Assembly (NCBI GenBank): GCA_027483505.1 | Contig: JAIXUP010000018.1 | Span: forward strand, 1 to 64,000 | Direction: 5' to 3' | Length of the DNA: 64,000 bases | From: Hyphomicrobiales bacterium | Lineage (GTDB): Bacteria > Pseudomonadota > Alphaproteobacteria > Rhizobiales > Beijerinckiaceae | Part shown: one piece after another, positions 1-64,000 of the stretch | Position numbering within the stretch: position 1 is the first letter of the stretch | Layout of the letters: each line of letters starts with the position of its first letter | Position numbers and translations under genes: made by a program | The notes under the pieces: model-generated | The model's database searches: none | The model's input: the letters and a program-made list of their open reading frames with translations, nothing else | Told to the model about the DNA's origin: nothing

Positions 1-1
1 C

Positions 2-397
2 AATGGTGGCGACGGCAACGACACGCTGAATGATGGCGGCACGGGCGAACTCACCTTCTCCATCGGCGGCAACGGCAACGACACCATCATCGGCACCAAC
101 GGCCAGGACCAGATGTGGGGCGGCACCGGCGCCATCGACAACGGCGCTGATGTCTTCCAGTTCGGCGCCAGCAACGGCTATGACATCATCTTCGATTTCC
201 AGGCGGGCGCAGGGGTCATCGACCAGATCAGGCTCATTGGCACCGGCATCGCCAGTTTCGCGCAGCTTCAGGCAGAGAACCGCATCGGCCAGGCTGGCGC
301 CAACACGCAGATCAACCTCGTCGGAGCCGGCAACGTCATCTTCCTGATGAACACCACCGCCACCACCCTCGTCGCGGATGACTTCCTGTTCGGGTGA
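2..397 (+). CDS. RTX / haemolysin-type calcium-binding protein, C-terminal end only
   Basis: The frame is open from the window edge to a TGA at 395-397, so the protein starts outside the window. The first codons encode glycine-aspartate nonapeptides (GGDGNDTL, then GGNGNDTI and GQDQMWGGTG), the parallel beta-roll signature of RTX proteins that bind Ca2+ outside the cell. After the repeats come about 90 residues (NGYDIIFDFQAG, then a tail ending VADDFLFG). This is the form of many type I secretion C-termini, where a short hydrophobic tail after the last RTX block acts as the secretion signal. The catalytic or adhesive part is not visible, so the function cannot be named. The gene converges with the HlyD-like gene at 419. 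Whether it is a client of that operon is unknown; RTX proteins normally use an ABC/HlyD/TolC exporter, and no such ABC gene is present here. Confidence 0.8.
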   Translation, partial: NGGDGNDTLNDGGTGELTFSIGGNGNDTIIGTNGQDQMWGGTGAIDNGADVFQFGASNGYDIIFDFQAGAGVIDQIRLIGTGIASFAQLQAENRIGQAGANTQINLVGAGNVIFLMNTTATTLVADDFLFG

Positions 398-418
398 GGG
401 GCGGGCTGCGGACCACGA

Positions 419-1303
419 TCAGCGGGACAGGAAGCGGATCTCGCAGCGAAGACCGGCAGGAATGGCCAGATCGTTGTTCGGGAGTTCCAGCCGGACGCCG
501 AAGGTTCCGCTTGGGGCATCGATGACCGGATCGATCACACTGACGCGCGCCTGCCTGACACCGCCGACCGGCGCAGCAGGATAGACCTCGGCGAGGCGTC
601 CAAGGGCCATGTCCCTGTAGTGGGAGACCGGCAGAAACACCTCCACATGGAGAGGGTCTATGGCCGCGATGGTCATGAAGTAGGCCTGCTCGCTGCGGTA
701 TTCCCCGGGCGACATGGCACGCTCCGTGACAACCCCGTCGACAGGCGCCCGGATGGTCCGCAGCGCCAGCGCCGACCGCGCCCGCTCGGCTTCGAGGCCT
801 GCGAATTCGAGGTTGCGGCGGGCATCACGCACATTGGCGGCGGCCACCCGCGCCTCCATTTCGACCTCGTCGAGGCGCACATCGGTGAGGGCGCTGGCAT
901 TGGCCCTGCGCAAGCGCTGGACCCGTTCGAAATTGCGCTCCGCCGCCACCAGCCGCGACTCGGCAGAGGCCAGTGTCTCCCCATTCGCGGCGCGCGCCTC
1001 GGCCATGGCGAGCTGCGCCCGTTCGATGCTGGCTTCCATCTCCACCACGACCTGCCCTGCGGCCACCCGTGCGCCGCGATCGACCAGGACTCGCTCGACC
1101 AGTCCCGGCACCGAGGCGCTGACCTTGACGCGCATGCGCGCGTCGATGAGGCACGAAAAGCGCTCGTCCGGGCTGGTCGCCGTCGCGTTGGGTGTCTGGC
1201 TTCCGGCTCCGCCTGACAGGCACGCCCCCATAAGGCACAGGGCGATGCAAGCCGATCGCCGCGCGGTGGCCGTCCGGTGGCTCCGTTGATCCTGACTGTC
1301 CAT
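419..1303 (-). CDS. HlyD/RND-type periplasmic adaptor, probable lipoprotein
   Basis: This is a membrane-fusion adaptor of 294 residues from the ATG at 1303; a GTG six bases upstream is also possible, and a GGTGGG sequence precedes the ATG. The N-terminus has a basic stretch, a short hydrophobic segment and LMGAC, which resembles a lipobox, so anchoring in the inner membrane with a periplasmic body is likely. Half of a lipoyl-like domain (VPGLVERVLVDRGARVAAGQ), an alpha-helical hairpin rich in Ala, Glu and Arg, the second lipoyl half (IRAPVDGVVTERAMSPGEY) and a beta-barrel follow in the usual order. It is the last gene of the six-gene operon, 9 bases after the SecA-like gene. HlyD proteins usually bridge an inner-membrane pump to an outer-membrane channel. 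Here neither is adjacent, so its partner is probably the PqqD/M50/HlyD or GAF-HlyD protein upstream, or a pump elsewhere. Confidence 0.82.
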   Translation of the reverse strand: MDSQDQRSHRTATARRSACIALCLMGACLSGGAGSQTPNATATSPDERFSCLIDARMRVKVSASVPGLVERVLVDRGARVAAGQVVVEMEASIERAQLAMAEARAANGETLASAESRLVAAERNFERVQRLRRANASALTDVRLDEVEMEARVAAANVRDARRNLEFAGLEAERARSALALRTIRAPVDGVVTERAMSPGEYRSEQAYFMTIAAIDPLHVEVFLPVSHYRDMALGRLAEVYPAAPVGGVRQARVSVIDPVIDAPSGTFGVRLELPNNDLAIPAGLRCEIRFLSR

Positions 1304-1312
1304 GCCCACCAG

Positions 1313-3313
1313 TCAATCTTCCGCGCCGGCGAATGACAAGGCCTTGCCGAGCTTCGCATCGGATTTCAACGTCCGGGCGCGCTCTGCATCATGCAGACGC
1401 GCCGCACGGGCCTGCGCAAGCATCGCAAGGCGGTTCGCCCGCCATCCTGCCAAGGCCGCGCGGGCGGAACGCCCCGCCAGCAGCCGTGCCAGAAGTCCGC
1501 AGTGGCGCCGCAACAGGTCATCATCGAAGGCGGCGATGACCTCGAAGCTTGCCGGGTCGCCCTGCCTGCCGCCGCGGCCGATGAGCTGTCGGTCGATGCG
1601 GGGCGATTCATGGAACTCGGTCGCGATGATGTGCAGGCCACCGCGCTCGCGCACCTGTCGCGATAGCCGGATGTCGGTACCGCGCCCGGCGATGTTGGTG
1701 GCGACCGTCACCCGACCGGCCTCGCCGGCAGCAGCGATGATCGCAGCCTCATGGGCATCCTGACGCGCGTTCAGCACGACATGCGCAATGCCGCGCGCCG
1801 CAAGCACGGCCGAAAGGGCTTCCGAGGCCTCCACAGCGCGCGTGCCGACGAGGACGGCCCGTCCGCAGGCCTGACCCGCTGCAACCGCGTCCGCCACGAG
1901 CGCCCATTTGGCCGCTGCATCGCGGACAATGCGTGTGCCGCACGAGATCCGGCGGCTGGGCCGGTTCAGCGGAATGCGGACAACCCTCAGATCATAAACG
2001 GTGCGGAGCTCTCCAGCGAGCTCGGCGACCGTGCCCGACATGCCTGACAGATGGCGGTAGCGCTGGAAAAAGCGCTGGTAAGTGATGCTCGCATGGGTGA
2101 CATTGGGTGCGGTGAGGGTGACGCCTTCCTTGGCTTCGATCAGCTGGTGCAGGCCCCTGCTCCACGACCGCCCGTCCGAAATCCGGCCGGTATGCTCGTC
2201 GACAATCTGGACCTTGTCGTCGCGGACAACGTAGTGCTCGTCGCGGTGGAACAGGTGAAGGGCCGCGAGCGCCTGCTCGACCAGTTCCTCCCGGGCCGCG
2301 CGCACCAGGAACACGCCGCTGCGCGCCAGCGCCGAGGCCTCGACAGCAGCACGGCCGGCGCGCGTCAGCACGACCTGTCTCTGGCGCGAGAGCAGGGTGT
2401 AGTCCCGGCCGGACTGCAGCGCGCCCGCCATTGCCAGCGCCGAAGAGAACTGCGGCCCGTCCGCCGCTTCGCCTTCGCCGGCGATGATCAGCGGCGTGCG
2501 GGCCTCATCAACGAGAACGCTGTCGGCCTCGTCGACAATGGCGAAGCCGAGCCCGCGCAACAGCAGGGACGGCCCTGACCGCTCCGGCATCAGCCGGTCT
2601 ACCGCCACATCGGATCGCGTGCGCCGTCGGCCGAGGGCAATCCGGTCGCGCAGATAGTCGAAGGCAACCTCCTTGTTGGAGGTATAGGTGATGTCGCAGG
2701 CATAGGCTCCGCGCCGTTCTTCGGGAGACTGGCCGTGCTTGCAGAACCCCGTCGTCAATCCGAAGGCCGCAAACACCGGCCTGAGATGCTCCGCGTCCCG
2801 CTCGGCGAGGTAGTCGTTGACCGTCACGACATGGACCGGAAGCCCCGCAAGAGCCGCCGCGACCGCAGCGAGTGAGGCGGTGAGGGTCTTGCCTTCGCCG
2901 GTCGCCATCTCTGCGAGCATGCCGCGCGCCAGGGCATAGCCGCCCATGATCTGCACCGCGAAATGACGTTGCCCGAGATGGCGGGCGGACGCCGCGCGGA
3001 CGAGTGCGAAGGTCTCCGCGAGCGGAGCGTCGGCGAGGCCGGAGCGCAGCAGTTCGCCCCGCAGAGCACCCGCGCGTGCGGCGATCCCAACGTCGTCAAG
3101 AGCTTCCGCAGCGCCGGCATGGGCGTCGACCATGGCGACAAAACGCCCGAGGCCACGCTCGCGGACCTGAAGCCGCGCGGACGCCGCTTCCAGCATCTTG
3201 TAGAGCGTCCGGTCGAAAAAGCCCGCCTTGCGCTCGGAACGCTCCGCATAGGCGGCCGAACGCGGATCGTGCACGAGACGCGAGGCGGCGATGGCGGATG
3301 CCCTGTGCAGCAT
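1313..3313 (-). CDS. SecA-like DEAD motor ATPase, short form without the C-terminal third
   Basis: The 666-residue protein is plainly related to the preprotein translocase motor SecA. The Q-motif/Walker A region reads MATGEGKT (about 136-143), Walker B VDEADSV (260-266) is followed by LVDEARTPLIIAG, and the preprotein-crosslinking region ends in VDEHTGRISDGRSWSRGLHQ. The second motor domain has TNIAGRGTDIRLS and the arginine finger IGRGGRQGDPAS. E. coli SecA has about 900 residues. Here only some 65 residues follow the motor, so most of the helical scaffold with its two-helix finger, the helical wing and the Cys-rich SecB/lipid-binding tail are missing. Housekeeping secA is expected elsewhere. 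The gene lies 2 bases after the M50-fusion gene, with a GAGG sequence before the ATG. I infer an accessory motor dedicated to the giant protein of this operon. Confidence 0.88.
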   Translation of the reverse strand: MLHRASAIAASRLVHDPRSAAYAERSERKAGFFDRTLYKMLEAASARLQVRERGLGRFVAMVDAHAGAAEALDDVGIAARAGALRGELLRSGLADAPLAETFALVRAASARHLGQRHFAVQIMGGYALARGMLAEMATGEGKTLTASLAAVAAALAGLPVHVVTVNDYLAERDAEHLRPVFAAFGLTTGFCKHGQSPEERRGAYACDITYTSNKEVAFDYLRDRIALGRRRTRSDVAVDRLMPERSGPSLLLRGLGFAIVDEADSVLVDEARTPLIIAGEGEAADGPQFSSALAMAGALQSGRDYTLLSRQRQVVLTRAGRAAVEASALARSGVFLVRAAREELVEQALAALHLFHRDEHYVVRDDKVQIVDEHTGRISDGRSWSRGLHQLIEAKEGVTLTAPNVTHASITYQRFFQRYRHLSGMSGTVAELAGELRTVYDLRVVRIPLNRPSRRISCGTRIVRDAAAKWALVADAVAAGQACGRAVLVGTRAVEASEALSAVLAARGIAHVVLNARQDAHEAAIIAAAGEAGRVTVATNIAGRGTDIRLSRQVRERGGLHIIATEFHESPRIDRQLIGRGGRQGDPASFEVIAAFDDDLLRRHCGLLARLLAGRSARAALAGWRANRLAMLAQARAARLHDAERARTLKSDAKLGKALSFAGAED

Positions 3314-3315
3314 CC

Positions 3316-5460
3316 TCAGGCCTCCAGCCGCGAGAGGAACAGCTGGCGAAGCCGCCGCCAGACCTGCTGGCCCAGAGGCTCGAAGCCATGGTCGAAGCGC
3401 ACATGCGCGCGCGCCCCGAAGGCGCTGGCGCCCGCCTCGGGCGGCAGGATGACGTCGAAGAGGAACTGCCCCTCGAGCGCACGCGGATTCTTCGGGTCAC
3501 GCGCGTCCACGGCGATGCGCCCGCCCCCGTCTATCGAGAGAGCGCGGCTCGGCAACTGGCCGCTCGCGGCGGGGACCTCCCGGCCCAGTTCGGCTGAGTA
3601 GGACCGGTCGGTCAGCCCGGCGAGCATCACGTCGACACCCTTCAGGCGGGTGCGGACCAGATCGATGTCGGCTTGCGGCACCGCAACGCGGATGGTGCGC
3701 GACTGCGGCGGCAGGAGGAAGCCGACGACGTCGCCGCGCTTGAGGAAACGCCCCGGCAAGTCCGCCTCATGGGGCAGCACAAGCCGTCCGGCTTCCTGGC
3801 TTTCGAGCGACAGGCGCGCAATCCGCATGTCCTGCCGCGCCAGCGTTTCCGCTTTCAGGCGAAGCTCGGCCCGGGTGACCTGCGACTGCACGCGGTCGCT
3901 GACCAGTTCGGCGTCCAGGCGAAGCGTCAACGCCTCGATCTGGCTGGCGGTCACGGCAGCCTCATGCACGAGGCCGGACTCTTCCCCGACCATGATCAGA
4001 TCGCCGGCCCGGACCATGGTCCCGCCAGGCGTCGCAATGCGCGCGACAAAGCCGTCTTCCCGGACCCTGAGGATCGCGCTTTCCGGCAGCCAGATAATGC
4101 CTTCCGTCAGCGTGACCAACGGCAGCGGCGCGAGCATGACAGCACCGACAATCGCGCCCGCGCCGCCGAACGTCACCGCCACGGCCCGGCCACGGTGGTT
4201 GGCCAGCTTCGGCGCGACCAGGACATGCCGCGCGATCTTGATGAGCGGCCAGACCAGCGTGGTGAACACCGTGACGATGGCCATGATGATGCCGACGATG
4301 AAGAAGGTGCCCGCCACGAACAGGGCGATGCCGAGCATCACCACGGTCCGGTAGAGCAATGATGCAGGCGCATAGGCGAGGAGCCAGCCCCGTTCACCGG
4401 GAGCAGTCACCGGCGGATCTTCCGTCACGCCGAACAGACGGCGCTCGGCCAGGCTGGCCCACCAGCGGGTCGCCCGCTGCGCGAGGTTCGGCATGTCGAG
4501 CAGATCGACGAGCATGTAGTAGCCGTCGAGCCGCATCAGCGGGTTGATATTGAAGACCACGGTCGAGATTCCGGCGATCAGCATCGTGTTGAAGGCGAGC
4601 GTCCGCACCAGTCCCGGCTCGACTGTCGTCCAGACGAACATCGCGAGAGCGGCGAGAAAGGTCTCCACCAGCATGCCCGCGGCCGCGACGAGCATGCGGT
4701 CCCAGCGCGAGCGGAACGCCGTGGACGACGTTGCATCGACATAGGGGACAGGCGCGAGCACCAGCAGCATCACGCCAAGCTCGCGCACCTCCCCGCCACG
4801 CAGCTTGCAGGCAAGTCCGTGGCCGAGTTCGTGCAGCAGCTTCAGAACGGGAAACAGCGCCGCCATGATGAGGATGTTGTCGAGCCCCATCGCATGATCG
4901 GCGATGTTGCCGGTCAGTTCAGGCCAGTGGAGCCCGGCCAGAACTCCGGCGAACACAACCGCCACGCACCACAGCAGCAGCCCGAAGAGACCGAAGAAGG
5001 GCCGAGCCCAAGGCGCCAACGCCGTCAGGAAGCGGTCGGGGTTGAGCAACGGAAAGCGCAACGCCATCGGGTTGGCGAAGCGCGACGTCAGCCGCTTCCG
5101 CGACTGGCTGCGATGACGCGAGAACAGCTCGATCGCGTCTGCATTGCTGTCGGACCGGATCAGGTCGGCGGCATGGAGCTGGGAGAGCAGATCAACCATG
5201 TCGGACTGGGACGGCGCCTCGTCCTTAAGGTTCTCGATCGCGGCGCGCCATATCTCGTCGACCGTGCGCAGGCCGTCCATCGAGCCGATGACCCGGTATG
5301 CGGTCGGCGTGAAGCGGTGGAACCTGCCGGTTGCGCTGTCCTGGATCACATACCAGGACTGGCCGCGGCTGCGGTGGCGGGTCACCGGCACATGGGCACG
5401 CAGTTGCGGCTTCAGATGCGCGACACGATGCCAGTGTTCCGAGTGGAAGCTTCTTGCCAT
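3316..5460 (-). CDS. PqqD-like / M50 site-2-protease-like / HlyD-like fusion membrane protein
   Basis: The protein has 714 residues in three parts. Residues about 30-105 resemble PqqD-type winged-helix domains (YVIQDSATGRFHRFTPTAY, then TVDEIW and LLSQLHAADLI), the fold that often binds leader peptides. Residues about 150-430 are a polytopic membrane region with the M50 zinc motif HELGH at 210-214 and the second-half motif NPLMRLDGYY (Asp312), so the metal ligands of an intramembrane protease are present. Residues about 440-714 form a periplasmic HlyD-like arm (VREDGFVARIATPGGTMVRAGD). Related PqqD/M50/HlyD fusions are usually annotated only as efflux adaptor or M50 family. It is 4 bases downstream of the GAF-HlyD gene and 2 bases upstream of the SecA-like gene. 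The likely role is recognition, and perhaps cleavage, of an exported client at the inner membrane. Catalytic activity is unproven. Confidence 0.85.
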   Translation of the reverse strand: MARSFHSEHWHRVAHLKPQLRAHVPVTRHRSRGQSWYVIQDSATGRFHRFTPTAYRVIGSMDGLRTVDEIWRAAIENLKDEAPSQSDMVDLLSQLHAADLIRSDSNADAIELFSRHRSQSRKRLTSRFANPMALRFPLLNPDRFLTALAPWARPFFGLFGLLLWCVAVVFAGVLAGLHWPELTGNIADHAMGLDNILIMAALFPVLKLLHELGHGLACKLRGGEVRELGVMLLVLAPVPYVDATSSTAFRSRWDRMLVAAAGMLVETFLAALAMFVWTTVEPGLVRTLAFNTMLIAGISTVVFNINPLMRLDGYYMLVDLLDMPNLAQRATRWWASLAERRLFGVTEDPPVTAPGERGWLLAYAPASLLYRTVVMLGIALFVAGTFFIVGIIMAIVTVFTTLVWPLIKIARHVLVAPKLANHRGRAVAVTFGGAGAIVGAVMLAPLPLVTLTEGIIWLPESAILRVREDGFVARIATPGGTMVRAGDLIMVGEESGLVHEAAVTASQIEALTLRLDAELVSDRVQSQVTRAELRLKAETLARQDMRIARLSLESQEAGRLVLPHEADLPGRFLKRGDVVGFLLPPQSRTIRVAVPQADIDLVRTRLKGVDVMLAGLTDRSYSAELGREVPAASGQLPSRALSIDGGGRIAVDARDPKNPRALEGQFLFDVILPPEAGASAFGARAHVRFDHGFEPLGQQVWRRLRQLFLSRLEA

Positions 5461-5464
5461 CGCG

Positions 5465-7345
5465 TCACTTCACCCAGGCCCACCAGGTGAAGCGGGCCCA
5501 GTCAATGAGAGGCCGCGTCCAGACCCAAAGGAGGTTGCGCTGCGCGATGTCGAGTTTGGCAACACCTTCCATGCCGGGACGGAGCAAGGCCGCCGGGCCC
5601 CTCAGGGCAGCCTCGACGCGGAAGGTGTTGCGGCCGTTGGCGGCGGTCGCGACAGGGGTCACCGATGTGACCTCGATGGCGGCAGGCGCGCCGGTCAGCC
5701 CCTTGACCAGCAGCGTGCCCGTCTGGCCCCTTGCGACATGGGACACATCGCGTTCGTCGACCTGCAGGATGACACGGTAGTCGTTGAGCGGAGCGATCTC
5801 GAACAGCAGCCGGCCACGCTCCACCGGGGCGCCCAGTTGCTGCGACAGATCGCCCGAGACCACGATGCCGGCCACGGGCGCGCGGACCTGCGCCCGTTCG
5901 ATGCGCGCCTCCACCAGCGCGAGCTGGGCCTGCGCCTGACGTACCAGCGCTTCGGTGATCCGTGCGGTCGCCCGCTCCTGCTTGCCGAGCGCTTCCTGGT
6001 AGCGCAGCATCTGCTGGTCGCGTTCGCTGCGCCAGCGCGCCGCTTCTAGCTGCAGTTCGCGATCGTCGAGGACAGCCAGCAGCTGGCCTTGCGCCACCCT
6101 CTCGCCGGCGCGGACGGGCGCGCTCGTCACATAGCCCTCGAAAGGCGCGACGGCGGCCCGCTGGATGGAACCTTCCAGAGCGGCATTGGCGCTGACGCGG
6201 AAGGTGCCTTCGACAAGCGCAAGCGAAACGACGCAGACCGCGGCAAGGGCCACCGCGAGCTTCACCGCAGGGCGGCGGCGGCCGAACAACGCGGCCGTAC
6301 CCTTGCCGGCGTAGTCGACCAGCCGGCCGCTCACGAGCCTGTTGGCCTCGCGCTGCAGGTTGAACAAGGGTCCCAGAAGGACACCGACGCTCTCCAGCAT
6401 GGCGAGCGTCGGACCGTCGAGCGCGGAGGCTTCGCCATGCTCGACCGTGATCACCCCGACGACATGGCCAGCCTGCAGGAGCGGTACAGACAGGACCGCC
6501 CCTGAACGGGCCACCGCGAGATAGTCCCGATGGGCGAGACCAATGCGCTGGGCGGTTTGCGGCAGGGCAGGTTCGCTGACCGAAGCCGCCTGGTCCACCG
6601 TCTCCTCCATCGCGTTCTCAAGCGACTGCACCAGCTTCGACGTCCGCTCGAAGCTGGCGGCGTGCGACAGGGCCGCCAGCCTGACCGCGCCGCCGTCCAC
6701 CAGGCCGACCGCCACGGAACTGGCCTTGAGGCGGGTCGCCAGGGCTGTCGCCAGACCTCGCGCAAGAGCGCCAGCGTCGCGGTGTTCGGATGCGACGGCA
6801 ACCATGTCGAGCGCGAAATGCCCGCGCCGCAGCGCTTCCGCATCGCCCTGCTGGCGCTCGCGGCGGAAAAGCACTTCCAGCCACCCAGCGCCCCAATGCA
6901 GCTGCCTGAGCGCCGTGCCCAGGCTGCCATCGGTGCGGACCACTGTCTCGACCACGACCACAGCGGCGAGGTCCTCTCCAACCTCGATCGGGTAGGCCAC
7001 CTGCGCAACGGTCCCGATGCCGCCGCCGTCCGGTCGTTCGACATGGCCGCGCCGGTCGCGCAAGGCTGTCTCGGCAGCGCCCGCCAGATGCCGGATGTCG
7101 CGGCTGCGGTCGGGCCAGACCGCCGCAGGCGCGAAGACGCCGTCGCGGTCGCGGATCAGGAGCAGGGCGGCGCGCGCGCCGATGATCTGCGCGCATTGCA
7201 GCGCGAGCCAGGCTTCGCAGAACTGGTCGGCCCGCTGCGCGCCGGCGAACTGCGACCAAACCGCAGCATCCGGCGCGACGCCAGACTCGCGGCTGATCTG
7301 CCGTGCCATGTGGGCGGTGTCCACGTCGCCTGTTGCCAGTGTCAT
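5465..7345 (-). CDS. GAF-domain/HlyD-like membrane-anchored adaptor
   Basis: The protein has 626 residues. The N-terminal half is cytoplasmic and contains one clear GAF domain (about 175-335: SVAVGLVDGGAVRLAALS and VLSVPLLQAGHVVGVITVEHG). A more diverged GAF-like block precedes it (about 40-160: ARAALLLIRDRDGVFAPAAVW). A single transmembrane helix (about 360-380) leads to a periplasmic HlyD-type arm: AVAPFEGYVTSAPVRAGERVAQGQ, a coiled hairpin, then IERAQVRAPVAGIVVSGDLSQQ and a beta-barrel. GAF domains bind small ligands or serve as dimer platforms, so the arrangement suggests an adaptor gated from the cytoplasm. The ATG at 7345 has only a weak Shine-Dalgarno sequence, and an in-frame ATG 12 codons later is an alternative. 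It shares the operon with the DUF3467 gene upstream and the M50 fusion 4 bases downstream. Confidence 0.8.
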   Translation of the reverse strand: MTLATGDVDTAHMARQISRESGVAPDAAVWSQFAGAQRADQFCEAWLALQCAQIIGARAALLLIRDRDGVFAPAAVWPDRSRDIRHLAGAAETALRDRRGHVERPDGGGIGTVAQVAYPIEVGEDLAAVVVVETVVRTDGSLGTALRQLHWGAGWLEVLFRRERQQGDAEALRRGHFALDMVAVASEHRDAGALARGLATALATRLKASSVAVGLVDGGAVRLAALSHAASFERTSKLVQSLENAMEETVDQAASVSEPALPQTAQRIGLAHRDYLAVARSGAVLSVPLLQAGHVVGVITVEHGEASALDGPTLAMLESVGVLLGPLFNLQREANRLVSGRLVDYAGKGTAALFGRRRPAVKLAVALAAVCVVSLALVEGTFRVSANAALEGSIQRAAVAPFEGYVTSAPVRAGERVAQGQLLAVLDDRELQLEAARWRSERDQQMLRYQEALGKQERATARITEALVRQAQAQLALVEARIERAQVRAPVAGIVVSGDLSQQLGAPVERGRLLFEIAPLNDYRVILQVDERDVSHVARGQTGTLLVKGLTGAPAAIEVTSVTPVATAANGRNTFRVEAALRGPAALLRPGMEGVAKLDIAQRNLLWVWTRPLIDWARFTWWAWVK

Positions 7346-7363
7346 GCCCGCGGCCCGGTCGCG

Positions 7364-7711
7364 CTACTTGAGCGCGCCGTGGCGCGCCTCATAGTCCTTG
7401 ACGATGGAGTCGAGCAGTGTTGCGACGCGCTTTGCGGCATAGGGGCTCAGCACGACGCGATGCAGGAGCTTCACGTCATATTCCGGCTCGCCCCGATCCC
7501 AGTCGTGATTGATGCCGAAATTCAGGACCACCTCTTCCCGGGTCGCAGAGCCATTGCAGACATTGCAATAGGAACTCTTCAATTCCGAGGTATCGACCTT
7601 CATGCGCTGACGGTCCTGCGCGGCGCGCGCCGGCGCCCGAGACGGAACTGCCGCTTCAGGAGCATGGCCCGAACCATTGGTCGATGCCTCCTTGTGATCT
7701 GCCTTGTCCAT
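7364..7711 (-). CDS. DUF3467-family small protein
   Basis: The start is placed at an ATG (7711) seven bases after a GGGGAG sequence, giving 115 residues; another ATG immediately upstream (7714) and a TTG at 7726 are possible. The first 40 residues are low-complexity and probably disordered. The rest matches the DUF3467 family: SSYCNVCNGSATREEVVLNF, then a conserved aspartate-rich turn and VVLSPYAAKRVATLLDSIVKDYE. The two cysteines of the YCNVCN motif could bind metal or form a disulphide. The biochemical function of DUF3467 is not known to me. Its place between the giant-protein gene (42 bases away) and the membrane components (18 bases) suggests a chaperone- or gate-like role in the same process, which is inference only. 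Confidence 0.8.
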   Translation of the reverse strand: MDKADHKEASTNGSGHAPEAAVPSRAPARAAQDRQRMKVDTSELKSSYCNVCNGSATREEVVLNFGINHDWDRGEPEYDVKLLHRVVLSPYAAKRVATLLDSIVKDYEARHGALK

Positions 7712-7753
7712 CATTCCGCTCCCCAACGTTCCATGTCTGCAGTCCGGCCTTCG

Positions 7754-10700
7754 TCAGCCGAGCGTGATCCTGATTCCGGCATTCGGATCTGCCGCCGGCG
7801 CGGACCCCGCCACGAAGCTCTCCTTCCAGGCGCCGCCGGACGACACGCTCGCCATCGAGAAGCCTTCCAGCACGCGTCCAAGATCGACAGAAATCGGGCT
7901 GGAGCCCGCAGCCGCCGGCGGCGTTGACCCCGCCCCGAAGACCGTGACCGTGACGGTGGCGGTGGAAAGCGCTCCATGTTCATCCGAGACGGTGTAGGCG
8001 AAGCGATCGGTCCGCGACTGGCCCGGCGCGAGCGCCGAGAGGACCGCGCTTGAGCCGGCATCGTAGCGCACCGAACCGTCGGCGTTGAGCGTCAGGGTCG
8101 CGCCGAGCCGCGACGCCGCGTCCAGCCTCGATAAGGAGAGCACAGCGCCGGTGTCGATATCCCTGTCATTGGCCAGCACGTTGATCCGGCCGGCAGCGCC
8201 AGCGACCAGCGTGATGGCGTCGGCCACCGCCACCGGCCCGGCATTGCGCCCTTTCACCAGGACGCTGACAGTCGCGGTCGAGGTCAGGCCAAGCGCGTCC
8301 GTCACCGTGTAGCTGAATGTGTCCGCCAGGGTTTCGCCAAGCGCGAGGCCCTGAAGGACGGCGCGCGGATCGTAGGCGATCCGCCCGTCGGGCAAGACCA
8401 CGAGCGATGCGCCACGGACCGAAGTTCCGGCGACGGTCACGGACAGCGGTGCGATTTCATCCGTGTCCCTGTCATTGGCGAGGACGTTGATGTTCGCAAC
8501 CGCGTTGTCGAAGGCCGCCGCGCTGTCATTGGCCGCGACCGGCGCGTCATTGACGCCGGTCACGGTGACGAAGACCTGTCCCCGCGCGATCGCGCCCTGT
8601 TCATCGGCGATCACATAGGTGAAGCTGTCGACGAGCGTTTCGCCGCTGCGCAGCTTGATGAAGCCCGCCACGCCGGTGGGGTTGTAGCGGACCGATCCAT
8701 CCGCTTGCAGCGCTACCGCCGCGCCGAGCGCAGAGCGCGCCGCCACGCTCTGGATCGCGATGGGCGAGTTCTGGGCATCGGTGTCATTGGCGGCGGGATT
8801 GAACAGGATGGCCTGGTCCGCAGCTGTCTCGACACGGTCGACAACGGCCACCGGAGGCGTGTTGCGGCCCGTCACCCTGACCGTCACCGTGGCGGTCGCA
8901 GTCGTGCCATTGCTGGCGACAGAGTAGGTGAAGCTGTCGGAGACCACCTGCCCAACGGCCAGCCGCGACAGGAGCGCCGAGCCCGTCGGATCATAGGTGA
9001 TCTTGCCGTCGACCACCGCCAGCGACGCACCGAGCGAGGAGAGCGGGCCTGTCGCAAGCGTCGCGCCTTCGGGCGCCACATCGTTGCGCAGCACGTCGAT
9101 GGCCGCCGGGGCGAGGTTGCCGGAGGATGCACTGTCGTTGCGGAGCGCCAGCGGCTCGTTGATGCCGGCGACGTTGAGCACGACCCGGCCAAGCCGCAAA
9201 GCCCCGCCGGAATCCTTGTAGGTGAACAGGATCGCGTCGGCGGCTGTCTGGCCGACATTAAGCGCCTGAAGCCCGGCGGCACGGCGCGGATCGTAACGCA
9301 GGCTGCCGTTGGCGATGACCTGGACATCAGCGCCTTCGCTGCTCTTCGCATTCGCGCCGATCACGACCAGTCCGGCCGCCGGCCTGAAGGTAAGCAGCGT
9401 GTCCTCGTCCGTGGCCCGTACGGGAAAGTCGACGATCGCCGCTTCCTGCCGGCCGGAAACGATGACGCGGACGGAGCCTGTGGCCGTGCGGCCGGTTTCG
9501 TCTGTGACGGTGTAGGCGAAGCTGTCGGTCCTGGTCTGGCCGGAGAACAGCCCGGCCAGAGCCACCGAGCTGGTCGGATCATAGACAAGCTGCCCCGCCA
9601 CGAGCCGGATCGTCCCGCCGAGGGAGCTCGCCGCATCGAAGCTCTGCAGCGTCAGGACGGCGCCCTGGTCCGGATCGCGTGCGAGCGCCAGGGCATCAAC
9701 CGCGATCGTCATGTCGGCATCCGTGGCAACAGTCAGCGAGCCGGCGACCGGCCTGTCATCGGCGCCGGTGACGGTGACGATGACCTGCCCCAGCACCAGT
9801 TTGCCGTCGCCGTCGCGGGCCGTGAAGGTGACCTTGTCGACGAGGGCGCTGCCGGGCGCAGAGGTCAGCGCTTGGAGCGTCGCCGATCGGGTCGGATCAT
9901 AGCGCAACCCTTCCGGCAGGATCGACACCAGAGCGTTCCTGGAACTGGCGGAGATCACCGTCAGCCCGTCCACCGGCAGCGTGAAGGCCACATCCTCGCT
10001 GGTTTGCGCGACAAGCTCGACCGTCGTATCATTGCGCCCGTTGACGCGCACGGTGACGGTGGCTGTCGCAGCTGCCCCTCCTCCGTCGGTGATCGCGTAG
10101 GTGAAGCTGTCGGTGGCCACCTCGCCAAAATTCAGGGCCTGCAAGGCGCTGGCCTGGCGTGGATCGTAGACCACACGGCCGCCGGCATCGACGGAGAGGG
10201 CCGCGCCGAGAGCGGACAGGGGCGACGTCAGCCCGACCACCAGCAGATTGCGCGCTGTCTCGGCATCGCTGTCATTGCGGCGGACATCGATGACGACCGT
10301 GGCATCCTCGCTGACAGCCGCTTCATCGGCGACGGCCACGGGAGGCCGATTGACGATCACGGGACGGATGGTGATCGCGGCTAAAGCCTGTGTGAGGTTG
10401 CCGGCGCTGTCGCGGGCGGCATAGAGGAAGCTGTCAGAGCCGCTGTAGCCGGGGGTGGGTCTGTAGACAAAACCCCCATCAGTGCCGAGCGTGAGCGTGC
10501 CGTGCAACGGTCCGTTCACGAGCGTCGCCGTCAGCGCGCCTGCGCCGGGGTCATTGTCGTTGGCGAGGACGCCCTGAGCGGCCGAAACCGTGAGCGTGCC
10601 TCCGGCATCGACGGCATAGGAATCCGCCGCCGTCACTGGCGGCAGGTCGCGCACGCCGAAGCTCGCCGCAAGCGTCGCGCCGCTGACGACCGTGGCGCTG

Positions 10701-13700
10701 AACGCGCCGCTCGTCGCCACCGATCCAGCAGGCACGACCTGCCGGATGGTGATGCTGCCGGCGCCGAGGCCGGCGAAGCTCCAGGCGCCGCTCAAGCCCG
10801 TGGCCGTCGAGGTTTCGCCGCTATCCAGAACGCCATCATTGTCGAGATCGATGAAGACCGTGCGGCCAGCGATCCCGGTCTCGCCGGCATCTTGCACGCC
10901 GTCCGCGTCGCGGTCGTCAAAGACCTGGCCGGAGACGCGGCCGAGGCCAAAGGACCCGAAGCTTGCGGTGAGGTTGGAGCCGCTGACGATGGCCGCGCTG
11001 AAGGCGCTGCTGGTTGCCACAGATCCGGCGGGAACCACCTGCCTGACAGTCACCGCGCCCGGTCCGAGATCGACGAAGCTGAAGGCCCCGCCCGCATCCG
11101 TGACTGCGGTGGCTTCACCGGCATCGAGAACGCCATTGTTGTCGCGATCGACGAAGACCGTCCGGCCGCCAAGCCCGCTTTCGCCGGCGTCGAGCACCCC
11201 GTCACCATCAAGGTCGTCGAAGACCTGGCCAGTGACACGGCCAAGGTTGAAGTTGCCGAAGTCGACGTTGGCCAGATTGTCGCCAACCCCGATGGTCAGC
11301 GCATGCCCGTCCAGCGCGCGCGGGACGGCATCGGAGCCGCCGCCCGTGTCGCCGCCGCCAGTCCCGCCGGAACCTGAGCCCGGCGTCATGGCCAGGATCG
11401 CTTCGGCGAGCGCCTTGACGTTGACGCGCCGGTAGCTGTCGCCGGTGTTGTCGACGTTGTCGTTCTCGTCGTCGCCGTCGATGATCACGATGCCGGTCTG
11501 GCGCGAGAGCGCCGCGAACTCGGCCCCGCTCAGACGGCGGCCCAGATGGTCGAGCGCGATGTCCTGCGCCAGCGCCGCCACGCCGGCGAGGTAGGCCGAG
11601 GCCTGGCTGGTGCCCTGCATGGTCACCGTGCCGCCTGTGGCGTTGGCGCCGGTGAGGCGCGCGCCGGGGGCGAAGATGTCGGTCAGGCCGCCGCGCTGCG
11701 AGAAGCTCGCAATGGCGTCGCCCGCCGTCGTCAGATCCGCCGCGCCGTTGGAGAAGCGCCACGGCCCGCCATAGTCGGCGCTCCAGACCGCGCCGACCGC
11801 GATGACATTGGGGTCCGCGGCCGGGTAGCTGACGCCGGGCTGGGCGTCGAATGTATAGAAGGCGTTGCCGGACGCGGCGGTGATGATGATGCCTTGCGCC
11901 GCCAGCGCAGCGAGTTCGTCGCCGAGGCCATAGCGGCTGGCGCTGGTCAGCCAGTTGCCGCCATCGCCCAGCGAGAGGTTGACCACGCCGACCCCGAAAT
12001 CGCCGGCGTGGCTGACGACCCATTGCAGCGCCTTCTCGACGTAAAGGAAGTAGCCGGCGCCATTATCCTGGAAAACCTTGAGCGCGATGATGTCCGCCGC
12101 CGGCGCGACGCCGGCATAGGTTCCGTCGCTGCTGGCGATGATGCTGGCGACGTTCGAGCCGTGGCCGGTCCGGTCCGAGGCGTCGGCGTCATTGTCGGCG
12201 AAGTCCCACTGGAAGACGATGCGGTCGCTGACGCCGTTACCGTCGCGGTCCGGCCCGAAGAAGGCGCTGTCGCGATCGATGCCGGTGTCGATCGTGACCA
12301 CGCGGATGCCGGCTCCTTCTGTTCCGGCGAACCGGGGATCGGCGCGATAGGCGTCAAGTCCGGTCAGCAGGCTTGCGCGAATGGAATCACCCGCCGCAAG
12401 CGGCGTGGTTCCGGCCACCATCATGTCGGGCGAGACGAGTTGAACGGCGGAAGCGGCCGTGTCGAGCAGACCCGGCGCGGTCGCCGATCCCGGCGCGGGA
12501 TAGGTCTGGCGCCAGCCCGGCTTGAGGACTTCGGCGACGACATAGGCGCCGGGCCGGACATCCTCGAACACATAGCCGCCAGCCGCGTCCGTGACCGTCA
12601 CGCGTTCGCCGGCATCGAGCAGGCCATCCAGGTCCTGGTCGAGGAACACGGTCCAGCCCGGCAGCAGCGCCTCGCCCGCTTCGCGCGCGCCATTGCCGTT
12701 GACGTCCTCGAACTTGACGCCGGCGATGCGCGCCAGGGCGATGCTGCCGAAATTCCGGTTGTCAGCAACCAATCCGCTGGTGACGGTCACCACGAGCCGA
12801 TCCGGTCCGGAAGCGGCGACATGGGCTGGAACGACCTGGCGCAGCACGACCACCCCCGCCGACAGGCCGGCGAAGCTGTAGCTGCCATCCGATCCTGTGA
12901 CCGCCGTACGCTCGCCGTCATCGAGCACGCCGTCATCGTCGCTGTCCAGGAAGATCGTGCGGCCGGCAAGACCGGTCTCCCCGGCATCGCGCAGTCCGTC
13001 CTGATCAAGGTCGCTGAAGGCGACACCCGAGATCGTGGCGGGCGTGAACAGGCCGAAGGCCGGGGCCAGGGTGTCGGCAGACGGCGTGACCGTCACCACG
13101 TTGAAGGCGGGCGTTGTGGCCACGTCGCCGGCTGGGATGACAAAGCCGATCCTGTAGGCCCCCGGCGCCAGCGCAGCGAAGCCGTACAGGCCTGCCGCGT
13201 CGGTGACAGCGCTTGCCTCGCCGGCGTCGAAGAGGCCGTCTGCATCGGCATCGAGGAACACGGTCAGGCCGGAGCGCGGCCCTTCGCCGGCATCGAGCAG
13301 GCCGTCGCCGTCGCTGTCGTTGAAGACGCGGCCTGAGATCGAACCCGGGGCGAGGCCACCGATGCCGATGGTGGTGTCCGGAGTTGCCGGAATCGCCTCC
13401 TGATTGCCCGCATGATCCCGCGCGACGGCGTAGAAGGCATAGGTGCTGCCCGCCTCGCCGACAAACAGGCCGGAGGTTTCCGTGGTGTCGAGCCGGAAGA
13501 GGGACAACTCGCCGCCATCGCGGGAGAAGTAGATCGAGTAGCTGGCGATCGCGGACCCGTTCACATCGTCGAGGCCGCCCCACTGCAGCTCGATGGTCGT
13601 TGCATCGCTGGTCGCGGGCAGCGGCAGCATCGTCGCATCGGGCTTCACCGCATCGAGCGTGTTGAAGATGGCCGGTGTGTCGATCGGTTCCTCGGTGTCG

Positions 13701-16700
13701 AAGATGATCGTGGCCATCGCGTCGATCCGTGTGCCGGTCGGAACGCCCGCCTTCGGCCGGATCGTGTAGGTGACAAAGCCTTCGCCGAGGCCGTCGCCGT
13801 CATTGGGCGGCAGGAAGCCGGCGCGCGCATCCGAGGTCGGCTCACCGGTTGCCGGGTCGATGGTCGTGAACAGCCAGGTCAGCGTGTTGGCGGTCACGTC
13901 CGGCAGCACGAGCAACTCGACGACATAGCCCTTGGTCGCCGTCAGGTCGATTCGGCCGAGGAAATAGGCGCGGTCGGCATTCTGGGCGAAGACCTCGCCG
14001 CTCCAGCCGAAATCATCGACGCGGAAGGTCCGGATGTCGAGATCGGGATCGAGCTTCTGGACGATCGAGACCGTCTGCGCCGGAGCCGTGGCGCTGGCGC
14101 GGTTCTCGAAGCGGATCATGTAGGACAGAGGATTCTCAGCCGTGATCCAGTTCTCCTCGCCGGTCCCTTTCGGCCCGATGATGTCATTGGGATCGATGGA
14201 GCCGATGACGGCTGGTGCGAAGATGGTCTTGGGCTTTTCTTTTTCCTCGCAGATTTCGTTCGGGTCTTTCTCGGGGGGGCCGAAGTAGTTGTCGGCCCGC
14301 GCGTCGGTCGGAACAAGCGCACCGACCGCCTCCAGGACCGAGCCCGATCCGCTCAGTTCGGCAGCGAGCGCCGCAAGATCCGGCGCGACGCGGTTCGCCA
14401 GCAGCGAGGGCGCGAAGGCCTGCTCCTGTGACCAGGCGGACTCTCCGAGGCGCACCCAGCGCACTTCCATTTCCTTTAGATCGTCTCCCGGACGGCGATC
14501 TTCCGACCAGAAGATCGCGGCCGAGTTGCCGACCTTGCCGATCGAGATCGCCAGCGCGCCGTCGCCCTCGCCGACCTTCGTCGCGGCGCCCCAGGTGCCA
14601 GTGACGCTATCCCAAGCGGCAACGTAAATCTCGACCATGTCGGAGTCCATGATCTCGCGGCGCCATGCCCCGAGCAGGACATCGCCGACGCGGCCAAGCT
14701 CCATGCCGTTTTCCTGCCCGGACAGGTCAGCAACCGTGACTGGAACGGACCAGAGGCCGTTCTCGAACACGCTCGATTTCAGTTCTGCCGTCCGCTCATA
14801 GGCGGTCAAGGCCGTGATGGTCTCCTCCGACGCAATCCCTTCCTCAAGTACGGGCACCAAGGCATTGCCTCGGTCGGACCAGAGGAGGACCAGGCGGCCG
14901 GTCGCATCGAACGCGATGCTCGCGCCGCCGATGGCGCGATCGGTGCCAGGGATCGCCTCGGGCGTGCTCCATGCGCCTGCGACATAGTGCGCAAACTTGA
15001 GGAACCGCTGTGTGGGGTCACTCGCATCAGCGGACTGCCAGACCGCATAAATCGTCCCATCGGGGGCGGTCGCGAGTTCAGGCTTCCCGTCATAGGCCAG
15101 GTTACCGGCGACATTTGTCTCGATGGCTTGCGCCCCGCCACCTGAATAATCGCCGCTAGACCCTGCGAGTACGCTGAGATCGCGCCTTATCGTCATCGTC
15201 GGAACATTCTCCGCAAGCGAAGTCAGTTCGGACGACGAGGCGCTTGAGACTCCAAAAAAGGTGGTCGAAGCGACCGGGATTTCCTTAAAGTAGCCAAGCA
15301 CAGGGGCGGAAAGGGACAATTTGGCCGTGCCCGCCGCCCCCTGGAACTCGAACGTCGGTAGAATTTGCCACGTGATAGCAAGGTCGCCGCTCAGGGTCGC
15401 GGACACGGCGGCATTGTCAAGACTGTCGCCGCCAGCGAATACTGAGACAGAGGGTTTGACACGCAGCTGTGCCTTGGTGATGCCCTCGTCTGGCAATCGC
15501 AGCAGTACGGGTGGGGCGTCTGCACTCCATGACATAGAGCCGGTGAGACTGACGCTGATGCTGAGGCCGAACAGAACGCCTCCAAGCTTAAGCGTTTTCT
15601 TCGCTTCCTCTAGCGCGGTCGCGATTGCGAAACCCTGCGGGGTGTTGCGTGGAACGAGGTTTTCAAGGGGAATTTTGACCTCGACGCCCCCGCCAAGGCT
15701 CAATTCGAGTTTGCTGGATGCGAGTTCCCAGGTGGGTGTTTCGCAGCCCTTCGCCACCCATCCAGCACTGTAGGTGCCTGAGCCTTCGACGAAGAACTGT
15801 GTTTCAGTGCCAGATGCAAAGCTACCATCCGAGCCAGGTACTATGGCCGGGGCACCGCCCGCATCCTCCTTTCCGAACGTAATCTTGATGCTGCCCCCGG
15901 CCGACGCATTGATCGCCGTCTTGGTTTCGTCATACGAGCCATTGACGTTGACCGCGAGACCGCCACTGACCCCGAGGAAGGGCAGCTTCGGAACCTTGAA
16001 CTTCTTCTCGTACTTGACCTTACCATCGGCTCCTTGGAGACCATCCGGAATGAGAACGCCGGATTCGACCATTTTGTTGATCTGGCGCTCGATCTCCATT
16101 TCCACCTGACGGGCGGCCGCCAGGCTCTCGGCGCTAAAGGAGAGAACCGAGCCGTCAACATCGATAACCCGGAAATAGAGATCGCCGTCGTCGTTGATGG
16201 TGCCATCGGTGGAACGATAGGCCACGATTACGCGACCATCCGGATCAATGGCGATCGACGCCAGGCTGTCGTCGACTGCGTTGTCAACGAGGCGCTCAAA
16301 TCGCGACCAGGACATGCCATTCGCGGTCTTCACACCGATCGAATAGTTGAAGTCCCGCGTGTTGGCTTCAGCCGAAGCCGTGCGCCAAACGAGGATAATG
16401 CCCGGCGTCGATCCGTCGATCAAATTGCTTGCCGCCGAAACCGTAAACTCCTGGTCTACGGCGTCGGCCAGCATGACAGCATCCACCCAGGACGCGCCAT
16501 CAAAGCGGGCATGCCACAATTTCCCATCTTCAAGCCAAAAGATGTGATCTTCGCCATCTGGGTCGGTCATGAGGATGGGGCGGGTAACCTGCGTCAGGTC
16601 GTTCTGTGCAATTTCGTCGGTGGCCCGAAGAGTCAGACCTATGACGTCGTCAGTGTCGCCGACGATAAGTGTGGTGCGGGTCGTATCCGCTATTCCATCG

Positions 16701-19700
16701 CTGTTGGCGTCGAATACAAGGCGCAGCGAGGGATCAAGGCCGAAGAAGTATTCGCCGGGCTCAAGTCCAGCAATTGTGAAGGCCCCGTTGGCGTCCGTCA
16801 CACCGATGCCACCGAGAACCTGATCGTTGTGGGCGACTCGGTAGGCGAAGATCGTCGTACCCGCCAACGGTGCATTCGTCTGGCTGTCGAGCAGCACGCC
16901 AGAGGCGGACACAGTCACCCGGAAATCCGGGCTCTTCACATAAAGCCGCTCGAAGATGAGGTGAATGTCGCGCAGGGCCTCGCCCGGTTCTGCGACGTCC
17001 AGCGCGATGCGGTTGATGAAGGCTGCAAGATCGCCCCATTCATCGCCGATCTCGGGCTGGATCCGGTTCCAGAACGGCAGCCATTGCGCATCGGCCAGCG
17101 CATTGGGCTTCAGCGCATCGCGGATGGCGCCCCAATCCGTGATGGGTTCGCCAGAGTCCTCGCCAACCGTGTCGAATTCCATGCGGGCGCCGGCATAGAA
17201 CACGAACGACATGGCGCTTTCACCGCCCGGCCGCAGCACGTCCGAGGGCCCTTCCGTGCTCGAGCCGAGCGCCAGGAACAAACCTTCCCGCATACGCTGC
17301 GGATCGTATCCGAATGTCCCGCCTGTCGGCTTCACGCGGATCAACGGTGCGGCCGTGTCCGCATCGCCGTTGTTCGTCCACAGATAGGTGACGCTGTTGA
17401 TCGTCCTGCCGCGGACTGCGGAGGGGCCGTTCACGGCGTCGGCAATGTTGGAGCCGACACCCTCCGTGATGGTCAGTCCGTCGGTCAGCGCGACGGCAGC
17501 CCCGCTTGGGCTGAGCGCTGCAAGGTCGTACCGGCCGGCGGGCGTGCCGAACAGGTCGAAGGTCGCATAGGCGCGGCTGGCGTTCACGATGACGACGCGG
17601 CTGGCGTCAAGCGCCTCGCCGAGGTCGTTGAGCAGCGAAAAGCGCGTGCCGGGCTCGAAGCGGGCACCCTCGATCCGGATCGTGGCGTCATTGGCATTGC
17701 CCACCGTGTTCCGCGCGATGCTGCGGATCGAGAAGGGGATGCTTTCGGCGCTGAGCGTGAAAGCGCTGGCGGCCGCGGCATCGGTGTTGACCACGGCGAT
17801 GTAATAGACGCCGGCCCGGCTGGTCGGAATGATCAACTCCTGGTCAGCCTCGAACGGCGTGGCGGCGCTGAAGTCGCCCAAACCGCGTTCCGGCACCGCG
17901 CCGTAGCTGACATAGATCTCGTTGCCCACGGCGCCGGCAGCGCCGTCGAGGAACAGGCGCAGGGTCTCGCCGGCATTGGCGACGAGCCGGTAGTAGGAGA
18001 TGCCGTTGGCCGGAATCGATCCGGCGACCGAGGCGCCGACAGCCAGCGTGGGCACATCGACCGAGGCGGCGTCAAGCGAGCCGCCGATGTTGTTGGCCTC
18101 GTTGGCCTCGTCGAGATTGTTGCGGATGTCGGTGCGGACGATGACCTGGTAACTGCCGGGAAGGACACCGGGAATCTGCGCCACAAGCGTCTCGCTGTAG
18201 CTTGCCCCGGCGGCCACCGGCCCCGTGTGCAGCACGCGCCCGACGAGCCGGTCGCCGACATCCCATACGCCATCGCCCGACAGGTAGACCGCGTCATACC
18301 ATGAGCCCAGCGCGGTCCCGGCGCTCGCATTGCTGATGGTGTATCTGATGGAGGCCTCGGCACCGAGCGTCAAGGTTTCGGGGATGACGACGCTGCCGAC
18401 GATGAGATCTGTCGGGGTCGGCAGAACGACGAGGGTCGAGAGCCCGTCATAGCCCGCATTGTCGGTTTCGCTCGATTCGGTGCTGACCAAATTGGTCGAG
18501 TCGGTCGAGACGAAGAAATAGTACGGACCGGCATAGCCTTTAGGAATCGTCGCGACGAATTCCTGCTGGTAGCTTTCGCCCGCAGCCAGCGTGCGCTGCT
18601 GCGTCACATAGCCCAGGAAGACATCCGAGGCGCGCTGCAGGTTCTGGTCGGCCGACAGAAAGAGGCTGTCATACCAGGCGCCCGTGAACGTGTCGCCGGT
18701 GTTGGTCACGGTGTAGCGCAGCGTCACCGTCTGGCCGCTGACGGCGGTGTCCGGCGCATCGACGATGGACATGACCAGATTGGGAACGGGCGGCGCGTAT
18801 CCGCTGACGGCGAGCTGGTTCGACGCCGTGGCGTTGTTGCTCTCGAAGGGCGTTTCGGTGACGGAGTTGTCCCGGTCGGTGAAGACGATGATGCGGTAAC
18901 TGCCGGTCGGCAGGGTCGCGGGCAGCACGAAGTTGCCGGAAGCGGTGTAGCTCGCGCCGGGCGCGAGCGTGTTGGTGCGGCGCACGGCGCCGATATACGC
19001 ATCGCCGATGTCGTAGGCGCCGTCAGCGGAGATGTAGACCCGGTCGATCCAGGTGGTGGCGTTGGCATCGGCGTTTCCGTCGTTGATGACGGTCCAGGAC
19101 ACCGCGACAGGCTGCCCGGCGATGGCGGCGAGCGGAGCGTTGACGCTTGTCACCCTCAGATCGGCGATGCTGCGCGTGACGGTGATCGGCGCGCTGCCGG
19201 TGTTGTTGGCTTCGTCGCTCTCATCCACGCGCCGGTTGCGATTGCTGTCCGTGTCGGTCTGCACCAGGATGAAGTAGTCGCCATCCGCCTCGTAGGGCAG
19301 CGTCACAAAGGCGCTTTGCGCGATGCTGGCTCCGGCCGCGAGCGTGGCCGTCGTCTCCACATCGCGCAGGACGATATCGTCGCCGTCGCCGTAGGTCTGG
19401 TTGCGCGACAGGATGATCCGGTTGTTCCAGAGGCCGTTGTCGGTTGGTCCTGCGCCGGTGTTGGTGATTGTCCAGTTCACGGCGATCTGCCGGCCGGCAA
19501 TGCCATTCTCCGGCACGCTCACCAGCGGCACGGTCAGGTCGGCCGGTCGGTCGTCGATGCGCAGCGCGCTGGCGACGATGTTGTTGGCATTGTCGAATTC
19601 GAACACCTCATTGGCCGAGTCGGACGCAATGATCAGGTGGAAATCGCCGCTGATGCCCGTGGGCAGGCGGACCGTGCGGCCCGTGGCCGCCGCCTGCCCT

Positions 19701-22700
19701 GGCTGGACCGGCCCAGGTTGCTGGAGATAGCTGTCGAGCAGGATGTCGTCGGGGCCCAGAACCCCGTCTTCAGAGAGGTAGATCGCGTTGAACCAGCTCG
19801 ATTGCGGCGTCGCGGTCGACCCGTCATTCCTGACGCTGAAGGCCAGATTGATGGCTTGGCCTGCAAGCGCGGACGAAGGCGCGCCGGTGACGACCGTCAC
19901 CAGATCCGGCGGCGGGCGATGGACAATGGTGGTCGGCGTCGCGTCAAAGCCGGTGTTGTCGCCTTCGTTCGCACCTTCGAAGACCTCCCCGGACGCATCC
20001 GTCCGGACGAAGACGTAAAACCGACCCGCCTGGCCGATCGGCGGAAGCACGCTGGTGGACAGGGTGTAGCTCGCTCCGTTGTCGAGCGCGCCAGTGTGCC
20101 GCACCGTGGACAGCAAGGTGTCTCCGGCATCAAGCGTGGTGTCCGCGGAGATGAAAATCCGATCGTCCCACGCGCTTTCGAAGGTACGGGCGCCGCCGAC
20201 GTTGGTGATGGTGACGCTTACCGCCATCGGGTCACCGGTCACCGCGGTCAGGGGCGCGGACACGCTGGTCACCTGCAGGTTCGGCGGCGGCGTGAGTGCG
20301 ACGTTGACGGGCGCCAGGCGCTGATTGTCCGTCTCGCCACCGAACTCGAAGATCCGGTTTTCGCGGTCGGCGACGACGATGACCTTCCAGACGCCTTCAA
20401 TGCCGCGCGGCAGGATGGCGGTCAGGCGGTTCTCATAGCTCGCCCCGGGCGCGAGGAAGCTGGGATTCTCCGCAATTCCCAGAAGGACATCGCCGGCGTT
20501 CACCACATCGTCGGTGGAAAGGTAGACGTAATCGCGCCAGACCGGCACGGTGGTCGGGCCGGTTCCCGCATTGGTGACGCGCCAGACGATGTCGATCGGC
20601 TGGCTTGAAGCGGCATCAGCCGGCACGGTCAGCGCGCTGACCTGCAGGTTGGGAAAATCCTTGAGCACGATGCTCGTCGGGCTGGCCGCAGCACGGACGT
20701 TGTTCGCCTCGTTGGGATACTCGTAGTATTCCTCGGTCGCATCGGTCTTGATGATGACATAGCGGCTGCCGGACAGCGTTTCCGGCAAGGTGAAGTCGAC
20801 CGTCTGCCGGACGGACTGGCCCACGCCCAGCGTTCCCTCGAAGCGGACATCCGCACCGAGCTGCAGGTCCGAGCCGTCGAGCACGGCATCTGTGGACAGA
20901 TAGACACGGTCGGTCCAGTTGGCGACGGCCTCGGTGCCGGTGTTCAGGATCGTCCAGCTGATGGGCACAAGCTGGCCGGAAATGGCCTCGATCGGGCTGG
21001 TCAGCGCCGAAACCTGCAGATCAGGCAAGGTTCGGATCGTGACCGAAAGCGCATCGGAGCCCTGGTTGTTGGTTTCGTTGGCCTCACTTTCGTAGACCGC
21101 GCTCTGGCCGAACTGGTTCTGCTGGTCCGCGACGACGATGATCGAGTAGCCGCCCGCCAGAACCGACGGATCGAGCGGCAGCGGGATATCGAGCGTTCGC
21201 GTATAGCTCTCGCCCGCAGCCAGCGGCCGCAGCGACGGCCCGCTCCACAGCAGACGGTCCCGGTTGTCGATGGTGGCGTTGCCCAGCGAAAGATAGACGA
21301 GGTCCGTCCAGACGGCGGTCGTCGGCCCGTTCCCGAGATTGGAGACGGTGTAGCTGAAGGCGATGTTGCGTCCGAATTCGGCTGCTGGCGGCGCGGCCAC
21401 GGTCGTGACCCGCAGGTCCGGCAAAGGCGGGTCCGCGATGGTCACGTCGATGTTCGGACCATCGTTGTTGTCGTCGGCCTGATACTCGAAGATCTGCCGG
21501 AACGCGTCGGTCTGGACCTGGATACCCCATTGGCCGGGATCGTAGCTGTGGTTGAGCGGCAGGGTGACGCTGACCGTGCGCGTGTAGCTCTGGCCAGGCG
21601 CGAGGGTTACGCCGGTAACCGGCTCGTTGCGCAAACTGAGCGTGCCATAACCCTGGGGCCGTACGGTCAGGGAGATCTGGTCGGTCCAGCTCCCGGTCAC
21701 GGTGCCGGAGCCGTGATTGGTGACCGTGTAGGTCACATCGACGGTGTTGCCGAATTCCGGCGTGATGTCGGAGACGCTGGTCGCGTCGACTCTCAGGTCG
21801 AGCAGCGGCGGCAGGGCGAGGTTGATCGGGAGCGGAACGGTATTGTCGTCTTCCGCCTGATGCTCGTAGATGGCGTTGGTGCGGTCGGTAACCACGAAGA
21901 TGGTGTAGGTGCGGTTGGGGTCCGAAGCGCCATTGAACGGCAAGGTGATCGTCGCCGAGCGGTCAATGCCCTGGCCCGGCGCAAGCGGATTCGTCGACCG
22001 GTCGACGATCGACGTGTGCAGAAGCCAGTCGTCGGTGAAAAAGCCGGTGTCGAGGTAATTGTCAGCAGAGAACCAGACCTGATCGGTCCAGGAACCGGTC
22101 GCATCGCCCGTCCCGGCGTTGAAATCGGTCCAGTTGATCGTCACCGTCTGGCCGAAGAACGCCGCGCCCGGCACCGAGATCGCCCGAACTTCAAGATCGG
22201 GCGAGGGCGGCAGCGTCAGCGAGACCGGCGTCGTGGCGCGCGTATTGTTGTTGTAGCTGGACTCGCCGACGCTCTGTGACGTCCCTTGATTGTTGTTGGT
22301 TGTGGCTAGAACGTAATAGCTTCCGGGCTGGTAGCTTGTACTGACGTAGGGCAGCGTCGCGTTGACGGTTCTGGTATAGGATTCGCCGATTCCCAGCGGC
22401 GTCGCGGAAGTGAACTGGGTGATGAGCGTGGACTGGATCGTTTGATCGAAGGAGTTCGTTGCCGGATCATATCCCTTGAGCGGGTCGGTCGAGAGGAAGA
22501 GATAATCGAGCCACTGTCCGAAGACCGGCGCATTGCCGACGTTCTGCACGGTATAGGTGACGGAAATCACGTTCCCGAATACGGCGCTGGCCACTGTCGA
22601 GACGCCGGTGACGACAAGGTCAGGCGAGACGACGACGATTGTGTCGCTCATTGCGGCGGTCATGGCGTTGCCAGTGAGGTCGGTGATGGCTGGGCCAAAG

Positions 22701-25700
22701 GTCACGCCATAGCTGCCGGCCACGAAGTTGTTGAAAAGCCGGAATGTCAGGACGTTGCCGGCAACTGTGACGGCAAAGGGCGTGATGACCGCGCCGTTCG
22801 GATCGACGATACGCAGATCGCCAGCCGAAACGCTCGCTGCGTCAACGGCCTCGCTCATGGTGACCGTCACGACGTTCAGCGGGGCGGTCAGTCCATCCGG
22901 CGTGATCGACACCACTGTCGGCGGTGTCCTGTCGACCCGGAAAGCGGAGGCGAAGGCCGTCACGGCCGTGCCGCCGGCATCGTCAAGCCGTCCGGCGGCC
23001 AGCGCGATGGCATAGGAGCCCTCGGCGTCGGCCAGACCAGCAATGTCGAAGACGAGCGTGCGCCCGTCGACAATCGTGACAGCATGCGCAGCGACACCGT
23101 TGATGGTGAGGTCGCCGGCCTCAACGGACGGCAAGTAGACATTGTCGGACAGCGTCAGCCGCAATTCCGAAGGCGCGTTGCGCAGGCTGGCTCCGTTTGC
23201 GACCGACGCGGAGGTCACCGTGAAGGGCAGCGCGGCGACAGGCGCGTTCGTCGTCAGCACATAATCCCCGCGTCCCGCCTCGGACGACACCCGCACCTGG
23301 TAGCGGCCGGCGACGGCCGCCGTGAACTCGACCTGCGCGTCAAGAGCGCCCGATGGCGAACTGCTGTTGCTGGCGACGACCTGCCCATTCGGCCCTGTCA
23401 CCGTCAGCGCCGGATTGAGGGCGGTCAGCGGCTCCCCGGGAGCTGTGAACGGCGTTTGCGTGGTGAATGACACGGTCTGGCCTGCGGCCAGTTCGACAAC
23501 ATAGCTGTCGCCGGGCCGCGCCACCCACGCAACCGCCTGTTCAAGCAGCTTGTCGGGCTGTCCGCTCCGAAGCACCGGATCACCGACCGAGGCATAGGCG
23601 ATTCCAGTGTAGACGGTCCGGCCCGAGCCGCGCGTGTCGATGACCAGCATCGGCCGGGTGCCGCTGAAATCGCTTGCGAGGAGCGTCGCGCCGGGATCGA
23701 CGCCGCCATTCGGCACTTCGCCGCTGCCAAAGTAGAACGGGATCACACCTTGGGTGATGGGATGGGCCGTCGCATTGGGGTAGAGCGAGAACCCGTTGAG
23801 GAAGGTTGCTGAACCTGAGGTGTTGACCGGAACGATGTCATCAATGGCCTGAAGCGCCGATCCGGTGTCGGTTCCTGCCACGTTCACGCTGTAGCCGGTT
23901 GCGATCAAGCCGCCGCCACCAAGGACGTATTGCTTCAGGGCCGTAGCCATCGAATCGAGCTGATTGCCGGCCGCGCTGTTGCCGATGACCACGACGTCAT
24001 AGGCCAGGAGTTCGTCGAGCGTGTCGAGGTCACTGCCATCCACCGCCACGGCATTGAAGCTGAAGACCGACGAGTCGTTCAGCTGGTTCCGCAGCGCCAC
24101 CGCATTGGCGTCGAGCCCGTGGACTGCGACCCGCAGGGCCGGACCGGCCGCGCCGACGGAGCCCGTGCGCCCGAACAGGGTGCCGGCGGTGACAGGCGCG
24201 TTTTCCGCGCCGCCAACGGCAAGCTGTGCATCGCGCGTGACGGCAAGCGCATAGCGCAGGGTTGCGGCATCAGCCGGAGCGCCGGGGCGCGTTTCGATCC
24301 TGATCTGGTAGGTACCCGCCGCGCGGGCGACAAATCCGTCGATGCGCTGCAGCCCGTCGGGCCCCGCCGCGCTGGTCGCGACCTCCGTGCCGCTGTCGTC
24401 CATCAGCGTCGCGCGGAGGCGTCCCACATCGCCGTCAATTCCGCCAAGGCCAAGGTCGATGCGCTGCCCGGCTTCCAGGTCGAGCGTGAAGCGGTCGACG
24501 TCGCCGCTGCCAGCGAGGTCGCCCACGCCGCCGAGGCGGGTGGCGCTCGCGCCGAAGGTCGTGGCCGATGGCTCGAGGTTGACCGCACCGGCAGCGGTGC
24601 CGTCGTCGACGGCGCCGCCCTCCGCCGCGATGACGGCATTGAGCGCCAGCGTCAGGGCATAGCGGCCGGTGCCAGCGATGTTGGTCACGCGGACGGAATA
24701 GACGCCGGCCGCCAGCGCGCCCGGAGGCAGCGTCAGGGCATCGCCGGGATTGGCTGCGGCCGCGGATGCGACAACCGAACCGCCTGAATCGACAATCGCG
24801 ACTTCGGCGGCCAGCTGACCCTTCGGGCTGAAGCCGACCGACAGGCGAGCCCCTGCCTCGAGGGTGATCTCGAACGTGTCGATGTCGCCGCGCGGCAGAC
24901 TGCGTTCCAGCGTGGTGGCGTAAACCTGCCCGCCCGGAGGTGACAGGGCCGGAAGCGCGGCGATTTCCGTCGTCAGGTTGCGGACGGAGAAGGGCAGAAA
25001 CCAGAAGCCGTCCTCGGTGCCGTCCCCGGTCGGGACCTGATCGTTTGGAAAGCCGTCAAGGCGGTTGCCGGCGGGATCCCTGATGTCGCCATGGAGATAG
25101 AACTGGTAGTCAGCCTCTTCGAGCGCGGCATCCGTCGTCGCCGTCAGCGTCCGCGTGCCGGGATTGTAGGTCAGCGTCGAGATCGCCTCGAAAGTCTGCG
25201 TGTCCAGATTGAAGAGCGACGCGTCATAGACGGAATCGATCAGACCGGCGTTCATCTCCTCGCTGAAGCCGACGGCGATCGTGAACGGGTCGGCGTCAAG
25301 AACCTCGTTGGGCGCAATCGAGCTGGTGATGACGCGAGGCGGGGTGGAATCCAGCGTGAAAGGGATAAAGCGTCCGCCAAACACGCGCCCGTCTACGGAT
25401 TTCAGAATGCCGCCGGCGATCTCGATCGTGTGCTCGCCGTCTGCCGGAGCGACGGGCAGCGTGAAGACCAGTGTGTCGCCATCCACGACACGCACCGCGC
25501 TTGCCGCCTCGCCATCCAACAGGAGGACGGATGCCGACACCGTCTGGAGATCGAGAGGGGCCGAGAAATCGACCCTGAATTCGGTGTCCACCTGACGGAT
25601 GAGCGGGCCCCACCCCACATAGGCCGGCACGACCTCCGAAGCGCTGACCTGAACCGGGATCGGCGTCGAGGCGACCAACGGGGGCGTTCCCGTCGCACCG

Positions 25701-28105
25701 GTGACCTGCAGCTGATAGCCGCCGGTGCCGCTTGTACGGACGCGGACGATCAGGGTTTCGGCGTCGGACGCCACGTAATTCACGAGCGGTTCCGGACCCG
25801 CTCCAAAGGCGATCTGGGATCCGTCGGCCCGCATCAATTCCAGTTCCACGGACAAATCGGTGTCTGGAAGACCGGGTTCCGCGCCGAGGCGCACAACAGA
25901 CAGATCGACAGCGTCGCCGGGATTCACGGCGATGATGTAGTCGTCGAAGTTATCCCAGGTCTTGTTTCCCTGGGCCCACAAAAGCGCCTGCCCGAGCAAC
26001 CTGCTGCCGGCATCCTGCCGAAGCGTGCCGGGTTGGCCCGGGCTGCCGAATTCGTAGGCGAGATGGACGCTGCGGCCGAGGCCGACCTGCTTGGCCACCA
26101 CCAGTGCCCGACCATCCGGAGCGGTGGCCGCGACATCGGCGTCTGGATCGGGCAGGCCCTGAAAGGCGGCCCCGAACAAAGAGAAATCCTGAGTGAAATT
26201 CGCCAGGATCGGATGGCTGCCGCTGGCGGTCGAGACGGAGGACACGACATCGGCCGTGACGCGCGCGGAAAGCTGAATCGCAGCGACCTCGTCGAAGTCC
26301 GCCGAATAGGCATAGCCGTCGAGATAAATCCCCGAGCCGGTCGTCACGAGAGCGCGGCCGGAATCCCGCACCCAGTCGCGGATCAGCCCGATGTTCTCAC
26401 GCAGGACGGCGTCGCCCTGGCTTTCGCCCGTCAGGAGGACCACGTCGAACTGCTCGAGTTCCTCGACCGTGTCGATGTCGGCCCCGGTCACGCGCCTCGC
26501 CTCGAACGGCCCTGCGCCGAGATTGTTGATCTGCGTGACGAGATCGTTGACGGCTTCGCTGCCGACGACGGCGACCCGCGTCGCGGAGCGCCCGCCATTC
26601 GAGCCGCCAACGGCGATGCCCGAAGGCCCGACCCAGGGGGTGTTGAAGGTGACTTCGCGCGGCGTGCCGCCCTGTCCCGCCGATCCGGCGTAGAGCCCGG
26701 CCGCGGCGAGATCGCCGCGGTCGGTCTCGAAGATCGCGCCCTTGGTCACGAGCAGCGCATAGTTAATGCTGGTGTAGCCTCCGGGGACAGGCTCCCGCGC
26801 GGAGAGCGTGACCGTGTAGGCGCCGCTCTTCTGGGCGACGATGTTCGGGATGGTGATGCCGGCGCTCAGCGCGTTCTCGACCCCGGCCGCAATCTCGATC
26901 CCGTCCGGATCAAGCACGCGGACGATGGGCGCGGGTTCATTGGAGAATTCATCGTTGCTGTTGACCGCAATCGAGATGAGTTCGCCGGCTGAAGCATCGA
27001 ACGTGTGCCGGTCTGTCGAATAGATGTCGACATTGCCCAACACCGAGAGACGCTCGCCGCCGCCTGGCAACGGAGTTGCGCCGGGTTCGAGGTCCACGGT
27101 CTGCACGGTGTTGATGACCATGCCGCCGCGCCCCTCGAGATTGGTGATCCGCAGCGTGTACTGGCCGGATGTCGCGATCCGGACGGTGTTGACAGTCACG
27201 GCGGTGCCGGCCTCGGTTGAGACGCTGCTGGCGATGACTGCCCCGTTGGGATCGAGCAGCTCGGCGGAAAGCCGCATCGGCAGGTCCGGGGGGACCTGCC
27301 CTCCCCGATCAAATGGATAGGCCGTGAAGGACAGCGATGTCCCCATCTCCAACGGCACGGACTTCGTGAAGACGGCGCCCTCCGCGAGCGGCCGGTACGC
27401 GCCCGGTTCGGGCTCGATCATCGTGTTCAGGAAGGCATCCGCGAAGAATTCGCCGCTCCCCTCCAGAGCGGTCACCCGGAAAAGATAATTGCCGGCCTCG
27501 GTCACCGCGAACAGGTTTGTTGCCGTGCGCTCCCCGGGGCTTCCCGTCGTGGCGGAGAGGACAACGTCGCCATGCGGGTCGAGAACCTCAAGGCTGAGCC
27601 GCATTGGCGGATCGGCAGGGTCCCGGCCTGAGCGCTGCTGCGGGAACACGGCGAAGGTCACGGTGACACCGGCCTCGAGGGCGATCGAGGTCTCGTCGGT
27701 GGCGCCTTCCTCGATCTGCCCATAGAAGCCCTGGCCGGTAATGCCAGAGCCGAGCAACGGGCGATACTGGCCGAACAGGATCGCCGATTCCGGCTGGAGT
27801 GCGGAGGACAGGCCAGTCAGGGAGCTGTCCGGCCCGAACGCATCGAGTTGGGCGAGCCGTCCGGCACGGCTTATGTCGACGACCACCGAGTCCACACCGC
27901 AGGTGGCGTAGAAGCTCGACTGCGACTTCAGGGCTGTGGAAAGCAGCGGGTCATGGTCGGCAGCCAGCAGAACCCGCGGCTCCAGTGCTTCCAGCAGCAT
28001 CGGCGAGGACGACCGGCGACGCGCGTCACGGCGCAGACCGGACAGGAAGGACGACCGGACCCGCTTGACCACGTCGCGGGCCGCAGAAAATGCGGACGAT
28101 GCCAT
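7754..28105 (-). CDS. Giant LEPR-XLL protein with CARDB, SdrD_B-like, subtilase and cadherin-like domains
   Basis: One uninterrupted frame encodes 6,783 residues, with a GGGGG Shine-Dalgarno sequence before the ATG. There is no hydrophobic signal peptide. A basic N-terminus ends in LEALEPRVLLAAD (LEPRVLL at 41-47), the LEPR-XLL motif found at the start of very large repetitive bacterial proteins. In order follow prepeptidase-like beta domains, a GATase-like block (about 520-720), Ig-like domains, a second GATase-like block (about 1270-1430), twelve CARDB repeats (about 1826-3345), a long beta-rich middle, and SdrD_B-like repeats (about 4920-5818) that enclose a subtilase (Asp5273, His5315, Ser5500). 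About nine cadherin-like repeats (5820-6720) and the C-terminal segment WKESFVAG to ITLG come last. It is probably a surface or secreted adhesin or matrix protein able to process proteins. It is the first gene of the operon and the presumed client of the five genes behind it. Confidence 0.9.
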   Translation of the reverse strand: MASSAFSAARDVVKRVRSSFLSGLRRDARRRSSSPMLLEALEPRVLLAADHDPLLSTALKSQSSFYATCGVDSVVVDISRAGRLAQLDAFGPDSSLTGLSSALQPESAILFGQYRPLLGSGITGQGFYGQIEEGATDETSIALEAGVTVTFAVFPQQRSGRDPADPPMRLSLEVLDPHGDVVLSATTGSPGERTATNLFAVTEAGNYLFRVTALEGSGEFFADAFLNTMIEPEPGAYRPLAEGAVFTKSVPLEMGTSLSFTAYPFDRGGQVPPDLPMRLSAELLDPNGAVIASSVSTEAGTAVTVNTVRIATSGQYTLRITNLEGRGGMVINTVQTVDLEPGATPLPGGGERLSVLGNVDIYSTDRHTFDASAGELISIAVNSNDEFSNEPAPIVRVLDPDGIEIAAGVENALSAGITIPNIVAQKSGAYTVTLSAREPVPGGYTSINYALLVTKGAIFETDRGDLAAAGLYAGSAGQGGTPREVTFNTPWVGPSGIAVGGSNGGRSATRVAVVGSEAVNDLVTQINNLGAGPFEARRVTGADIDTVEELEQFDVVLLTGESQGDAVLRENIGLIRDWVRDSGRALVTTGSGIYLDGYAYSADFDEVAAIQLSARVTADVVSSVSTASGSHPILANFTQDFSLFGAAFQGLPDPDADVAATAPDGRALVVAKQVGLGRSVHLAYEFGSPGQPGTLRQDAGSRLLGQALLWAQGNKTWDNFDDYIIAVNPGDAVDLSVVRLGAEPGLPDTDLSVELELMRADGSQIAFGAGPEPLVNYVASDAETLIVRVRTSGTGGYQLQVTGATGTPPLVASTPIPVQVSASEVVPAYVGWGPLIRQVDTEFRVDFSAPLDLQTVSASVLLLDGEAASAVRVVDGDTLVFTLPVAPADGEHTIEIAGGILKSVDGRVFGGRFIPFTLDSTPPRVITSSIAPNEVLDADPFTIAVGFSEEMNAGLIDSVYDASLFNLDTQTFEAISTLTYNPGTRTLTATTDAALEEADYQFYLHGDIRDPAGNRLDGFPNDQVPTGDGTEDGFWFLPFSVRNLTTEIAALPALSPPGGQVYATTLERSLPRGDIDTFEITLEAGARLSVGFSPKGQLAAEVAIVDSGGSVVASAAAANPGDALTLPPGALAAGVYSVRVTNIAGTGRYALTLALNAVIAAEGGAVDDGTAAGAVNLEPSATTFGASATRLGGVGDLAGSGDVDRFTLDLEAGQRIDLGLGGIDGDVGRLRATLMDDSGTEVATSAAGPDGLQRIDGFVARAAGTYQIRIETRPGAPADAATLRYALAVTRDAQLAVGGAENAPVTAGTLFGRTGSVGAAGPALRVAVHGLDANAVALRNQLNDSSVFSFNAVAVDGSDLDTLDELLAYDVVVIGNSAAGNQLDSMATALKQYVLGGGGLIATGYSVNVAGTDTGSALQAIDDIVPVNTSGSATFLNGFSLYPNATAHPITQGVIPFYFGSGEVPNGGVDPGATLLASDFSGTRPMLVIDTRGSGRTVYTGIAYASVGDPVLRSGQPDKLLEQAVAWVARPGDSYVVELAAGQTVSFTTQTPFTAPGEPLTALNPALTVTGPNGQVVASNSSSPSGALDAQVEFTAAVAGRYQVRVSSEAGRGDYVLTTNAPVAALPFTVTSASVANGASLRNAPSELRLTLSDNVYLPSVEAGDLTINGVAAHAVTIVDGRTLVFDIAGLADAEGSYAIALAAGRLDDAGGTAVTAFASAFRVDRTPPTVVSITPDGLTAPLNVVTVTMSEAVDAASVSAGDLRIVDPNGAVITPFAVTVAGNVLTFRLFNNFVAGSYGVTFGPAITDLTGNAMTAAMSDTIVVVSPDLVVTGVSTVASAVFGNVISVTYTVQNVGNAPVFGQWLDYLFLSTDPLKGYDPATNSFDQTIQSTLITQFTSATPLGIGESYTRTVNATLPYVSTSYQPGSYYVLATTNNNQGTSQSVGESSYNNNTRATTPVSLTLPPSPDLEVRAISVPGAAFFGQTVTINWTDFNAGTGDATGSWTDQVWFSADNYLDTGFFTDDWLLHTSIVDRSTNPLAPGQGIDRSATITLPFNGASDPNRTYTIFVVTDRTNAIYEHQAEDDNTVPLPINLALPPLLDLRVDATSVSDITPEFGNTVDVTYTVTNHGSGTVTGSWTDQISLTVRPQGYGTLSLRNEPVTGVTLAPGQSYTRTVSVTLPLNHSYDPGQWGIQVQTDAFRQIFEYQADDNNDGPNIDVTIADPPLPDLRVTTVAAPPAAEFGRNIAFSYTVSNLGNGPTTAVWTDLVYLSLGNATIDNRDRLLWSGPSLRPLAAGESYTRTLDIPLPLDPSVLAGGYSIIVVADQQNQFGQSAVYESEANETNNQGSDALSVTIRTLPDLQVSALTSPIEAISGQLVPISWTILNTGTEAVANWTDRVYLSTDAVLDGSDLQLGADVRFEGTLGVGQSVRQTVDFTLPETLSGSRYVIIKTDATEEYYEYPNEANNVRAAASPTSIVLKDFPNLQVSALTVPADAASSQPIDIVWRVTNAGTGPTTVPVWRDYVYLSTDDVVNAGDVLLGIAENPSFLAPGASYENRLTAILPRGIEGVWKVIVVADRENRIFEFGGETDNQRLAPVNVALTPPPNLQVTSVSAPLTAVTGDPMAVSVTITNVGGARTFESAWDDRIFISADTTLDAGDTLLSTVRHTGALDNGASYTLSTSVLPPIGQAGRFYVFVRTDASGEVFEGANEGDNTGFDATPTTIVHRPPPDLVTVVTGAPSSALAGQAINLAFSVRNDGSTATPQSSWFNAIYLSEDGVLGPDDILLDSYLQQPGPVQPGQAAATGRTVRLPTGISGDFHLIIASDSANEVFEFDNANNIVASALRIDDRPADLTVPLVSVPENGIAGRQIAVNWTITNTGAGPTDNGLWNNRIILSRNQTYGDGDDIVLRDVETTATLAAGASIAQSAFVTLPYEADGDYFILVQTDTDSNRNRRVDESDEANNTGSAPITVTRSIADLRVTSVNAPLAAIAGQPVAVSWTVINDGNADANATTWIDRVYISADGAYDIGDAYIGAVRRTNTLAPGASYTASGNFVLPATLPTGSYRIIVFTDRDNSVTETPFESNNATASNQLAVSGYAPPVPNLVMSIVDAPDTAVSGQTVTLRYTVTNTGDTFTGAWYDSLFLSADQNLQRASDVFLGYVTQQRTLAAGESYQQEFVATIPKGYAGPYYFFVSTDSTNLVSTESSETDNAGYDGLSTLVVLPTPTDLIVGSVVIPETLTLGAEASIRYTISNASAGTALGSWYDAVYLSGDGVWDVGDRLVGRVLHTGPVAAGASYSETLVAQIPGVLPGSYQVIVRTDIRNNLDEANEANNIGGSLDAASVDVPTLAVGASVAGSIPANGISYYRLVANAGETLRLFLDGAAGAVGNEIYVSYGAVPERGLGDFSAATPFEADQELIIPTSRAGVYYIAVVNTDAAAASAFTLSAESIPFSIRSIARNTVGNANDATIRIEGARFEPGTRFSLLNDLGEALDASRVVIVNASRAYATFDLFGTPAGRYDLAALSPSGAAVALTDGLTITEGVGSNIADAVNGPSAVRGRTINSVTYLWTNNGDADTAAPLIRVKPTGGTFGYDPQRMREGLFLALGSSTEGPSDVLRPGGESAMSFVFYAGARMEFDTVGEDSGEPITDWGAIRDALKPNALADAQWLPFWNRIQPEIGDEWGDLAAFINRIALDVAEPGEALRDIHLIFERLYVKSPDFRVTVSASGVLLDSQTNAPLAGTTIFAYRVAHNDQVLGGIGVTDANGAFTIAGLEPGEYFFGLDPSLRLVFDANSDGIADTTRTTLIVGDTDDVIGLTLRATDEIAQNDLTQVTRPILMTDPDGEDHIFWLEDGKLWHARFDGASWVDAVMLADAVDQEFTVSAASNLIDGSTPGIILVWRTASAEANTRDFNYSIGVKTANGMSWSRFERLVDNAVDDSLASIAIDPDGRVIVAYRSTDGTINDDGDLYFRVIDVDGSVLSFSAESLAAARQVEMEIERQINKMVESGVLIPDGLQGADGKVKYEKKFKVPKLPFLGVSGGLAVNVNGSYDETKTAINASAGGSIKITFGKEDAGGAPAIVPGSDGSFASGTETQFFVEGSGTYSAGWVAKGCETPTWELASSKLELSLGGGVEVKIPLENLVPRNTPQGFAIATALEEAKKTLKLGGVLFGLSISVSLTGSMSWSADAPPVLLRLPDEGITKAQLRVKPSVSVFAGGDSLDNAAVSATLSGDLAITWQILPTFEFQGAAGTAKLSLSAPVLGYFKEIPVASTTFFGVSSASSSELTSLAENVPTMTIRRDLSVLAGSSGDYSGGGAQAIETNVAGNLAYDGKPELATAPDGTIYAVWQSADASDPTQRFLKFAHYVAGAWSTPEAIPGTDRAIGGASIAFDATGRLVLLWSDRGNALVPVLEEGIASEETITALTAYERTAELKSSVFENGLWSVPVTVADLSGQENGMELGRVGDVLLGAWRREIMDSDMVEIYVAAWDSVTGTWGAATKVGEGDGALAISIGKVGNSAAIFWSEDRRPGDDLKEMEVRWVRLGESAWSQEQAFAPSLLANRVAPDLAALAAELSGSGSVLEAVGALVPTDARADNYFGPPEKDPNEICEEKEKPKTIFAPAVIGSIDPNDIIGPKGTGEENWITAENPLSYMIRFENRASATAPAQTVSIVQKLDPDLDIRTFRVDDFGWSGEVFAQNADRAYFLGRIDLTATKGYVVELLVLPDVTANTLTWLFTTIDPATGEPTSDARAGFLPPNDGDGLGEGFVTYTIRPKAGVPTGTRIDAMATIIFDTEEPIDTPAIFNTLDAVKPDATMLPLPATSDATTIELQWGGLDDVNGSAIASYSIYFSRDGGELSLFRLDTTETSGLFVGEAGSTYAFYAVARDHAGNQEAIPATPDTTIGIGGLAPGSISGRVFNDSDGDGLLDAGEGPRSGLTVFLDADADGLFDAGEASAVTDAAGLYGFAALAPGAYRIGFVIPAGDVATTPAFNVVTVTPSADTLAPAFGLFTPATISGVAFSDLDQDGLRDAGETGLAGRTIFLDSDDDGVLDDGERTAVTGSDGSYSFAGLSAGVVVLRQVVPAHVAASGPDRLVVTVTSGLVADNRNFGSIALARIAGVKFEDVNGNGAREAGEALLPGWTVFLDQDLDGLLDAGERVTVTDAAGGYVFEDVRPGAYVVAEVLKPGWRQTYPAPGSATAPGLLDTAASAVQLVSPDMMVAGTTPLAAGDSIRASLLTGLDAYRADPRFAGTEGAGIRVVTIDTGIDRDSAFFGPDRDGNGVSDRIVFQWDFADNDADASDRTGHGSNVASIIASSDGTYAGVAPAADIIALKVFQDNGAGYFLYVEKALQWVVSHAGDFGVGVVNLSLGDGGNWLTSASRYGLGDELAALAAQGIIITAASGNAFYTFDAQPGVSYPAADPNVIAVGAVWSADYGGPWRFSNGAADLTTAGDAIASFSQRGGLTDIFAPGARLTGANATGGTVTMQGTSQASAYLAGVAALAQDIALDHLGRRLSGAEFAALSRQTGIVIIDGDDENDNVDNTGDSYRRVNVKALAEAILAMTPGSGSGGTGGGDTGGGSDAVPRALDGHALTIGVGDNLANVDFGNFNLGRVTGQVFDDLDGDGVLDAGESGLGGRTVFVDRDNNGVLDAGEATAVTDAGGAFSFVDLGPGAVTVRQVVPAGSVATSSAFSAAIVSGSNLTASFGSFGLGRVSGQVFDDRDADGVQDAGETGIAGRTVFIDLDNDGVLDSGETSTATGLSGAWSFAGLGAGSITIRQVVPAGSVATSGAFSATVVSGATLAASFGVRDLPPVTAADSYAVDAGGTLTVSAAQGVLANDNDPGAGALTATLVNGPLHGTLTLGTDGGFVYRPTPGYSGSDSFLYAARDSAGNLTQALAAITIRPVIVNRPPVAVADEAAVSEDATVVIDVRRNDSDAETARNLLVVGLTSPLSALGAALSVDAGGRVVYDPRQASALQALNFGEVATDSFTYAITDGGGAAATATVTVRVNGRNDTTVELVAQTSEDVAFTLPVDGLTVISASSRNALVSILPEGLRYDPTRSATLQALTSAPGSALVDKVTFTARDGDGKLVLGQVIVTVTGADDRPVAGSLTVATDADMTIAVDALALARDPDQGAVLTLQSFDAASSLGGTIRLVAGQLVYDPTSSVALAGLFSGQTRTDSFAYTVTDETGRTATGSVRVIVSGRQEAAIVDFPVRATDEDTLLTFRPAAGLVVIGANAKSSEGADVQVIANGSLRYDPRRAAGLQALNVGQTAADAILFTYKDSGGALRLGRVVLNVAGINEPLALRNDSASSGNLAPAAIDVLRNDVAPEGATLATGPLSSLGASLAVVDGKITYDPTGSALLSRLAVGQVVSDSFTYSVASNGTTATATVTVRVTGRNTPPVAVVDRVETAADQAILFNPAANDTDAQNSPIAIQSVAARSALGAAVALQADGSVRYNPTGVAGFIKLRSGETLVDSFTYVIADEQGAIARGQVFVTVTGVNDAPVAANDSAAAFDNAVANINVLANDRDTDEIAPLSVTVAGTSVRGASLVVLPDGRIAYDPRAVLQGLALGETLADTFSYTVTDALGLTSTATVSVLVKGRNAGPVAVADAITLVAGAAGRINVLANDRDIDTGAVLSLSRLDAASRLGATLTLNADGSVRYDAGSSAVLSALAPGQSRTDRFAYTVSDEHGALSTATVTVTVFGAGSTPPAAAGSSPISVDLGRVLEGFSMASVSSGGAWKESFVAGSAPAADPNAGIRITLG
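7935..10645 (-). repeat. About nine cadherin-like (tandem-95 type) repeats in the giant gene
   Basis: Roughly 300-base units each encode an Ig/cadherin-like module of about 95-100 residues. Most open with a PVA-type strand followed by acidic residues (PPVAVADEAAVSEDAT, DAPVAANDSAAAFDNA, AGPVAVADAITLVAG). They contain a turn such as VLANDRDTD and a YDP strand, and end DSFTYTVTD followed by TATVTVRV. Copies differ clearly, so they are old duplications rather than recent slippage. Such repeats are typical of RTX-type adhesin stalks. Boundaries are approximate. Confidence 0.8.
10650..13348 (-). repeat. Five SdrD_B-like repeats, the third interrupted by the subtilase
   Basis: Each unit begins GxVFxDxDGDGxxDAGE and continues GRTVFLDxDxDGxLDxGE, then a YxFxxLxPG turn and a VVPAG-type strand. 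The DxDGDGxxDxGE loops look like Ca2+-binding loops of Sdr B-type domains. Three units come before the protease (starting near 13348, 13045 and 12740 in the minus direction) and two after it (near 11245 and 10950). The last two are the most alike, also at the DNA level, which suggests a more recent tandem duplication. Confidence 0.8.
11400..12330 (-). other. Embedded S8 subtilisin-like protease domain of the giant protein
   Basis: This segment of the giant gene encodes a complete S8 catalytic core. The aspartate motif VTIDTGID has Asp5273 (codon 12287-12289), the histidine motif TGHGSNVAS has His5315 (12161-12163), the oxyanion-hole region reads AASGN, and the serine motif MQGTSQASAYLAG has Ser5500 (11606-11608). 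All triad residues and their flanking consensus are intact, so the domain is predicted to be active. It sits between SdrD_B-like sequences near the end of the third repeat. It could trim the giant protein after export or act on other surface proteins. Confidence 0.85.
18070..22628 (-). repeat. Twelve CARDB repeats in the giant gene
   Basis: Twelve units of about 120-130 residues each follow the CARDB pattern. An opening such as PDLxVTxVxAP is followed by a strand with GQxVxVxWTVxNxGTG, then WTDRVYLSxD, an LxPGxSYxxTxxxxLP stretch and ending xDxxNxVxExxExNN. The count comes from the openings, for example SPDLVVTGVS, SPDLEVRAIS, LPDLRVTTVA, PPNLQVTSVS, IADLRVTSVN and PTDLIVGSVV. CARDB (cell-adhesion-related) modules occur in surface proteins of bacteria and archaea. 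Units are diverged, so recombination between them should be rare. Confidence 0.85.
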
Positions 28106-28166
28106 GCAACTACCCCCGTAGTCCCGAAAAGACGCCTCCCGGCGCCACCATCAGATCTTAAAATAT

Positions 28167-28208
28167 CGTTACGTTAGGGGACGTTATTCGAGCGTTATAC
28201 GACCGTTA
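28167..28208 (-). promoter_or_regulatory. Phased CGTTA/TAACG direct repeats upstream of the giant gene
   Basis: Five copies of CGTTA (TAACG on the coding strand) begin at 28167, 28172, 28182, 28193 and 28204, a spacing of 5, 10, 11 and 11 bases. Four of them therefore lie on one face of the helix, 62-103 bases upstream of the giant-gene start. Direct repeats at 10-11-base spacing are typical of tandem binding by OmpR/PhoB-type winged-helix response regulators. The regulator is not identified. The rest of 28106-28318 holds no gene that I can support. Confidence 0.5.
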
Positions 28209-28318
28209 CATCGTCGGAGCCGGGCGCGCCTTGCGGATCGAGCACGGTCTCAATGGCTGCCGATTACGGGATAAAGGATGCGGCCTCTGGCCGGTACGCG
28301 CGCAGATGCGCGGACAGT

Positions 28319-28393
28319 TGGAGCGGGCGATGGGAATCGAACCCACGACATTCAGCTTGGGAAGCTGACGTTCTACCTCTGAACTACACCCGC
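28319..28393 (-). tRNA. tRNA-Gly (anticodon CCC), CCA encoded
   Basis: Read on the minus strand, the sequence folds into a full cloverleaf. A 7-bp acceptor stem begins GCGGGTG and closes on CGCCCGC, with discriminator T and encoded CCA. The D arm has the GTTCAGAGGTAGAAC pattern. The anticodon stem TCAGC/GCTGA closes a TTCCCAA loop, giving anticodon CCC (glycine, GGG codons). The T arm has GTGGGTTCGATTCCCAT. The gene lies between the giant-protein operon and the iol operon. Confidence 0.96.
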
Positions 28394-28430
28394 GCAGGTG
28401 CGATATAATGGCAAGGATGCGCGCTGCGCA

Positions 28431-28447
28431 ACCGCCAAGTCGGCGGT
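28431..28447 (-). terminator. Possible terminator hairpin at the end of the iol operon
   Basis: ACCGCC (28431-28436) and GGCGGT (28442-28447) form a perfect 6-bp stem with a 5-base loop starting at the iolB stop codon, and a second small GC hairpin follows. There is no U-tract, so termination may need Rho. Confidence 0.35.
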
Positions 28448-29256
28448 CACGGGCTTGGCCGCGTCACGAGCCATGCGTGAGCGGGGTCGTTGTGGAAGCG
28501 CCAGATGCGCTCCGGGCCGGCCATGACATTCAGATACCACAGGTCGTAGCCATGGGCGGCGCCAACCGGGTGATAGCCCTCCGGCACGAGTACGACGTCT
28601 CGGTCCTGCACGACCATGACCTCGTCGAGCGAACGGTCATCGGTATAGACGCGCTGCACCGCATAGCCCTGCGGCGGGTTGAGGCGATGGTAATAGGTCT
28701 CCTCCAGCCACGACTCATGCGGCAGGTTCTCGCGGTCATGCTTGTGAGGGGGGTAGCTCGACCAGTTGCCGCCCGGGGTGATCACCTCGACCACGAGCAG
28801 GCTCTCGGCATAGGGCGAGGTGTCTGGAAGGATATTGCGGACATGGCGCGTGTTGCTGCCCTGTCCGCGCGTTTCCTCGCCGACCTCGTCCGGCAAGATC
28901 AGGCGCGGCGGCAATCTGCCGGTGGCGGGGGCTGAACAGATCGCGACCTCGCAAGCGGTGACAGCCGTGAGTTCGACCGTCCGGGCAGGCGGGACATAAA
29001 GCGAGGCTGGCTTGCCGCCAAACGGGTTGGACCGGCAGCCGATCATGCCGAAACCGTGCCCATCGACCCGGGCCGCCGCCTCACCGGCAACCATCACCAC
29101 ACACAGTTCGCGGCCCTGTCCGGTGCGGCGCAGGACCTCTCCGGCCCTCAGATCAACCACCTCGAAACCGACATAGGTCCATCGCGCATTGGCCGGCGTG
29201 ATGTCATGGACAGACGCGCCCGGCGCGAGGACGGGTCGACATAACAGATTTGGCAT
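28447..29256 (-). CDS. iolB: 5-deoxy-glucuronate isomerase
   Basis: IolB converts 5-deoxy-D-glucuronate into 5-dehydro-2-deoxy-D-gluconate in cytosolic myo-inositol breakdown. The 269-residue protein from the ATG at 29256 shows the double-cupin IolB pattern: NPFGGKPASLYVPP in the first half and the metal-site region SSYPPHKHDRENLPHESWLE in the second. EETYYHRLNPPQGYAVQRVY and VLVPEGYHPVGAAHGYDLWY follow. The frame is open further upstream, but that extension is out of frame with iolE and is rejected. The start codon shares one base with the iolE stop (TGATG), so translation is probably coupled. It is the last gene of the iol minus-strand operon. Confidence 0.93.
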   Translation of the reverse strand: MPNLLCRPVLAPGASVHDITPANARWTYVGFEVVDLRAGEVLRRTGQGRELCVVMVAGEAAARVDGHGFGMIGCRSNPFGGKPASLYVPPARTVELTAVTACEVAICSAPATGRLPPRLILPDEVGEETRGQGSNTRHVRNILPDTSPYAESLLVVEVITPGGNWSSYPPHKHDRENLPHESWLEETYYHRLNPPQGYAVQRVYTDDRSLDEVMVVQDRDVVLVPEGYHPVGAAHGYDLWYLNVMAGPERIWRFHNDPAHAWLVTRPSP

Positions 29257-30167
29257 CAGATGAGGCCCTCTGCCGCGAGTGCGGCGCGCAGATGCGCGAC
29301 GCCCTTCTTCGCATAGGTCAGCGGGTGGGCCTTCACCGGGTCCTGTTCGGCCTCGACAATGACCCAGCCGCGATAGCCCTTCAGTGCGCTGAAGACGGCG
29401 CGGTAGTCGACCATGCCGTCGCCCGGCACGGTGTAGACCCCGAGCTCCGACCCTTTGCCGAGGATCGCGTCGAGAAAGCTCCAATCGCCGGCGCGGGCCT
29501 TGTCCATGATCGGGCGGCGCACATCCTTGGCATGCACATGGCTGATGCGGGCGCGGTAGGCTGTCGCCAGTTCGGCCGGATCGGACCCGCCCCAGGTGGC
29601 GTGGCCGGTGTCGAGCAGCAGGTTCACGGCGGGGCCGCAGCCCGCGATGAAAGCCTCGATGTCGGCGCGGCTTTCCACGATCGTGCCCATGTGGTGATGG
29701 TAGCACAGCCTGAAGCCTTCATCGCGCAGGCGCTCGGCCAGTTCGGTCATGCGCGCGCAGAACGGCGCCCAGTCCGCCGGCGCGAGCCGCGGCCGGCGCG
29801 ACAGAGGCATGGCCTGGTCACCGTGGATGGCGTTCGAGGTCTCGGCGACGATGAAGACATCGGTCCCCATCGCCTTCAGCAGGTCCCGGTGCGGCTTCGC
29901 CAGATCGAATTCAGTCCTTGCGTCGCGCCGAAGAAGCTCGACCGAATACCAGCCCCCAACGCAGGCCATGCCGAACGGCGCCAGCGCAGCCTTCAGCGCC
30001 GCCGCCTCGCGCGGGAACTTGTGGCCCAGCTCCATGCCGGCAAAGCCAGCCTCGCGTGCCTCCGCCAGACAGGTTTCGAGCGGCGTGGCGCCACCGATCT
30101 CCTGGAGGTCGTCGTTGGACCAGCCTATGGGATTGGCTCCGATCCTGATCGCTGCCGTGCTTCTCAT
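29256..30167 (-). CDS. iolE: myo-inosose-2 dehydratase
   Basis: IolE dehydrates 2-keto-myo-inositol to the diketo intermediate used by IolD. The 303-residue protein is a xylose-isomerase-like TIM barrel: it starts IRIGANPIGWSNDD, which is characteristic of IolE, and continues with GMELGHKFPRE, the metal-site region CYHHHMGTIVES, LLLDTGHATWGG and HVHAKDVR. Length and motifs are normal for the family. The gene starts 5 bases after iolD and overlaps iolB by one base, so the three are one transcript. Confidence 0.94.
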   Translation of the reverse strand: MRSTAAIRIGANPIGWSNDDLQEIGGATPLETCLAEAREAGFAGMELGHKFPREAAALKAALAPFGMACVGGWYSVELLRRDARTEFDLAKPHRDLLKAMGTDVFIVAETSNAIHGDQAMPLSRRPRLAPADWAPFCARMTELAERLRDEGFRLCYHHHMGTIVESRADIEAFIAGCGPAVNLLLDTGHATWGGSDPAELATAYRARISHVHAKDVRRPIMDKARAGDWSFLDAILGKGSELGVYTVPGDGMVDYRAVFSALKGYRGWVIVEAEQDPVKAHPLTYAKKGVAHLRAALAAEGLI

Positions 30168-30172
30168 CGCTG

Positions 30173-32020
30173 TCAGTCTCCCAGTCGCTGGGCCTTGCGG
30201 GCGGCGTCATAGGCCTTGCGGGCCTTGCGGACGCCGGCGCGCTCGGACACTTCCGGCACGGCGACATCCCACCAATGCCCGCCCGCCTCGGTGGAAGCCA
30301 GCGGATCGGTGTCGATGACGATGACGCTGGTGCGTTTCGCCTTGCGGGCCTTCTTCAGCGCCGCTTCGAGCTTGTCGAGGCCGCTGACCTTGGTCGCCAT
30401 GGCTCCCAGTGATGCTGCATGCGCGGCAAAATCGATGGCGGGCAGTTCGAGATGCGCCGTGTTGCGCAAGAGGTTGTTGAAGGGCGCGCCGCCCGTGGCG
30501 ACCTGCAGGCGGTTGATGCAGCCATAGCCCTTGTTGTCGAGCACCACGATCGTCAGGTTCATGCCGAGCATGATGGAGGTGGCGATCTCGGAGTTCATCA
30601 TCAGGTAGGAACCATCACCCACCATCACCGTCACATGGCGGCCGGGGTCCGCCATCTTGACGCCGAGACCCCCGGCGATCTCATAGCCCATGCAGGAATA
30701 GCCATACTCCATGTGGTATCCGCCGGGCGCACCGGCCTGCCAGAGCTTGTGCAGTTCGCCTGGCAATCCGCCCGCAGCGCAGACGATGACGTCATCCGGC
30801 ATGGCATGGCGCTGCACCGCGCCGATCACGGCCGCATCACTTGGCAGGCCATCGGCGGTCGGCGCCGTCGCCGCCGCCGCATCTACCAGCCACTTGCCCT
30901 TGCGCTCGCTGGCCTTGCCTGCCCAGCCGGGAGGCGCGCGCCAGTCGCCGAGGGCGTCCGAAAGCTGCTCGAGCCCGATCCTGGCGTCACAGACCAGCGG
31001 CTGGGCCCGGTGCTTGCCGGCATCGAACGCCGCGACGTTAAGGCCGACGATCCGCATCGCCGGATTCTGGAACAGGGCCCAAGACCCGGTGATGAAGTCC
31101 TGCAGCCTCGTGCCGACGGCCAGCACGAGATCGGCCTCGCGCGCCATGGCGTTCGCGGCGGCCGTGCCGGTGACGCCGATGGCGCCGAGGTTGAGCGGAT
31201 GGTCCCAGGGCAGGCTCGACTTGCCCGCTTGCGTTTCGGCGCAGGGCACGCGGTGGGTTTCACAGAAGGCCAGAAGACGCTGTTCCGCCTCGCTGTAGAG
31301 GACGCCGCCCCCGGCAATGATCAGCGGTTTCTTCGCAGCCGCCAGAAGGGCGAGGACGGTCTGGAACTCATGCCTGTCAGGCTCGGGACGCCGGGGCAGC
31401 CAGAGGCGTTCCTCGAAGAAGCTCGCGGGATAATCGAAGGCCTCTGCCTGGGTGTCCTGGCACAGAGCCAGCGTGACGGGGCCGCATTCGGCCGGATCAG
31501 TCAGGACCTGCAAGGCCCGGTTCAGGGCTGGGATGATCTGTTCCGGGCGCGATATCCGGTCGAAGTAGCGCGAGACCGGGCGAAAGCAGTCATTGGCGGA
31601 CACCGTGCCGTCGCCGAAATTCTCGACCTGCTGCAGCACCGGGTCTGGCCGGCGGCTGGCGTAGACATCGCCCGGCAGGAGCAGCACCGGCAGCCGGTTG
31701 ACATGCGCCACGGCGGCGGCCGTCACCATGTTGGTCGCGCCGGGGCCGATCGAGGTCGTGCAGGCCAGCATCCTGCGCCGCCGCGAGGCCTTGGCGAAGG
31801 CGATCGCGGCATGGGCCATGGCCTGTTCATTGTGGGCTCGGAAGGTCGGAAGCTGCTCGCGCGCGCCGTGGAGCGCCTCGCCAAGGCCGGCCACATTGCC
31901 ATGGCCGAAGATGGCGAACATCCCGGCCACCAGCGGCTGGCGTTCGCCGCCAATCTCGGTCGATTGCGCCGCCAGCGCCCGCACGAGGGCCTGCGCCATG
32001 GTCAGCTTCACTGTGGTCAC
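30173..32020 (-). CDS. iolD: 3D-(3,5/4)-trihydroxycyclohexane-1,2-dione hydrolase
   Basis: IolD is the thiamine-diphosphate enzyme that opens the diketo ring to 5-deoxy-glucuronate. The 615-residue protein has the family start and the IFGHGNVAGLGEAL segment. The ThDP-activating glutamate lies in AHNEQAMAHAA, followed by TTSIGPGATNMVTAAA. The Mg2+/ThDP-binding motif begins VGDGSYLMMNSEIAT and continues to VVLDNKGYGCI. Length is normal. Its start overlaps the iolC stop by four bases (ATGA), and iolE follows after 5 bases. Confidence 0.94.
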   Translation of the reverse strand: MTTVKLTMAQALVRALAAQSTEIGGERQPLVAGMFAIFGHGNVAGLGEALHGAREQLPTFRAHNEQAMAHAAIAFAKASRRRRMLACTTSIGPGATNMVTAAAVAHVNRLPVLLLPGDVYASRRPDPVLQQVENFGDGTVSANDCFRPVSRYFDRISRPEQIIPALNRALQVLTDPAECGPVTLALCQDTQAEAFDYPASFFEERLWLPRRPEPDRHEFQTVLALLAAAKKPLIIAGGGVLYSEAEQRLLAFCETHRVPCAETQAGKSSLPWDHPLNLGAIGVTGTAAANAMAREADLVLAVGTRLQDFITGSWALFQNPAMRIVGLNVAAFDAGKHRAQPLVCDARIGLEQLSDALGDWRAPPGWAGKASERKGKWLVDAAAATAPTADGLPSDAAVIGAVQRHAMPDDVIVCAAGGLPGELHKLWQAGAPGGYHMEYGYSCMGYEIAGGLGVKMADPGRHVTVMVGDGSYLMMNSEIATSIMLGMNLTIVVLDNKGYGCINRLQVATGGAPFNNLLRNTAHLELPAIDFAAHAASLGAMATKVSGLDKLEAALKKARKAKRTSVIVIDTDPLASTEAGGHWWDVAVPEVSERAGVRKARKAYDAARKAQRLGD

Positions 32021-33906
32021 GCCCGCCCCCGCATCGATCGCCTGCCATCGTCAAAAGCCCGGGCCAAGGTTGAAAAGCGCTCCGCCATGGCCCGAATCGC
32101 GGCGTCGTCATCAAGAGCGCCTGAAAGCCAGCCGCGCAAGGCGTCCCCGAAGATGGAACGCCCGCCGACAAAGCCTATGACCCGCGGCATGGCTGCGGCT
32201 GCGGCAATCTCGGGACCGGATTCCGCCGAACGCGCGATCACGACAAGGCCACGGCACAGCGGATCGTGATGCGCGAGAACGGCCTCGATCGCCTGCCAGC
32301 CCTCGGCGGTGGCCTGCGCCTCGATCAGCCAGAGATCGGGCTTCAGACCCTGTCCATAAAGATCGGCCAGCAGGGCCGCCGTGGTGCTGCCAGGGCCTGC
32401 CAGGGCCTCGATCATGGTTTCGCGTCCGCCCGCGCGGCTGACGGCCATGGCCTGCCGGATTTCGGGCAGGCGCCGGTCGAGCGGCGTCCGGGCGTCGGGC
32501 CTTGCATTGGCGATCAGCTTGACCACCTGATCGACCGGCCACTCCAGCGGATGGCTGGCGAAGGCGGCGCTGTCGCCATGGGGAAACTGGCGCGCCAGCC
32601 AGAGGCGGTGGCCTCGCGCCTCGAACAGGGCTTCACGACCGAGGTTGCCGTCGAGGAACATGCCGTAGCCTTGCTGCCCGCCGGACACCGCAAGGCAGGC
32701 CTGCACCGCAAGTTGCTTGAAGGCGGGAATGCGGGCCGGATCGGCACCAAGACCAAGCGCCACGGGCGCCAGATCATGTGCGCCATGATCGATCGACAGG
32801 ATCCGCAACGACGATGGCGCCGGGCGCCGCGTCGTCGCATGGTGGATGTGGTTGAGCGTCTCGTCATGGCGCAGCGCGCGATGCGGCGAGCCGACGGTCA
32901 GGAAATGCTGCAGTTCGGCGAAGGTCGGGCTCTCGGGCGAGCACAGCAGACGAGAGACCGCGAAGGCACCGCAGGCATTGGCGTAGGCACAGCTTGTCTC
33001 CAGCGTCTCGCCGCGCAACCAGCCGCGCAGGAAGCCGGAGAGAAAGGCATCCCCCGCCCCAAGAACATTGTAGACCTCAACAGGAAAACCCGGCCCGCGA
33101 ACACCCTGGTCGATGTCAGCGGGAATCTCGCCCGGAAACGCGACACAGCCCATGGGCCCACGCTTGCAGACAATCAGCGCACCGGGCGCAAGCCGGCGCA
33201 GGATACGCAGGGCTTCCAGCGTCGATTCCGACCCTGCCGCAATGTGGAGTTCCTCCTCGGTGCCGACGATCAGGTCGCAATCGGGGATGATCGCCTTGAG
33301 GTGTCCGGTGACGGTGTCCGAGCGCATGTAGCGTTCTTCACCCGCGCCATGGCCGGCGAGGCCCCACAGATTGGGCCTGTAATCGATGTCGAAGACGACC
33401 TTGCGCCCGTGCACCCGCGCGATCCGCATGGCCTTGCGTTGCGCTGCTGCGGTATGCGCCTGCGCGAAATGGGTGCCGGTCACGACGATGGCGGCGGCCG
33501 AGGCGACGAAGGCTTCGTCGATGTCGCTTTCGTCCAGCGCCGCGTCGGCGCAGTTCTCCCGGACGAAGATCAGCGGAAAGGTCCGGTCGTCGCTGACGCC
33601 GAGCAGGACCAGCGCCGTCAGCCGTGCCGGGTCGGTGTGGACGCCTTCCGTCGCCACGCCCTCGCGGATCATCTGCTCGCGAATGAAGCGCCCCATGTGC
33701 TCGTCGCCGACGCGGGTGATCAGACCCGATTTCAGTCCGAGGCGTGCGGTGCCGATGGCGATGTTGGCCGGGCAGCCGCCAACCGCCTTGGAGAAGCTGG
33801 CCATGTCCTCCAGCCTGCCGCCGATCTGCTGCCCGTAAAGGTCAACCGAGGAGCGGCCGATCGTGATCACGTCGAGGGCGGGGGCCGTCTGCGCAATGGA
33901 TGTCAT
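32017..33906 (-). CDS. iolC: 5-dehydro-2-deoxygluconokinase fused to a DUF2090 domain
   Basis: The N-terminal half (about 1-340 of 629) is a PfkB-family sugar kinase that phosphorylates 5-dehydro-2-deoxy-gluconate. It has VGGCPANIAIGTARLG near the N-terminus and the catalytic signature VYNVLGAGDAFLSGFLRGW. The C-terminal half (about 365-629) is a DUF2090 domain with a TIM-barrel-like look (LRILSIDHGAHDL, EWPVDQVVKLI, LWLIEAQATAEGW). DUF2090 is commonly fused to IolC in Proteobacteria and is suspected to supply the aldolase step otherwise done by IolJ. I see no separate iolJ in this window, which fits. It is 9 bases downstream of the SDR gene and overlaps iolD. Confidence 0.92.
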   Translation of the reverse strand: MTSIAQTAPALDVITIGRSSVDLYGQQIGGRLEDMASFSKAVGGCPANIAIGTARLGLKSGLITRVGDEHMGRFIREQMIREGVATEGVHTDPARLTALVLLGVSDDRTFPLIFVRENCADAALDESDIDEAFVASAAAIVVTGTHFAQAHTAAAQRKAMRIARVHGRKVVFDIDYRPNLWGLAGHGAGEERYMRSDTVTGHLKAIIPDCDLIVGTEEELHIAAGSESTLEALRILRRLAPGALIVCKRGPMGCVAFPGEIPADIDQGVRGPGFPVEVYNVLGAGDAFLSGFLRGWLRGETLETSCAYANACGAFAVSRLLCSPESPTFAELQHFLTVGSPHRALRHDETLNHIHHATTRRPAPSSLRILSIDHGAHDLAPVALGLGADPARIPAFKQLAVQACLAVSGGQQGYGMFLDGNLGREALFEARGHRLWLARQFPHGDSAAFASHPLEWPVDQVVKLIANARPDARTPLDRRLPEIRQAMAVSRAGGRETMIEALAGPGSTTAALLADLYGQGLKPDLWLIEAQATAEGWQAIEAVLAHHDPLCRGLVVIARSAESGPEIAAAAAMPRVIGFVGGRSIFGDALRGWLSGALDDDAAIRAMAERFSTLARAFDDGRRSMRGRA

Positions 33907-33915
33907 CGTGCGGGC

Positions 33916-34722
33916 TCACGGAACCAGAGGGTCGGCGCCGACGCCGACGACCGTCTGGTCGAAATCGATGTTGGCGCCGGTCATCAGCCCGGATTCGCCG
34001 GACGCCAGATAGGCGCAGGCCCGGGCGACCTCGGCCGGGTCGATCAGGCGGCCGAAGGGCCTGTCCCTGACCGCCTCCTCAAGCCAGCCGTCCGTGGCGC
34101 CATGGTAGGTGCGCATGACGCGCTCCTCGCCGGGCGTGTGCATCCAGCCAATGTTGAGGCCGTTGACCCTAATGCGGTGCCTGACAAGCGAGTGCGCGAC
34201 ATTGCGTGTCAGCGTCGCCAGCGCGCCCTTGCTGGTCGAGTAGGCACTCAGGAACGGCTGGCCGCCATGGGCCGACATCGACTGGATGTTGATGATCGAG
34301 CCCGGCGACCTGTTGCGCACCATGATGCGCGCGGCTTCCTGAATGAGGAAAAACGGGGCCCGCACGTTGACGTTGAACAGTTCGTCGAAGCGCTCCTGCG
34401 TCGTGTCGAGAATGTCGCCGCGATCGGTCAGCCCGGCGGCGTTGACCAGCACGTCGACCTTGCCGAAGCGCGAATCAGCCGCCCGCACCACGGCGCGGGC
34501 CTGATCGACATCCGCCAGATCGGCGGGCACGAACAGCGCGTCCGCGCCAAGGCCCGCAAGGCGCGCACGGACCGCCTCGCCATGGACGGCACTGCGCCCG
34601 CAGATGACCACGCCAGCGGCGCCGATGCGGGCAAAATGCGCGGCGATCGCCTCGCCCAGCCCCTGCGTGCCGCCCGTCACCACCGCGACCTTGCCATCAA
34701 GGCGCGGACCTGAATCCGCCAT
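33916..34722 (-). CDS. SDR-family oxidoreductase at the head of the iol operon
   Basis: This is a classical short-chain dehydrogenase of 268 residues. It has the NAD(P)-binding VTGGTQGLG near the N-terminus, LVNAAG in strand 4, a catalytic Ser in INIQSMSAHGG and YSTSKGA as the YxxxK motif. The region around residue 200 reads HTPGEERVMRTYHGATDG. It leads the minus-strand operon, 9 bases before iolC, and is divergent from iolG. Related SDRs in iol clusters oxidise inositol stereoisomers or inososes, and that role is likely here, but the substrate cannot be read from the sequence. Confidence 0.85.
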   Translation of the reverse strand: MADSGPRLDGKVAVVTGGTQGLGEAIAAHFARIGAAGVVICGRSAVHGEAVRARLAGLGADALFVPADLADVDQARAVVRAADSRFGKVDVLVNAAGLTDRGDILDTTQERFDELFNVNVRAPFFLIQEAARIMVRNRSPGSIINIQSMSAHGGQPFLSAYSTSKGALATLTRNVAHSLVRHRIRVNGLNIGWMHTPGEERVMRTYHGATDGWLEEAVRDRPFGRLIDPAEVARACAYLASGESGLMTGANIDFDQTVVGVGADPLVP

Positions 34723-34820
34723 CGTGCCTGCCTCCCCCGCTGGGACATGGCTGCCAAACCGGCTTGCCGAGCCCGTCCCTTGCGTCGATCAAATCAGAAG
34801 CTAGGCTCAAGATCAAAGCA

Positions 34821-34841
34821 TGATATGTAGCCAACAAATCA
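34821..34841. promoter_or_regulatory. Imperfect palindrome in the SDR-iolG divergent region
   Basis: Arms TGATATGT and ACAAATCA match at 7 of 8 positions around a 5-base centre. The site lies 26 bases before the GTG chosen for iolG and about 100 bases from the divergent SDR start, so a repressor bound here could control both transcripts. It does not show the GGAA-N6-TTCC pattern reported for rhizobial IolR. No regulator gene is adjacent. Confidence 0.45.
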
Positions 34842-34867
34842 AAAACAGCATGGCGGGGAGCGCGAGC

Positions 34868-35860
34868 GTGATCAGGGTCGGATTGCTGGGGGCGGGCCGC
34901 ATCGGCCAGATTCATGGCCGCAATGTCGCCGCGTCAGGCAAGGCCAGACTGGTGGCCGTGGCCGACGCGCTGCCTGACGCCTGCCTGTCGTTGGCGACGG
35001 ACCTGGGTGCGAGGGCCGCCAGCGTCGAGGCCGTCATCCTGGACCGCGACATCGATGCAGTGCTGATCTGCACGCCGACCGATACCCATGCCGACCTCAT
35101 CGAGGCCGCCGTCAAGGCCGGCAAGGCCGTCTTCTGCGAAAAGCCGGTCGACCTGTCGTCGGACCGGATCAAGGCCTGTCTTGCGGTGGTGGCAAAGGCC
35201 GGCCTGCCGCTGATGATCGGCTTCAACCGGCGTTTCGATCCGAATTTCGCGGAGGCGCGGAGGCGCATTGCCGCCGGCGGGATCGGTGCGGTTGAGCTGG
35301 TCAGCATCATCTCGCGAGATCCGTCGCCGCCGGCGGCCAGCTATGTGGCGCGCTCCGGCGGCCTGTTCCGGGACATGATGATCCATGATCTCGACATGGC
35401 GCGCTTCCTGCTCGGAGAGGAGCCCGTCGAGGTTCACGCCGTCGGCTCCTGCCTCGTCGATCCGGGCATCGGCGCGGCCGGCGATGTCGACACCGCTGCG
35501 GTCCTGCTCAAGACGGCCTCCGGCAGGATCGCGCAGATCACCAATTCGCGGCGGGCCAGCTACGGCTACGACCAGCGTTTTGAGGTGCATGGCAGCCTCG
35601 GCATGGTGCGGGCGCAGAATGTGCCGACCAGCACTGTCGAAGTCGCGACCGGGCAGGGCTTTCTGGCCGATCCGGTGCTGCCGTTCTTTCTCGAACGCTA
35701 CGCCGCTGCCTACCGCGCGGAACTCGATCACTTCCTGTCTTCGGTCGCGGCTGGCACGCCCCCCTCCCCGTCAGGAGAGGATGGCCTGAAAGCCCAGCTC
35801 CTGGCCGACGCCGCGACCCATTCCCAGCAGACCGGGCAGCCGGTGCGCCTCACCCTGTAA
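34868..35860 (+). CDS. iolG: myo-inositol 2-dehydrogenase-like Gfo/Idh/MocA oxidoreductase
   Basis: IolG oxidises myo-inositol to 2-keto-myo-inositol with NAD+. The protein opens with the Rossmann motif RVGLLGAGRIGQIHGRN. It has the family signature CEKPVD, with the catalytic lysine, and then GFNRRFDPNF. DMMIHDLDMARFLLGEEP carries the catalytic His/Asp pair. I place the start at the GTG at 34868 because GGGGAG lies 7 bases before it and the product (330 residues) then has the usual family length. The longer frame from 34820 would run through the palindromic site. The gene starts the plus-strand transcript that continues with the monophosphatase and ABC transporter. Confidence 0.88.
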   Translation: MIRVGLLGAGRIGQIHGRNVAASGKARLVAVADALPDACLSLATDLGARAASVEAVILDRDIDAVLICTPTDTHADLIEAAVKAGKAVFCEKPVDLSSDRIKACLAVVAKAGLPLMIGFNRRFDPNFAEARRRIAAGGIGAVELVSIISRDPSPPAASYVARSGGLFRDMMIHDLDMARFLLGEEPVEVHAVGSCLVDPGIGAAGDVDTAAVLLKTASGRIAQITNSRRASYGYDQRFEVHGSLGMVRAQNVPTSTVEVATGQGFLADPVLPFFLERYAAAYRAELDHFLSSVAAGTPPSPSGEDGLKAQLLADAATHSQQTGQPVRLTL

Positions 35861-35875
35861 GCCCGGACGCTTGCC

Positions 35876-36694
35876 ATGACCTCACATCCGCTATCCGACG
35901 CGGCGCTGAGCGCGCGTTTTCAGGCCCTGTCCGGCATCGCCGTCGAACTCGGCCATCTGGCGATGGGCTACTTCAACGACCAGGCCTCGCTCGGGACGAC
36001 GATGAAGGGCTTCCAGGATTTCCTGACGGCGGCTGACGGCGCCGTCGAGGCGTTGTTCCGCAAACGGATCGCCGAAAGCTTTCCGGGCGACACCGTGATG
36101 GGCGAGGAAATGGGAGGGGCCAATGCGGACCGCCTCTGGATCATCGATCCGATCGACGGAACGGCCAATTTCGCGCGCGGCGACCGGCAGTGGTGCGTCT
36201 CGATCGGCTTCGTGGCGAATGGCGTGCCGGAACTCGGGATCATCCATGCGGCGGCGCTTGGCGAAACCTATCTGGCGCGGCGCGGGCACGGCGCAACGAT
36301 GAACGGCAAGACGATCCGCGTCGCGCCCACCACCGACATGCGCCGGGCCACGGTGGAATTCGGCTGGTCGCCCCGCCTGCCCTTTGCGCCTTATCTGGAG
36401 GCGCTGGCGCGGCTCAACGCGGCCGGAGCGAACATCAAGCGCAGCGCCTCGGGCGCGCTCGGCGTCGCCCATGTCGCGATGGGCCGGACCGATGCCTATG
36501 GCGAACTGCACATCAATTCCTGGGATGTCGTGGCCGGGCTCTTGATCGCGTCCGAGGCGGGCGCGCGGATCAATGAATTCTTCAGCGGCGACTGGGTGCT
36601 GAAAGGCAATCCGATCCTGGTCAGCACGCCGGCTCTCTGGGACGTCATGCACGCCGCCAGCGGAATCGCACATGCGGCGCATCCCGCTGATTGA
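35876..36694 (+). CDS. Inositol monophosphatase family protein
   Basis: The 272-residue protein carries the Mg2+-dependent phosphatase signatures of the family. The first metal site is MGEEMGG, WIIDPIDGTANFARGD is the core motif, and NSWDVVAGLLIASEAGA contains the third aspartate. Family members remove phosphate from inositol phosphates, histidinol phosphate, PAP or sugar phosphates. Given iolG 15 bases upstream and an AfuA-like binding protein downstream, the simplest reading is that it dephosphorylates an imported inositol phosphate or related polyol phosphate before oxidation. This is inferred from context. Confidence 0.88.
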   Translation: MTSHPLSDAALSARFQALSGIAVELGHLAMGYFNDQASLGTTMKGFQDFLTAADGAVEALFRKRIAESFPGDTVMGEEMGGANADRLWIIDPIDGTANFARGDRQWCVSIGFVANGVPELGIIHAAALGETYLARRGHGATMNGKTIRVAPTTDMRRATVEFGWSPRLPFAPYLEALARLNAAGANIKRSASGALGVAHVAMGRTDAYGELHINSWDVVAGLLIASEAGARINEFFSGDWVLKGNPILVSTPALWDVMHAASGIAHAAHPAD

Positions 36695-36759
36695 CAGCCG
36701 TTCGTAAGGCGGCGAACAATGTGCTCAATCAAAAAAGTTTTCCGGGAGAAACAGCCATC

Positions 36760-37806
36760 ATGACGACCACCCTGTCCGTTCGCCGGATTGCCCTTGGCTT
36801 CGCCTGCCTGCTCGGCCTTGGCGCCGCAGCCAGCCCTGCCGCCGCCCAGGGCGAACTCACCGTCTACTGCTCCGTGCAGGAGGAATGGTGCCGCCCGATG
36901 ATGCAGGCCTTCGAGCGTTCGACCGGCATCAAGGTGTCGATGACGCGCAAGTCCTCCGGCGAGACCTATGCGCAGATCAAGGCGGAAGCAGCCAATCCGC
37001 GCGGCGACATCTGGTGGGGCGGCACGGGCGATCCGCACCTGCAGGCGGCCGAAGAAAACCTCTCCGAGCCCTATCAGTCTCCGGCGCTGGCGCAGTTGCT
37101 GCCATGGGCGCGCAAGCAGGCGGAGCAATCCGGCTTCAAGACCGTCGGAATCTATGCCGGCGCGCTTGGCTATTCATACAACACCCAGCAACTGCAGCGC
37201 CGCAACCTGCCGGCCCCGGCGTGCTGGGCGGACCTCGCCAAGCCCGAGTACCGCGACGAGGTCCAGGTCGCCGATCCGAACTCATCGGGCACGGCCTACA
37301 CCAAGGTGGCGACGCTCGTGCAACTGATGGGCGAGGACAAGGCCTTCGAGTTCATGCGCGCCATGCACCGCAACGTGAACCAGTACACCCGCTCGGGCGC
37401 AGCCCCCGCCCGCGCCGTCGCCACGGGAGAAAGCCTGATCGGCATTACCTTCCTGCACGATGCGGTTACGCAGGCGATCGCCGGAGCGCCGGTGAAGATT
37501 GTCGCGCCCTGCGAGGGCACCGGCTACGAGATCGGCTCGATGTCGATCATCAAGGGCGCCCGCAACATGGCAAACGCCAAGCGCTTCTACGACTGGGCGC
37601 TGACCCCGGAAGCGCAGGCGCTGGCGATCGAGGCCAACTCCTATCAGGTTCCGTCGAATTCCGCCTCGAAGGTGCCGCCGCAGTCGCCAAACCTCGCCGA
37701 TATCAAGCTGATCGACTACAATTTCGCCAAGTTCGGCTCGTCGGCAGAACGCACGCGCCTGCTGGCGCGCTGGGATGCCGAAGTCCGCAATGCGCCGCGC
37801 CGCTGA
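36760..37806 (+). CDS. AfuA/FbpA-type ABC transporter substrate-binding protein
   Basis: The start is the ATG at 36760 with GGGAGAA nine bases before it, giving 348 residues. The first 30 residues are a Sec signal peptide ending in ASPAAAQ, so the mature protein begins near GELTVYCSVQEEW. The body has the class pattern DIWWGGTGDPHLQA, DPNSSGTAYTKVATL and EGTGYEIGSMSIIKGARN. I do not see the adjacent tyrosine pair that binds iron in FbpA. The family also includes AfuA (hexose phosphates) and the phosphoglycerate-type binding proteins. With a phosphatase gene beside it, an organic phosphate is more likely than Fe3+. The permease and ATPase follow. Confidence 0.82.
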   Translation: MTTTLSVRRIALGFACLLGLGAAASPAAAQGELTVYCSVQEEWCRPMMQAFERSTGIKVSMTRKSSGETYAQIKAEAANPRGDIWWGGTGDPHLQAAEENLSEPYQSPALAQLLPWARKQAEQSGFKTVGIYAGALGYSYNTQQLQRRNLPAPACWADLAKPEYRDEVQVADPNSSGTAYTKVATLVQLMGEDKAFEFMRAMHRNVNQYTRSGAAPARAVATGESLIGITFLHDAVTQAIAGAPVKIVAPCEGTGYEIGSMSIIKGARNMANAKRFYDWALTPEAQALAIEANSYQVPSNSASKVPPQSPNLADIKLIDYNFAKFGSSAERTRLLARWDAEVRNAPRR

Positions 37807-37835
37807 GGCTGCGGCCTTGAGCGGACACTGACCTG

Positions 37836-39962
37836 ATGCGCAGGCGCTCCGCCGACCGCGGCACGGTCGACATGGCCGCAGCCGCCGCTGCGGCCCTCGC
37901 CTTCCTCGTGCTGCCCTGGGCCTTCGTCGACGACCTGCGGTCGGGCGTCGCCTGGGTGCTGGATGGACGATGGCCGATCGCGTTGCCGGTCCTCGCCGCG
38001 CTGGCCTGCGGCGTCCTCGGCAGGCGTGGCGCCGAAACAGGGCAGGTGCGCACCGGCGCTGCCGCATTCGGGCTTGCGGCGTTGCTTCTCTACGGCTTCA
38101 TGCCGGGCCTGTTCGATGGCCGGACGGCCCTGGCCATGGGGATGGGAGCGGCCATCACCGCGGCAGCCCTGATCGTGCATCTGGCGCGCGGCCTTGCGGC
38201 CTGCGGGGCCTTCAAGGCCGACCGCTGGGTGGCCACGACGACCATCTCGATTCTCGCGACTGTGCTGCTGTTCGTGTTCTTTCCGGTGGCGAAGGTGCTG
38301 GCCAGCGCCTTCCTCGACAAGACCGGGGCCCTCGACCTCGGGCTGACCGCAACGCGCCTTGCGGCGCCCGACATCTGGTCGCTGGCCTGCCTGACGGCGA
38401 ACGCCAGTTGCGGCGTGGTGGCGAACACCGTGATCCTCGGCGTTCTGAGCGGTGCGATCGCCACCTTTCTCGGTCTGGCCTTCGCGCTGCTGGCGCAGCG
38501 GGGCGGCATGAAGAACACGCGGCTGTTCGACGCCCTCTCGATCCTGCCGATCATCACGCCGCCTTTCGTCATCGCTCTGGCGCTGGTGGTGCTGTTCGGC
38601 AGAACCGGCATCGTCACGACGTTTCTGGACAATTGGTTCAACATCCCGCGTTCGCGCTGGATCTATGGCCTGTCCGGCGTGCTGATCGCGCAGGTCCTGT
38701 CGCAGACGCCCCTGTCCTACCTGATGTTGCGCGGGGCGCTGCAGGGCATCTCGCCGTCGCTCGAGGAAGCGGCGCAAACGCTGCGCGCCAGCCGCTGGCA
38801 CACCTTCCGGACCGTGACCTTCCCGCTGCTGCGGCCAGCCATCGCCGCCTCCTTCCTGCTCGGATTTGTCGAGAGCCTGGCCGATTTCGGCAATCCGCTG
38901 GTGCTGGGCGGCTCCTTCGAGGTGCTTTCGACCAAGATCTTCTTCGCGGTCGCCGGCGCACAGCACGACCCGGGCCGTGCGGCGGTGCTGGCGCTGATCC
39001 TGCTGGCGCTGACCTTGTCGGCGTTCTGGATGCAGATGGCCTGGCTCGGCAAGAGTTCCTACGTCACCGTGACCGGCAAGGGCGACAACGGCGTGCCGCT
39101 GCCGCTGCCGCGGGGCGTGCGCCTCGCCTCGCTCGGCGTGGTCGTGCCATGGATCGTGATGACTGTGGCGATCTATGGAATCATCATCGTCGGCGGCTTC
39201 GTCACCGACATCGGCCGCGGCGTGATGGACCCGACCTGGCGCCACATCCTGACCGGCTTCAAGATCGAGTGGACCGAGCGCGGCCTGTTCTTCTCCGGCT
39301 CGGCCTGGGATTCCTTCTTCGTGACCGTGATGGTCTCGGCCGTGGCCGCGCCGATCACGGCCCTGATCGGCATCCTGACGGCCTATGTCCTGTCGCGGCA
39401 CGACTTCGTCGGCAAACGAACCTTCGAGTTCGTCACCATGCTGGCCTTCGCCATTCCGGGCACGGTGATCGGCGTCGCCTACATCGTTGCCTTCAACGTG
39501 CCGCCGATCGAGATAACCGGCACGGGCTTGATCCTGATCATCTGCTTCGTGTTCCGCAACATGCCGGTCGGGGTCAGGGCCGGCATCGCAGCGCTGAGCC
39601 AGATCGACAAGTCGCTGGACGAAGCGTCGACCACGCTCGGGGCGTCCACCGGATACACGGTCCGGCGCGTCACGCTGCCGCTGCTGAAGCCAGCGATCAT
39701 CGCCACGCTGGTCTTCTCCTTCGTGCATGCCATGACCGCAGTCAGCGCCATCATCTTCCTGGTCACGGCCCGCTACAACATGGCCACGGCCTATATCGTC
39801 AACCGCGTCGAGGCCGGCGAGTATCCGCTGGCCATCGCCTACTCGTCCCTGCTGATCATCTTCATGCTCGCAGTCGTCATCGGCATCCAGATGCTGGTCG
39901 GCGAGCGCAAGCTTGGCCGCCGCAATGTGGCGGCAAGCCCCCTCACCACCGGAGCCCGTTGA
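37836..39962 (+). CDS. ABC transporter permease with two fused membrane domains (FbpB type)
   Basis: The 708-residue polytopic inner-membrane protein has two binding-protein-dependent permease units. The first EAA-like loop is in SLEEAAQTLRASRWHTFRTV and the second in LDEASTTLGASTGYTVRRVT; both contact the ATPase. The N-terminal 120 residues add extra hydrophobic segments. Fusion of both permease halves is normal for FbpB/AfuB. The gene follows the binding protein by 29 bases and shares one base with the ATPase start (TGATG), so the stoichiometry is probably set by translational coupling. Confidence 0.9.
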   Translation: MRRRSADRGTVDMAAAAAAALAFLVLPWAFVDDLRSGVAWVLDGRWPIALPVLAALACGVLGRRGAETGQVRTGAAAFGLAALLLYGFMPGLFDGRTALAMGMGAAITAAALIVHLARGLAACGAFKADRWVATTTISILATVLLFVFFPVAKVLASAFLDKTGALDLGLTATRLAAPDIWSLACLTANASCGVVANTVILGVLSGAIATFLGLAFALLAQRGGMKNTRLFDALSILPIITPPFVIALALVVLFGRTGIVTTFLDNWFNIPRSRWIYGLSGVLIAQVLSQTPLSYLMLRGALQGISPSLEEAAQTLRASRWHTFRTVTFPLLRPAIAASFLLGFVESLADFGNPLVLGGSFEVLSTKIFFAVAGAQHDPGRAAVLALILLALTLSAFWMQMAWLGKSSYVTVTGKGDNGVPLPLPRGVRLASLGVVVPWIVMTVAIYGIIIVGGFVTDIGRGVMDPTWRHILTGFKIEWTERGLFFSGSAWDSFFVTVMVSAVAAPITALIGILTAYVLSRHDFVGKRTFEFVTMLAFAIPGTVIGVAYIVAFNVPPIEITGTGLILIICFVFRNMPVGVRAGIAALSQIDKSLDEASTTLGASTGYTVRRVTLPLLKPAIIATLVFSFVHAMTAVSAIIFLVTARYNMATAYIVNRVEAGEYPLAIAYSSLLIIFMLAVVIGIQMLVGERKLGRRNVAASPLTTGAR

Positions 39963-41023
39963 TGTCCCGCGCCGCCTCCGTCACCTTCACGGACGTCTCC
40001 AAGTATTACGGCAAGGTCGGCGCAGTCCGCGGCGTCTCCTTCGAGGTCGCGGCGGGGACGCTGGTGACGCTGCTCGGCCCCTCGGGCTGCGGCAAGACCA
40101 CGACGCTGCGCCTTGTCGCCGGGCTGGAACTCGCCACAAGCGGCACCATCCGCATCGGCGATGAGGATGTGACGCGGCTGGGCGCCGCCGAGCGCGATGT
40201 CTCGATGGTGTTCCAGAGCTATGCGCTGTTCCCGCACCTGAGTGTGCTCGACAACGTGATGTACGGTCCGCTGGCGTCGGGCGCGAAACGCGGCGACGCC
40301 GAGGCCATGGCCCGCGAGAAACTCGGTCTTGTCGGACTGTCAGGCTTCGAGGGACGCCTGCCGTCGGAGATGTCGGGCGGCCAGCAGCAGCGCGTGGCGG
40401 TCGCCCGCGCCATCGTGCTCGAGCCCCGCGTTCTGCTGTTCGACGAACCGCTGTCCAATCTCGACGCCAAGCTGCGCCGCAAGGTGCGCGACGACATCCG
40501 CGACCTGCAGCAACGGCTGGGCCTGACCGTGCTCTACGTCACCCATGACCAGGAAGAAGCGCTGGCCGTCTCCGACAAGGTCATCGTCATGGACAACGCC
40601 GTGATCGCCCAGGAGGGCACACCGGAAGATCTCTACGAGCGCCCGAAAAGCCGCTTTCTGGCTGATTTCATTGGTGAGGCCAACCTGATCGAGGGCGCGT
40701 TCAGGCCGTCCGAGGCTGGAACGGTCTTCATGGCGGGCGACGTGCCACTGCAGCTCGGACGGATCGCCGCGCCCCCGGACGCGACCGCCCTCGCCTTGAG
40801 GCCGGACCGGCTGAGCCTCGCGCCAAACCCAAGCGGCCGGCTCACCATCCAGCGGCGGGCCTATATCGGCCATTCCTGGGAGTACACCCTCGACGCTCCC
40901 TGGGGCGAGGTGCTGGTGCTGGCCCCCACCGGTCCGGCTCCGCTGGCGAAAGGCCAGACGGTCGACCTCGCCATCGATCCAGCGGCGGTCATCGTCCTGA
41001 CGGGCTCCAGGCAGGGTGGTTGA
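39962..41023 (+). CDS. ABC transporter ATP-binding protein (FbpC/AfuC type)
   Basis: The 353-residue ATPase energises the permease upstream. It shows Walker A GPSGCGKTT, the Q-loop FQSYALF, the ABC signature MSGGQQQRVAVARAI, Walker B LLFDEPLSNLD and the switch histidine in VTHDQEEA. The C-terminal 110 residues form a TOBE-type regulatory domain (ALRPDRLSLAP). All catalytic residues are intact. A much longer frame reaches back to 37970, but that part is a shadow of the permease. Confidence 0.93.
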   Translation: MSRAASVTFTDVSKYYGKVGAVRGVSFEVAAGTLVTLLGPSGCGKTTTLRLVAGLELATSGTIRIGDEDVTRLGAAERDVSMVFQSYALFPHLSVLDNVMYGPLASGAKRGDAEAMAREKLGLVGLSGFEGRLPSEMSGGQQQRVAVARAIVLEPRVLLFDEPLSNLDAKLRRKVRDDIRDLQQRLGLTVLYVTHDQEEALAVSDKVIVMDNAVIAQEGTPEDLYERPKSRFLADFIGEANLIEGAFRPSEAGTVFMAGDVPLQLGRIAAPPDATALALRPDRLSLAPNPSGRLTIQRRAYIGHSWEYTLDAPWGEVLVLAPTGPAPLAKGQTVDLAIDPAAVIVLTGSRQGG

Positions 41024-41113
41024 CCACGCCCGGGCATGGCTTGGCCCGGTCATGGCATGCGCCATGCTCGCCCTCCTGTCCGCAACATCGCCTATTCCCG
41101 GCAAGGAGCCCCC

Positions 41114-41239
41114 ATGGACACGCTCGACCAGGTGATTGCGCGCACTCCGGCCGACCATGAAGCCGTCCGGATCAAGGCGTCGGATACGAACGACAAGGCG
41201 ATGACACAAGCCGACCCGGCGGCGCTGACACAGCGCTGA
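41114..41239 (+). CDS. Possible small protein of 41 residues, unknown
   Basis: An ATG follows a good AAGGAG sequence by six bases. The product begins MDTLDQVIARTPADHEAVR and ends ADPAALTQR, hydrophilic and without membrane segment or recognisable motif. It is the only candidate gene in 41024-41327. The reading rests on the ribosome-binding site alone; it could be a gene remnant or chance. Confidence 0.3.
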   Translation: MDTLDQVIARTPADHEAVRIKASDTNDKAMTQADPAALTQR

Positions 41240-41327
41240 GACGCTGCCGGCCGCACGGCGCAGTTGAGCGGATGCGGTCCTGTATGCCATGGGTCAGCCT
41301 GGCAAAGTCAGGCAGGGAGCCGGCGGC

Positions 41328-42959
41328 ATGGACAGCGTTCAGCAACTTGACGGCGAGTTCGATGCGGTCATCGTCGGCGCGGGCTCCGCCGGCTGCGTCG
41401 TTGCCAACCGGCTTTCCGCCGATCCCGGCAGGCGCATCCTCTTGCTCGAGGCCGGTGGCCACGACAACTGGATCTGGTTCCATATTCCGGTCGGCTATCT
41501 GTTCGCCATCGGCAATCCGCGCTCGGACTGGATGTTCGAAACCGAGAAGGAGCCGGGGCTCAACGGCCGCTCGCTCAAATATCCGCGCGGCAAGGTCATC
41601 GGCGGCTCTTCGGCGATCAACGCCATGATCTCGATGCGCGGCCAGGCCGAGGATTATGACCACTGGCGGCAGCTCGGCCTCAGCGGCTGGGGCTGGGAGG
41701 ATGTCGCACCGGTGTTCCGGCGGCTCGATGACCACTTTCTCGGCGAGACGGAGCACCATGGCGCCGGCGGCGAATGGCGCGTCGAGCAGCCGCGCCTGCG
41801 CTGGGACGTGCTGGACGCCATGCGTGACGCCGCGACCGAGATGGGCGTTCCGCTCACATCCGACTTCAACACGGGCGACAACACCGGCGTCGGCTATTTC
41901 CACGTCAACCAGAAGCGCGGCCTGCGCTGGTCGGCGGCGCGCGGCTTCCTCAAGCCTGTGCTGCGCCGGCCCAACCTTCGTCTCGAAACCGGGGTTCTGG
42001 CCGAACGGGTGCTGTTCGACGGGACCCGCGCCTGCGGCGTGCGGTTCCGGCGGAACGGGCAGGTCTTCGAAGCCAGGACAAGGGGCGACGTGATCCTGTC
42101 GGCCGGATCGGTCGGATCGACCCAGTTGCTGCAATTGTCCGGTCTCGGCGCTTCGGCGCGGCTATCGGAGCACGGCATCGCGACCGTGGCCGACAGGCCC
42201 GGCATTGGCCGCAACCTGCAGGACCATCTGCAGCAGCGGGCGATCTACAAGGTGCATGGCGTGAAGACGCTGAACGAGACCTATCATTCACTGGTGGGGC
42301 GGGCGCTGATGGGCGTCGAGTATGCGCTGTTCCAGACCGGACCGCTGACCATGGCGCCCTCGCAGCTCGGCATCTTCACGACCTCCTCGCCGGAGCATGA
42401 GCGCCCGAACATCCAGTTCCATGTCCAGCCACTCAGCCTCGACCGGTTCGGCGATCCGCTGCACCGCTTTCCGGCGATCACCGTCAGCGCCTGCAACCTG
42501 CGCCCGACCTCGCGCGGCGAGATCCGGCTGCGGTCAGCCGATCCCGCCGCCAAGCCGGTGATCGCGCCGAACTACCTGTCAACCGACGAGGACCGGCAGG
42601 TTGCCGCGGACGCTATCCGCGTCACCCGCCGGCTGATGCAACAGAAGGCGATCTTGCGCTTCCGGCCGGAAGAACATGTGCCCGGCCCGGCGGTCGGCGA
42701 TGATGCGGCGGCTCTGGCCAGGGCGGCCGGCGACATCGGGACGACGATCTTTCATCCGGTGGGCACGGCGAAGATGGGTCTGGCCTCCGATCCGATGGCT
42801 GTCGTTGATGAACGCCTGCGGGTCATGGGCGTGCAGGGCCTCAGGGTGGTCGACGCCTCGGTGATGCCGACGATCACGTCAGGCAACACCAACACCCCGA
42901 CGATCATGATCGCCGACAAGGGCGCCGCCATGATCCTTGCCGACTGGAAGGCGGCGTGA
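41328..42959 (+). CDS. GMC-family FAD-dependent oxidoreductase (choline-dehydrogenase-like)
   Basis: GMC enzymes oxidise alcohols with FAD. From the ATG at 41328 (GGGAG eight bases upstream) the protein has 543 residues. It has the FAD motif DAVIVGAGSAGCVVANRLS, GMC signature 1 in PRGKVIGGSSAINAM, and signature 2 around LSAGSVGSTQLLQLSGLG. The catalytic histidine lies in FHPVGTAKMG and the asparagine in SGNTNTPT. Length and motifs are complete. The substrate is open: BetA-like enzymes act on choline, but many paralogues use other primary or secondary alcohols. It stands between the iol-linked transporter and the GntR-controlled cluster and could belong to either. Confidence 0.88.
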   Translation: MDSVQQLDGEFDAVIVGAGSAGCVVANRLSADPGRRILLLEAGGHDNWIWFHIPVGYLFAIGNPRSDWMFETEKEPGLNGRSLKYPRGKVIGGSSAINAMISMRGQAEDYDHWRQLGLSGWGWEDVAPVFRRLDDHFLGETEHHGAGGEWRVEQPRLRWDVLDAMRDAATEMGVPLTSDFNTGDNTGVGYFHVNQKRGLRWSAARGFLKPVLRRPNLRLETGVLAERVLFDGTRACGVRFRRNGQVFEARTRGDVILSAGSVGSTQLLQLSGLGASARLSEHGIATVADRPGIGRNLQDHLQQRAIYKVHGVKTLNETYHSLVGRALMGVEYALFQTGPLTMAPSQLGIFTTSSPEHERPNIQFHVQPLSLDRFGDPLHRFPAITVSACNLRPTSRGEIRLRSADPAAKPVIAPNYLSTDEDRQVAADAIRVTRRLMQQKAILRFRPEEHVPGPAVGDDAAALARAAGDIGTTIFHPVGTAKMGLASDPMAVVDERLRVMGVQGLRVVDASVMPTITSGNTNTPTIMIADKGAAMILADWKAA

Positions 42960-43064
42960 CCGACGACACTGACATCCCGATCAGGCGTCGCCGGCTTGTG
43001 GAGCGGCCTCCAACCAGCCTATTTGTGCCCTGCGGGCATCCGGCGGACTAAAGGACGGGACGAC

Positions 43065-43829
43065 ATGTCGACACGCATCGGGCGGTCTTCGCGCCTGATT
43101 CCCCTGTACCATCAGGTCTACCTGCATCTCAGGGACATGATCGCGAGCTCGGCGGCGGCGCCTGACCGGCCGCTGCCATCCGAGCCGCAGCTTGCAGCGC
43201 GCTTCGGCGTCAGCCGGGTGACCGTCCGCTCGACGCTGGCGCGGCTGGAGGCGGAGGGGCTGGTGCGGCGCGTGCACGGGGTCGGCACCTTCCCGACGGC
43301 TACCCCCGAAAGCGGACGCGCCAACATCCAGGGCCATCTGGAGAACCTGATGTCCTTCGAGGAGGCCACAACCGTCCGCAATCTCGCATGGTCGGCGGAC
43401 ACCGAGCCTGATCCGGTCGCCGCGCGCGCGCTGGGCGCAGAGCGCTGCCTCAGGATCGTGCGCGTCCGCTCCTATCAGGGCCAGCCGATCTCGTTCACCA
43501 CCATCTGCGTGGCGACCCGGCATGCAGCGCTCATCACCCTGCCGCCCGAGGGCAACGTGCCCATCATCCAGACGCTCGAGCAAAACGGCGTGGTGGCGCG
43601 CGACGCCGAGCAGGTGCTCACCGCCATGGCCGCGCCCGAGCAGGCGGCGCGCCATCTCAAGGTCGAGCCCGGCACGCCGCTGATCGCGATGCGCCGGCTG
43701 ATGCTGGACGAGGACCGGCAGCCCATCCTGCATCAGGAGAGCCTTTATGTGCCGGACCGCTTCGAATACCGGATGAAGCTCAGCCGCACGAGCGTCGGCC
43801 CCGTCGCCAAGTGGACGCCGATCGGCTAG
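43065..43829 (+). CDS. GntR family transcriptional regulator (HutC/UTRA type)
   Basis: The 254-residue regulator starts at the ATG at 43065, with AAGGA nine bases before it. Residues 10-80 are a GntR winged helix (PLYHQVYLHLRDMI, LPSEPQLAARFGVSRVTVRS and LVRRVHGVGTF). The C-terminal 160 residues have the UTRA effector-domain pattern ending LHQESLYVPDRFEYRMKLSR. HutC-type repressors usually sense the substrate or an intermediate of the neighbouring pathway. It converges with the binding-protein gene at 43843, and a palindrome at 45755 in the same cluster is a candidate operator. Confidence 0.88.
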   Translation: MSTRIGRSSRLIPLYHQVYLHLRDMIASSAAAPDRPLPSEPQLAARFGVSRVTVRSTLARLEAEGLVRRVHGVGTFPTATPESGRANIQGHLENLMSFEEATTVRNLAWSADTEPDPVAARALGAERCLRIVRVRSYQGQPISFTTICVATRHAALITLPPEGNVPIIQTLEQNGVVARDAEQVLTAMAAPEQAARHLKVEPGTPLIAMRRLMLDEDRQPILHQESLYVPDRFEYRMKLSRTSVGPVAKWTPIG

Positions 43830-43842
43830 ATCCAGGCGGCGC

Positions 43843-44871
43843 TCAGGCCTTCAGGGCCTCGTCGATGAAGCGGTTGGTCCAGATCTGGTCGGGATTGGGC
43901 GGGTTGGCCAGCCCGGTCTCGCGCAGCGCCGTCAGGCCCGACGCCCACAGGTCGGGGAGGTTGCGCAGCAGGTTCTCGCGGCCGCGCGCCAGCCAGAGCT
44001 GCTCCTTGGAGGCGTCCGACACCGCGACGACCGTGGCCAGATCGCGGATGCCGGGAATATCGAAGTCGCGGGCTGCCCGTTCGAAGATCGGCGGGTTGGG
44101 CCGGGTCAGCATCTCGTTCATCGAATCCCGCATCGCGCGCAGGAAGCGGACGACGCTCTCCGGACGCTTCTCGATCATCTCGCGGGTGGTGAGGTAGCAC
44201 TGGCTCGGCATCGGCGCATAGCGATCGGTCGACCAGACCTCGATCTGCTCGTTGTTGCGCTGCAGGACGACAGGCACGACGATCGAGGCCATGAAACAGT
44301 CGACACGGCCCTGGCGCACCATCTGCAGCACGCCGGGTGAATTGCCCGTGACTTCACGCTTCACATCATCAGGTTTGAGCCCGACCTTGGCGAGGACGAG
44401 ATTGAGGAAGATGTCGGTGGTGCCGCCAACCGAAACGATCCCAACCGTCTTGCCCTTCAGGTCCTCGGCCCGGGTGATAGGCTTCTCCTTCGGGCTGATC
44501 ATGTGAAAGGTCGAGCCCTGATGGCTGGTGGCGACGGCGACCACCGGGACGCCCTGGGCCGCGGCGCGAATCATGTCGATCGAGGCCGCCCGGATGAACT
44601 GCACCTGTCCCGCCGCCAGCTGCTGCAGGGCCTGCGCCGTTCCGGCGGCGCCAAGCAGCTTGGCGTCAAAGCCATGCCGGGTGTAGTGGCCGCCCGAGAC
44701 AGCGTTCATCATCTCGATGAAGTCGGGGATGAAGCCGAACGGGGTCATCACCGCGAGCGGCTCGCGCGCCTGGGCCCGCAGCGCCGGTGCGCCGATCACG
44801 GCGGCTGCGCTGCCGGCCGCAAGGCCCGACAGCGCGGAGCGGCGGGTCATCCAGAAACTGTGCAACGTCAT
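43843..44871 (-). CDS. NMT1/SsuA-like ABC transporter substrate-binding protein
   Basis: The 342-residue periplasmic binding protein has an export signal with a Tat-like start (TRRSALSGLAAGSAAAVIG) and an ALRAQA cleavage region. The mature part follows the NMT1/SsuA/TauA pattern: GFIPDFIEMMNAVSGGHY, AAGQVQFIRAASIDMIRAA, and DLKGKTVGIVSVGGTTDIFL. Such proteins bind sulphonates, pyrimidine precursors or aromatic acids. It is in the same direction as the SDR upstream. It probably works with the permease and ATPase at 47070-48764, although the FAD monooxygenase gene lies between them on the other strand. Confidence 0.87.
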   Translation of the reverse strand: MTLHSFWMTRRSALSGLAAGSAAAVIGAPALRAQAREPLAVMTPFGFIPDFIEMMNAVSGGHYTRHGFDAKLLGAAGTAQALQQLAAGQVQFIRAASIDMIRAAAQGVPVVAVATSHQGSTFHMISPKEKPITRAEDLKGKTVGIVSVGGTTDIFLNLVLAKVGLKPDDVKREVTGNSPGVLQMVRQGRVDCFMASIVVPVVLQRNNEQIEVWSTDRYAPMPSQCYLTTREMIEKRPESVVRFLRAMRDSMNEMLTRPNPPIFERAARDFDIPGIRDLATVVAVSDASKEQLWLARGRENLLRNLPDLWASGLTALRETGLANPPNPDQIWTNRFIDEALKA

Positions 44872-44943
44872 GGCAGTCCTCCCGTGGCCGTTCCGGCTCC
44901 AAATCCGATGATCGCGTCAGGCCATCCTGCCGCCAATGGACGT

Positions 44944-45714
44944 TCACGGCATCAGGCTGCCGCCATTGATGTGAAGGGTCTGGCCGGTGATGTAGCGCGC
45001 CGCCGGCGACAACAGAAACAGAATCGGGCCGGCGATGTCGTCGGCATCGGCCAGTCGGCCCAGCGGGATCGACTGGACATAGCTGGCCACATCGAGACGC
45101 AGCGGCTGCGACGGATCGCCATGGGCAGTACCGCCGCGCAGGAAGGGCGTGTCGACAGCCGAGGGCGCGACCACGTTGACACGGATGACAGGCGCTTCCT
45201 CAGCCGCCAGCAGCTTGGTCAGGGCGATGACCCCGGCCTTGGACACGCCATAGGCGCCATAGCCGGGCGCGGCCTTCACGGCGAGACCGGACGCCATGGT
45301 CACGATGGCCGGCTCGCGCCCCTGGCGCAGCAGCGGCAATGCCGCCTTCAGGGCCAGCACGGTGCTGTTGAGATTGCCGTCGAGCACATCGCTCCAGGCG
45401 GCATGGCTTGTCTCGGTGAGCGACGCGCGCGGGCGGGCGAAGCCGGCCAGGGCCACCATCCCGTCAAGAGCGGACCAGCGCTTGCCAATCTCGCCGAAGG
45501 CGCGGGCGACATCGGCCTCGTCAGTGAGGTCGCAGGCAAACGCAGCGACATCCCCCGGCAACGGATGGGCGTTCAGGACGCGGGCCAGATCAAGCGCGAC
45601 AACCTCGGCTCCGCCGGCCCGGAGCGCGGCCACCACGGCCCGTCCGATGCCGCCGCCGGCTCCTGTCACAAGGACCCTTCGTCCGGGAGCGAGGGAAAAA
45701 TCCGGAGACGACAT
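44944..45714 (-). CDS. SDR-family oxidoreductase
   Basis: The start is the ATG at 45714 because GGAAGAAG precedes it; 256 residues result. The protein has VLVTGAGGGIGRAVVAAL for the dinucleotide, ACDLTDEADVARAF, the catalytic serine in TMASGLAVKA, YGAYGVSKAG as YxxxK, and ends ITGQTLHINGGSLMP. All residues for a classical NAD(P)-dependent dehydrogenase are present. It is divergent from the FAD monooxygenase across an 82-base gap with a palindrome, and precedes the ABC binding protein. It probably oxidises or reduces an intermediate of the same pathway; the substrate is unknown. Confidence 0.86.
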   Translation of the reverse strand: MSSPDFSLAPGRRVLVTGAGGGIGRAVVAALRAGGAEVVALDLARVLNAHPLPGDVAAFACDLTDEADVARAFGEIGKRWSALDGMVALAGFARPRASLTETSHAAWSDVLDGNLNSTVLALKAALPLLRQGREPAIVTMASGLAVKAAPGYGAYGVSKAGVIALTKLLAAEEAPVIRVNVVAPSAVDTPFLRGGTAHGDPSQPLRLDVASYVQSIPLGRLADADDIAGPILFLLSPAARYITGQTLHINGGSLMP

Positions 45715-45754
45715 CAGCTTCTTCCGATCTGCATTCGCTGGACAGGGTTGAGGG

Positions 45755-45774
45755 TTGTCGTATGAATAAGACAA
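45755..45774. promoter_or_regulatory. Palindromic operator candidate between the SDR and FAD monooxygenase
   Basis: Arms TTGTC (45755-45759) and GACAA (45770-45774), with inner TAT and ATA also matching, make 16 of 20 positions symmetric. The site is centred in the short divergent gap (45715-45796) and could control both transcripts. The HutC-type GntR regulator at 43065 is the obvious candidate to bind it. Confidence 0.5.
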
Positions 45775-45796
45775 GTCAAGATGGAGAAGTCAAATC

Positions 45797-47044
45797 ATGC
45801 AGGCAGGGGATCCGGCGACCGACCTGATCGCGCCCGGTGCGGGGGCGTCGCTGGACTGCGACGTGCTGATCTGCGGCGGCGGGCCGGTCGGTTTATGCCT
45901 TGCCTATCTGCTGGCCTCGAAGGGCATGCATGTCCATGTCGTCGAGGCGGAGGCCGCCATCACCCGCGAGCTGCGCGCATCGACCTTCCATCCGCCGACG
46001 CTCGACATGCTCGATCCGCTCGGCATCACGGCGGAGTTGCTGGACAAGGGCCTGATCTGCCCGAACTGGCAGATCCGGATGCATCCGGCTGGAGACCGCG
46101 CCGTCTTTGACATGGGCGTGCTCGCGGGCGACACCAAACACCCTTACAGGCTGCAATGCGAACAGTGGAAACTGTCCGAGGCCCTGCTCGTCCGGCTCGC
46201 GGCCTTGCCCGGGGCGCAGCTGTCGTTCGGCACGTCACTGGTGGCCTTTGCCCAGGGGAGCAACGGCGTTGCGGCGACAGTCGAGCATGCGGGCCGTATC
46301 CGGACCGTCAGATCCCGGATGCTCGTGGGTTGCGACGGCGCCCGCTCGGCCGTCCGCAAGGGGCTCGACCTTTCCTTCGAGGGACAAACCTATCCCGAAA
46401 CCACCTTGCTGGTGACCACGCGGTTTCCGTTCGAGGATCACCTGGAGGGCCTCTCGAATGTGTCCTACTGCTGGAAGGATGGGGGAAACTTCTCGCTGCT
46501 CAAGGTCCCGGGCCGCTGGCGCGTCTCGATCTATCCGCGCGAGGACCTCAGCGTCGAGGAGCAGCTCTCGGACGAAATGATCAACCAGTCGCTGCAGGTC
46601 ATCGTGCCGACCGACCAGCCGCACGAGGTGCTCGAGTCAAGGCCGTACCGCGTGCATCAGCGGATCGTGTCGACCTATGTGAAGGACAGGGCCGTGCTGG
46701 CGGGCGATGCCGCGCATCTCAATTCGCCTGCGGGCGGGATGGGTCTCAATGGCGGCCTTCATGATGCATTCGCGCTCTCGGAGGCCTTGACCGGCATCCT
46801 TCAGCGCGATCGCCCGCTCGACGATCTGGCGCGCTATGAGCGCCAGCGCCGCCCGATCGCCGCCGAGCAGATCCTGGCGCAGGCCGACCGGAACCGCAGC
46901 ACCATGCGGGAGAAGGACCCGGCCCGGCGCCGCGAGACGCTTGCGCGCCTGCAAGCCGTCACGGCGGACCGCGAGAGCATGCGGGCCCATCTGCTGAAAT
47001 CATCGATGATCGAGGGTCTCAGGCTCGCCGCCGCGATCGCCTGA
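45797..47044 (+). CDS. FAD-dependent monooxygenase (p-hydroxybenzoate-hydroxylase fold)
   Basis: The 415-residue flavoprotein hydroxylates, most likely, an aromatic or heteroaromatic ring. It has the Rossmann GxGxxG motif in ICGGGPVGLCLAYLLASKG, the DG motif in VGCDGARSAVR, and the GD motif in AVLAGDAAHLNSPAGGMGLN. All three fingerprints of group A monooxygenases are intact. No membrane segment is seen. The ATG has a GGAGAAG sequence seven bases upstream. Neighbours (SDR, SsuABC-like importer, Asp/Glu-racemase-type enzyme) fit an inducible ring-degradation cluster, but the substrate cannot be named. Confidence 0.87.
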   Translation: MQAGDPATDLIAPGAGASLDCDVLICGGGPVGLCLAYLLASKGMHVHVVEAEAAITRELRASTFHPPTLDMLDPLGITAELLDKGLICPNWQIRMHPAGDRAVFDMGVLAGDTKHPYRLQCEQWKLSEALLVRLAALPGAQLSFGTSLVAFAQGSNGVAATVEHAGRIRTVRSRMLVGCDGARSAVRKGLDLSFEGQTYPETTLLVTTRFPFEDHLEGLSNVSYCWKDGGNFSLLKVPGRWRVSIYPREDLSVEEQLSDEMINQSLQVIVPTDQPHEVLESRPYRVHQRIVSTYVKDRAVLAGDAAHLNSPAGGMGLNGGLHDAFALSEALTGILQRDRPLDDLARYERQRRPIAAEQILAQADRNRSTMREKDPARRRETLARLQAVTADRESMRAHLLKSSMIEGLRLAAAIA

Positions 47045-47060
47045 TTGGTGCCGACCGCGG

Positions 47061-47077
47061 GGCGCTGTCTCAGCGCC
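47061..47077. terminator. Hairpin between convergent genes
   Basis: GGCGCTG (47061-47067) and CAGCGCC (47071-47077) pair perfectly around a 3-base loop. The hairpin lies 16 bases after the monooxygenase stop and contains the stop of the convergent permease. It could terminate in both directions, but no U-tract follows on either strand. Confidence 0.4.
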
Positions 47078-47906
47078 TGGCGCTGCCATGCCAGGGGATC
47101 AGCAGCCTGCGCAGGATGCCGATGGACCAATAAAGCAGGAAGCCGAGCATCGACATATGGATCAGGATGGCGAACATCTCGTCCATCTCAAACGCGTTCA
47201 TGCGTTCGATCAGCATGCGGCCGAGGCCGAGATTGCCGCCCAGATATTCGCCCACGATCGCGCCGATGATCGCCAGCACGATGCCGACCTCAAGGCCGGT
47301 GATGATGTAAGGCAGGGCTGAGGGCAGTTCGAGGCGGCGGAAAATCTGCCAGCGCGTCGCATTCAGCGAGGTCATCACGTCGCGATGGCCCTCATCGATC
47401 GACTTCACCCCGAGGACCGTGTTGGTCAGGATCGGGAAGAAGGCGAGCACGGCGGCGACGATCACCTTGGAGGTGACGCCGAAGCCGAACCAGACCACGA
47501 ACAGCGGCACCAGCGCCACTTTCGGAATCACCTGCGTCGCCACGATGAACGGATTGAGCGTCAACTCAAGCCAGCGGACGCGGGCGATGGCGACGCCGAG
47601 GCCGACCCCGATGATGATGGCCCAGCCAAAGCCCGCCAGCGTCGCGTACAGCGTCCAGTAGGTGTGGTTCCAGCCACGCGGGTTGGTCATCAGACGAAGC
47701 CACTCGGTCCAGACATCGGCGGGCGCCGGCAGGATGAAGTGCGATATGCCCGACCATTTGACGTAGACATGCCAGAGCCCGATCAGCGCCGCGAGCAGGA
47801 TCGGGGTTGTGATCCACGGCAGCAGGCCTTCGCGCATGCCGCGGCGGCGGGCGAGAGCGTCAGAGGGCGGCGTTCCGACCGGCGCAAGGTCACTCATGGA
47901 GGTCAC
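47070..47906 (-). CDS. SsuC/TauC-type ABC transporter permease
   Basis: The 278-residue inner-membrane protein has about six hydrophobic helices. The ATPase-contact loop reads IDEGHRDVMTSLNATRWQIFRRLELPSALP in pieces typical of the sulphonate/nitrate/taurine permease family. LPYIITGLEVGIVLAIIGAIVGEYLGG and LLYWSIGILRRLLIPWH follow at the C-terminus. The ATPase gene is 51 bases upstream in the same direction. It is expected to carry the ligand of the binding protein at 43843. Confidence 0.9.
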   Translation of the reverse strand: MTSMSDLAPVGTPPSDALARRRGMREGLLPWITTPILLAALIGLWHVYVKWSGISHFILPAPADVWTEWLRLMTNPRGWNHTYWTLYATLAGFGWAIIIGVGLGVAIARVRWLELTLNPFIVATQVIPKVALVPLFVVWFGFGVTSKVIVAAVLAFFPILTNTVLGVKSIDEGHRDVMTSLNATRWQIFRRLELPSALPYIITGLEVGIVLAIIGAIVGEYLGGNLGLGRMLIERMNAFEMDEMFAILIHMSMLGFLLYWSIGILRRLLIPWHGSARR

Positions 47907-47957
47907 TCATGGCATCGCCCCTGTGGCACACGCTCCACCCCATCCCGCATGCGCGTC

Positions 47958-48764
47958 TCACGAGATGGCGGCAAGGCGCTGGCGCAGCGCCAGCGCGATG
48001 TCCTGGAAGACAGCTGCCGACTGCACTTCCGAGCGGCGCGGCCTGGGAATCGGCACATCCATGATGGTGTCGATCCTGCCGGGGCGGGGCGACAGCAGCA
48101 CGATCCGGTCGGCCAGGAAGACCGCTTCCGAGATCGAATGGGTGACCAGGATGATGGTCTTGCCGGTGTCCATCCAGATGCGCTGCAATTCGAGGTTCAT
48201 GGCGTCCCGCGTCATGGCGTCGAGCGCTCCGAAGGGCTCATCCATCAACAGGATCTTCGGATCATAGGACAAGGCCCGCGCAATCGCCGCGCGCTGGCGC
48301 ATCCCGCCTGACAGTTCGCGCGGCCAGCGCCGTTCGAAGCCGCCGATGCCGACCAGACGGCACAATTCATGAGCCTTCGCCCGGCGCTCGGCCCGCACCA
48401 TCCCTTTCAGTTCGAGCGGCAGCGCGATGTTGTCCTCGATGCTGAGCCAGGGAAACAGGTTCGCGTCCTGAAACACCATGCCAAGCTCGGACACCGCCTC
48501 GGGCCGACGCTGCTCACCCCGCCAGAGCAGCTGCCCCTCCACCATTAGGCGGCCGGAGGTCGGGGCGATCAGCCCGCCGACCATGCGCAGCAGCGTGGTC
48601 TTGCCGCAGCCGGACGGTCCCAGAAGCACGACGAACTCACCCTCCGCCACGCTCAGATCAGTGGGCGACAGGGCGTGGACGGGCCGGTCCCGCGTGCCAT
48701 ACCATTTCTCGATTCCGGACAGGACGATGGCGGGCTGCGCGGCTGTCATCGGCACATGGTCCAT
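47958..48764 (-). CDS. SsuB/TauB-type ABC transporter ATP-binding protein
   Basis: The 268-residue ATPase shows Walker A GPSGCGKTTLLRMVGGLI, the Q-loop FQDANLFPWLSIEDNI, signature ELSGGMRQRAAIARAL, Walker B ILLMDEPFGALDAMTR and the switch region LVTHSISEAVFLADR. All are intact. The ATG at 48764 lies 10 bases after GGAG; a second ATG five codons later is possible. The Shine-Dalgarno sequence lies in the decayed gene immediately upstream, so this gene is probably transcribed from the promoter of the racemase-like gene at 49879. Confidence 0.92.
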   Translation of the reverse strand: MDHVPMTAAQPAIVLSGIEKWYGTRDRPVHALSPTDLSVAEGEFVVLLGPSGCGKTTLLRMVGGLIAPTSGRLMVEGQLLWRGEQRRPEAVSELGMVFQDANLFPWLSIEDNIALPLELKGMVRAERRAKAHELCRLVGIGGFERRWPRELSGGMRQRAAIARALSYDPKILLMDEPFGALDAMTRDAMNLELQRIWMDTGKTIILVTHSISEAVFLADRIVLLSPRPGRIDTIMDVPIPRPRRSEVQSAAVFQDIALALRQRLAAIS

Positions 48765-48769
48765 TCAGT

Positions 48770-49109
48770 CCGGTCTCCACAGGGCGAGGCGTCGCCCCAG
48801 CGCGCACCGGCGACAGGATGCGCCGGAAACCCTCGACGCGGCCGGCCTCATCCATGTGCGCCGACGACAAGGCGAACGCGAGAACCATATTGGACGAGAA
48901 CACCGGTTTGCCAAGCTGCTGCGCGACAACAAAGGGCAGGCCCGGCAGGCCCGTACAGCCGATCAGGACGGGATCTGCGCCGGCGTCGTCGAGGCGGGCG
49001 GCCGCATCAGCCGGGAACAAGCGGTCGATCCCGCGCAGGGATTGCCCATCGGCGTGATCAGGCCAAGCAAAGGGCCATAGACCCCGCCATTGCTCGCGGT
49101 GCGGTCCAT
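48770..49109 (-). pseudogene. Decayed Asp/Glu-racemase-superfamily (maleate-isomerase-like) gene
   Basis: From an ATG at 49109 that overlaps the stop of the intact gene upstream (TGATG), the frame reads VYGPLLGLITPMGNP, like the N-terminus of maleate isomerase/arylmalonate decarboxylase proteins. The match then jumps to another frame that reads ARLDDAGADPVLIGCTGLPG, then QQLGKPVFSSNMVLAFAL, which is the C-terminal quarter of the same family. About 140 residues including the first catalytic cysteine are missing and the frame is shifted. I take it as a paralogue destroyed by an internal deletion. The minus frame continues to 48658, inside the ABC ATPase gene. Confidence 0.6.
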
Positions 49110-49879
49110 CACGATCCGCTCGTGCGGGCGAGTTGGTCCTTCCAATGGGCGCCGCGCGTCCAGGCGCGCAGGGCCTCTGGCGTATCCACCGACGGATCGC
49201 GGAAGGCCACGGCACGCCAGGCGACGCAGAGCATGCAGGAGAGCACCGGCGCCCTGCCGATTGTGGGATGGTTGGCGATCGACTGCAGGGTCGGCATGCC
49301 GGTGCCCAGCATCAGGACCGCATCGACATCGGCGTCGCTCAGACCGGCCAGCGCCTCATCCGCTGCCCCGGCGGAGAGCGAATAGATGGGGTGAAAGGCG
49401 CTCGTTTCGCGATAGGCGCTGACCTCGGCCACAACCTCGAAGCCGCGGGACGTCCAGTAGCCTGCGCTCTCCTGATCAAGCGCGGAGTTGTAGGGCGAGA
49501 CCAGCGCGATCCGCCGTGCGCCAAGGCGGTTCAGCGCGTCCACCGAGGCGCTCGCGCCGGACAGGGCCGGCACGCCGGTTGCAGCACTGATGCCGGCCAG
49601 CAAGGCGTCCTCGCGCTCCACGCCGATGAGATAGGACGACCCTGTGCAGGCAAGCGCGACGACATCCACGGGCGCATTGGCGAACTGGGACAGGATTGCG
49701 GGAAACTGGTCCATGTAATCCAGCAGCCGCTCCGAGATCGTTGGCCTTCCACTGGTCATGCGGGCGTTGATGACGGCATAGCCGGGCGGGGTCAGGATCG
49801 CCATTTCCGGCTCGACCGTGGTGTTGGCCTGGGGTGTGAAGACCCCGATCAGACCCTTGGGCGCATAGGCGACGCTCAC
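49109..49879 (-). CDS. Asp/Glu racemase superfamily protein (maleate-isomerase/AMDase-like)
   Basis: I choose the GTG at 49879, after GGGAG, giving 256 residues that start VSVAYAPKGLIGVFTPQANT; the open frame extends 30 codons further without family similarity. The first catalytic cysteine region is present (VVALACTGSSYLIG), as is LGARRIALVSPYNSALDQ. At the second cysteine position, where the family has (S)CT, this protein reads MLGTGMPTL, so that cysteine is replaced by glycine. Two-cysteine members are racemases or cis-trans isomerases; one-cysteine members include decarboxylases, though AMDase keeps the other cysteine. It heads the operon of the ABC ATPase and permease. The reaction is unknown. 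Confidence 0.75.
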   Translation of the reverse strand: MSVAYAPKGLIGVFTPQANTTVEPEMAILTPPGYAVINARMTSGRPTISERLLDYMDQFPAILSQFANAPVDVVALACTGSSYLIGVEREDALLAGISAATGVPALSGASASVDALNRLGARRIALVSPYNSALDQESAGYWTSRGFEVVAEVSAYRETSAFHPIYSLSAGAADEALAGLSDADVDAVLMLGTGMPTLQSIANHPTIGRAPVLSCMLCVAWRAVAFRDPSVDTPEALRAWTRGAHWKDQLARTSGS

Positions 49880-49989
49880 CGCCCGCTCCCGATGCTGCAG
49901 GGCGCGGGTCGGGAAAGGCTGGGCAGCACGACGGACATCACGATCATGCCTGTACGATTGACAAAACAACCCGGAGTTTGCAACCGGCG

Positions 49990-51519
49990 TCAGACGCTGT
50001 CGCTCACCCGGCTGCGGTAGGACAAGGCCTCGGCGAGATGAAGCCGCGCGACCTTGTCCTCGCCGTCGAGATCAGCCAGCGTCCGCGCCACCTTGAGCAC
50101 CCGATGGTAGCCGCGGGCCGTGAGCTTCATGGCGTCCGCCGCATCACGCAGCAGTTTCAGACCCGAGGCGTCCGGCCTGACGACGTCGTCCAGCACCTGC
50201 GGTGGGGCGGCGGCATTGGTCATGACCGCGGGCATGCCGAGGGCGTCATAGCGGTCGCGCTGGCGCAGGCGCGCTGCGGCAACACGAACGGCGACCTCGG
50301 CGGAGCCCTCGGCCGGAGCCGGAAGGGTCAGGTCGGCGGCGCTGACGGCGGGCACGTCGATCGCCAGATCGATGCGGTCCATCAGGGGTCCGGAAATGCG
50401 CGCCAGATACTGGGCCATGCAACGCTCGTTGGGCTGGCGCTTGCAGGCGAAGCCGGGTTCGGTCGCGCGTCCGCAGCGGCACGGGTTCATGGCGGCCACC
50501 AGCTGGAAGCGGGCCGGGTAGGTCACGCGGTGGTTGGCGCGGCTGATCAGCACCTCGCCGGTCTCGATCGGCTGGCGCAGCGCGTCCAGCACCTGGGGCT
50601 GGAATTCGGGCAGTTCATCGAGAAACAGCACGCCCCGGTGCGCCAGCGAGACCTCGCCGGGCTTGGCCTGCAGGCCGCCGCCCACCAGCGCCGCCATCGA
50701 GGCGGAGTGATGCGGCGCCCGGAAAGGGCGCCGATCGGTCAGCGCGCCGTTCTCGATCAGCCCAGCGACGGAATGCACCATCGAGACATCGAGCAGTTCA
50801 CGCGGGGCAAGCGGCGGCAGGATCGACGGCAGGCGGCTCGCCAGCATCGATTTGCCGGCGCCCGGCGGCCCGTTCATGAGGAGGGCATGGCCGCCGGCGG
50901 CCGCGATCTCCAGCACGCGCTTGGCCATGTCCTGACCCTTGATGTCGCGTAGATCCGGCAGGTTCGGCGGCATCGTCGCCATCGCCGCGACCGGCTTCGC
51001 CATCAACTGGATGCCGCGCATGTGGTTGGCCAGCTGGATCAGGGTCTGCGGCGCGAGAACCTCAAGCTCGGCCGAGGCCCAGGCCGCCTCCGCCCCGCAG
51101 GCGGCCGGGCAGATCAGGCCATGACCGCGCGCATTGGCTGCGACAGCGGCCGGCAGCACGCCCGTGACGGTGCTGATGGCGCCGTCGAGCGCAAGTTCGC
51201 CGAGAACCGTGTAGCCGCCGAGCGCGTCGGCCGGGATCGCGCCGATCGCGGACATGATGCCAAGCGCGATCGGCAGATCATAGTGGCTGCCTTCCTTGGG
51301 CATGTCCGCCGGTGCGAGGTTGACGGTCAGCCGCTTGTTGGGCAACGCGAGCCCGGAGGCGATCAGCGCCGAGCGCACGCGTTCCTTGCTCTCCGCGACA
51401 GCCTTGTCGCCCAGGCCGACAAGGACGAAGTTCACGCCGCCCGGGCTGACCTGCACCTGAACATCGACGGCGCGCGCCTCGATGCCTTCGAACGCCACCG
51501 TCGCGACCCGTGTCACCAT
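49990..51519 (-). CDS. comM: YifB/ComM family Mg-chelatase-like AAA+ ATPase
   Basis: The 509-residue protein starts at the ATG at 51519; the frame extends 42 codons upstream without family similarity. The N-terminal Lon-like domain begins TRVATVAFEGIEARAVDVQV and contains LAPADMPKEGSHYDLPIALG. The AAA+ core has Walker A GPPGAGKSMLASRLP and Walker B VLFLDELPEF, with the zinc-like cluster region MNPCRCGRATEP. A C-terminal helical domain contains ARGYHRVLKVARTLADL. ComM acts as a hexameric helicase for branch migration during natural transformation in Vibrio; in alphaproteobacteria its role is less clear. It stands alone, 110 bases upstream of the racemase-like gene. Confidence 0.92.
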   Translation of the reverse strand: MVTRVATVAFEGIEARAVDVQVQVSPGGVNFVLVGLGDKAVAESKERVRSALIASGLALPNKRLTVNLAPADMPKEGSHYDLPIALGIMSAIGAIPADALGGYTVLGELALDGAISTVTGVLPAAVAANARGHGLICPAACGAEAAWASAELEVLAPQTLIQLANHMRGIQLMAKPVAAMATMPPNLPDLRDIKGQDMAKRVLEIAAAGGHALLMNGPPGAGKSMLASRLPSILPPLAPRELLDVSMVHSVAGLIENGALTDRRPFRAPHHSASMAALVGGGLQAKPGEVSLAHRGVLFLDELPEFQPQVLDALRQPIETGEVLISRANHRVTYPARFQLVAAMNPCRCGRATEPGFACKRQPNERCMAQYLARISGPLMDRIDLAIDVPAVSAADLTLPAPAEGSAEVAVRVAAARLRQRDRYDALGMPAVMTNAAAPPQVLDDVVRPDASGLKLLRDAADAMKLTARGYHRVLKVARTLADLDGEDKVARLHLAEALSYRSRVSDSV

Positions 51520-51803
51520 GATCCGAAACGCTCCAAGACAGCGCCCTGCGCGCTTCGATCGAACTGCCTGACCTGATTTAGGGCGGCGGCGCGGCGCAGG
51601 CAAGAACAGGGCAGGAACGTCTGCTGCCCGCGTTCTCTGCGGCATGAGCCTTGCTCGGTGTTTGGCGAACGTTCAGCCGGAGTTCACCGAAGGCTGGCTA
51701 ACAGAAAAAACAGAGTTTGCGTGTCCTGTCTTGACGAGCATGAGAGCGTCGTTGGCCGTCAGGGTTCGCTCGAGAAGTGCCAGCGACCCGGACGAGACGC
51801 CCC

Positions 51804-53609
51804 ATGAGTGACGCCACGTCGACCCTCCCTCACGACAAGCCCACCGGCATGGCCAATGATCTTGCGGCTGCGCGCGTCTTTTTCGCGCTGTCCCGCGGCT
51901 GGTGGTCGGGCCCGACCAGGCGCAGGGCCTGGTTCTGGACCCTCGCTCTTGGAACCATGATCCTGCTCAATGTCGGGGTCAATGTCGGCGTCAACGCCTG
52001 GCACGGCTGGTTCTTCAACGCGCTCGAGAAGAAGGACAGCGCCACCGCCGGGATGGCCATCCTGGCCTTTCCGCTGATCGTCGTGGTCGTCTCGGGCGTC
52101 GGCGTGATGATCCTGAAGACGCGCGAGACCCTGCAGGTGTACTGGCGGCAATGGCTGTCGGCGAAGCTGATCGACATGTGGGTGGCACGGCGGCGCTTCC
52201 AGCGCCTGTCACCCGCCGGCCTTGAACCGGCCAATCCGGAATACCGCATCGCCGACGACGTGCGCTGGGCCACCGAACCGCTCGTCGATTTCGCCATCGG
52301 CCTTCTGGCGGCGGTGATCACGGTGATCACCTTCGTCGGCATCCTGTGGAGCATCGGCGGGGGCCTGACCATCGGCAGCGGCGCGGGCGCGTTCACGATT
52401 CCAGCCTATCTCGTGCTGGCGGCGGTCGCCTACGGCATCTCGATCTCCTCGCTCATGCTGCTGGTCGGCCGGCACCTGCCCCGGCGCTATGCCCGACGCA
52501 ACGAGTCCGAGGCGAAATTCCGCTTCGGGCTGATGCGCCTGCGCGATTCAGCCGACGCCATCGCCATCGGCGGCGGCCAGCACAGCGAGCGCCGCGCCAT
52601 CGGCGCGACCTATGACACCTTGGCGCAGCGCTGGCTGGCGGTGATCAAGGAGCGGGTCAAGCTGACCTGGATCACCAACAGCAATGGCGCGCTTGTCCCC
52701 GTGATTCCGCTGCTGCTCGCGGCCCCGAAATACATGTCGGGCGAGCTCAGCCTCGGCGGCGTGATGCAGGTTGCGGCGGCCTTCGTGCAGGTTCAGATCG
52801 CCTTCAACTGGATCGTCGAGAACTTCATGCGCATCGCCGAATGGCTGGCCTCCGCGCGGCGCGTCAACGATCTCGCCCAGTCGATCGAAGCACTCGAAGC
52901 GCTGCCGGCCGAGGTGGTCGGCGGACCGCGGCAGATGGCCGGAGCGCCCGGCATCCTTGCAGCCCATGAGCTGGTGCTGAGGGACCGGGACGGCCATGCG
53001 ATCACGACGCCGCTCTCCTTCGAGCTTCGTTCGGGCCAGAGCCTGCATCTCGGCAATCTCAGCAGCGAGGCGGCCAGCGCCGCCTTGCGGGCGATCGCAG
53101 ACCAGTGGAGCTGGGGCAGCGGCGTGGTCGCCCGCGCGCCGGAGGCCAGCATCGCCGCCGCCGCGCGCCGCATGCGCTGGGCGGAGAGCCCGCTGTCGGA
53201 CATCCTGTCGGGTCCGGGCGGCGACGAGGCAGCCCAGACAGCGGCGCTGGCCCGCGTCGGCCTCGGACGCCTGTCGAACCTGCTGTCCGACACGGCCGAC
53301 TGGGACAGGGTTCTGACCGAAGCCGAGCGCCAGCGTCTGGCGCTGGCGCGGATCCATCTGGCGCAACCCGACATCGTGCTGATCGACGACGCCCTGCATG
53401 CGCTCGACGAGGCGGATGCCGCAGCGCTCTTTGCCGATCTGCGCGCCAGCCTGCCCAAGGCGATGATCGTGACGGCCGGCAGCTCCGCCGTGCTCGCAGC
53501 CGCCGCCGACACTGTGCTCGGATCGCCCGCCGCCGTGCTTGCGGCGCCGGCCGGACTGGATGTCCTGACGCTGCCGCCCCGCCGGGCCCGGCGCAAACCC
53601 GTTGCATGA
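51804..53609 (+). CDS. ABC_membrane_2/SbmA-type transporter with a degenerate nucleotide-binding domain
   Basis: The 601-residue protein resembles YddA-type half transporters: membrane domain (about 20-340) with WHGWFFNALEKKD, YWRQWLSAKLIDMW, NPEYRIADDVRWATEPLVDF and WIVENFMRIAEWLASARRVN, then an ATPase-like domain. In that second part the P-loop GxxGxGK(S/T) is gone: the position reads LHLGNLSSEAASAALRAIAD. The signature is LTEAERQRLALARIHL instead of LSxGExQRLAxAR. Walker B is IVLIDDALHALDEAD, with Asp in place of the catalytic Glu. ATP hydrolysis is therefore unlikely. SbmA/BacA relatives lack an ATPase and are proton-driven peptide importers, so this may be an intermediate form. A GTG nine codons upstream is an alternative start. 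Confidence 0.8.
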   Translation: MSDATSTLPHDKPTGMANDLAAARVFFALSRGWWSGPTRRRAWFWTLALGTMILLNVGVNVGVNAWHGWFFNALEKKDSATAGMAILAFPLIVVVVSGVGVMILKTRETLQVYWRQWLSAKLIDMWVARRRFQRLSPAGLEPANPEYRIADDVRWATEPLVDFAIGLLAAVITVITFVGILWSIGGGLTIGSGAGAFTIPAYLVLAAVAYGISISSLMLLVGRHLPRRYARRNESEAKFRFGLMRLRDSADAIAIGGGQHSERRAIGATYDTLAQRWLAVIKERVKLTWITNSNGALVPVIPLLLAAPKYMSGELSLGGVMQVAAAFVQVQIAFNWIVENFMRIAEWLASARRVNDLAQSIEALEALPAEVVGGPRQMAGAPGILAAHELVLRDRDGHAITTPLSFELRSGQSLHLGNLSSEAASAALRAIADQWSWGSGVVARAPEASIAAAARRMRWAESPLSDILSGPGGDEAAQTAALARVGLGRLSNLLSDTADWDRVLTEAERQRLALARIHLAQPDIVLIDDALHALDEADAAALFADLRASLPKAMIVTAGSSAVLAAAADTVLGSPAAVLAAPAGLDVLTLPPRRARRKPVA

Positions 53610-53654
53610 GCTGTTTTCCGCGCCGCCCCTGTCAGCGAGACTGAGGGCCGCGTC

Positions 53655-54236
53655 ATGATGGAGAGAACGATGAGACTGAATGACTGGGACGGCTACTGGG
53701 GCCTGCGCGTGGCGGAATGCCCCTGCGATGTCCACTTCGTCGAATGGCTGGAAGAGAACGCCATCACCGGCAAGACGATCTTTCATTTCGGCTCCGGCGG
53801 CCATCACTATGTCGGCATCCGCTGTGCCGAACCGGAGCTGAACAACGCGGTCCTGTCGATCAACGCCTCGTCGCCGGACTACGACGCCTTCATGAAGCTG
53901 GCCAAGGAGCAGCCCGAGCTGCTGCACAGCTACACCTGCTACTTCGGCGACATCTACACCACCAATGCGAAGCTCCTGCCCCGTTTCGATGTCGTCACGC
54001 TGTTCCATTCCTGCGAGTTCCGCAGCGAGAAGAACGACGCCTATGGCGCGCTCACCGACCTTGAGGTGATGGAGCTGTTCGTGGATCAGCTCGATCCGGG
54101 CGGCCATGTGCTGTTCTACACCGGCTCATTCGCCTTCGAGACGGCGAAGCCGGTCATCGCGGCGCTCGAAAAATCCCGCCCTGTCGAGAAGGTTGGCCTC
54201 TTCAAGACATTGCTGGTCTACCGTAAGAAGGCATGA
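53655..54236 (+). CDS. Methyltransferase-like protein, function unknown
   Basis: The protein has 193 residues from the ATG at 53655, which follows GAGGG by seven bases; an ATG at 53670 is an alternative. The segment KTIFHFGSGGHHYVGIRCAE looks like the first strand and glycine loop of a Rossmann-type SAM methyltransferase. FDVVTLFHSCEF fits strand 4, and DQLDPGGHVLFYTGSFAFE fits strand 5. No specific methyltransferase family is recognised, and the short length suggests a minimal fold. It stands between the degenerate ABC protein and the YbhN-like gene, all on the plus strand, so an envelope-related role is possible but only guessed. Confidence 0.6.
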   Translation: MMERTMRLNDWDGYWGLRVAECPCDVHFVEWLEENAITGKTIFHFGSGGHHYVGIRCAEPELNNAVLSINASSPDYDAFMKLAKEQPELLHSYTCYFGDIYTTNAKLLPRFDVVTLFHSCEFRSEKNDAYGALTDLEVMELFVDQLDPGGHVLFYTGSFAFETAKPVIAALEKSRPVEKVGLFKTLLVYRKKA

Positions 54237-54319
54237 CCCCTGCGTCGCTCCGACGCCGGGCGGGCCATCGGCGGCCGGTGGCCGGCAGGCTGGATTGGCG
54301 CAATCAGGATGGGTGAACG

Positions 54320-55267
54320 GTGACGCCGCAGGCGAGGGGCCGATGGTGGTGGCTGGGGCCGGCTGCGAGCGTCACGATCTTCGTGGTCTCGATCGCGGTC
54401 CTCTATGTCATCCTGCAGGAGATCGACAGCGCCAAGGTCCTGGCCGCGCTGGCCGAGACCGGCCGCGACAAGCTGCTGCTCGCCTTCGGCTTCACAGTGC
54501 TGAGCTATCTTCTGCTCACCTTCTACGACGCTCTGGCGCTGAAGCGGCTCGGCCTTTCGATCCCCTACCGCACCACGGCGCTTGGATCGTACACGAGCTT
54601 CTCCATCTCGTTCACACTGGGCTTTCCCCTCGTGACGGCCGGCACCGTCCGCTACTGGATCTATTCGGGCCGGGGCGTGCGCACTGCCGAGGTCGCCAAG
54701 ATCACGGTCATCGTCGGGTTGACCTTCTGGCTCGGGATGGCGGCCGTGCTCGGCGTCGCCCTGGCCTACTCCGCCGACAGCCTTGCCGGTCTGGCCCGGA
54801 CAACCGCGCCCATCATGCAAGGCATCGGGGCGGCCATCCTCGCCATCGTGATCGGCTACCTGATCTGGGTCGCGGGCGGCGAGCGCGCCATCGAGGTGCG
54901 CGGCTGGCGGCTGGAGATGCCGGGAGCGTGGATGAGTTTCGGGCAGATCCTGATCGGGGCCGCAGATGTCTGCGCTGCGGCGGCTGTGCTGTATGTGCTG
55001 CTTCCGGCGGGGCACGGCCTCGCCTACGAGGCTTTCCTCGCCATCTACGTCTTCGCCTGCGTGGTCGGCATCGCCAGCCATCTTCCCGGCGGCGTCGGGG
55101 CGTTCGAGGCGGTCATGCTGATCGGACTGGCGCACCTGCCGCGCGAGCCGGTGCTCAGCGCGCTGCTGCTGTTCCGGCTGATCTACTACATCGCACCCTT
55201 CGTCCTCGCCCTCATGCTGCTCGGGCTTTACGAGGTGAGCAAGCGGCTCAGCGCACGGCCGCGCTGA
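54320..55267 (+). CDS. YbhN/UPF0104-type membrane protein (LPG synthase transmembrane domain)
   Basis: The 315-residue protein, with GTG start, is an inner-membrane protein of about eight helices. Markers of the YbhN/MprF flippase-like family are TALGSYTSFSISFTLGFPLVTAGTVRYWIY, quoted here as a region near residue 75-105, and the C-terminal GIASHLPGGVGAFEAVML. There is no C-terminal aminoacyl-transferase domain, so it is not a complete MprF. Such proteins are linked to lipid or polysaccharide-precursor movement. Its end is three bases from the convergent ppk2 gene. Confidence 0.82.
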   Translation: MTPQARGRWWWLGPAASVTIFVVSIAVLYVILQEIDSAKVLAALAETGRDKLLLAFGFTVLSYLLLTFYDALALKRLGLSIPYRTTALGSYTSFSISFTLGFPLVTAGTVRYWIYSGRGVRTAEVAKITVIVGLTFWLGMAAVLGVALAYSADSLAGLARTTAPIMQGIGAAILAIVIGYLIWVAGGERAIEVRGWRLEMPGAWMSFGQILIGAADVCAAAAVLYVLLPAGHGLAYEAFLAIYVFACVVGIASHLPGGVGAFEAVMLIGLAHLPREPVLSALLLFRLIYYIAPFVLALMLLGLYEVSKRLSARPR

Positions 55268-55270
55268 CGC

Positions 55271-56161
55271 TCACTCCTCGCCGCCGCGCTTGAGAAAACG
55301 CGCGGCGCTGAGCACAATCCTGCTGTCCGCGGACTTGAGCGCCGCCTCATCCTTCTGGGCATAGGGCAACGCGTTGAGGACGTGGCGGATCGCGTTCAGG
55401 CGCGTGCGGTACTTGTCGTTGGCCCTGATGACGGTCCACGGCGCCTCATCGCTGCTGGTGCGCGCCAGCATGGTCTCGATCGCCGCAGAATACGCCCCGA
55501 AGCGGGTGATCGCCTCGAAATCGATCGGGGACAGTTTCCAGCGCTTCAGCGGATCATGATAGCGGGCATGCAGCCGCTTCATCTGCATCTCGGCGCCAAT
55601 CGTCAGGAACAGCTTGAAGACATGGATGCCGTCCCGCACCAGGATGCCCTCGAAGACGGGCGCATCGGTGAGGAAGCTGTCATGTTCGGCCGGGGTGCAG
55701 AAGCCCATCACCGGCTCGACCATCGCGCGGTTGTACCAGGAGCGGTCGAAGAACACGATCTCGCCGCGCGTCGGCATCTGCGCGGCATAACGCTGGAAGT
55801 ACCATTGGCCCTTCTCGATGTCGGATGGCTTGGACAACGCCACGACCCTGGCGCCGCGCGGATTCAGATGCTGGTTGAAGCGATGAATCGTGCCGCCCTT
55901 GCCGGCGGCGTCGCGGCCCTCCAGCACGATGATCACGCGCGCGCCGCTCTCCTTCACCCAATTCTGGAGCTTCTGCAGCTCGATCTGCAGAAGCTCCAGT
56001 TCAGCCTCGTAGCGCTTGCGCTTCATTTTCTTGTCGTAGGGAAAGTCGCCGCTGCCGAACGCCGCGTGATCGATCTCAACCGGCAGCTGCGGATCCTTGA
56101 TGTCAAAGGCCTCCATCGCCTTCTCGGTCTTGGTCTGGATGGACGTCTTCTTGGTGGCCAT
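55271..56161 (-). CDS. ppk2: Polyphosphate kinase 2 family protein
   Basis: PPK2 enzymes phosphorylate nucleotides with polyphosphate. The 296-residue protein starts at the ATG at 56161 after AGGAA. It has the Walker A motif LEGRDAAGKGGTI, then HLNPRGARVVALSKPS, WYFQRYAAQMPTRGEIVFFDRSWYNRA (Walker B region, two pieces of one block), and the lid segment QMKRLHARYHDPLKRWKLSPID. The one-domain length fits class I, which mainly makes GTP or ATP from the diphosphate. Location beside the phosphate regulon is suggestive: polyphosphate is the store filled by Pst uptake. No Pho box was noticed before it. Confidence 0.92.
   Translation of the reverse strand: MATKKTSIQTKTEKAMEAFDIKDPQLPVEIDHAAFGSGDFPYDKKMKRKRYEAELELLQIELQKLQNWVKESGARVIIVLEGRDAAGKGGTIHRFNQHLNPRGARVVALSKPSDIEKGQWYFQRYAAQMPTRGEIVFFDRSWYNRAMVEPVMGFCTPAEHDSFLTDAPVFEGILVRDGIHVFKLFLTIGAEMQMKRLHARYHDPLKRWKLSPIDFEAITRFGAYSAAIETMLARTSSDEAPWTVIRANDKYRTRLNAIRHVLNALPYAQKDEAALKSADSRIVLSAARFLKRGGEE
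55282..55307 (+). terminator. Hairpin downstream of the YbhN-like gene
   Basis: CGCCGCGC (55282-55289) and GCGCGGCG (55300-55307) form a perfect 8-bp stem with a 10-base loop, 15 bases after the YbhN-like stop and inside the 3' end of the convergent ppk2. It lacks a U-tract. Confidence 0.35.
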
Positions 56162-56372
56162 GACGGGCAGTTCCTGTGGTGGCAAAGCAAAATCATATCA
56201 CGCCCGCCCCAAGCAGCCAGAGGTTTCGCCGGCGCCCGCAGGGGCGGCTGAGAGCTGCGACCCTGGCGAGAGGGAGCCGTGCGAACATGCGCCCTTGCGG
56301 CAGAGGCCGGGCGCCGCCTACATCTCACAGCGCAAGGGTGGTTGCCCTGATTTGCGAAGGTGCGAGGCTGCC

Positions 56373-57641
56373 ATGACAGATGCCCCCGACCGTGCGCCGC
56401 CCGCTTCGCATAAAGCCTGGATTCCGGCGGTCGGGGCAGGGCTCGCAGCCATGGTGGCTCTGGCGGCGACCGGCCAGTCGCTGTCGTGGTCGGCGCTGCC
56501 TGCACTGTCGACGTTCGCTCTTTGCGCGCTGCTCTGGCGGAGCCGCGTCACCCCGGAGGGCGGCCCCGCCACGGCGCCGTCCGTCGAGCCGGCGGCCTCG
56601 GGCGAACCGGCCACGACGGCCGCCCAGCAGATCGATCCGGCCCTGATCGACGCCTTCGCGCTGCCGCTGATCGTCACCGATGCCAACGCAATGGTGATCG
56701 GATCGTCCGCGAGCGCCCAGCGGATCTTTCCCGGCATTGCCTACGGCAGGCCGGTTTCGCTGGCCATCCGCGATCCCGACTTCCTCGAGGCCGTGACGCT
56801 GACCATGGCCGACCGGACGTCGCGGGTCATCATGCTGATCGAAAGCGCGGCGCTCGACCGGGCGCTCAGGGTCCATGTCAACCCGGTGCCGTCCGCATCC
56901 GATCGCCGGGGGCTGGTGATGGCCGTGTTCGAGGACCTGACCGAGCAGCGGGCAACCGAGCGGATGCGCGTCGACTTCATCGCCAATGCCAGCCACGAAC
57001 TGCGCACGCCGCTCGCCTCGCTGCTTGGCTTCATCGAGACCCTGCAAGGCCCTGCCCGCGAAGACCAGAAGGCGCGCGAGCGCTTCCTGCCTATCATGCG
57101 GGAGCAGGCGGGACGCATGTCGCGCCTGATCGACGACCTGCTGTCGCTGTCGCGGGCCGAACTGCGCGCGCACCAGCAACCGACATCGCCGATCGACCTC
57201 ACATCAATCGTCCGCGAGATCATCGACTCGCTCAGCCTCTCGGCCAAGGAACGCGGCGTGATCCTCGAGGTCAGCCTGCCGCCCCGCCCGGCCATCATCA
57301 AAGGTGATCGCGACGACCTGCTCCGGCTGGTCGAAAACCTTGTGGAGAACGGCATCCGCTATGGCAGGGAGGGGGGGCGTGTCCGGATCGCTGTCATGGA
57401 AACGGAGCCCGGACAGGTTGCACTCAGCGTCCGTGACCACGGGCCGGGCATCGCGCCGGAGCATATCCCCCGCCTGACCGAACGGTTCTACCGCGCCGAT
57501 CTGTCGCACAGCCGGGAGGTCGGCGGCACGGGACTCGGCCTCGCCATCGTCAAGCATCTGGTCGTCCGCCACCGCGCCCGCCTCGAAATCGAAAGCGTTC
57601 CGGGTGATGGCGCCACCTTCCGGGTGGTGTTTCCGGCCTGA
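56373..57641 (+). CDS. phoR: Phosphate regulon sensor histidine kinase
   Basis: The start is the ATG at 56373 (GAGG upstream), giving 422 residues; the open frame continues upstream over the ppk2 leader without similarity. Two N-terminal transmembrane helices (about 10-55) have almost no periplasmic loop, as in PhoR. A PAS domain follows (LIDAFALPLIVTDANAMVIG). The H box is FIANASHELRTPLASLLGFI. The ATPase domain has LVENLVENGIRYG, DHGPGIAPEHI, FYRADLSHS and GGTGLGLAIVKHL. All catalytic boxes are intact. It phosphorylates PhoB when phosphate is scarce, under the control of PstSCAB and PhoU. It begins the locus that ends with phoB. Confidence 0.93.
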   Translation: MTDAPDRAPPASHKAWIPAVGAGLAAMVALAATGQSLSWSALPALSTFALCALLWRSRVTPEGGPATAPSVEPAASGEPATTAAQQIDPALIDAFALPLIVTDANAMVIGSSASAQRIFPGIAYGRPVSLAIRDPDFLEAVTLTMADRTSRVIMLIESAALDRALRVHVNPVPSASDRRGLVMAVFEDLTEQRATERMRVDFIANASHELRTPLASLLGFIETLQGPAREDQKARERFLPIMREQAGRMSRLIDDLLSLSRAELRAHQQPTSPIDLTSIVREIIDSLSLSAKERGVILEVSLPPRPAIIKGDRDDLLRLVENLVENGIRYGREGGRVRIAVMETEPGQVALSVRDHGPGIAPEHIPRLTERFYRADLSHSREVGGTGLGLAIVKHLVVRHRARLEIESVPGDGATFRVVFPA

Positions 57642-57689
57642 GCAGCCCCGTCGGGCGGATTCCGCATCCGTCAGCCAATCATGACAAGA

Positions 57690-57707
57690 CTGTCACACAG
57701 ATGTCAT
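57690..57707 (+). promoter_or_regulatory. Pho box upstream of pstS
   Basis: CTGTCAC (57690-57696), a 4-base spacer and ATGTCAT (57701-57707) match the PhoB-binding pattern of two CTGTCAT-like heptamers at 11-base spacing. The site ends 49 bases before the pstS start, in the phoR-pstS gap. It predicts induction of pstSCAB-phoU-phoB under phosphate starvation. Confidence 0.8.
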
Positions 57708-57756
57708 AGAACTCGTGTGAGTGGGCGCAGTCGAGCATGACACGAGGATCTTTCCC

Positions 57757-58785
57757 ATGCGCAATTTTGCGATCACTGCGGCTGCCTTCGCGGCTCTCAG
57801 CCTTTCCCCTGCGAAGGCCGCCGACATCACCGGCGCCGGCGCCACCTTCCCCTTCCCGATCTACGCCAAGTGGGCTGAAGCCTACAAGGCTGCCTCCGGC
57901 GTCGGCCTCAACTACCAGTCCATCGGTTCGGGCGGCGGCATTCGCCAGATCCGTGCCAGGACCGTCGATTTCGGCGCCACCGACGCCCCGGTCAAGGGCG
58001 ATGAGCTGACCCGCGACGGCATGATCCAGTTTCCGATGGTGATGGGCGGCGTTGTGCCGGCCCTCAACGTTGCCGGCATCGGCCAGCGCGGCCTGAAGCT
58101 GACCGGACCGCTCCTTGCGGACATCTTTCTTGGCAGCGTCAAGAAGTGGAACGATCCCAAGATCGCGGCGCTCAACCCCGGCGTGACCCTGCCAGACGCG
58201 ACCATCAACGTGGTCTACCGCTCGGATGGTTCCGGCACCACCTTTGTCTGGACCGAGTATCTCAGCCTGGTGTCTGACGAGTGGAAGTCAAAGATCGGCA
58301 CGAACACGTCGGTCCAGTGGCCAGTCGGCGTCGGTGGTCGTGGCAATGAAGGCGTGTCGGGCACCGTTCGCCAGATCGCCAACTCGATCGGCTATGTCGA
58401 ATACGCCTATGCCAAGCAGAACAATCTTTCCTATGCTCTGGTCCAGAACAGGGCCGGGAACTTCCCGGTGCCGGATGACACCTCCTTCCAGGCCGCCGCT
58501 GCTGCTGCTGACTGGTCGGCGGCTCCCGGCTTTGGCATCAGCCTGAACAATCAGGCCGCTCCGACCGCCTGGCCGATCGTTTCGGCAACCTTCATCCTGA
58601 TGTACGCCAAGCCCGCCGATCCAGCCAAATCCGCTGCCGCGCTCAAGTTCTTCGATTGGGCCTTCACCAACGGGGACAAGCTTGCGCTTGATCTGGAATA
58701 TGTGCCGATGCCGGCACCCGTGAAGGCGCAGGTCCGCGCCTCGTGGAAGGGCATTGTCGACAACACCGGCAAGTCGCTCTTCTGA
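57757..58785 (+). CDS. pstS: Phosphate ABC transporter substrate-binding protein
   Basis: PstS captures phosphate in the periplasm. From the ATG at 57757 (GAGGA nine bases upstream) it has 342 residues with a Sec signal peptide ending SLSPAKAA. The phosphate-binding segments are ITGAGATFPFPIYAKW, SIGSGGGIRQIRARTVDFGATDAP and VYRSDGSGTTFVWTEYLS. Length and motifs match the PstS family closely. It is controlled by the Pho box in front of it, and a strong hairpin after it probably reduces read-through into pstC. Confidence 0.96.
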   Translation: MRNFAITAAAFAALSLSPAKAADITGAGATFPFPIYAKWAEAYKAASGVGLNYQSIGSGGGIRQIRARTVDFGATDAPVKGDELTRDGMIQFPMVMGGVVPALNVAGIGQRGLKLTGPLLADIFLGSVKKWNDPKIAALNPGVTLPDATINVVYRSDGSGTTFVWTEYLSLVSDEWKSKIGTNTSVQWPVGVGGRGNEGVSGTVRQIANSIGYVEYAYAKQNNLSYALVQNRAGNFPVPDDTSFQAAAAAADWSAAPGFGISLNNQAAPTAWPIVSATFILMYAKPADPAKSAAALKFFDWAFTNGDKLALDLEYVPMPAPVKAQVRASWKGIVDNTGKSLF

Positions 58786-58808
58786 GATTGAGGTGATCGA
58801 ACATCGAA

Positions 58809-58834
58809 GCGGGGCGGCACTCTGCATGCCCCGC
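58809..58834 (+). terminator. Hairpin (attenuator) between pstS and pstC
   Basis: GCGGGGC (58809-58815) and GCCCCGC (58828-58834) pair perfectly around a 12-base loop; a few pyrimidines (CAACCTTTCC) follow. Partial termination or stabilisation of the upstream mRNA here would give more PstS than membrane components. Confidence 0.55.
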
Positions 58835-58875
58835 GTCAACCTTTCCGAACGTTGTGGTCCGACCGGAGTTTGAGC

Positions 58876-59847
58876 ATGGTTGCCGTCTACGAGCGCACCT
58901 ACCAGAATGCGACCAAGGTGACGCGCAAGGCCAATCCGTTCGGCTTTGATCCCATCTTCGCCGCCTTGAGCAAGGCCGCAGCCATCACCGTGCTGGTGCT
59001 GCTCGCCGGTATCATGGCCTCCATGATCTATGGCGGCTGGCCCGCTTTCCGCGAGTTCGGCTTCGGGTTTCTCACTGGCACGCAATGGGACACGATGAAC
59101 GACAGATATGGTGGCTTGCCCGCCATTGTCGGCACGCTCTCCACGGCCCTGATCGCCATGGTCATCGGCGTGCCACTGTCCATCGGCACTGCTATTTACC
59201 TGACGCAGCTTGCCCCCGCCTGGTTCAAGCGCCCGGTCGGGACCGCTGTCGAACTGCTCGCGGCCGTCCCAAGCATCATTTACGGCATGTGGGGCCTGTT
59301 CGTCTTCGTGCCGCTGTTCGCCGCCTATTTCCAGGTTCCGGTCAGCCAGGTCGTCGAGGGCATGCCGATTGTCGGCACCATCCTGTATGCGCGCTCACCG
59401 TCCGGCCTCGGCATTCTCAGCGCCGGCATTATCCTCGCGTTCATGATCGTGCCGTTCATCGCCTCTCTGACCCGCGACATGCTCGACCAGATTCCGACCG
59501 TGCTGCGCGAGAGCGCCTACGGCATCGGCTGCACCACCTGGGAGGTGGTTCGCCACGTGCTCTTGCCGCAGGCCGGGGTGTCTATCGTGGGCGCTGTCAT
59601 GCTCGGGCTTGGCCGTGCGCTTGGCGAGACCATGGCGGTCACCTTCGTGATCGGCAACGCCAACCGGCTGTCGGCCTCGATCATGGACCCGGGCTCAACC
59701 ATCGCCTCCCGCATCGCCAGCGAGTTCAACGAAGCGCTCGGCATGCAGATGAACGCGCTGATCGGGCTCGGCTGCGTGCTGTTCTTCGTCACCTTCGTGG
59801 TGCTGGTCATCGCCCGCATCCTCGTCTCGCGCGTCAAGCAGTATTGA
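58876..59847 (+). CDS. pstC: Phosphate ABC transporter permease PstC
   Basis: PstC forms, with PstA, the phosphate channel in the inner membrane. From the ATG at 58876 it has 323 residues with six predicted helices. Landmarks are [39 protein letters not shown], and the ATPase-contact loop [26 protein letters not shown] with [19 protein letters not shown]. The length is normal. It follows pstS by 90 bases containing the hairpin, and pstA comes 14 bases later. Confidence 0.95.
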
Positions 59848-59861
59848 TCGGAGCCCGACCC

Positions 59862-60746
59862 ATGTCCGACACCACCGCCAATGCCGCGCCGCAGGGCCAG
59901 GTCAAATGGGGCCGGGTGCGCCAGTCCCGCCGGATCAGCGACAAGGTGCTGCGCGTGTTCGCCACGGTATCGACCATGCTGGCGGTATTCGTCCTGTTCT
60001 GGATCCTTGGCATGCTGATCTGGAAAGGCGGGCAGGGCATCAGCCTCGACCTGTTCACCAAGATCACGCCGGGGCCCGGAACGGCGGGTGGCGGTCTGCT
60101 GAACGCCATCGTCGGCTCGATCGTCCTCACCTTCCTGGGCATCGCGATCGCCACGCCGATCGGCGTCATGGCGGGGACCTATCTGGCCGAATATGGCAAG
60201 GGCTCGAAGCTCGCCGACCTCGTGCGCTTCATCAACGACATCCTGCTGTCGGCACCGTCGATCCTGATCGGCCTGTTCGTCTATGTCATCCTCGTGATGC
60301 CGTTCCGGGGCTATTCCGGCTGGGCCGGCAGCATCGCGCTCGCGATCATCGCGCTTCCGGTGATCGTGCGCACGACGGAGGACATGCTCAGGCTGGTTCC
60401 AAACAGCCTGCGCGAGGCCGGCGCGGCGCTCGGCGCGCCGCCTTCCATCGTCATCCGCCAGATCTCGTGGCGCGCCGCGAAAGCGGGCATCGTGACCGGC
60501 ATCCTGCTTGCGCTCGCGCGCATCGCGGGGGAGACCGCGCCGCTGCTGTTCACGGCGCTGAACAACTCCTTCTGGTTCAACTGGAACCTGACGGGCGGCA
60601 TCTCGAACCTGCCGGTCACCATCTACGCCTTTGCCTCGGCGCCCTATGACAACTGGCAGCAACTGGCCTGGGCCGGGGCGCTGCTGATCACGGCCGCCAT
60701 TCTCGCGCTCTCCATCGGCGCCCGCAGCCTGCTCAACCGCAAGTGA
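59862..60746 (+). CDS. pstA: Phosphate ABC transporter permease PstA
   Basis: From the ATG at 59862 the protein has 294 residues. After a 30-residue hydrophilic start come six helices with [38 protein letters not shown], and the contact loop [23 protein letters not shown]. The signature segment [17 protein letters not shown] is present. A longer frame reaches back to 59085 but is a shadow of pstC. It is co-transcribed with pstC and pstB. Confidence 0.95.
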
Positions 60747-60789
60747 CGCTGCGCCGCCTTCTGAACACCGAAACGAAAGGTCAGATCAC

Positions 60790-61599
60790 ATGTCCCAGAT
60801 GGCTGTTCAGGACGCCCCGTCTGCCGCTGCGCCAAACAAGGACGCGAAGGTCTGCATCGGCGTGAAGAACCTCGACTTCTACTATGGCGGCTTCCACGCG
60901 CTGAAGAACGTCAACATGAACTTCTTCGACCGTCAGGTCACAGCGATGATCGGCCCTTCCGGCTGCGGCAAGTCAACGCTGCTGCGCGTCTTCAACCGCA
61001 TCTACAGCCTCTACCCCGAGCAGCGCGCCACCGGCGAGGTGATGCTCGACGGGCGAAACATCATCTCCGACAATGTCGACATCAACGAGTTGCGCGCGCG
61101 CATCGGCATGGTCTTCCAGAAGCCGACGCCCTTCCCGATGTCGATCTATGACAACTGCGCCTTCGGCATGCGGCTTTACGAGAAGCTCTCGAAGTCCGAG
61201 CTTGATGACCGCGTCGAGCAGGCCTTGCGCAAAGCTGCGCTCTGGGACGAGGTGAAGGACAAGCTGAAGCAGTCGGGCATGGGCCTTTCGGGCGGCCAGC
61301 AGCAGCGCATGTGTATCGCCCGCACCATCGCCCAGCAGCCGGACGTGATCCTGTTCGACGAACCCACCTCGGCGCTCGACCCGATCTCCACCGGCAAGAT
61401 CGAGGAGCTGATCGAGGAGCTGCGCGCCGATTTCTCCATCGTGATCGTGACGCACAACATGCAGCAGGCCGCCCGCATCTCGCAGTACACCGCCTTCATG
61501 TATCTCGGCGAACTGATCGAATTCGGTCCGACCACGAAGATCTTCATGGAGCCCGAGCAGAAGCGGACGCTTGACTATGTGACCGGCCGCTTCGGCTGA
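60790..61599 (+). CDS. pstB: Phosphate ABC transporter ATP-binding protein
   Basis: The 269-residue ATPase has Walker [18 protein letters not shown], the PstB-specific [13 protein letters not shown] region as Q-loop, signature [17 protein letters not shown], Walker [17 protein letters not shown] and the switch histidine in [13 protein letters not shown]. The tail [19 protein letters not shown] is typical of PstB. Everything needed for activity is intact. It is 43 bases after pstA and 49 bases before phoU. Confidence 0.97.
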
Positions 61600-61648
61600 G
61601 GTGTCGCCGCACATCGCCCTTGAGACAGCGACAGAAAGAGCACATGCC

Positions 61649-62350
61649 ATGAGCGACCACATTTCAAAGACCTTCGATCAGGAACTCGACCAGCTCAGGC
61701 GGCTTGTGGCCGAAATGGGCGGCCTCAGCGAGCGCATGCTGGCGGACGCCACGATCGCGCTGGTGCGGGAGGACACCAAGCGGGCCCAGTCGGTGATCGC
61801 GACCGACCCGAAGCTCGACGAGCTCCAGCGCAAGATCGAGGACAACGCCGTGCTGATGCTGATGCGTCGCCAGCCCGTCGCCAACGACCTGCGCGAGGTC
61901 ATGGCCTCGATCCGGATCGCGCATGACCTGGAGCGCATCGGCGATCTCGCCAAGAACATCGCCAAGCGGTCGCTGAAAGTGCAGGGGCACATGCAGCTGG
62001 GGCGCGCCATGACCGGCGTCGAGGCCCTCAGCCGGCTGGCGCAGGGGCAGCTCAAGGATGTTCTCGATGCCTATGCCCAGTCGAATGACAAGGGCGCGCT
62101 CGATGTCTGGGGCCGGGACGGCCAGATCGATGCGCTCGAGAACTCCCTGTTCCGCGAGCTGCTGACCTACATGATGGAAGATCCGCGCAACATCACCTTC
62201 TGCACGCATCTGCTGTTCTGCGCCAAAAACATCGAACGGCTCGGCGACCATACCACCAACATCGCCGAGACCGTGCATTTCGTGGTTACCGGGCGGGCCT
62301 TGCCGGCTGATCGGCCCAAGGGCGACTCGCCCAGCGACGCGGCGGCGTGA
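61649..62350 (+). CDS. phoU: Phosphate signalling regulator PhoU
   Basis: PhoU links Pst activity to PhoR and represses the Pho response when phosphate is ample. From the ATG at 61649 it has 233 residues in two similar three-helix bundles. Each has the PhoU metal-cluster motif: EVMASIRIAHDLERIGDLAKNIA in the first half and CAKNIERLGDHTTNIAE in the second (each shown in parts of one helix). Length is normal. Its stop overlaps the GTG that may start phoB. Confidence 0.95.
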   Translation: MSDHISKTFDQELDQLRRLVAEMGGLSERMLADATIALVREDTKRAQSVIATDPKLDELQRKIEDNAVLMLMRRQPVANDLREVMASIRIAHDLERIGDLAKNIAKRSLKVQGHMQLGRAMTGVEALSRLAQGQLKDVLDAYAQSNDKGALDVWGRDGQIDALENSLFRELLTYMMEDPRNITFCTHLLFCAKNIERLGDHTTNIAETVHFVVTGRALPADRPKGDSPSDAAA

Positions 62351-63063
62351 CCCATCAGATGGCCATGTCAGCCCGGATCTTCATCGTCGAGGACGAGGAG
62401 CCTCTCAGCCTCCTGCTCCGCTACAATCTTGAAGCGGAAGGCTACCGCGTCGATGTCTGCGGACGCGGCGACGAAGCCGAGTTGAAGCTCAGGGAAGAAG
62501 CACCCGACCTGCTCCTGCTCGACTGGATGCTGCCGGGGCTGAGTGGCATCGAGCTTTGCCGGCGCCTGCGCCAGCGTCGGGAGACCGAGAACATTCCCGT
62601 GATCATGCTGACGGCGCGCGGCGAAGAGGCCGAGCGCGTGCGCGGCCTGTCGACGGGGGCAGACGACTATGTGGTGAAGCCGTTCTCCGTGCCGGAACTG
62701 CTGGCACGCGTCAAAGCCCTGCTGCGCCGGGTCAATCCGGAGCGGATCGCCGACGAACTCGGCGCCGGCGACATCCGGCTCGACCGCACCACGCGCCGCG
62801 TCTGGCGCTCCGGCGGCGAACTGCATCTGGGGCCGACGGAGTTCCGGCTGCTCGAGTTCTTCATGGAGAAGCCGGGCCGGGTCTATTCGCGCGGCCAACT
62901 GCTCGACGCCGTCTGGGGCCGCGACGCCGAAATCGACGAACGCACGGTAGACGTCCATGTCGGACGGCTGCGCAAGGCCCTGTCCGGCGGCGACGGGCGC
63001 GATCCGATCAGGACCGTGCGCGGCGCAGGCTACTCGCTCGACGAGAAATTCGCGCGGGCCTGA
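62347..63063 (+). CDS. phoB: Phosphate regulon response regulator
   Basis: The protein has 238 residues from the GTG at 62347, which overlaps the phoU stop (GTGA). ATGs at 62359 and 62365 are also possible; the last gives MSARIFIVEDEEPLSLLL, the usual N-terminus. The receiver domain has the acidic pair EDEE, phospho-acceptor Asp in LLLLDWMLPGLSG, the Thr in MLTARGEE and Lys in YVVKPFSVPEL. The OmpR-type winged helix has LGPTEFRLLEFFMEKPGRVYS in parts, and RTVDVHVGRLRKAL as the recognition region. It binds Pho boxes such as that at 57690. Confidence 0.95.
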   Translation: MTHQMAMSARIFIVEDEEPLSLLLRYNLEAEGYRVDVCGRGDEAELKLREEAPDLLLLDWMLPGLSGIELCRRLRQRRETENIPVIMLTARGEEAERVRGLSTGADDYVVKPFSVPELLARVKALLRRVNPERIADELGAGDIRLDRTTRRVWRSGGELHLGPTEFRLLEFFMEKPGRVYSRGQLLDAVWGRDAEIDERTVDVHVGRLRKALSGGDGRDPIRTVRGAGYSLDEKFARA

Positions 63064-63079
63064 TGGCAGCCGCGCCGGG

Positions 63080-63637
63080 TCAGGCGCGGCTGGCCTGCTG
63101 CTGCGCCCGCCGCTCCTGCTCGCGCCGGCGATCCCCGGCGGGCTGGTAGGCGATGCGGCAATGATAGCCGCAATAGGGCACGCCTGAATCGGTCTTCAGG
63201 CCGCAGAAGCGGAAATCGACATGGGTCGGATCGCCCATGGGCCAGCGGCACATGTTCTCCTTCAGCTCCATGATGGTGACGCGCTCGGAGAACGGCACGA
63301 CCACATCCGGGTCCAGCAGCTCCGCGCGCTGCTCGACGCGCTGCTCGGGCTGCGCCCGCATTTGCGGAACAAGGACCGTATTGCCGCGGACATGGGCCGC
63401 CGCATTGAAGGCAGGGCTCGTACGGCTCGCGGCCGGCTTGCGCGGGCGCGCGGCACCGGCCGAGGAAGACTGGGTCTTGGCGCGACCGGACAGCCCCAAA
63501 CGGTGGACCTTGCCGATGACCGCATTGCGCGTCACGCCGCCGAGTTCGCCGGCGATCTGGCTTGCGCTCAGGCCATCGTTCCAGAGCTTCTTCAGAAGCT
63601 CGACACGATCCTCAGTCCAGGTCGATACGTCAGACAT
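63080..63637 (-). CDS. gcrA: GcrA cell-cycle regulator
   Basis: GcrA is an alphaproteobacterial sigma-70 cofactor that activates promoters carrying CcrM-methylated GANTC sites. From the ATG at 63637 (AGGTGG upstream) the protein has 185 residues. The N-terminal helix-turn-helix reads WTEDRVELLKKLWNDGLSAS, then IAGELGGVTRNAVIGKVHRLGL, as in all GcrA proteins. A low-complexity linker is followed by the C-terminal sigma-binding domain (NMCRWPMGDP, then FRFCGLKTDSGVPYCGYHCRIAY), whose cysteines and histidine are conserved. It converges on phoB 16 bases away. Its promoter holds five GANTC sites. Confidence 0.95.
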   Translation of the reverse strand: MSDVSTWTEDRVELLKKLWNDGLSASQIAGELGGVTRNAVIGKVHRLGLSGRAKTQSSSAGAARPRKPAASRTSPAFNAAAHVRGNTVLVPQMRAQPEQRVEQRAELLDPDVVVPFSERVTIMELKENMCRWPMGDPTHVDFRFCGLKTDSGVPYCGYHCRIAYQPAGDRRREQERRAQQQASRA

Positions 63638-63700
63638 CTGCCACCTGTGGTTCTTCCGCCGCCGCACGGCTGGAGGGCTTGCGTCGCCGTCGACAGGTCC

Positions 63701-63908
63701 GACTCCAGGGCTGAATCCGATTGGGTTCGCCGGCCAAGACAATGGCTGGCGTCGGCGGTGATGCCGAACATGCCTGGGGTGTCGCACGAGATGTCGTGGT
63801 CAACGACCAAGGACATACAAGATGCCGTGACTCCCCCACAAGAGTCCGAACCGGGAACGTTGAATTTTCAACAGGCGATTCGCGCGAAAGAGCAAGTCCG
63901 GATGATTC
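63701..63908. promoter_or_regulatory. Cluster of five GANTC (CcrM) sites upstream of gcrA
   Basis: GANTC occurs at 63701 (GACTC), 63713 (GAATC), 63829 (GACTC), 63842 (GAGTC) and 63904 (GATTC), five sites in 208 bases. About two-thirds of one site is expected at this base composition. Such sites are methylated by CcrM in alphaproteobacteria and affect GcrA-dependent promoters. The interval 63638-63933 holds no gene that I can support. Confidence 0.65.
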
Positions 63909-63933
63909 AGCATGCCGCAGGGGCCGGTTGCCC

Positions 63934-64000
63934 TCAGGCTGCCCGCAGGCGGCCGGCGCGCAGCGTGTTCGACAGCAGGAAGGCGATCGTCATCGGGCCG
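63934..64000 (-). CDS. C-terminal end of an unidentified protein, cut by the window edge
   Basis: Read on the minus strand from 63999, the frame gives GPMTIAFLLSNTLRAGRLR, two alanines and a TGA at 63934-63936. A hydrophobic stretch followed by SNTLR and a basic tail resembles the extreme C-terminus of P1B-type metal-transporting ATPases (…NALRLRR), but 21 residues are too few to name it. The gene would be upstream of and co-directional with gcrA. Confidence 0.35.
   Translation of the reverse strand, partial: GPMTIAFLLSNTLRAGRLRAA

Follow-up and report, generated by a model that had tools for sequence, protein, structure and literature searches.

In the window (the whole 64,000-nucleotide stretch of contig JAIXUP010000018.1 analyzed here), a cluster of six genes probably matures and exports giant proteins that carry a short LEPR-XLL tag near their start: the PqqD-like domain of a three-part protein, P0001, would read the tag, its M50 core would cut the chain and the cluster would export it, and we infer binding, cutting and transport as well as the sequence of these steps. 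The residues immediately after the tag motif track the protease, since tag type agrees with protease clade in 31 of 32 neighboring pairs and the match recurs within two single genomes. That such a three-part protein lies beside tagged giants in many distantly related bacteria suggests a dedicated, so far undescribed route for maturing and exporting them. Giants of 5,000-15,000 codons must leave the cell, and no route for them was found in the literature searched; the pairing described here offers one in which both tag and protease can be named and in which a swap of specificity is built in.

The gene cluster and the architecture of P0001

The set runs from the LEPR-XLL giant through the DUF3467 protein, the GAF-HlyD protein, P0001 in fourth place and the SecA-like ATPase to the HlyD-type adaptor, all on the minus strand (Table 1). 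Because the intergenic gaps measure only 2 to 27 bases and all genes follow one another on one strand, we infer that the six genes form one operon; a KduI/IolB-type gene precedes the giant.

Table 1. Positions in the window of the cluster genes and of the segments discussed in the text
Feature	Positions	Strand	Basis
PqqD-M50-HlyD protein (P0001), 714 aa, ATG start	3316..5460	minus	ORF, Pfam, AlphaFold2 model, domains of relatives
PqqD/RRE-like domain, residues 10-98 of P0001	5167..5433	minus	Pfam PqqD, profile match to 3g2b, model
Membrane region, residues 158-443 of P0001, seven helices in model	4132..4989	minus	Model, hydropathy, loop charges
HELGH, residues 210-214 of P0001	4819..4833	minus	ORF; HExxH conserved in 80/80 relatives
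NPLMRLDG, residues 306-313 of P0001, third zinc ligand region	4522..4545	minus	ORF; motif conserved in 80/80
HlyD/adaptor arm, residues 445-695 of P0001	3376..4128	minus	Pfam, model, profile and structure matches
LEPR-XLL giant, 6783 aa, first gene of the set	7754..28105	minus	NCBIfam and domain scan
Tag of the giant, residues 36-50	27956..28000	minus	NF012209 match at residues 37-50; conserved positions
DUF3467 protein, at most 120 aa	7364..7726	minus	Pfam, 60.6 bits
GAF-HlyD protein (P0003), 626 aa	5465..7345	minus	Pfam
Short SecA-like ATPase (P0002), 666 aa, without wing/scaffold domain	1313..3313	minus	Pfam, NCBIfam, profile, model
HlyD/periplasmic adaptor (P0004), 296 aa	419..1309	minus	RND_mfp, 121.9 bits (cut-off 94.9)

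An earlier, sequence-only reading had described P0001 as a PqqD-like domain, an M50 protease with intact zinc ligands and an HlyD arm in one polypeptide, and both the open reading frame and this three-part architecture were confirmed. In the single-protein Pfam search, M50 (27.3 bits, cut-off 27.2), PqqD at residues 37-101 (25.9, cut-off 23.4) and HlyD_3 (23.3, cut-off 22.2) all passed their cut-offs, all narrowly; the architecture is firm because aligned relatives carry the same domains (M50 in 40, HlyD_3 in 39 and PqqD in 27 of 46, at E <= 0.01). The family profile matched the PqqD protein of known structure 3g2b at residues 18-102 (E 2.7e-4) and the MacA-MexA chimera 4dk1 at residues 451-634 (E 1.3e-7). 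In the AlphaFold2 model (mean pLDDT 86.4, pTM 0.70), residues 26-97 form strands and three helices, followed by membrane helices and an arm with lipoyl, helical-hairpin and barrel parts. The start of the protein thus combines a PF05402 score with the strand-plus-three-helix fold of PqqD/RRE domains, the core carries the HExxH and distant NPxxxxD motifs of Peptidase M50 in membrane helices 193-220 and 284-304, and the arm has the three domains of an HlyD/MFP adaptor, its residues 446-693 aligning with MacA (9qgy_G) at a VIA-align Z of 14.8 (rmsd 4.4, 220 aligned). Among the best 50 PDB matches listed by each of Foldseek and VIA-align, all fall in the HlyD arm, a result that does not count against the other two parts, M50 and PqqD.

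Relatives were collected by a contig scan with the three copies of the window's own genome, using two short N-terminal patterns (113 found, 80 kept). The HELGH numbering given in the sequence-only reading was exact, NPLMRLDG lies at 306-313, and HExxH and NxNPxxx[FLY]D are intact in 80/80 relatives of clade 1, the protease clade to which P0001 belongs. The clade-2 rows, five of which are genes fetched twice, keep HExxH in 26/26 and fit the strict NP/SP..D pattern in 24/26. This conservation of the zinc motifs points to P0001 as a working enzyme. The protease copy on contig C10 of genome G000 has HEAWH.

The model places seven helices in the membrane (158-177, 193-220, 252-279, 284-304, 356-385, 387-415 and 417-443), and the predicted cytoplasmic loops carry 3, 5, 6 and 3 basic residues, versus none in the four predicted periplasmic loops. 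A plain hydropathy scan gave six stretches only, one of which (378-396) spans the fifth and sixth model helices; the odd helix count is therefore taken from the model and from the need for the HlyD arm to lie outside. With that count, the model and the alternating basic loops support the earlier placement of the PqqD domain in the cytoplasm and of the HlyD arm in the periplasm. In SpoIVFB-like M50 enzymes the zinc site lies near the inner face of the membrane, and by likeness to them the site of P0001 is probably similarly placed.

The tag and its pairing with two protease clades

The giant contains CARDB, Ig-like, PPC, SdrD_B, cadherin-like and subtilase domains, and LEPRVLL occupies its residues 41-47. 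Since its start passes the cut-off of the NCBIfam LEPR-XLL model NF012209 (18.0 bits at residues 37-50, cut-off 17; 23.8 bits in the genome search), the motif belongs to an already named domain. The tag spans approximately 16 residues, a basic stretch followed by hydrophobic-x-hydrophobic-E-x-LEPRxLL-SAD. The start of the giant is without a clear Sec-type hydrophobic core, because its best 12-residue mean hydropathy within the first 100 residues is 1.43, as against 2.53 at the start of P0004; across 82 tags the median of the best 12-residue value is 1.38, and four exceed 2.0. A common C-terminal signal of the giants (hydrophobic-x-W-polar) was considered and rejected, as it occurred in 9/29 C-termini versus 8.6 expected from shuffles. 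Many LEPR-XLL frames measure 5,000-15,000 codons, but a tagged protein need not be giant (1579 aa at locus L091). The longest open frame had 19427 codons (G419:C115); others had 15406 (G343:C1) and 15371 (G291:C1).

The window's own genome contains three LEPR giants (open frames of 10018, 6798 and 5753 codons) and exactly three protease copies, paired side by side. Two further weak LEPR matches there, a 191-codon frame (16.5 bits, 17.1 with neighbors, which narrowly passes the cut-off) and a 35-codon frame (12.6 bits), come from a search at E <= 1 in which 7/14 control genomes also match. At the third cluster (L011 9854-12766, G000:C10), an IS240-type transposase follows the SecA-like gene, at the usual place of the HlyD gene.

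In genomes chosen for holding the close family (L093's genome left out), LEPR-XLL scored above cut-off in 43/50 and 24/29, together 67/79, leaving 12/79 without a match, and the same searches gave 0/14 in control genomes. The class sample (289 genomes, including the window's own) held LEPR in 6 genomes (E <= 0.01) and the family in 13 (E <= 1e-10), and both together only in G000 and G050; the other 4/6 LEPR-positive genomes (G056, G182, G201, G280) have weak matches of 18-21.5 bits, still above the cut-off, in frames no longer than 631 codons. The phylum sample (398 genomes) held LEPR in 41 (E <= 0.001) and the family in 90 (E <= 1e-30), and the wider family was found in 40/41 LEPR-positive versus 50/357 LEPR-negative genomes (Fisher 1.3e-28), the sole LEPR-positive genome without it being G558, which is 86% complete. 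An initial pairing count in this sample considered no more than two scored copies in any genome (three in G000) and gives a minimum; the adjacency figures below supersede it. Among genomes with copies above 400 bits, a line that, like the 600-bit line and the tag types below, was chosen after the first results, 7/39 had no LEPR match. In the phylum of G364 (216 genomes; Planctomycetales record L106), LEPR was present in 12 and the family (E <= 1e-20) in 49, the latter in 11/12 LEPR-positive and 38/204 LEPR-negative genomes. Copies above 600 bits occurred there in 10/12 LEPR-positive genomes versus 4/204 others (Fisher 1.3e-12) and, after removal of the known family holders G364 and G366, in 8/10 LEPR-positive genomes (Fisher 2.3e-10); among the LEPR-positive genomes, G897 lacks any copy and the single copy of G884 scores 421 bits. 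These Fisher values, and that of the tag-clade match below, overstate independence, because the genomes are related and some recur (G299/G616, G359/G439).

Profile scores of the protease family fall into two bands, and a 72-row tree made with a quick method separates two clades by one branch (SH-aLRT 100). Clade 1, that of the window, is accompanied by the SecA-like gene and by LEPRxLL-SAD tags; clade 2, without the SecA-like gene and often with TolC, is accompanied by LEPRxLL-D(A/G)A. Clade-2 neighborhoods contained the SecA-like gene in 0/16, DUF3467 in 0/16 and an OEP/TolC-type gene in 11/16, four of these 11 matches being Pfam-confirmed and the same four having helped to build the OEP profile; that profile matched in 6/80 clade-1 neighborhoods, five of the six matches being weak. 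In 82 tags of genomes with clade-1 copies, taken from the best-scoring LEPR matches retained as loci, LEPRxLL is followed by S in 74 cases and by A or N in 8, and in clade-2-only genomes the tag continues DAA, DGA or DAT.

Of the 56 LEPR matches in the 398-genome sample, 35 lie on the same contig as a protease copy and 32 within 20 kb of it. The 32 close pairs comprise 23 of clade 1 with S/A/N, 8 of clade 2 with D, 1 of clade 1 with D (G616, tag DGTS, the sole discordant pair) and 0 of clade 2 with S/A/N (Fisher 8.6e-7). The pairing used 73 family-match rows; of the other 51 rows, one lies on a contig with a LEPR match (G421:C10, 76 bits, beside a full copy), and none alters a pair. Three tags share a contig with a copy at more than 20 kb: in G453, which also has clade 1, an S-type tag and a clade-2 copy are 22 kb apart; in G421, a D-type tag and a clade-2 copy, 36 kb; and in G382, an S-type tag and a clade-1 copy, 610 kb. 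Counted by genome, the 12 with clade 1 only hold 15 S/A/N tags and 0 D, the 8 with clade 2 only hold 0 S/A/N and 11 D, and the 20 with both hold 25 S/A/N and 4 D; the tag of G558, which has neither clade, reads YGD and was assigned to neither type. G372 and G647 hold both tags, each adjoining its own clade, a pattern that common ancestry of entire genomes leaves unexplained. D-type tags may be undercounted, since the LEPR profile finds mostly SAD-type tags; a scan of 19 clade-2 stretches, many of them showing no protein start, found further D-type starts in L213, L217, L234, L235, L236 and L237. Taken together, the pairing in the own genome and the wider samples and the tag-clade match lend comparative support to the guess in the sequence-only reading that the LEPR segment could be a client tag.

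Proposed mechanism and alternatives

We propose that the cytoplasmic PqqD/RRE-like domain of P0001 would bind the tag of the client much as RREs bind RiPP leaders, that the M50 site, close to the cytoplasmic face of the membrane, would cut at or beside LL-(S/A)AD, that the short SecA-like ATPase would drive the chain, and that the HlyD-type arms of P0001, the GAF-HlyD protein and the HlyD protein would hand it on in the direction of an outer membrane channel of the TolC type, for which clade 2 often has a gene alongside. The partner of the SecA-like ATPase might be SecYEG, the longer SecA on contig C69 or the M50 protein itself. M50 proteases usually need a transmembrane helix in the substrate, and the tag is without one, which is a point against cleavage by the M50 core. 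The best hint that the protease may read or cut just after the tag core is that the residues there, where one might expect a cut, change with the protease. According to the accessible text of PMC12710340, the motifs bound by RREs are short and hydrophobic, being W/Y/LxxP/L/I for one group, and the F/L-E-x-L-E-P of the tag may loosely fit that motif.

Since all cluster genes vary together, the reader of the tag could be another member (the SecA-like, GAF-HlyD or HlyD protein), with the PqqD domain and M50 core serving, for example, to clear a cut signal or stalled chains; the preprotein cross-linking domain of SecA, kept in 34/34 SecA-like members scanned, would suit such a reader. Against this reading, clade 2 still pairs with LEPR tags while its neighborhoods have the SecA-like gene in 0/16, and leaders are known to be read by RREs that are fused to proteases or encoded alongside them, in the accessible part of PMC10885120. 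We regard a reader other than the PqqD domain as quite unlikely. Highly improbable, in our judgment, is that only the neighborhood is shared and that a RiPP-like peptide maturation and export unit travels with the giants for ecological reasons. The best NCBIfam match of P0001, to a daptide protease, is in keeping with such a unit, but domain scans of the window's cluster genes found no RiPP-type enzyme, and chance travel would leave the match between tag residue and protease clade unexplained.

It is also conceivable, albeit unlikely, that the giant takes a different route, through general Sec or a type I exporter with genes elsewhere, and that the cluster serves to anchor, sense or release it at the envelope, the M50 core then acting in surveillance or release in the manner of a site-2 protease. 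Regulatory roles are common among M50 proteases, other giant adhesins have N-terminal retention modules, and the GAF domain of P0003 suggests sensing; moreover, the OEP profile found no TolC-type outer membrane factor in the window, and none of the cluster genes looks like a dedicated inner membrane channel, two absences that also weigh against export by the cluster. A release device, however, would not need the SecA-like gene found in 71/80 clade-1 clusters, the hydropathy of the tag relative to that of P0004 speaks against general Sec, and the OEP/TolC-type genes of the clade-2 neighborhoods argue against this reading as a whole. Export of the tagged proteins by the cluster itself is the reading that we prefer. 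We advance more tentatively, at slightly under even confidence, that the cluster represents a new Gram-negative secretion system for very large proteins, in which an RRE-like domain would read LEPRxLL and a conduit-fused metalloprotease would cut, a scaffold-less SecA in clade 1 or another drive in clade 2 would power passage through HlyD arms and TolC, and SAD versus DAA/DGA would define two specificities. If true, RRE-type recognition would extend from small peptides to giant proteins, and a SecA motor would operate without wing and scaffold.

Relation to known systems and variation among the clusters

The nearest known enzymes are the RiPP leader M50 proteases (EpeP/YydH, LiaK and the daptide M50 protease), which share with P0001 the PqqD-like region and M50 core; its best NCBIfam match, the daptide M50 protease NF041824, covers both at residues 21-405. 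P0001 differs from them in falling below the curated cut-offs, in its HlyD arm and in clients that would be large proteins rather than short peptides. An ordinary daptide or epipeptide protease was rejected on these scores (169.7 bits versus a cut-off of 300 for NF041824, 40.9 versus 225 for YydH/LiaK NF058609). M50 enzymes serve RiPP pathways, and EpeP is thought both to cut and to export, as far as the accessible text of PMC10885120 goes.

We regard the cluster as a variation on export across the envelope coupled to the processing of a leader. One machine joins leader recognition, cutting and the HlyD/TolC route in the PCAT-type ABC exporters. Unlike type I secretion with a leader peptidase, the window's cluster has a membrane metalloprotease in place of a cysteine peptidase, and clade 1 has a SecA-like ATPase; a type I exporter within the cluster was rejected, because domain scans of the window's cluster genes found no ABC domain. 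The accessory Sec (SecA2) pathway likewise places a second SecA-type ATPase beside large proteins, but the SecA-like protein of the window reaches no further than the beginning of the scaffold helix and scores below the SecA2 cut-offs. The tag is a member of NCBIfam LEPR-XLL, a domain named by sequence and mentioned in passing only in the accessible portions of PMC10868602 and PMC9611531. In the literature searched, from which subscription papers were mostly absent, we found neither a function or partner of LEPR-XLL nor a description of a PqqD-M50-HlyD/LEPR cluster; the parts are known families, and the combination and its client seem undescribed. Methylobacterium is reported to possess a giant surface protein of about 15,800 residues (in M. 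extorquens genome reports), and the LEPR frame of 15371 codons in a Methylorubrum aminovorans record (L032, G291) may be its counterpart.

P0002 lies below the cut-offs of all SecA and SecA2 models with which it was compared (TIGR00963, 548.5 versus 800 bits; TIGR03714, 430.9 versus 930; TIGR04221, 436.1 versus 725; TIGR04397, 498.7 versus 1085). Its family keeps the nucleotide domains as well as the cross-linking domain, and the SecA_SW wing/scaffold was found in 1/34 members (at E <= 0.01; that one at E 0.0021). The family profile aligned to residues 15-607 of SecA chain 3jv2_A, stopping at the start of the scaffold helix, and the P0002 model terminates in a single helix (624-661). Because the ATPase ends at the first scaffold helix, it is without the two-helix finger credited in SecA with pushing chains into SecY. 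The scaffold-less protein is kept across clusters and may be a minimal SecA motor; the own genome also encodes the longer SecA-type frame on C69, of 1047 codons.

By best label, the 80 clade-1 loci, all from genomes other than the window's own, contain the GAF-HlyD gene in 78, the SecA-like gene in 71, the HlyD gene in 56 and the DUF3467 gene in 20. Both loci without GAF-HlyD (L036, L061) start at a contig end, and of the nine without the SecA-like gene, six end at a contig end (L033, L048, L078, L096, L101, L108) and L046, L051 and L067 have none in view. Clustering also placed a SapC-type gene in 7/80 neighborhoods (L055, L062, L070, L071, L076, L087, L088; Pfam check on that of L062). HDOD/response-regulator/GGDEF-type genes form a loose cluster near the set in 13/80 loci (for example, L039 16544-18547), one member having been checked by Pfam and some of the 13 loci being close relatives. 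Related large proteins lie beside the set in 13/80 loci (for example, L030, L079 and L084), and that of L030 has GDxG-type (RTX-like) repeats.
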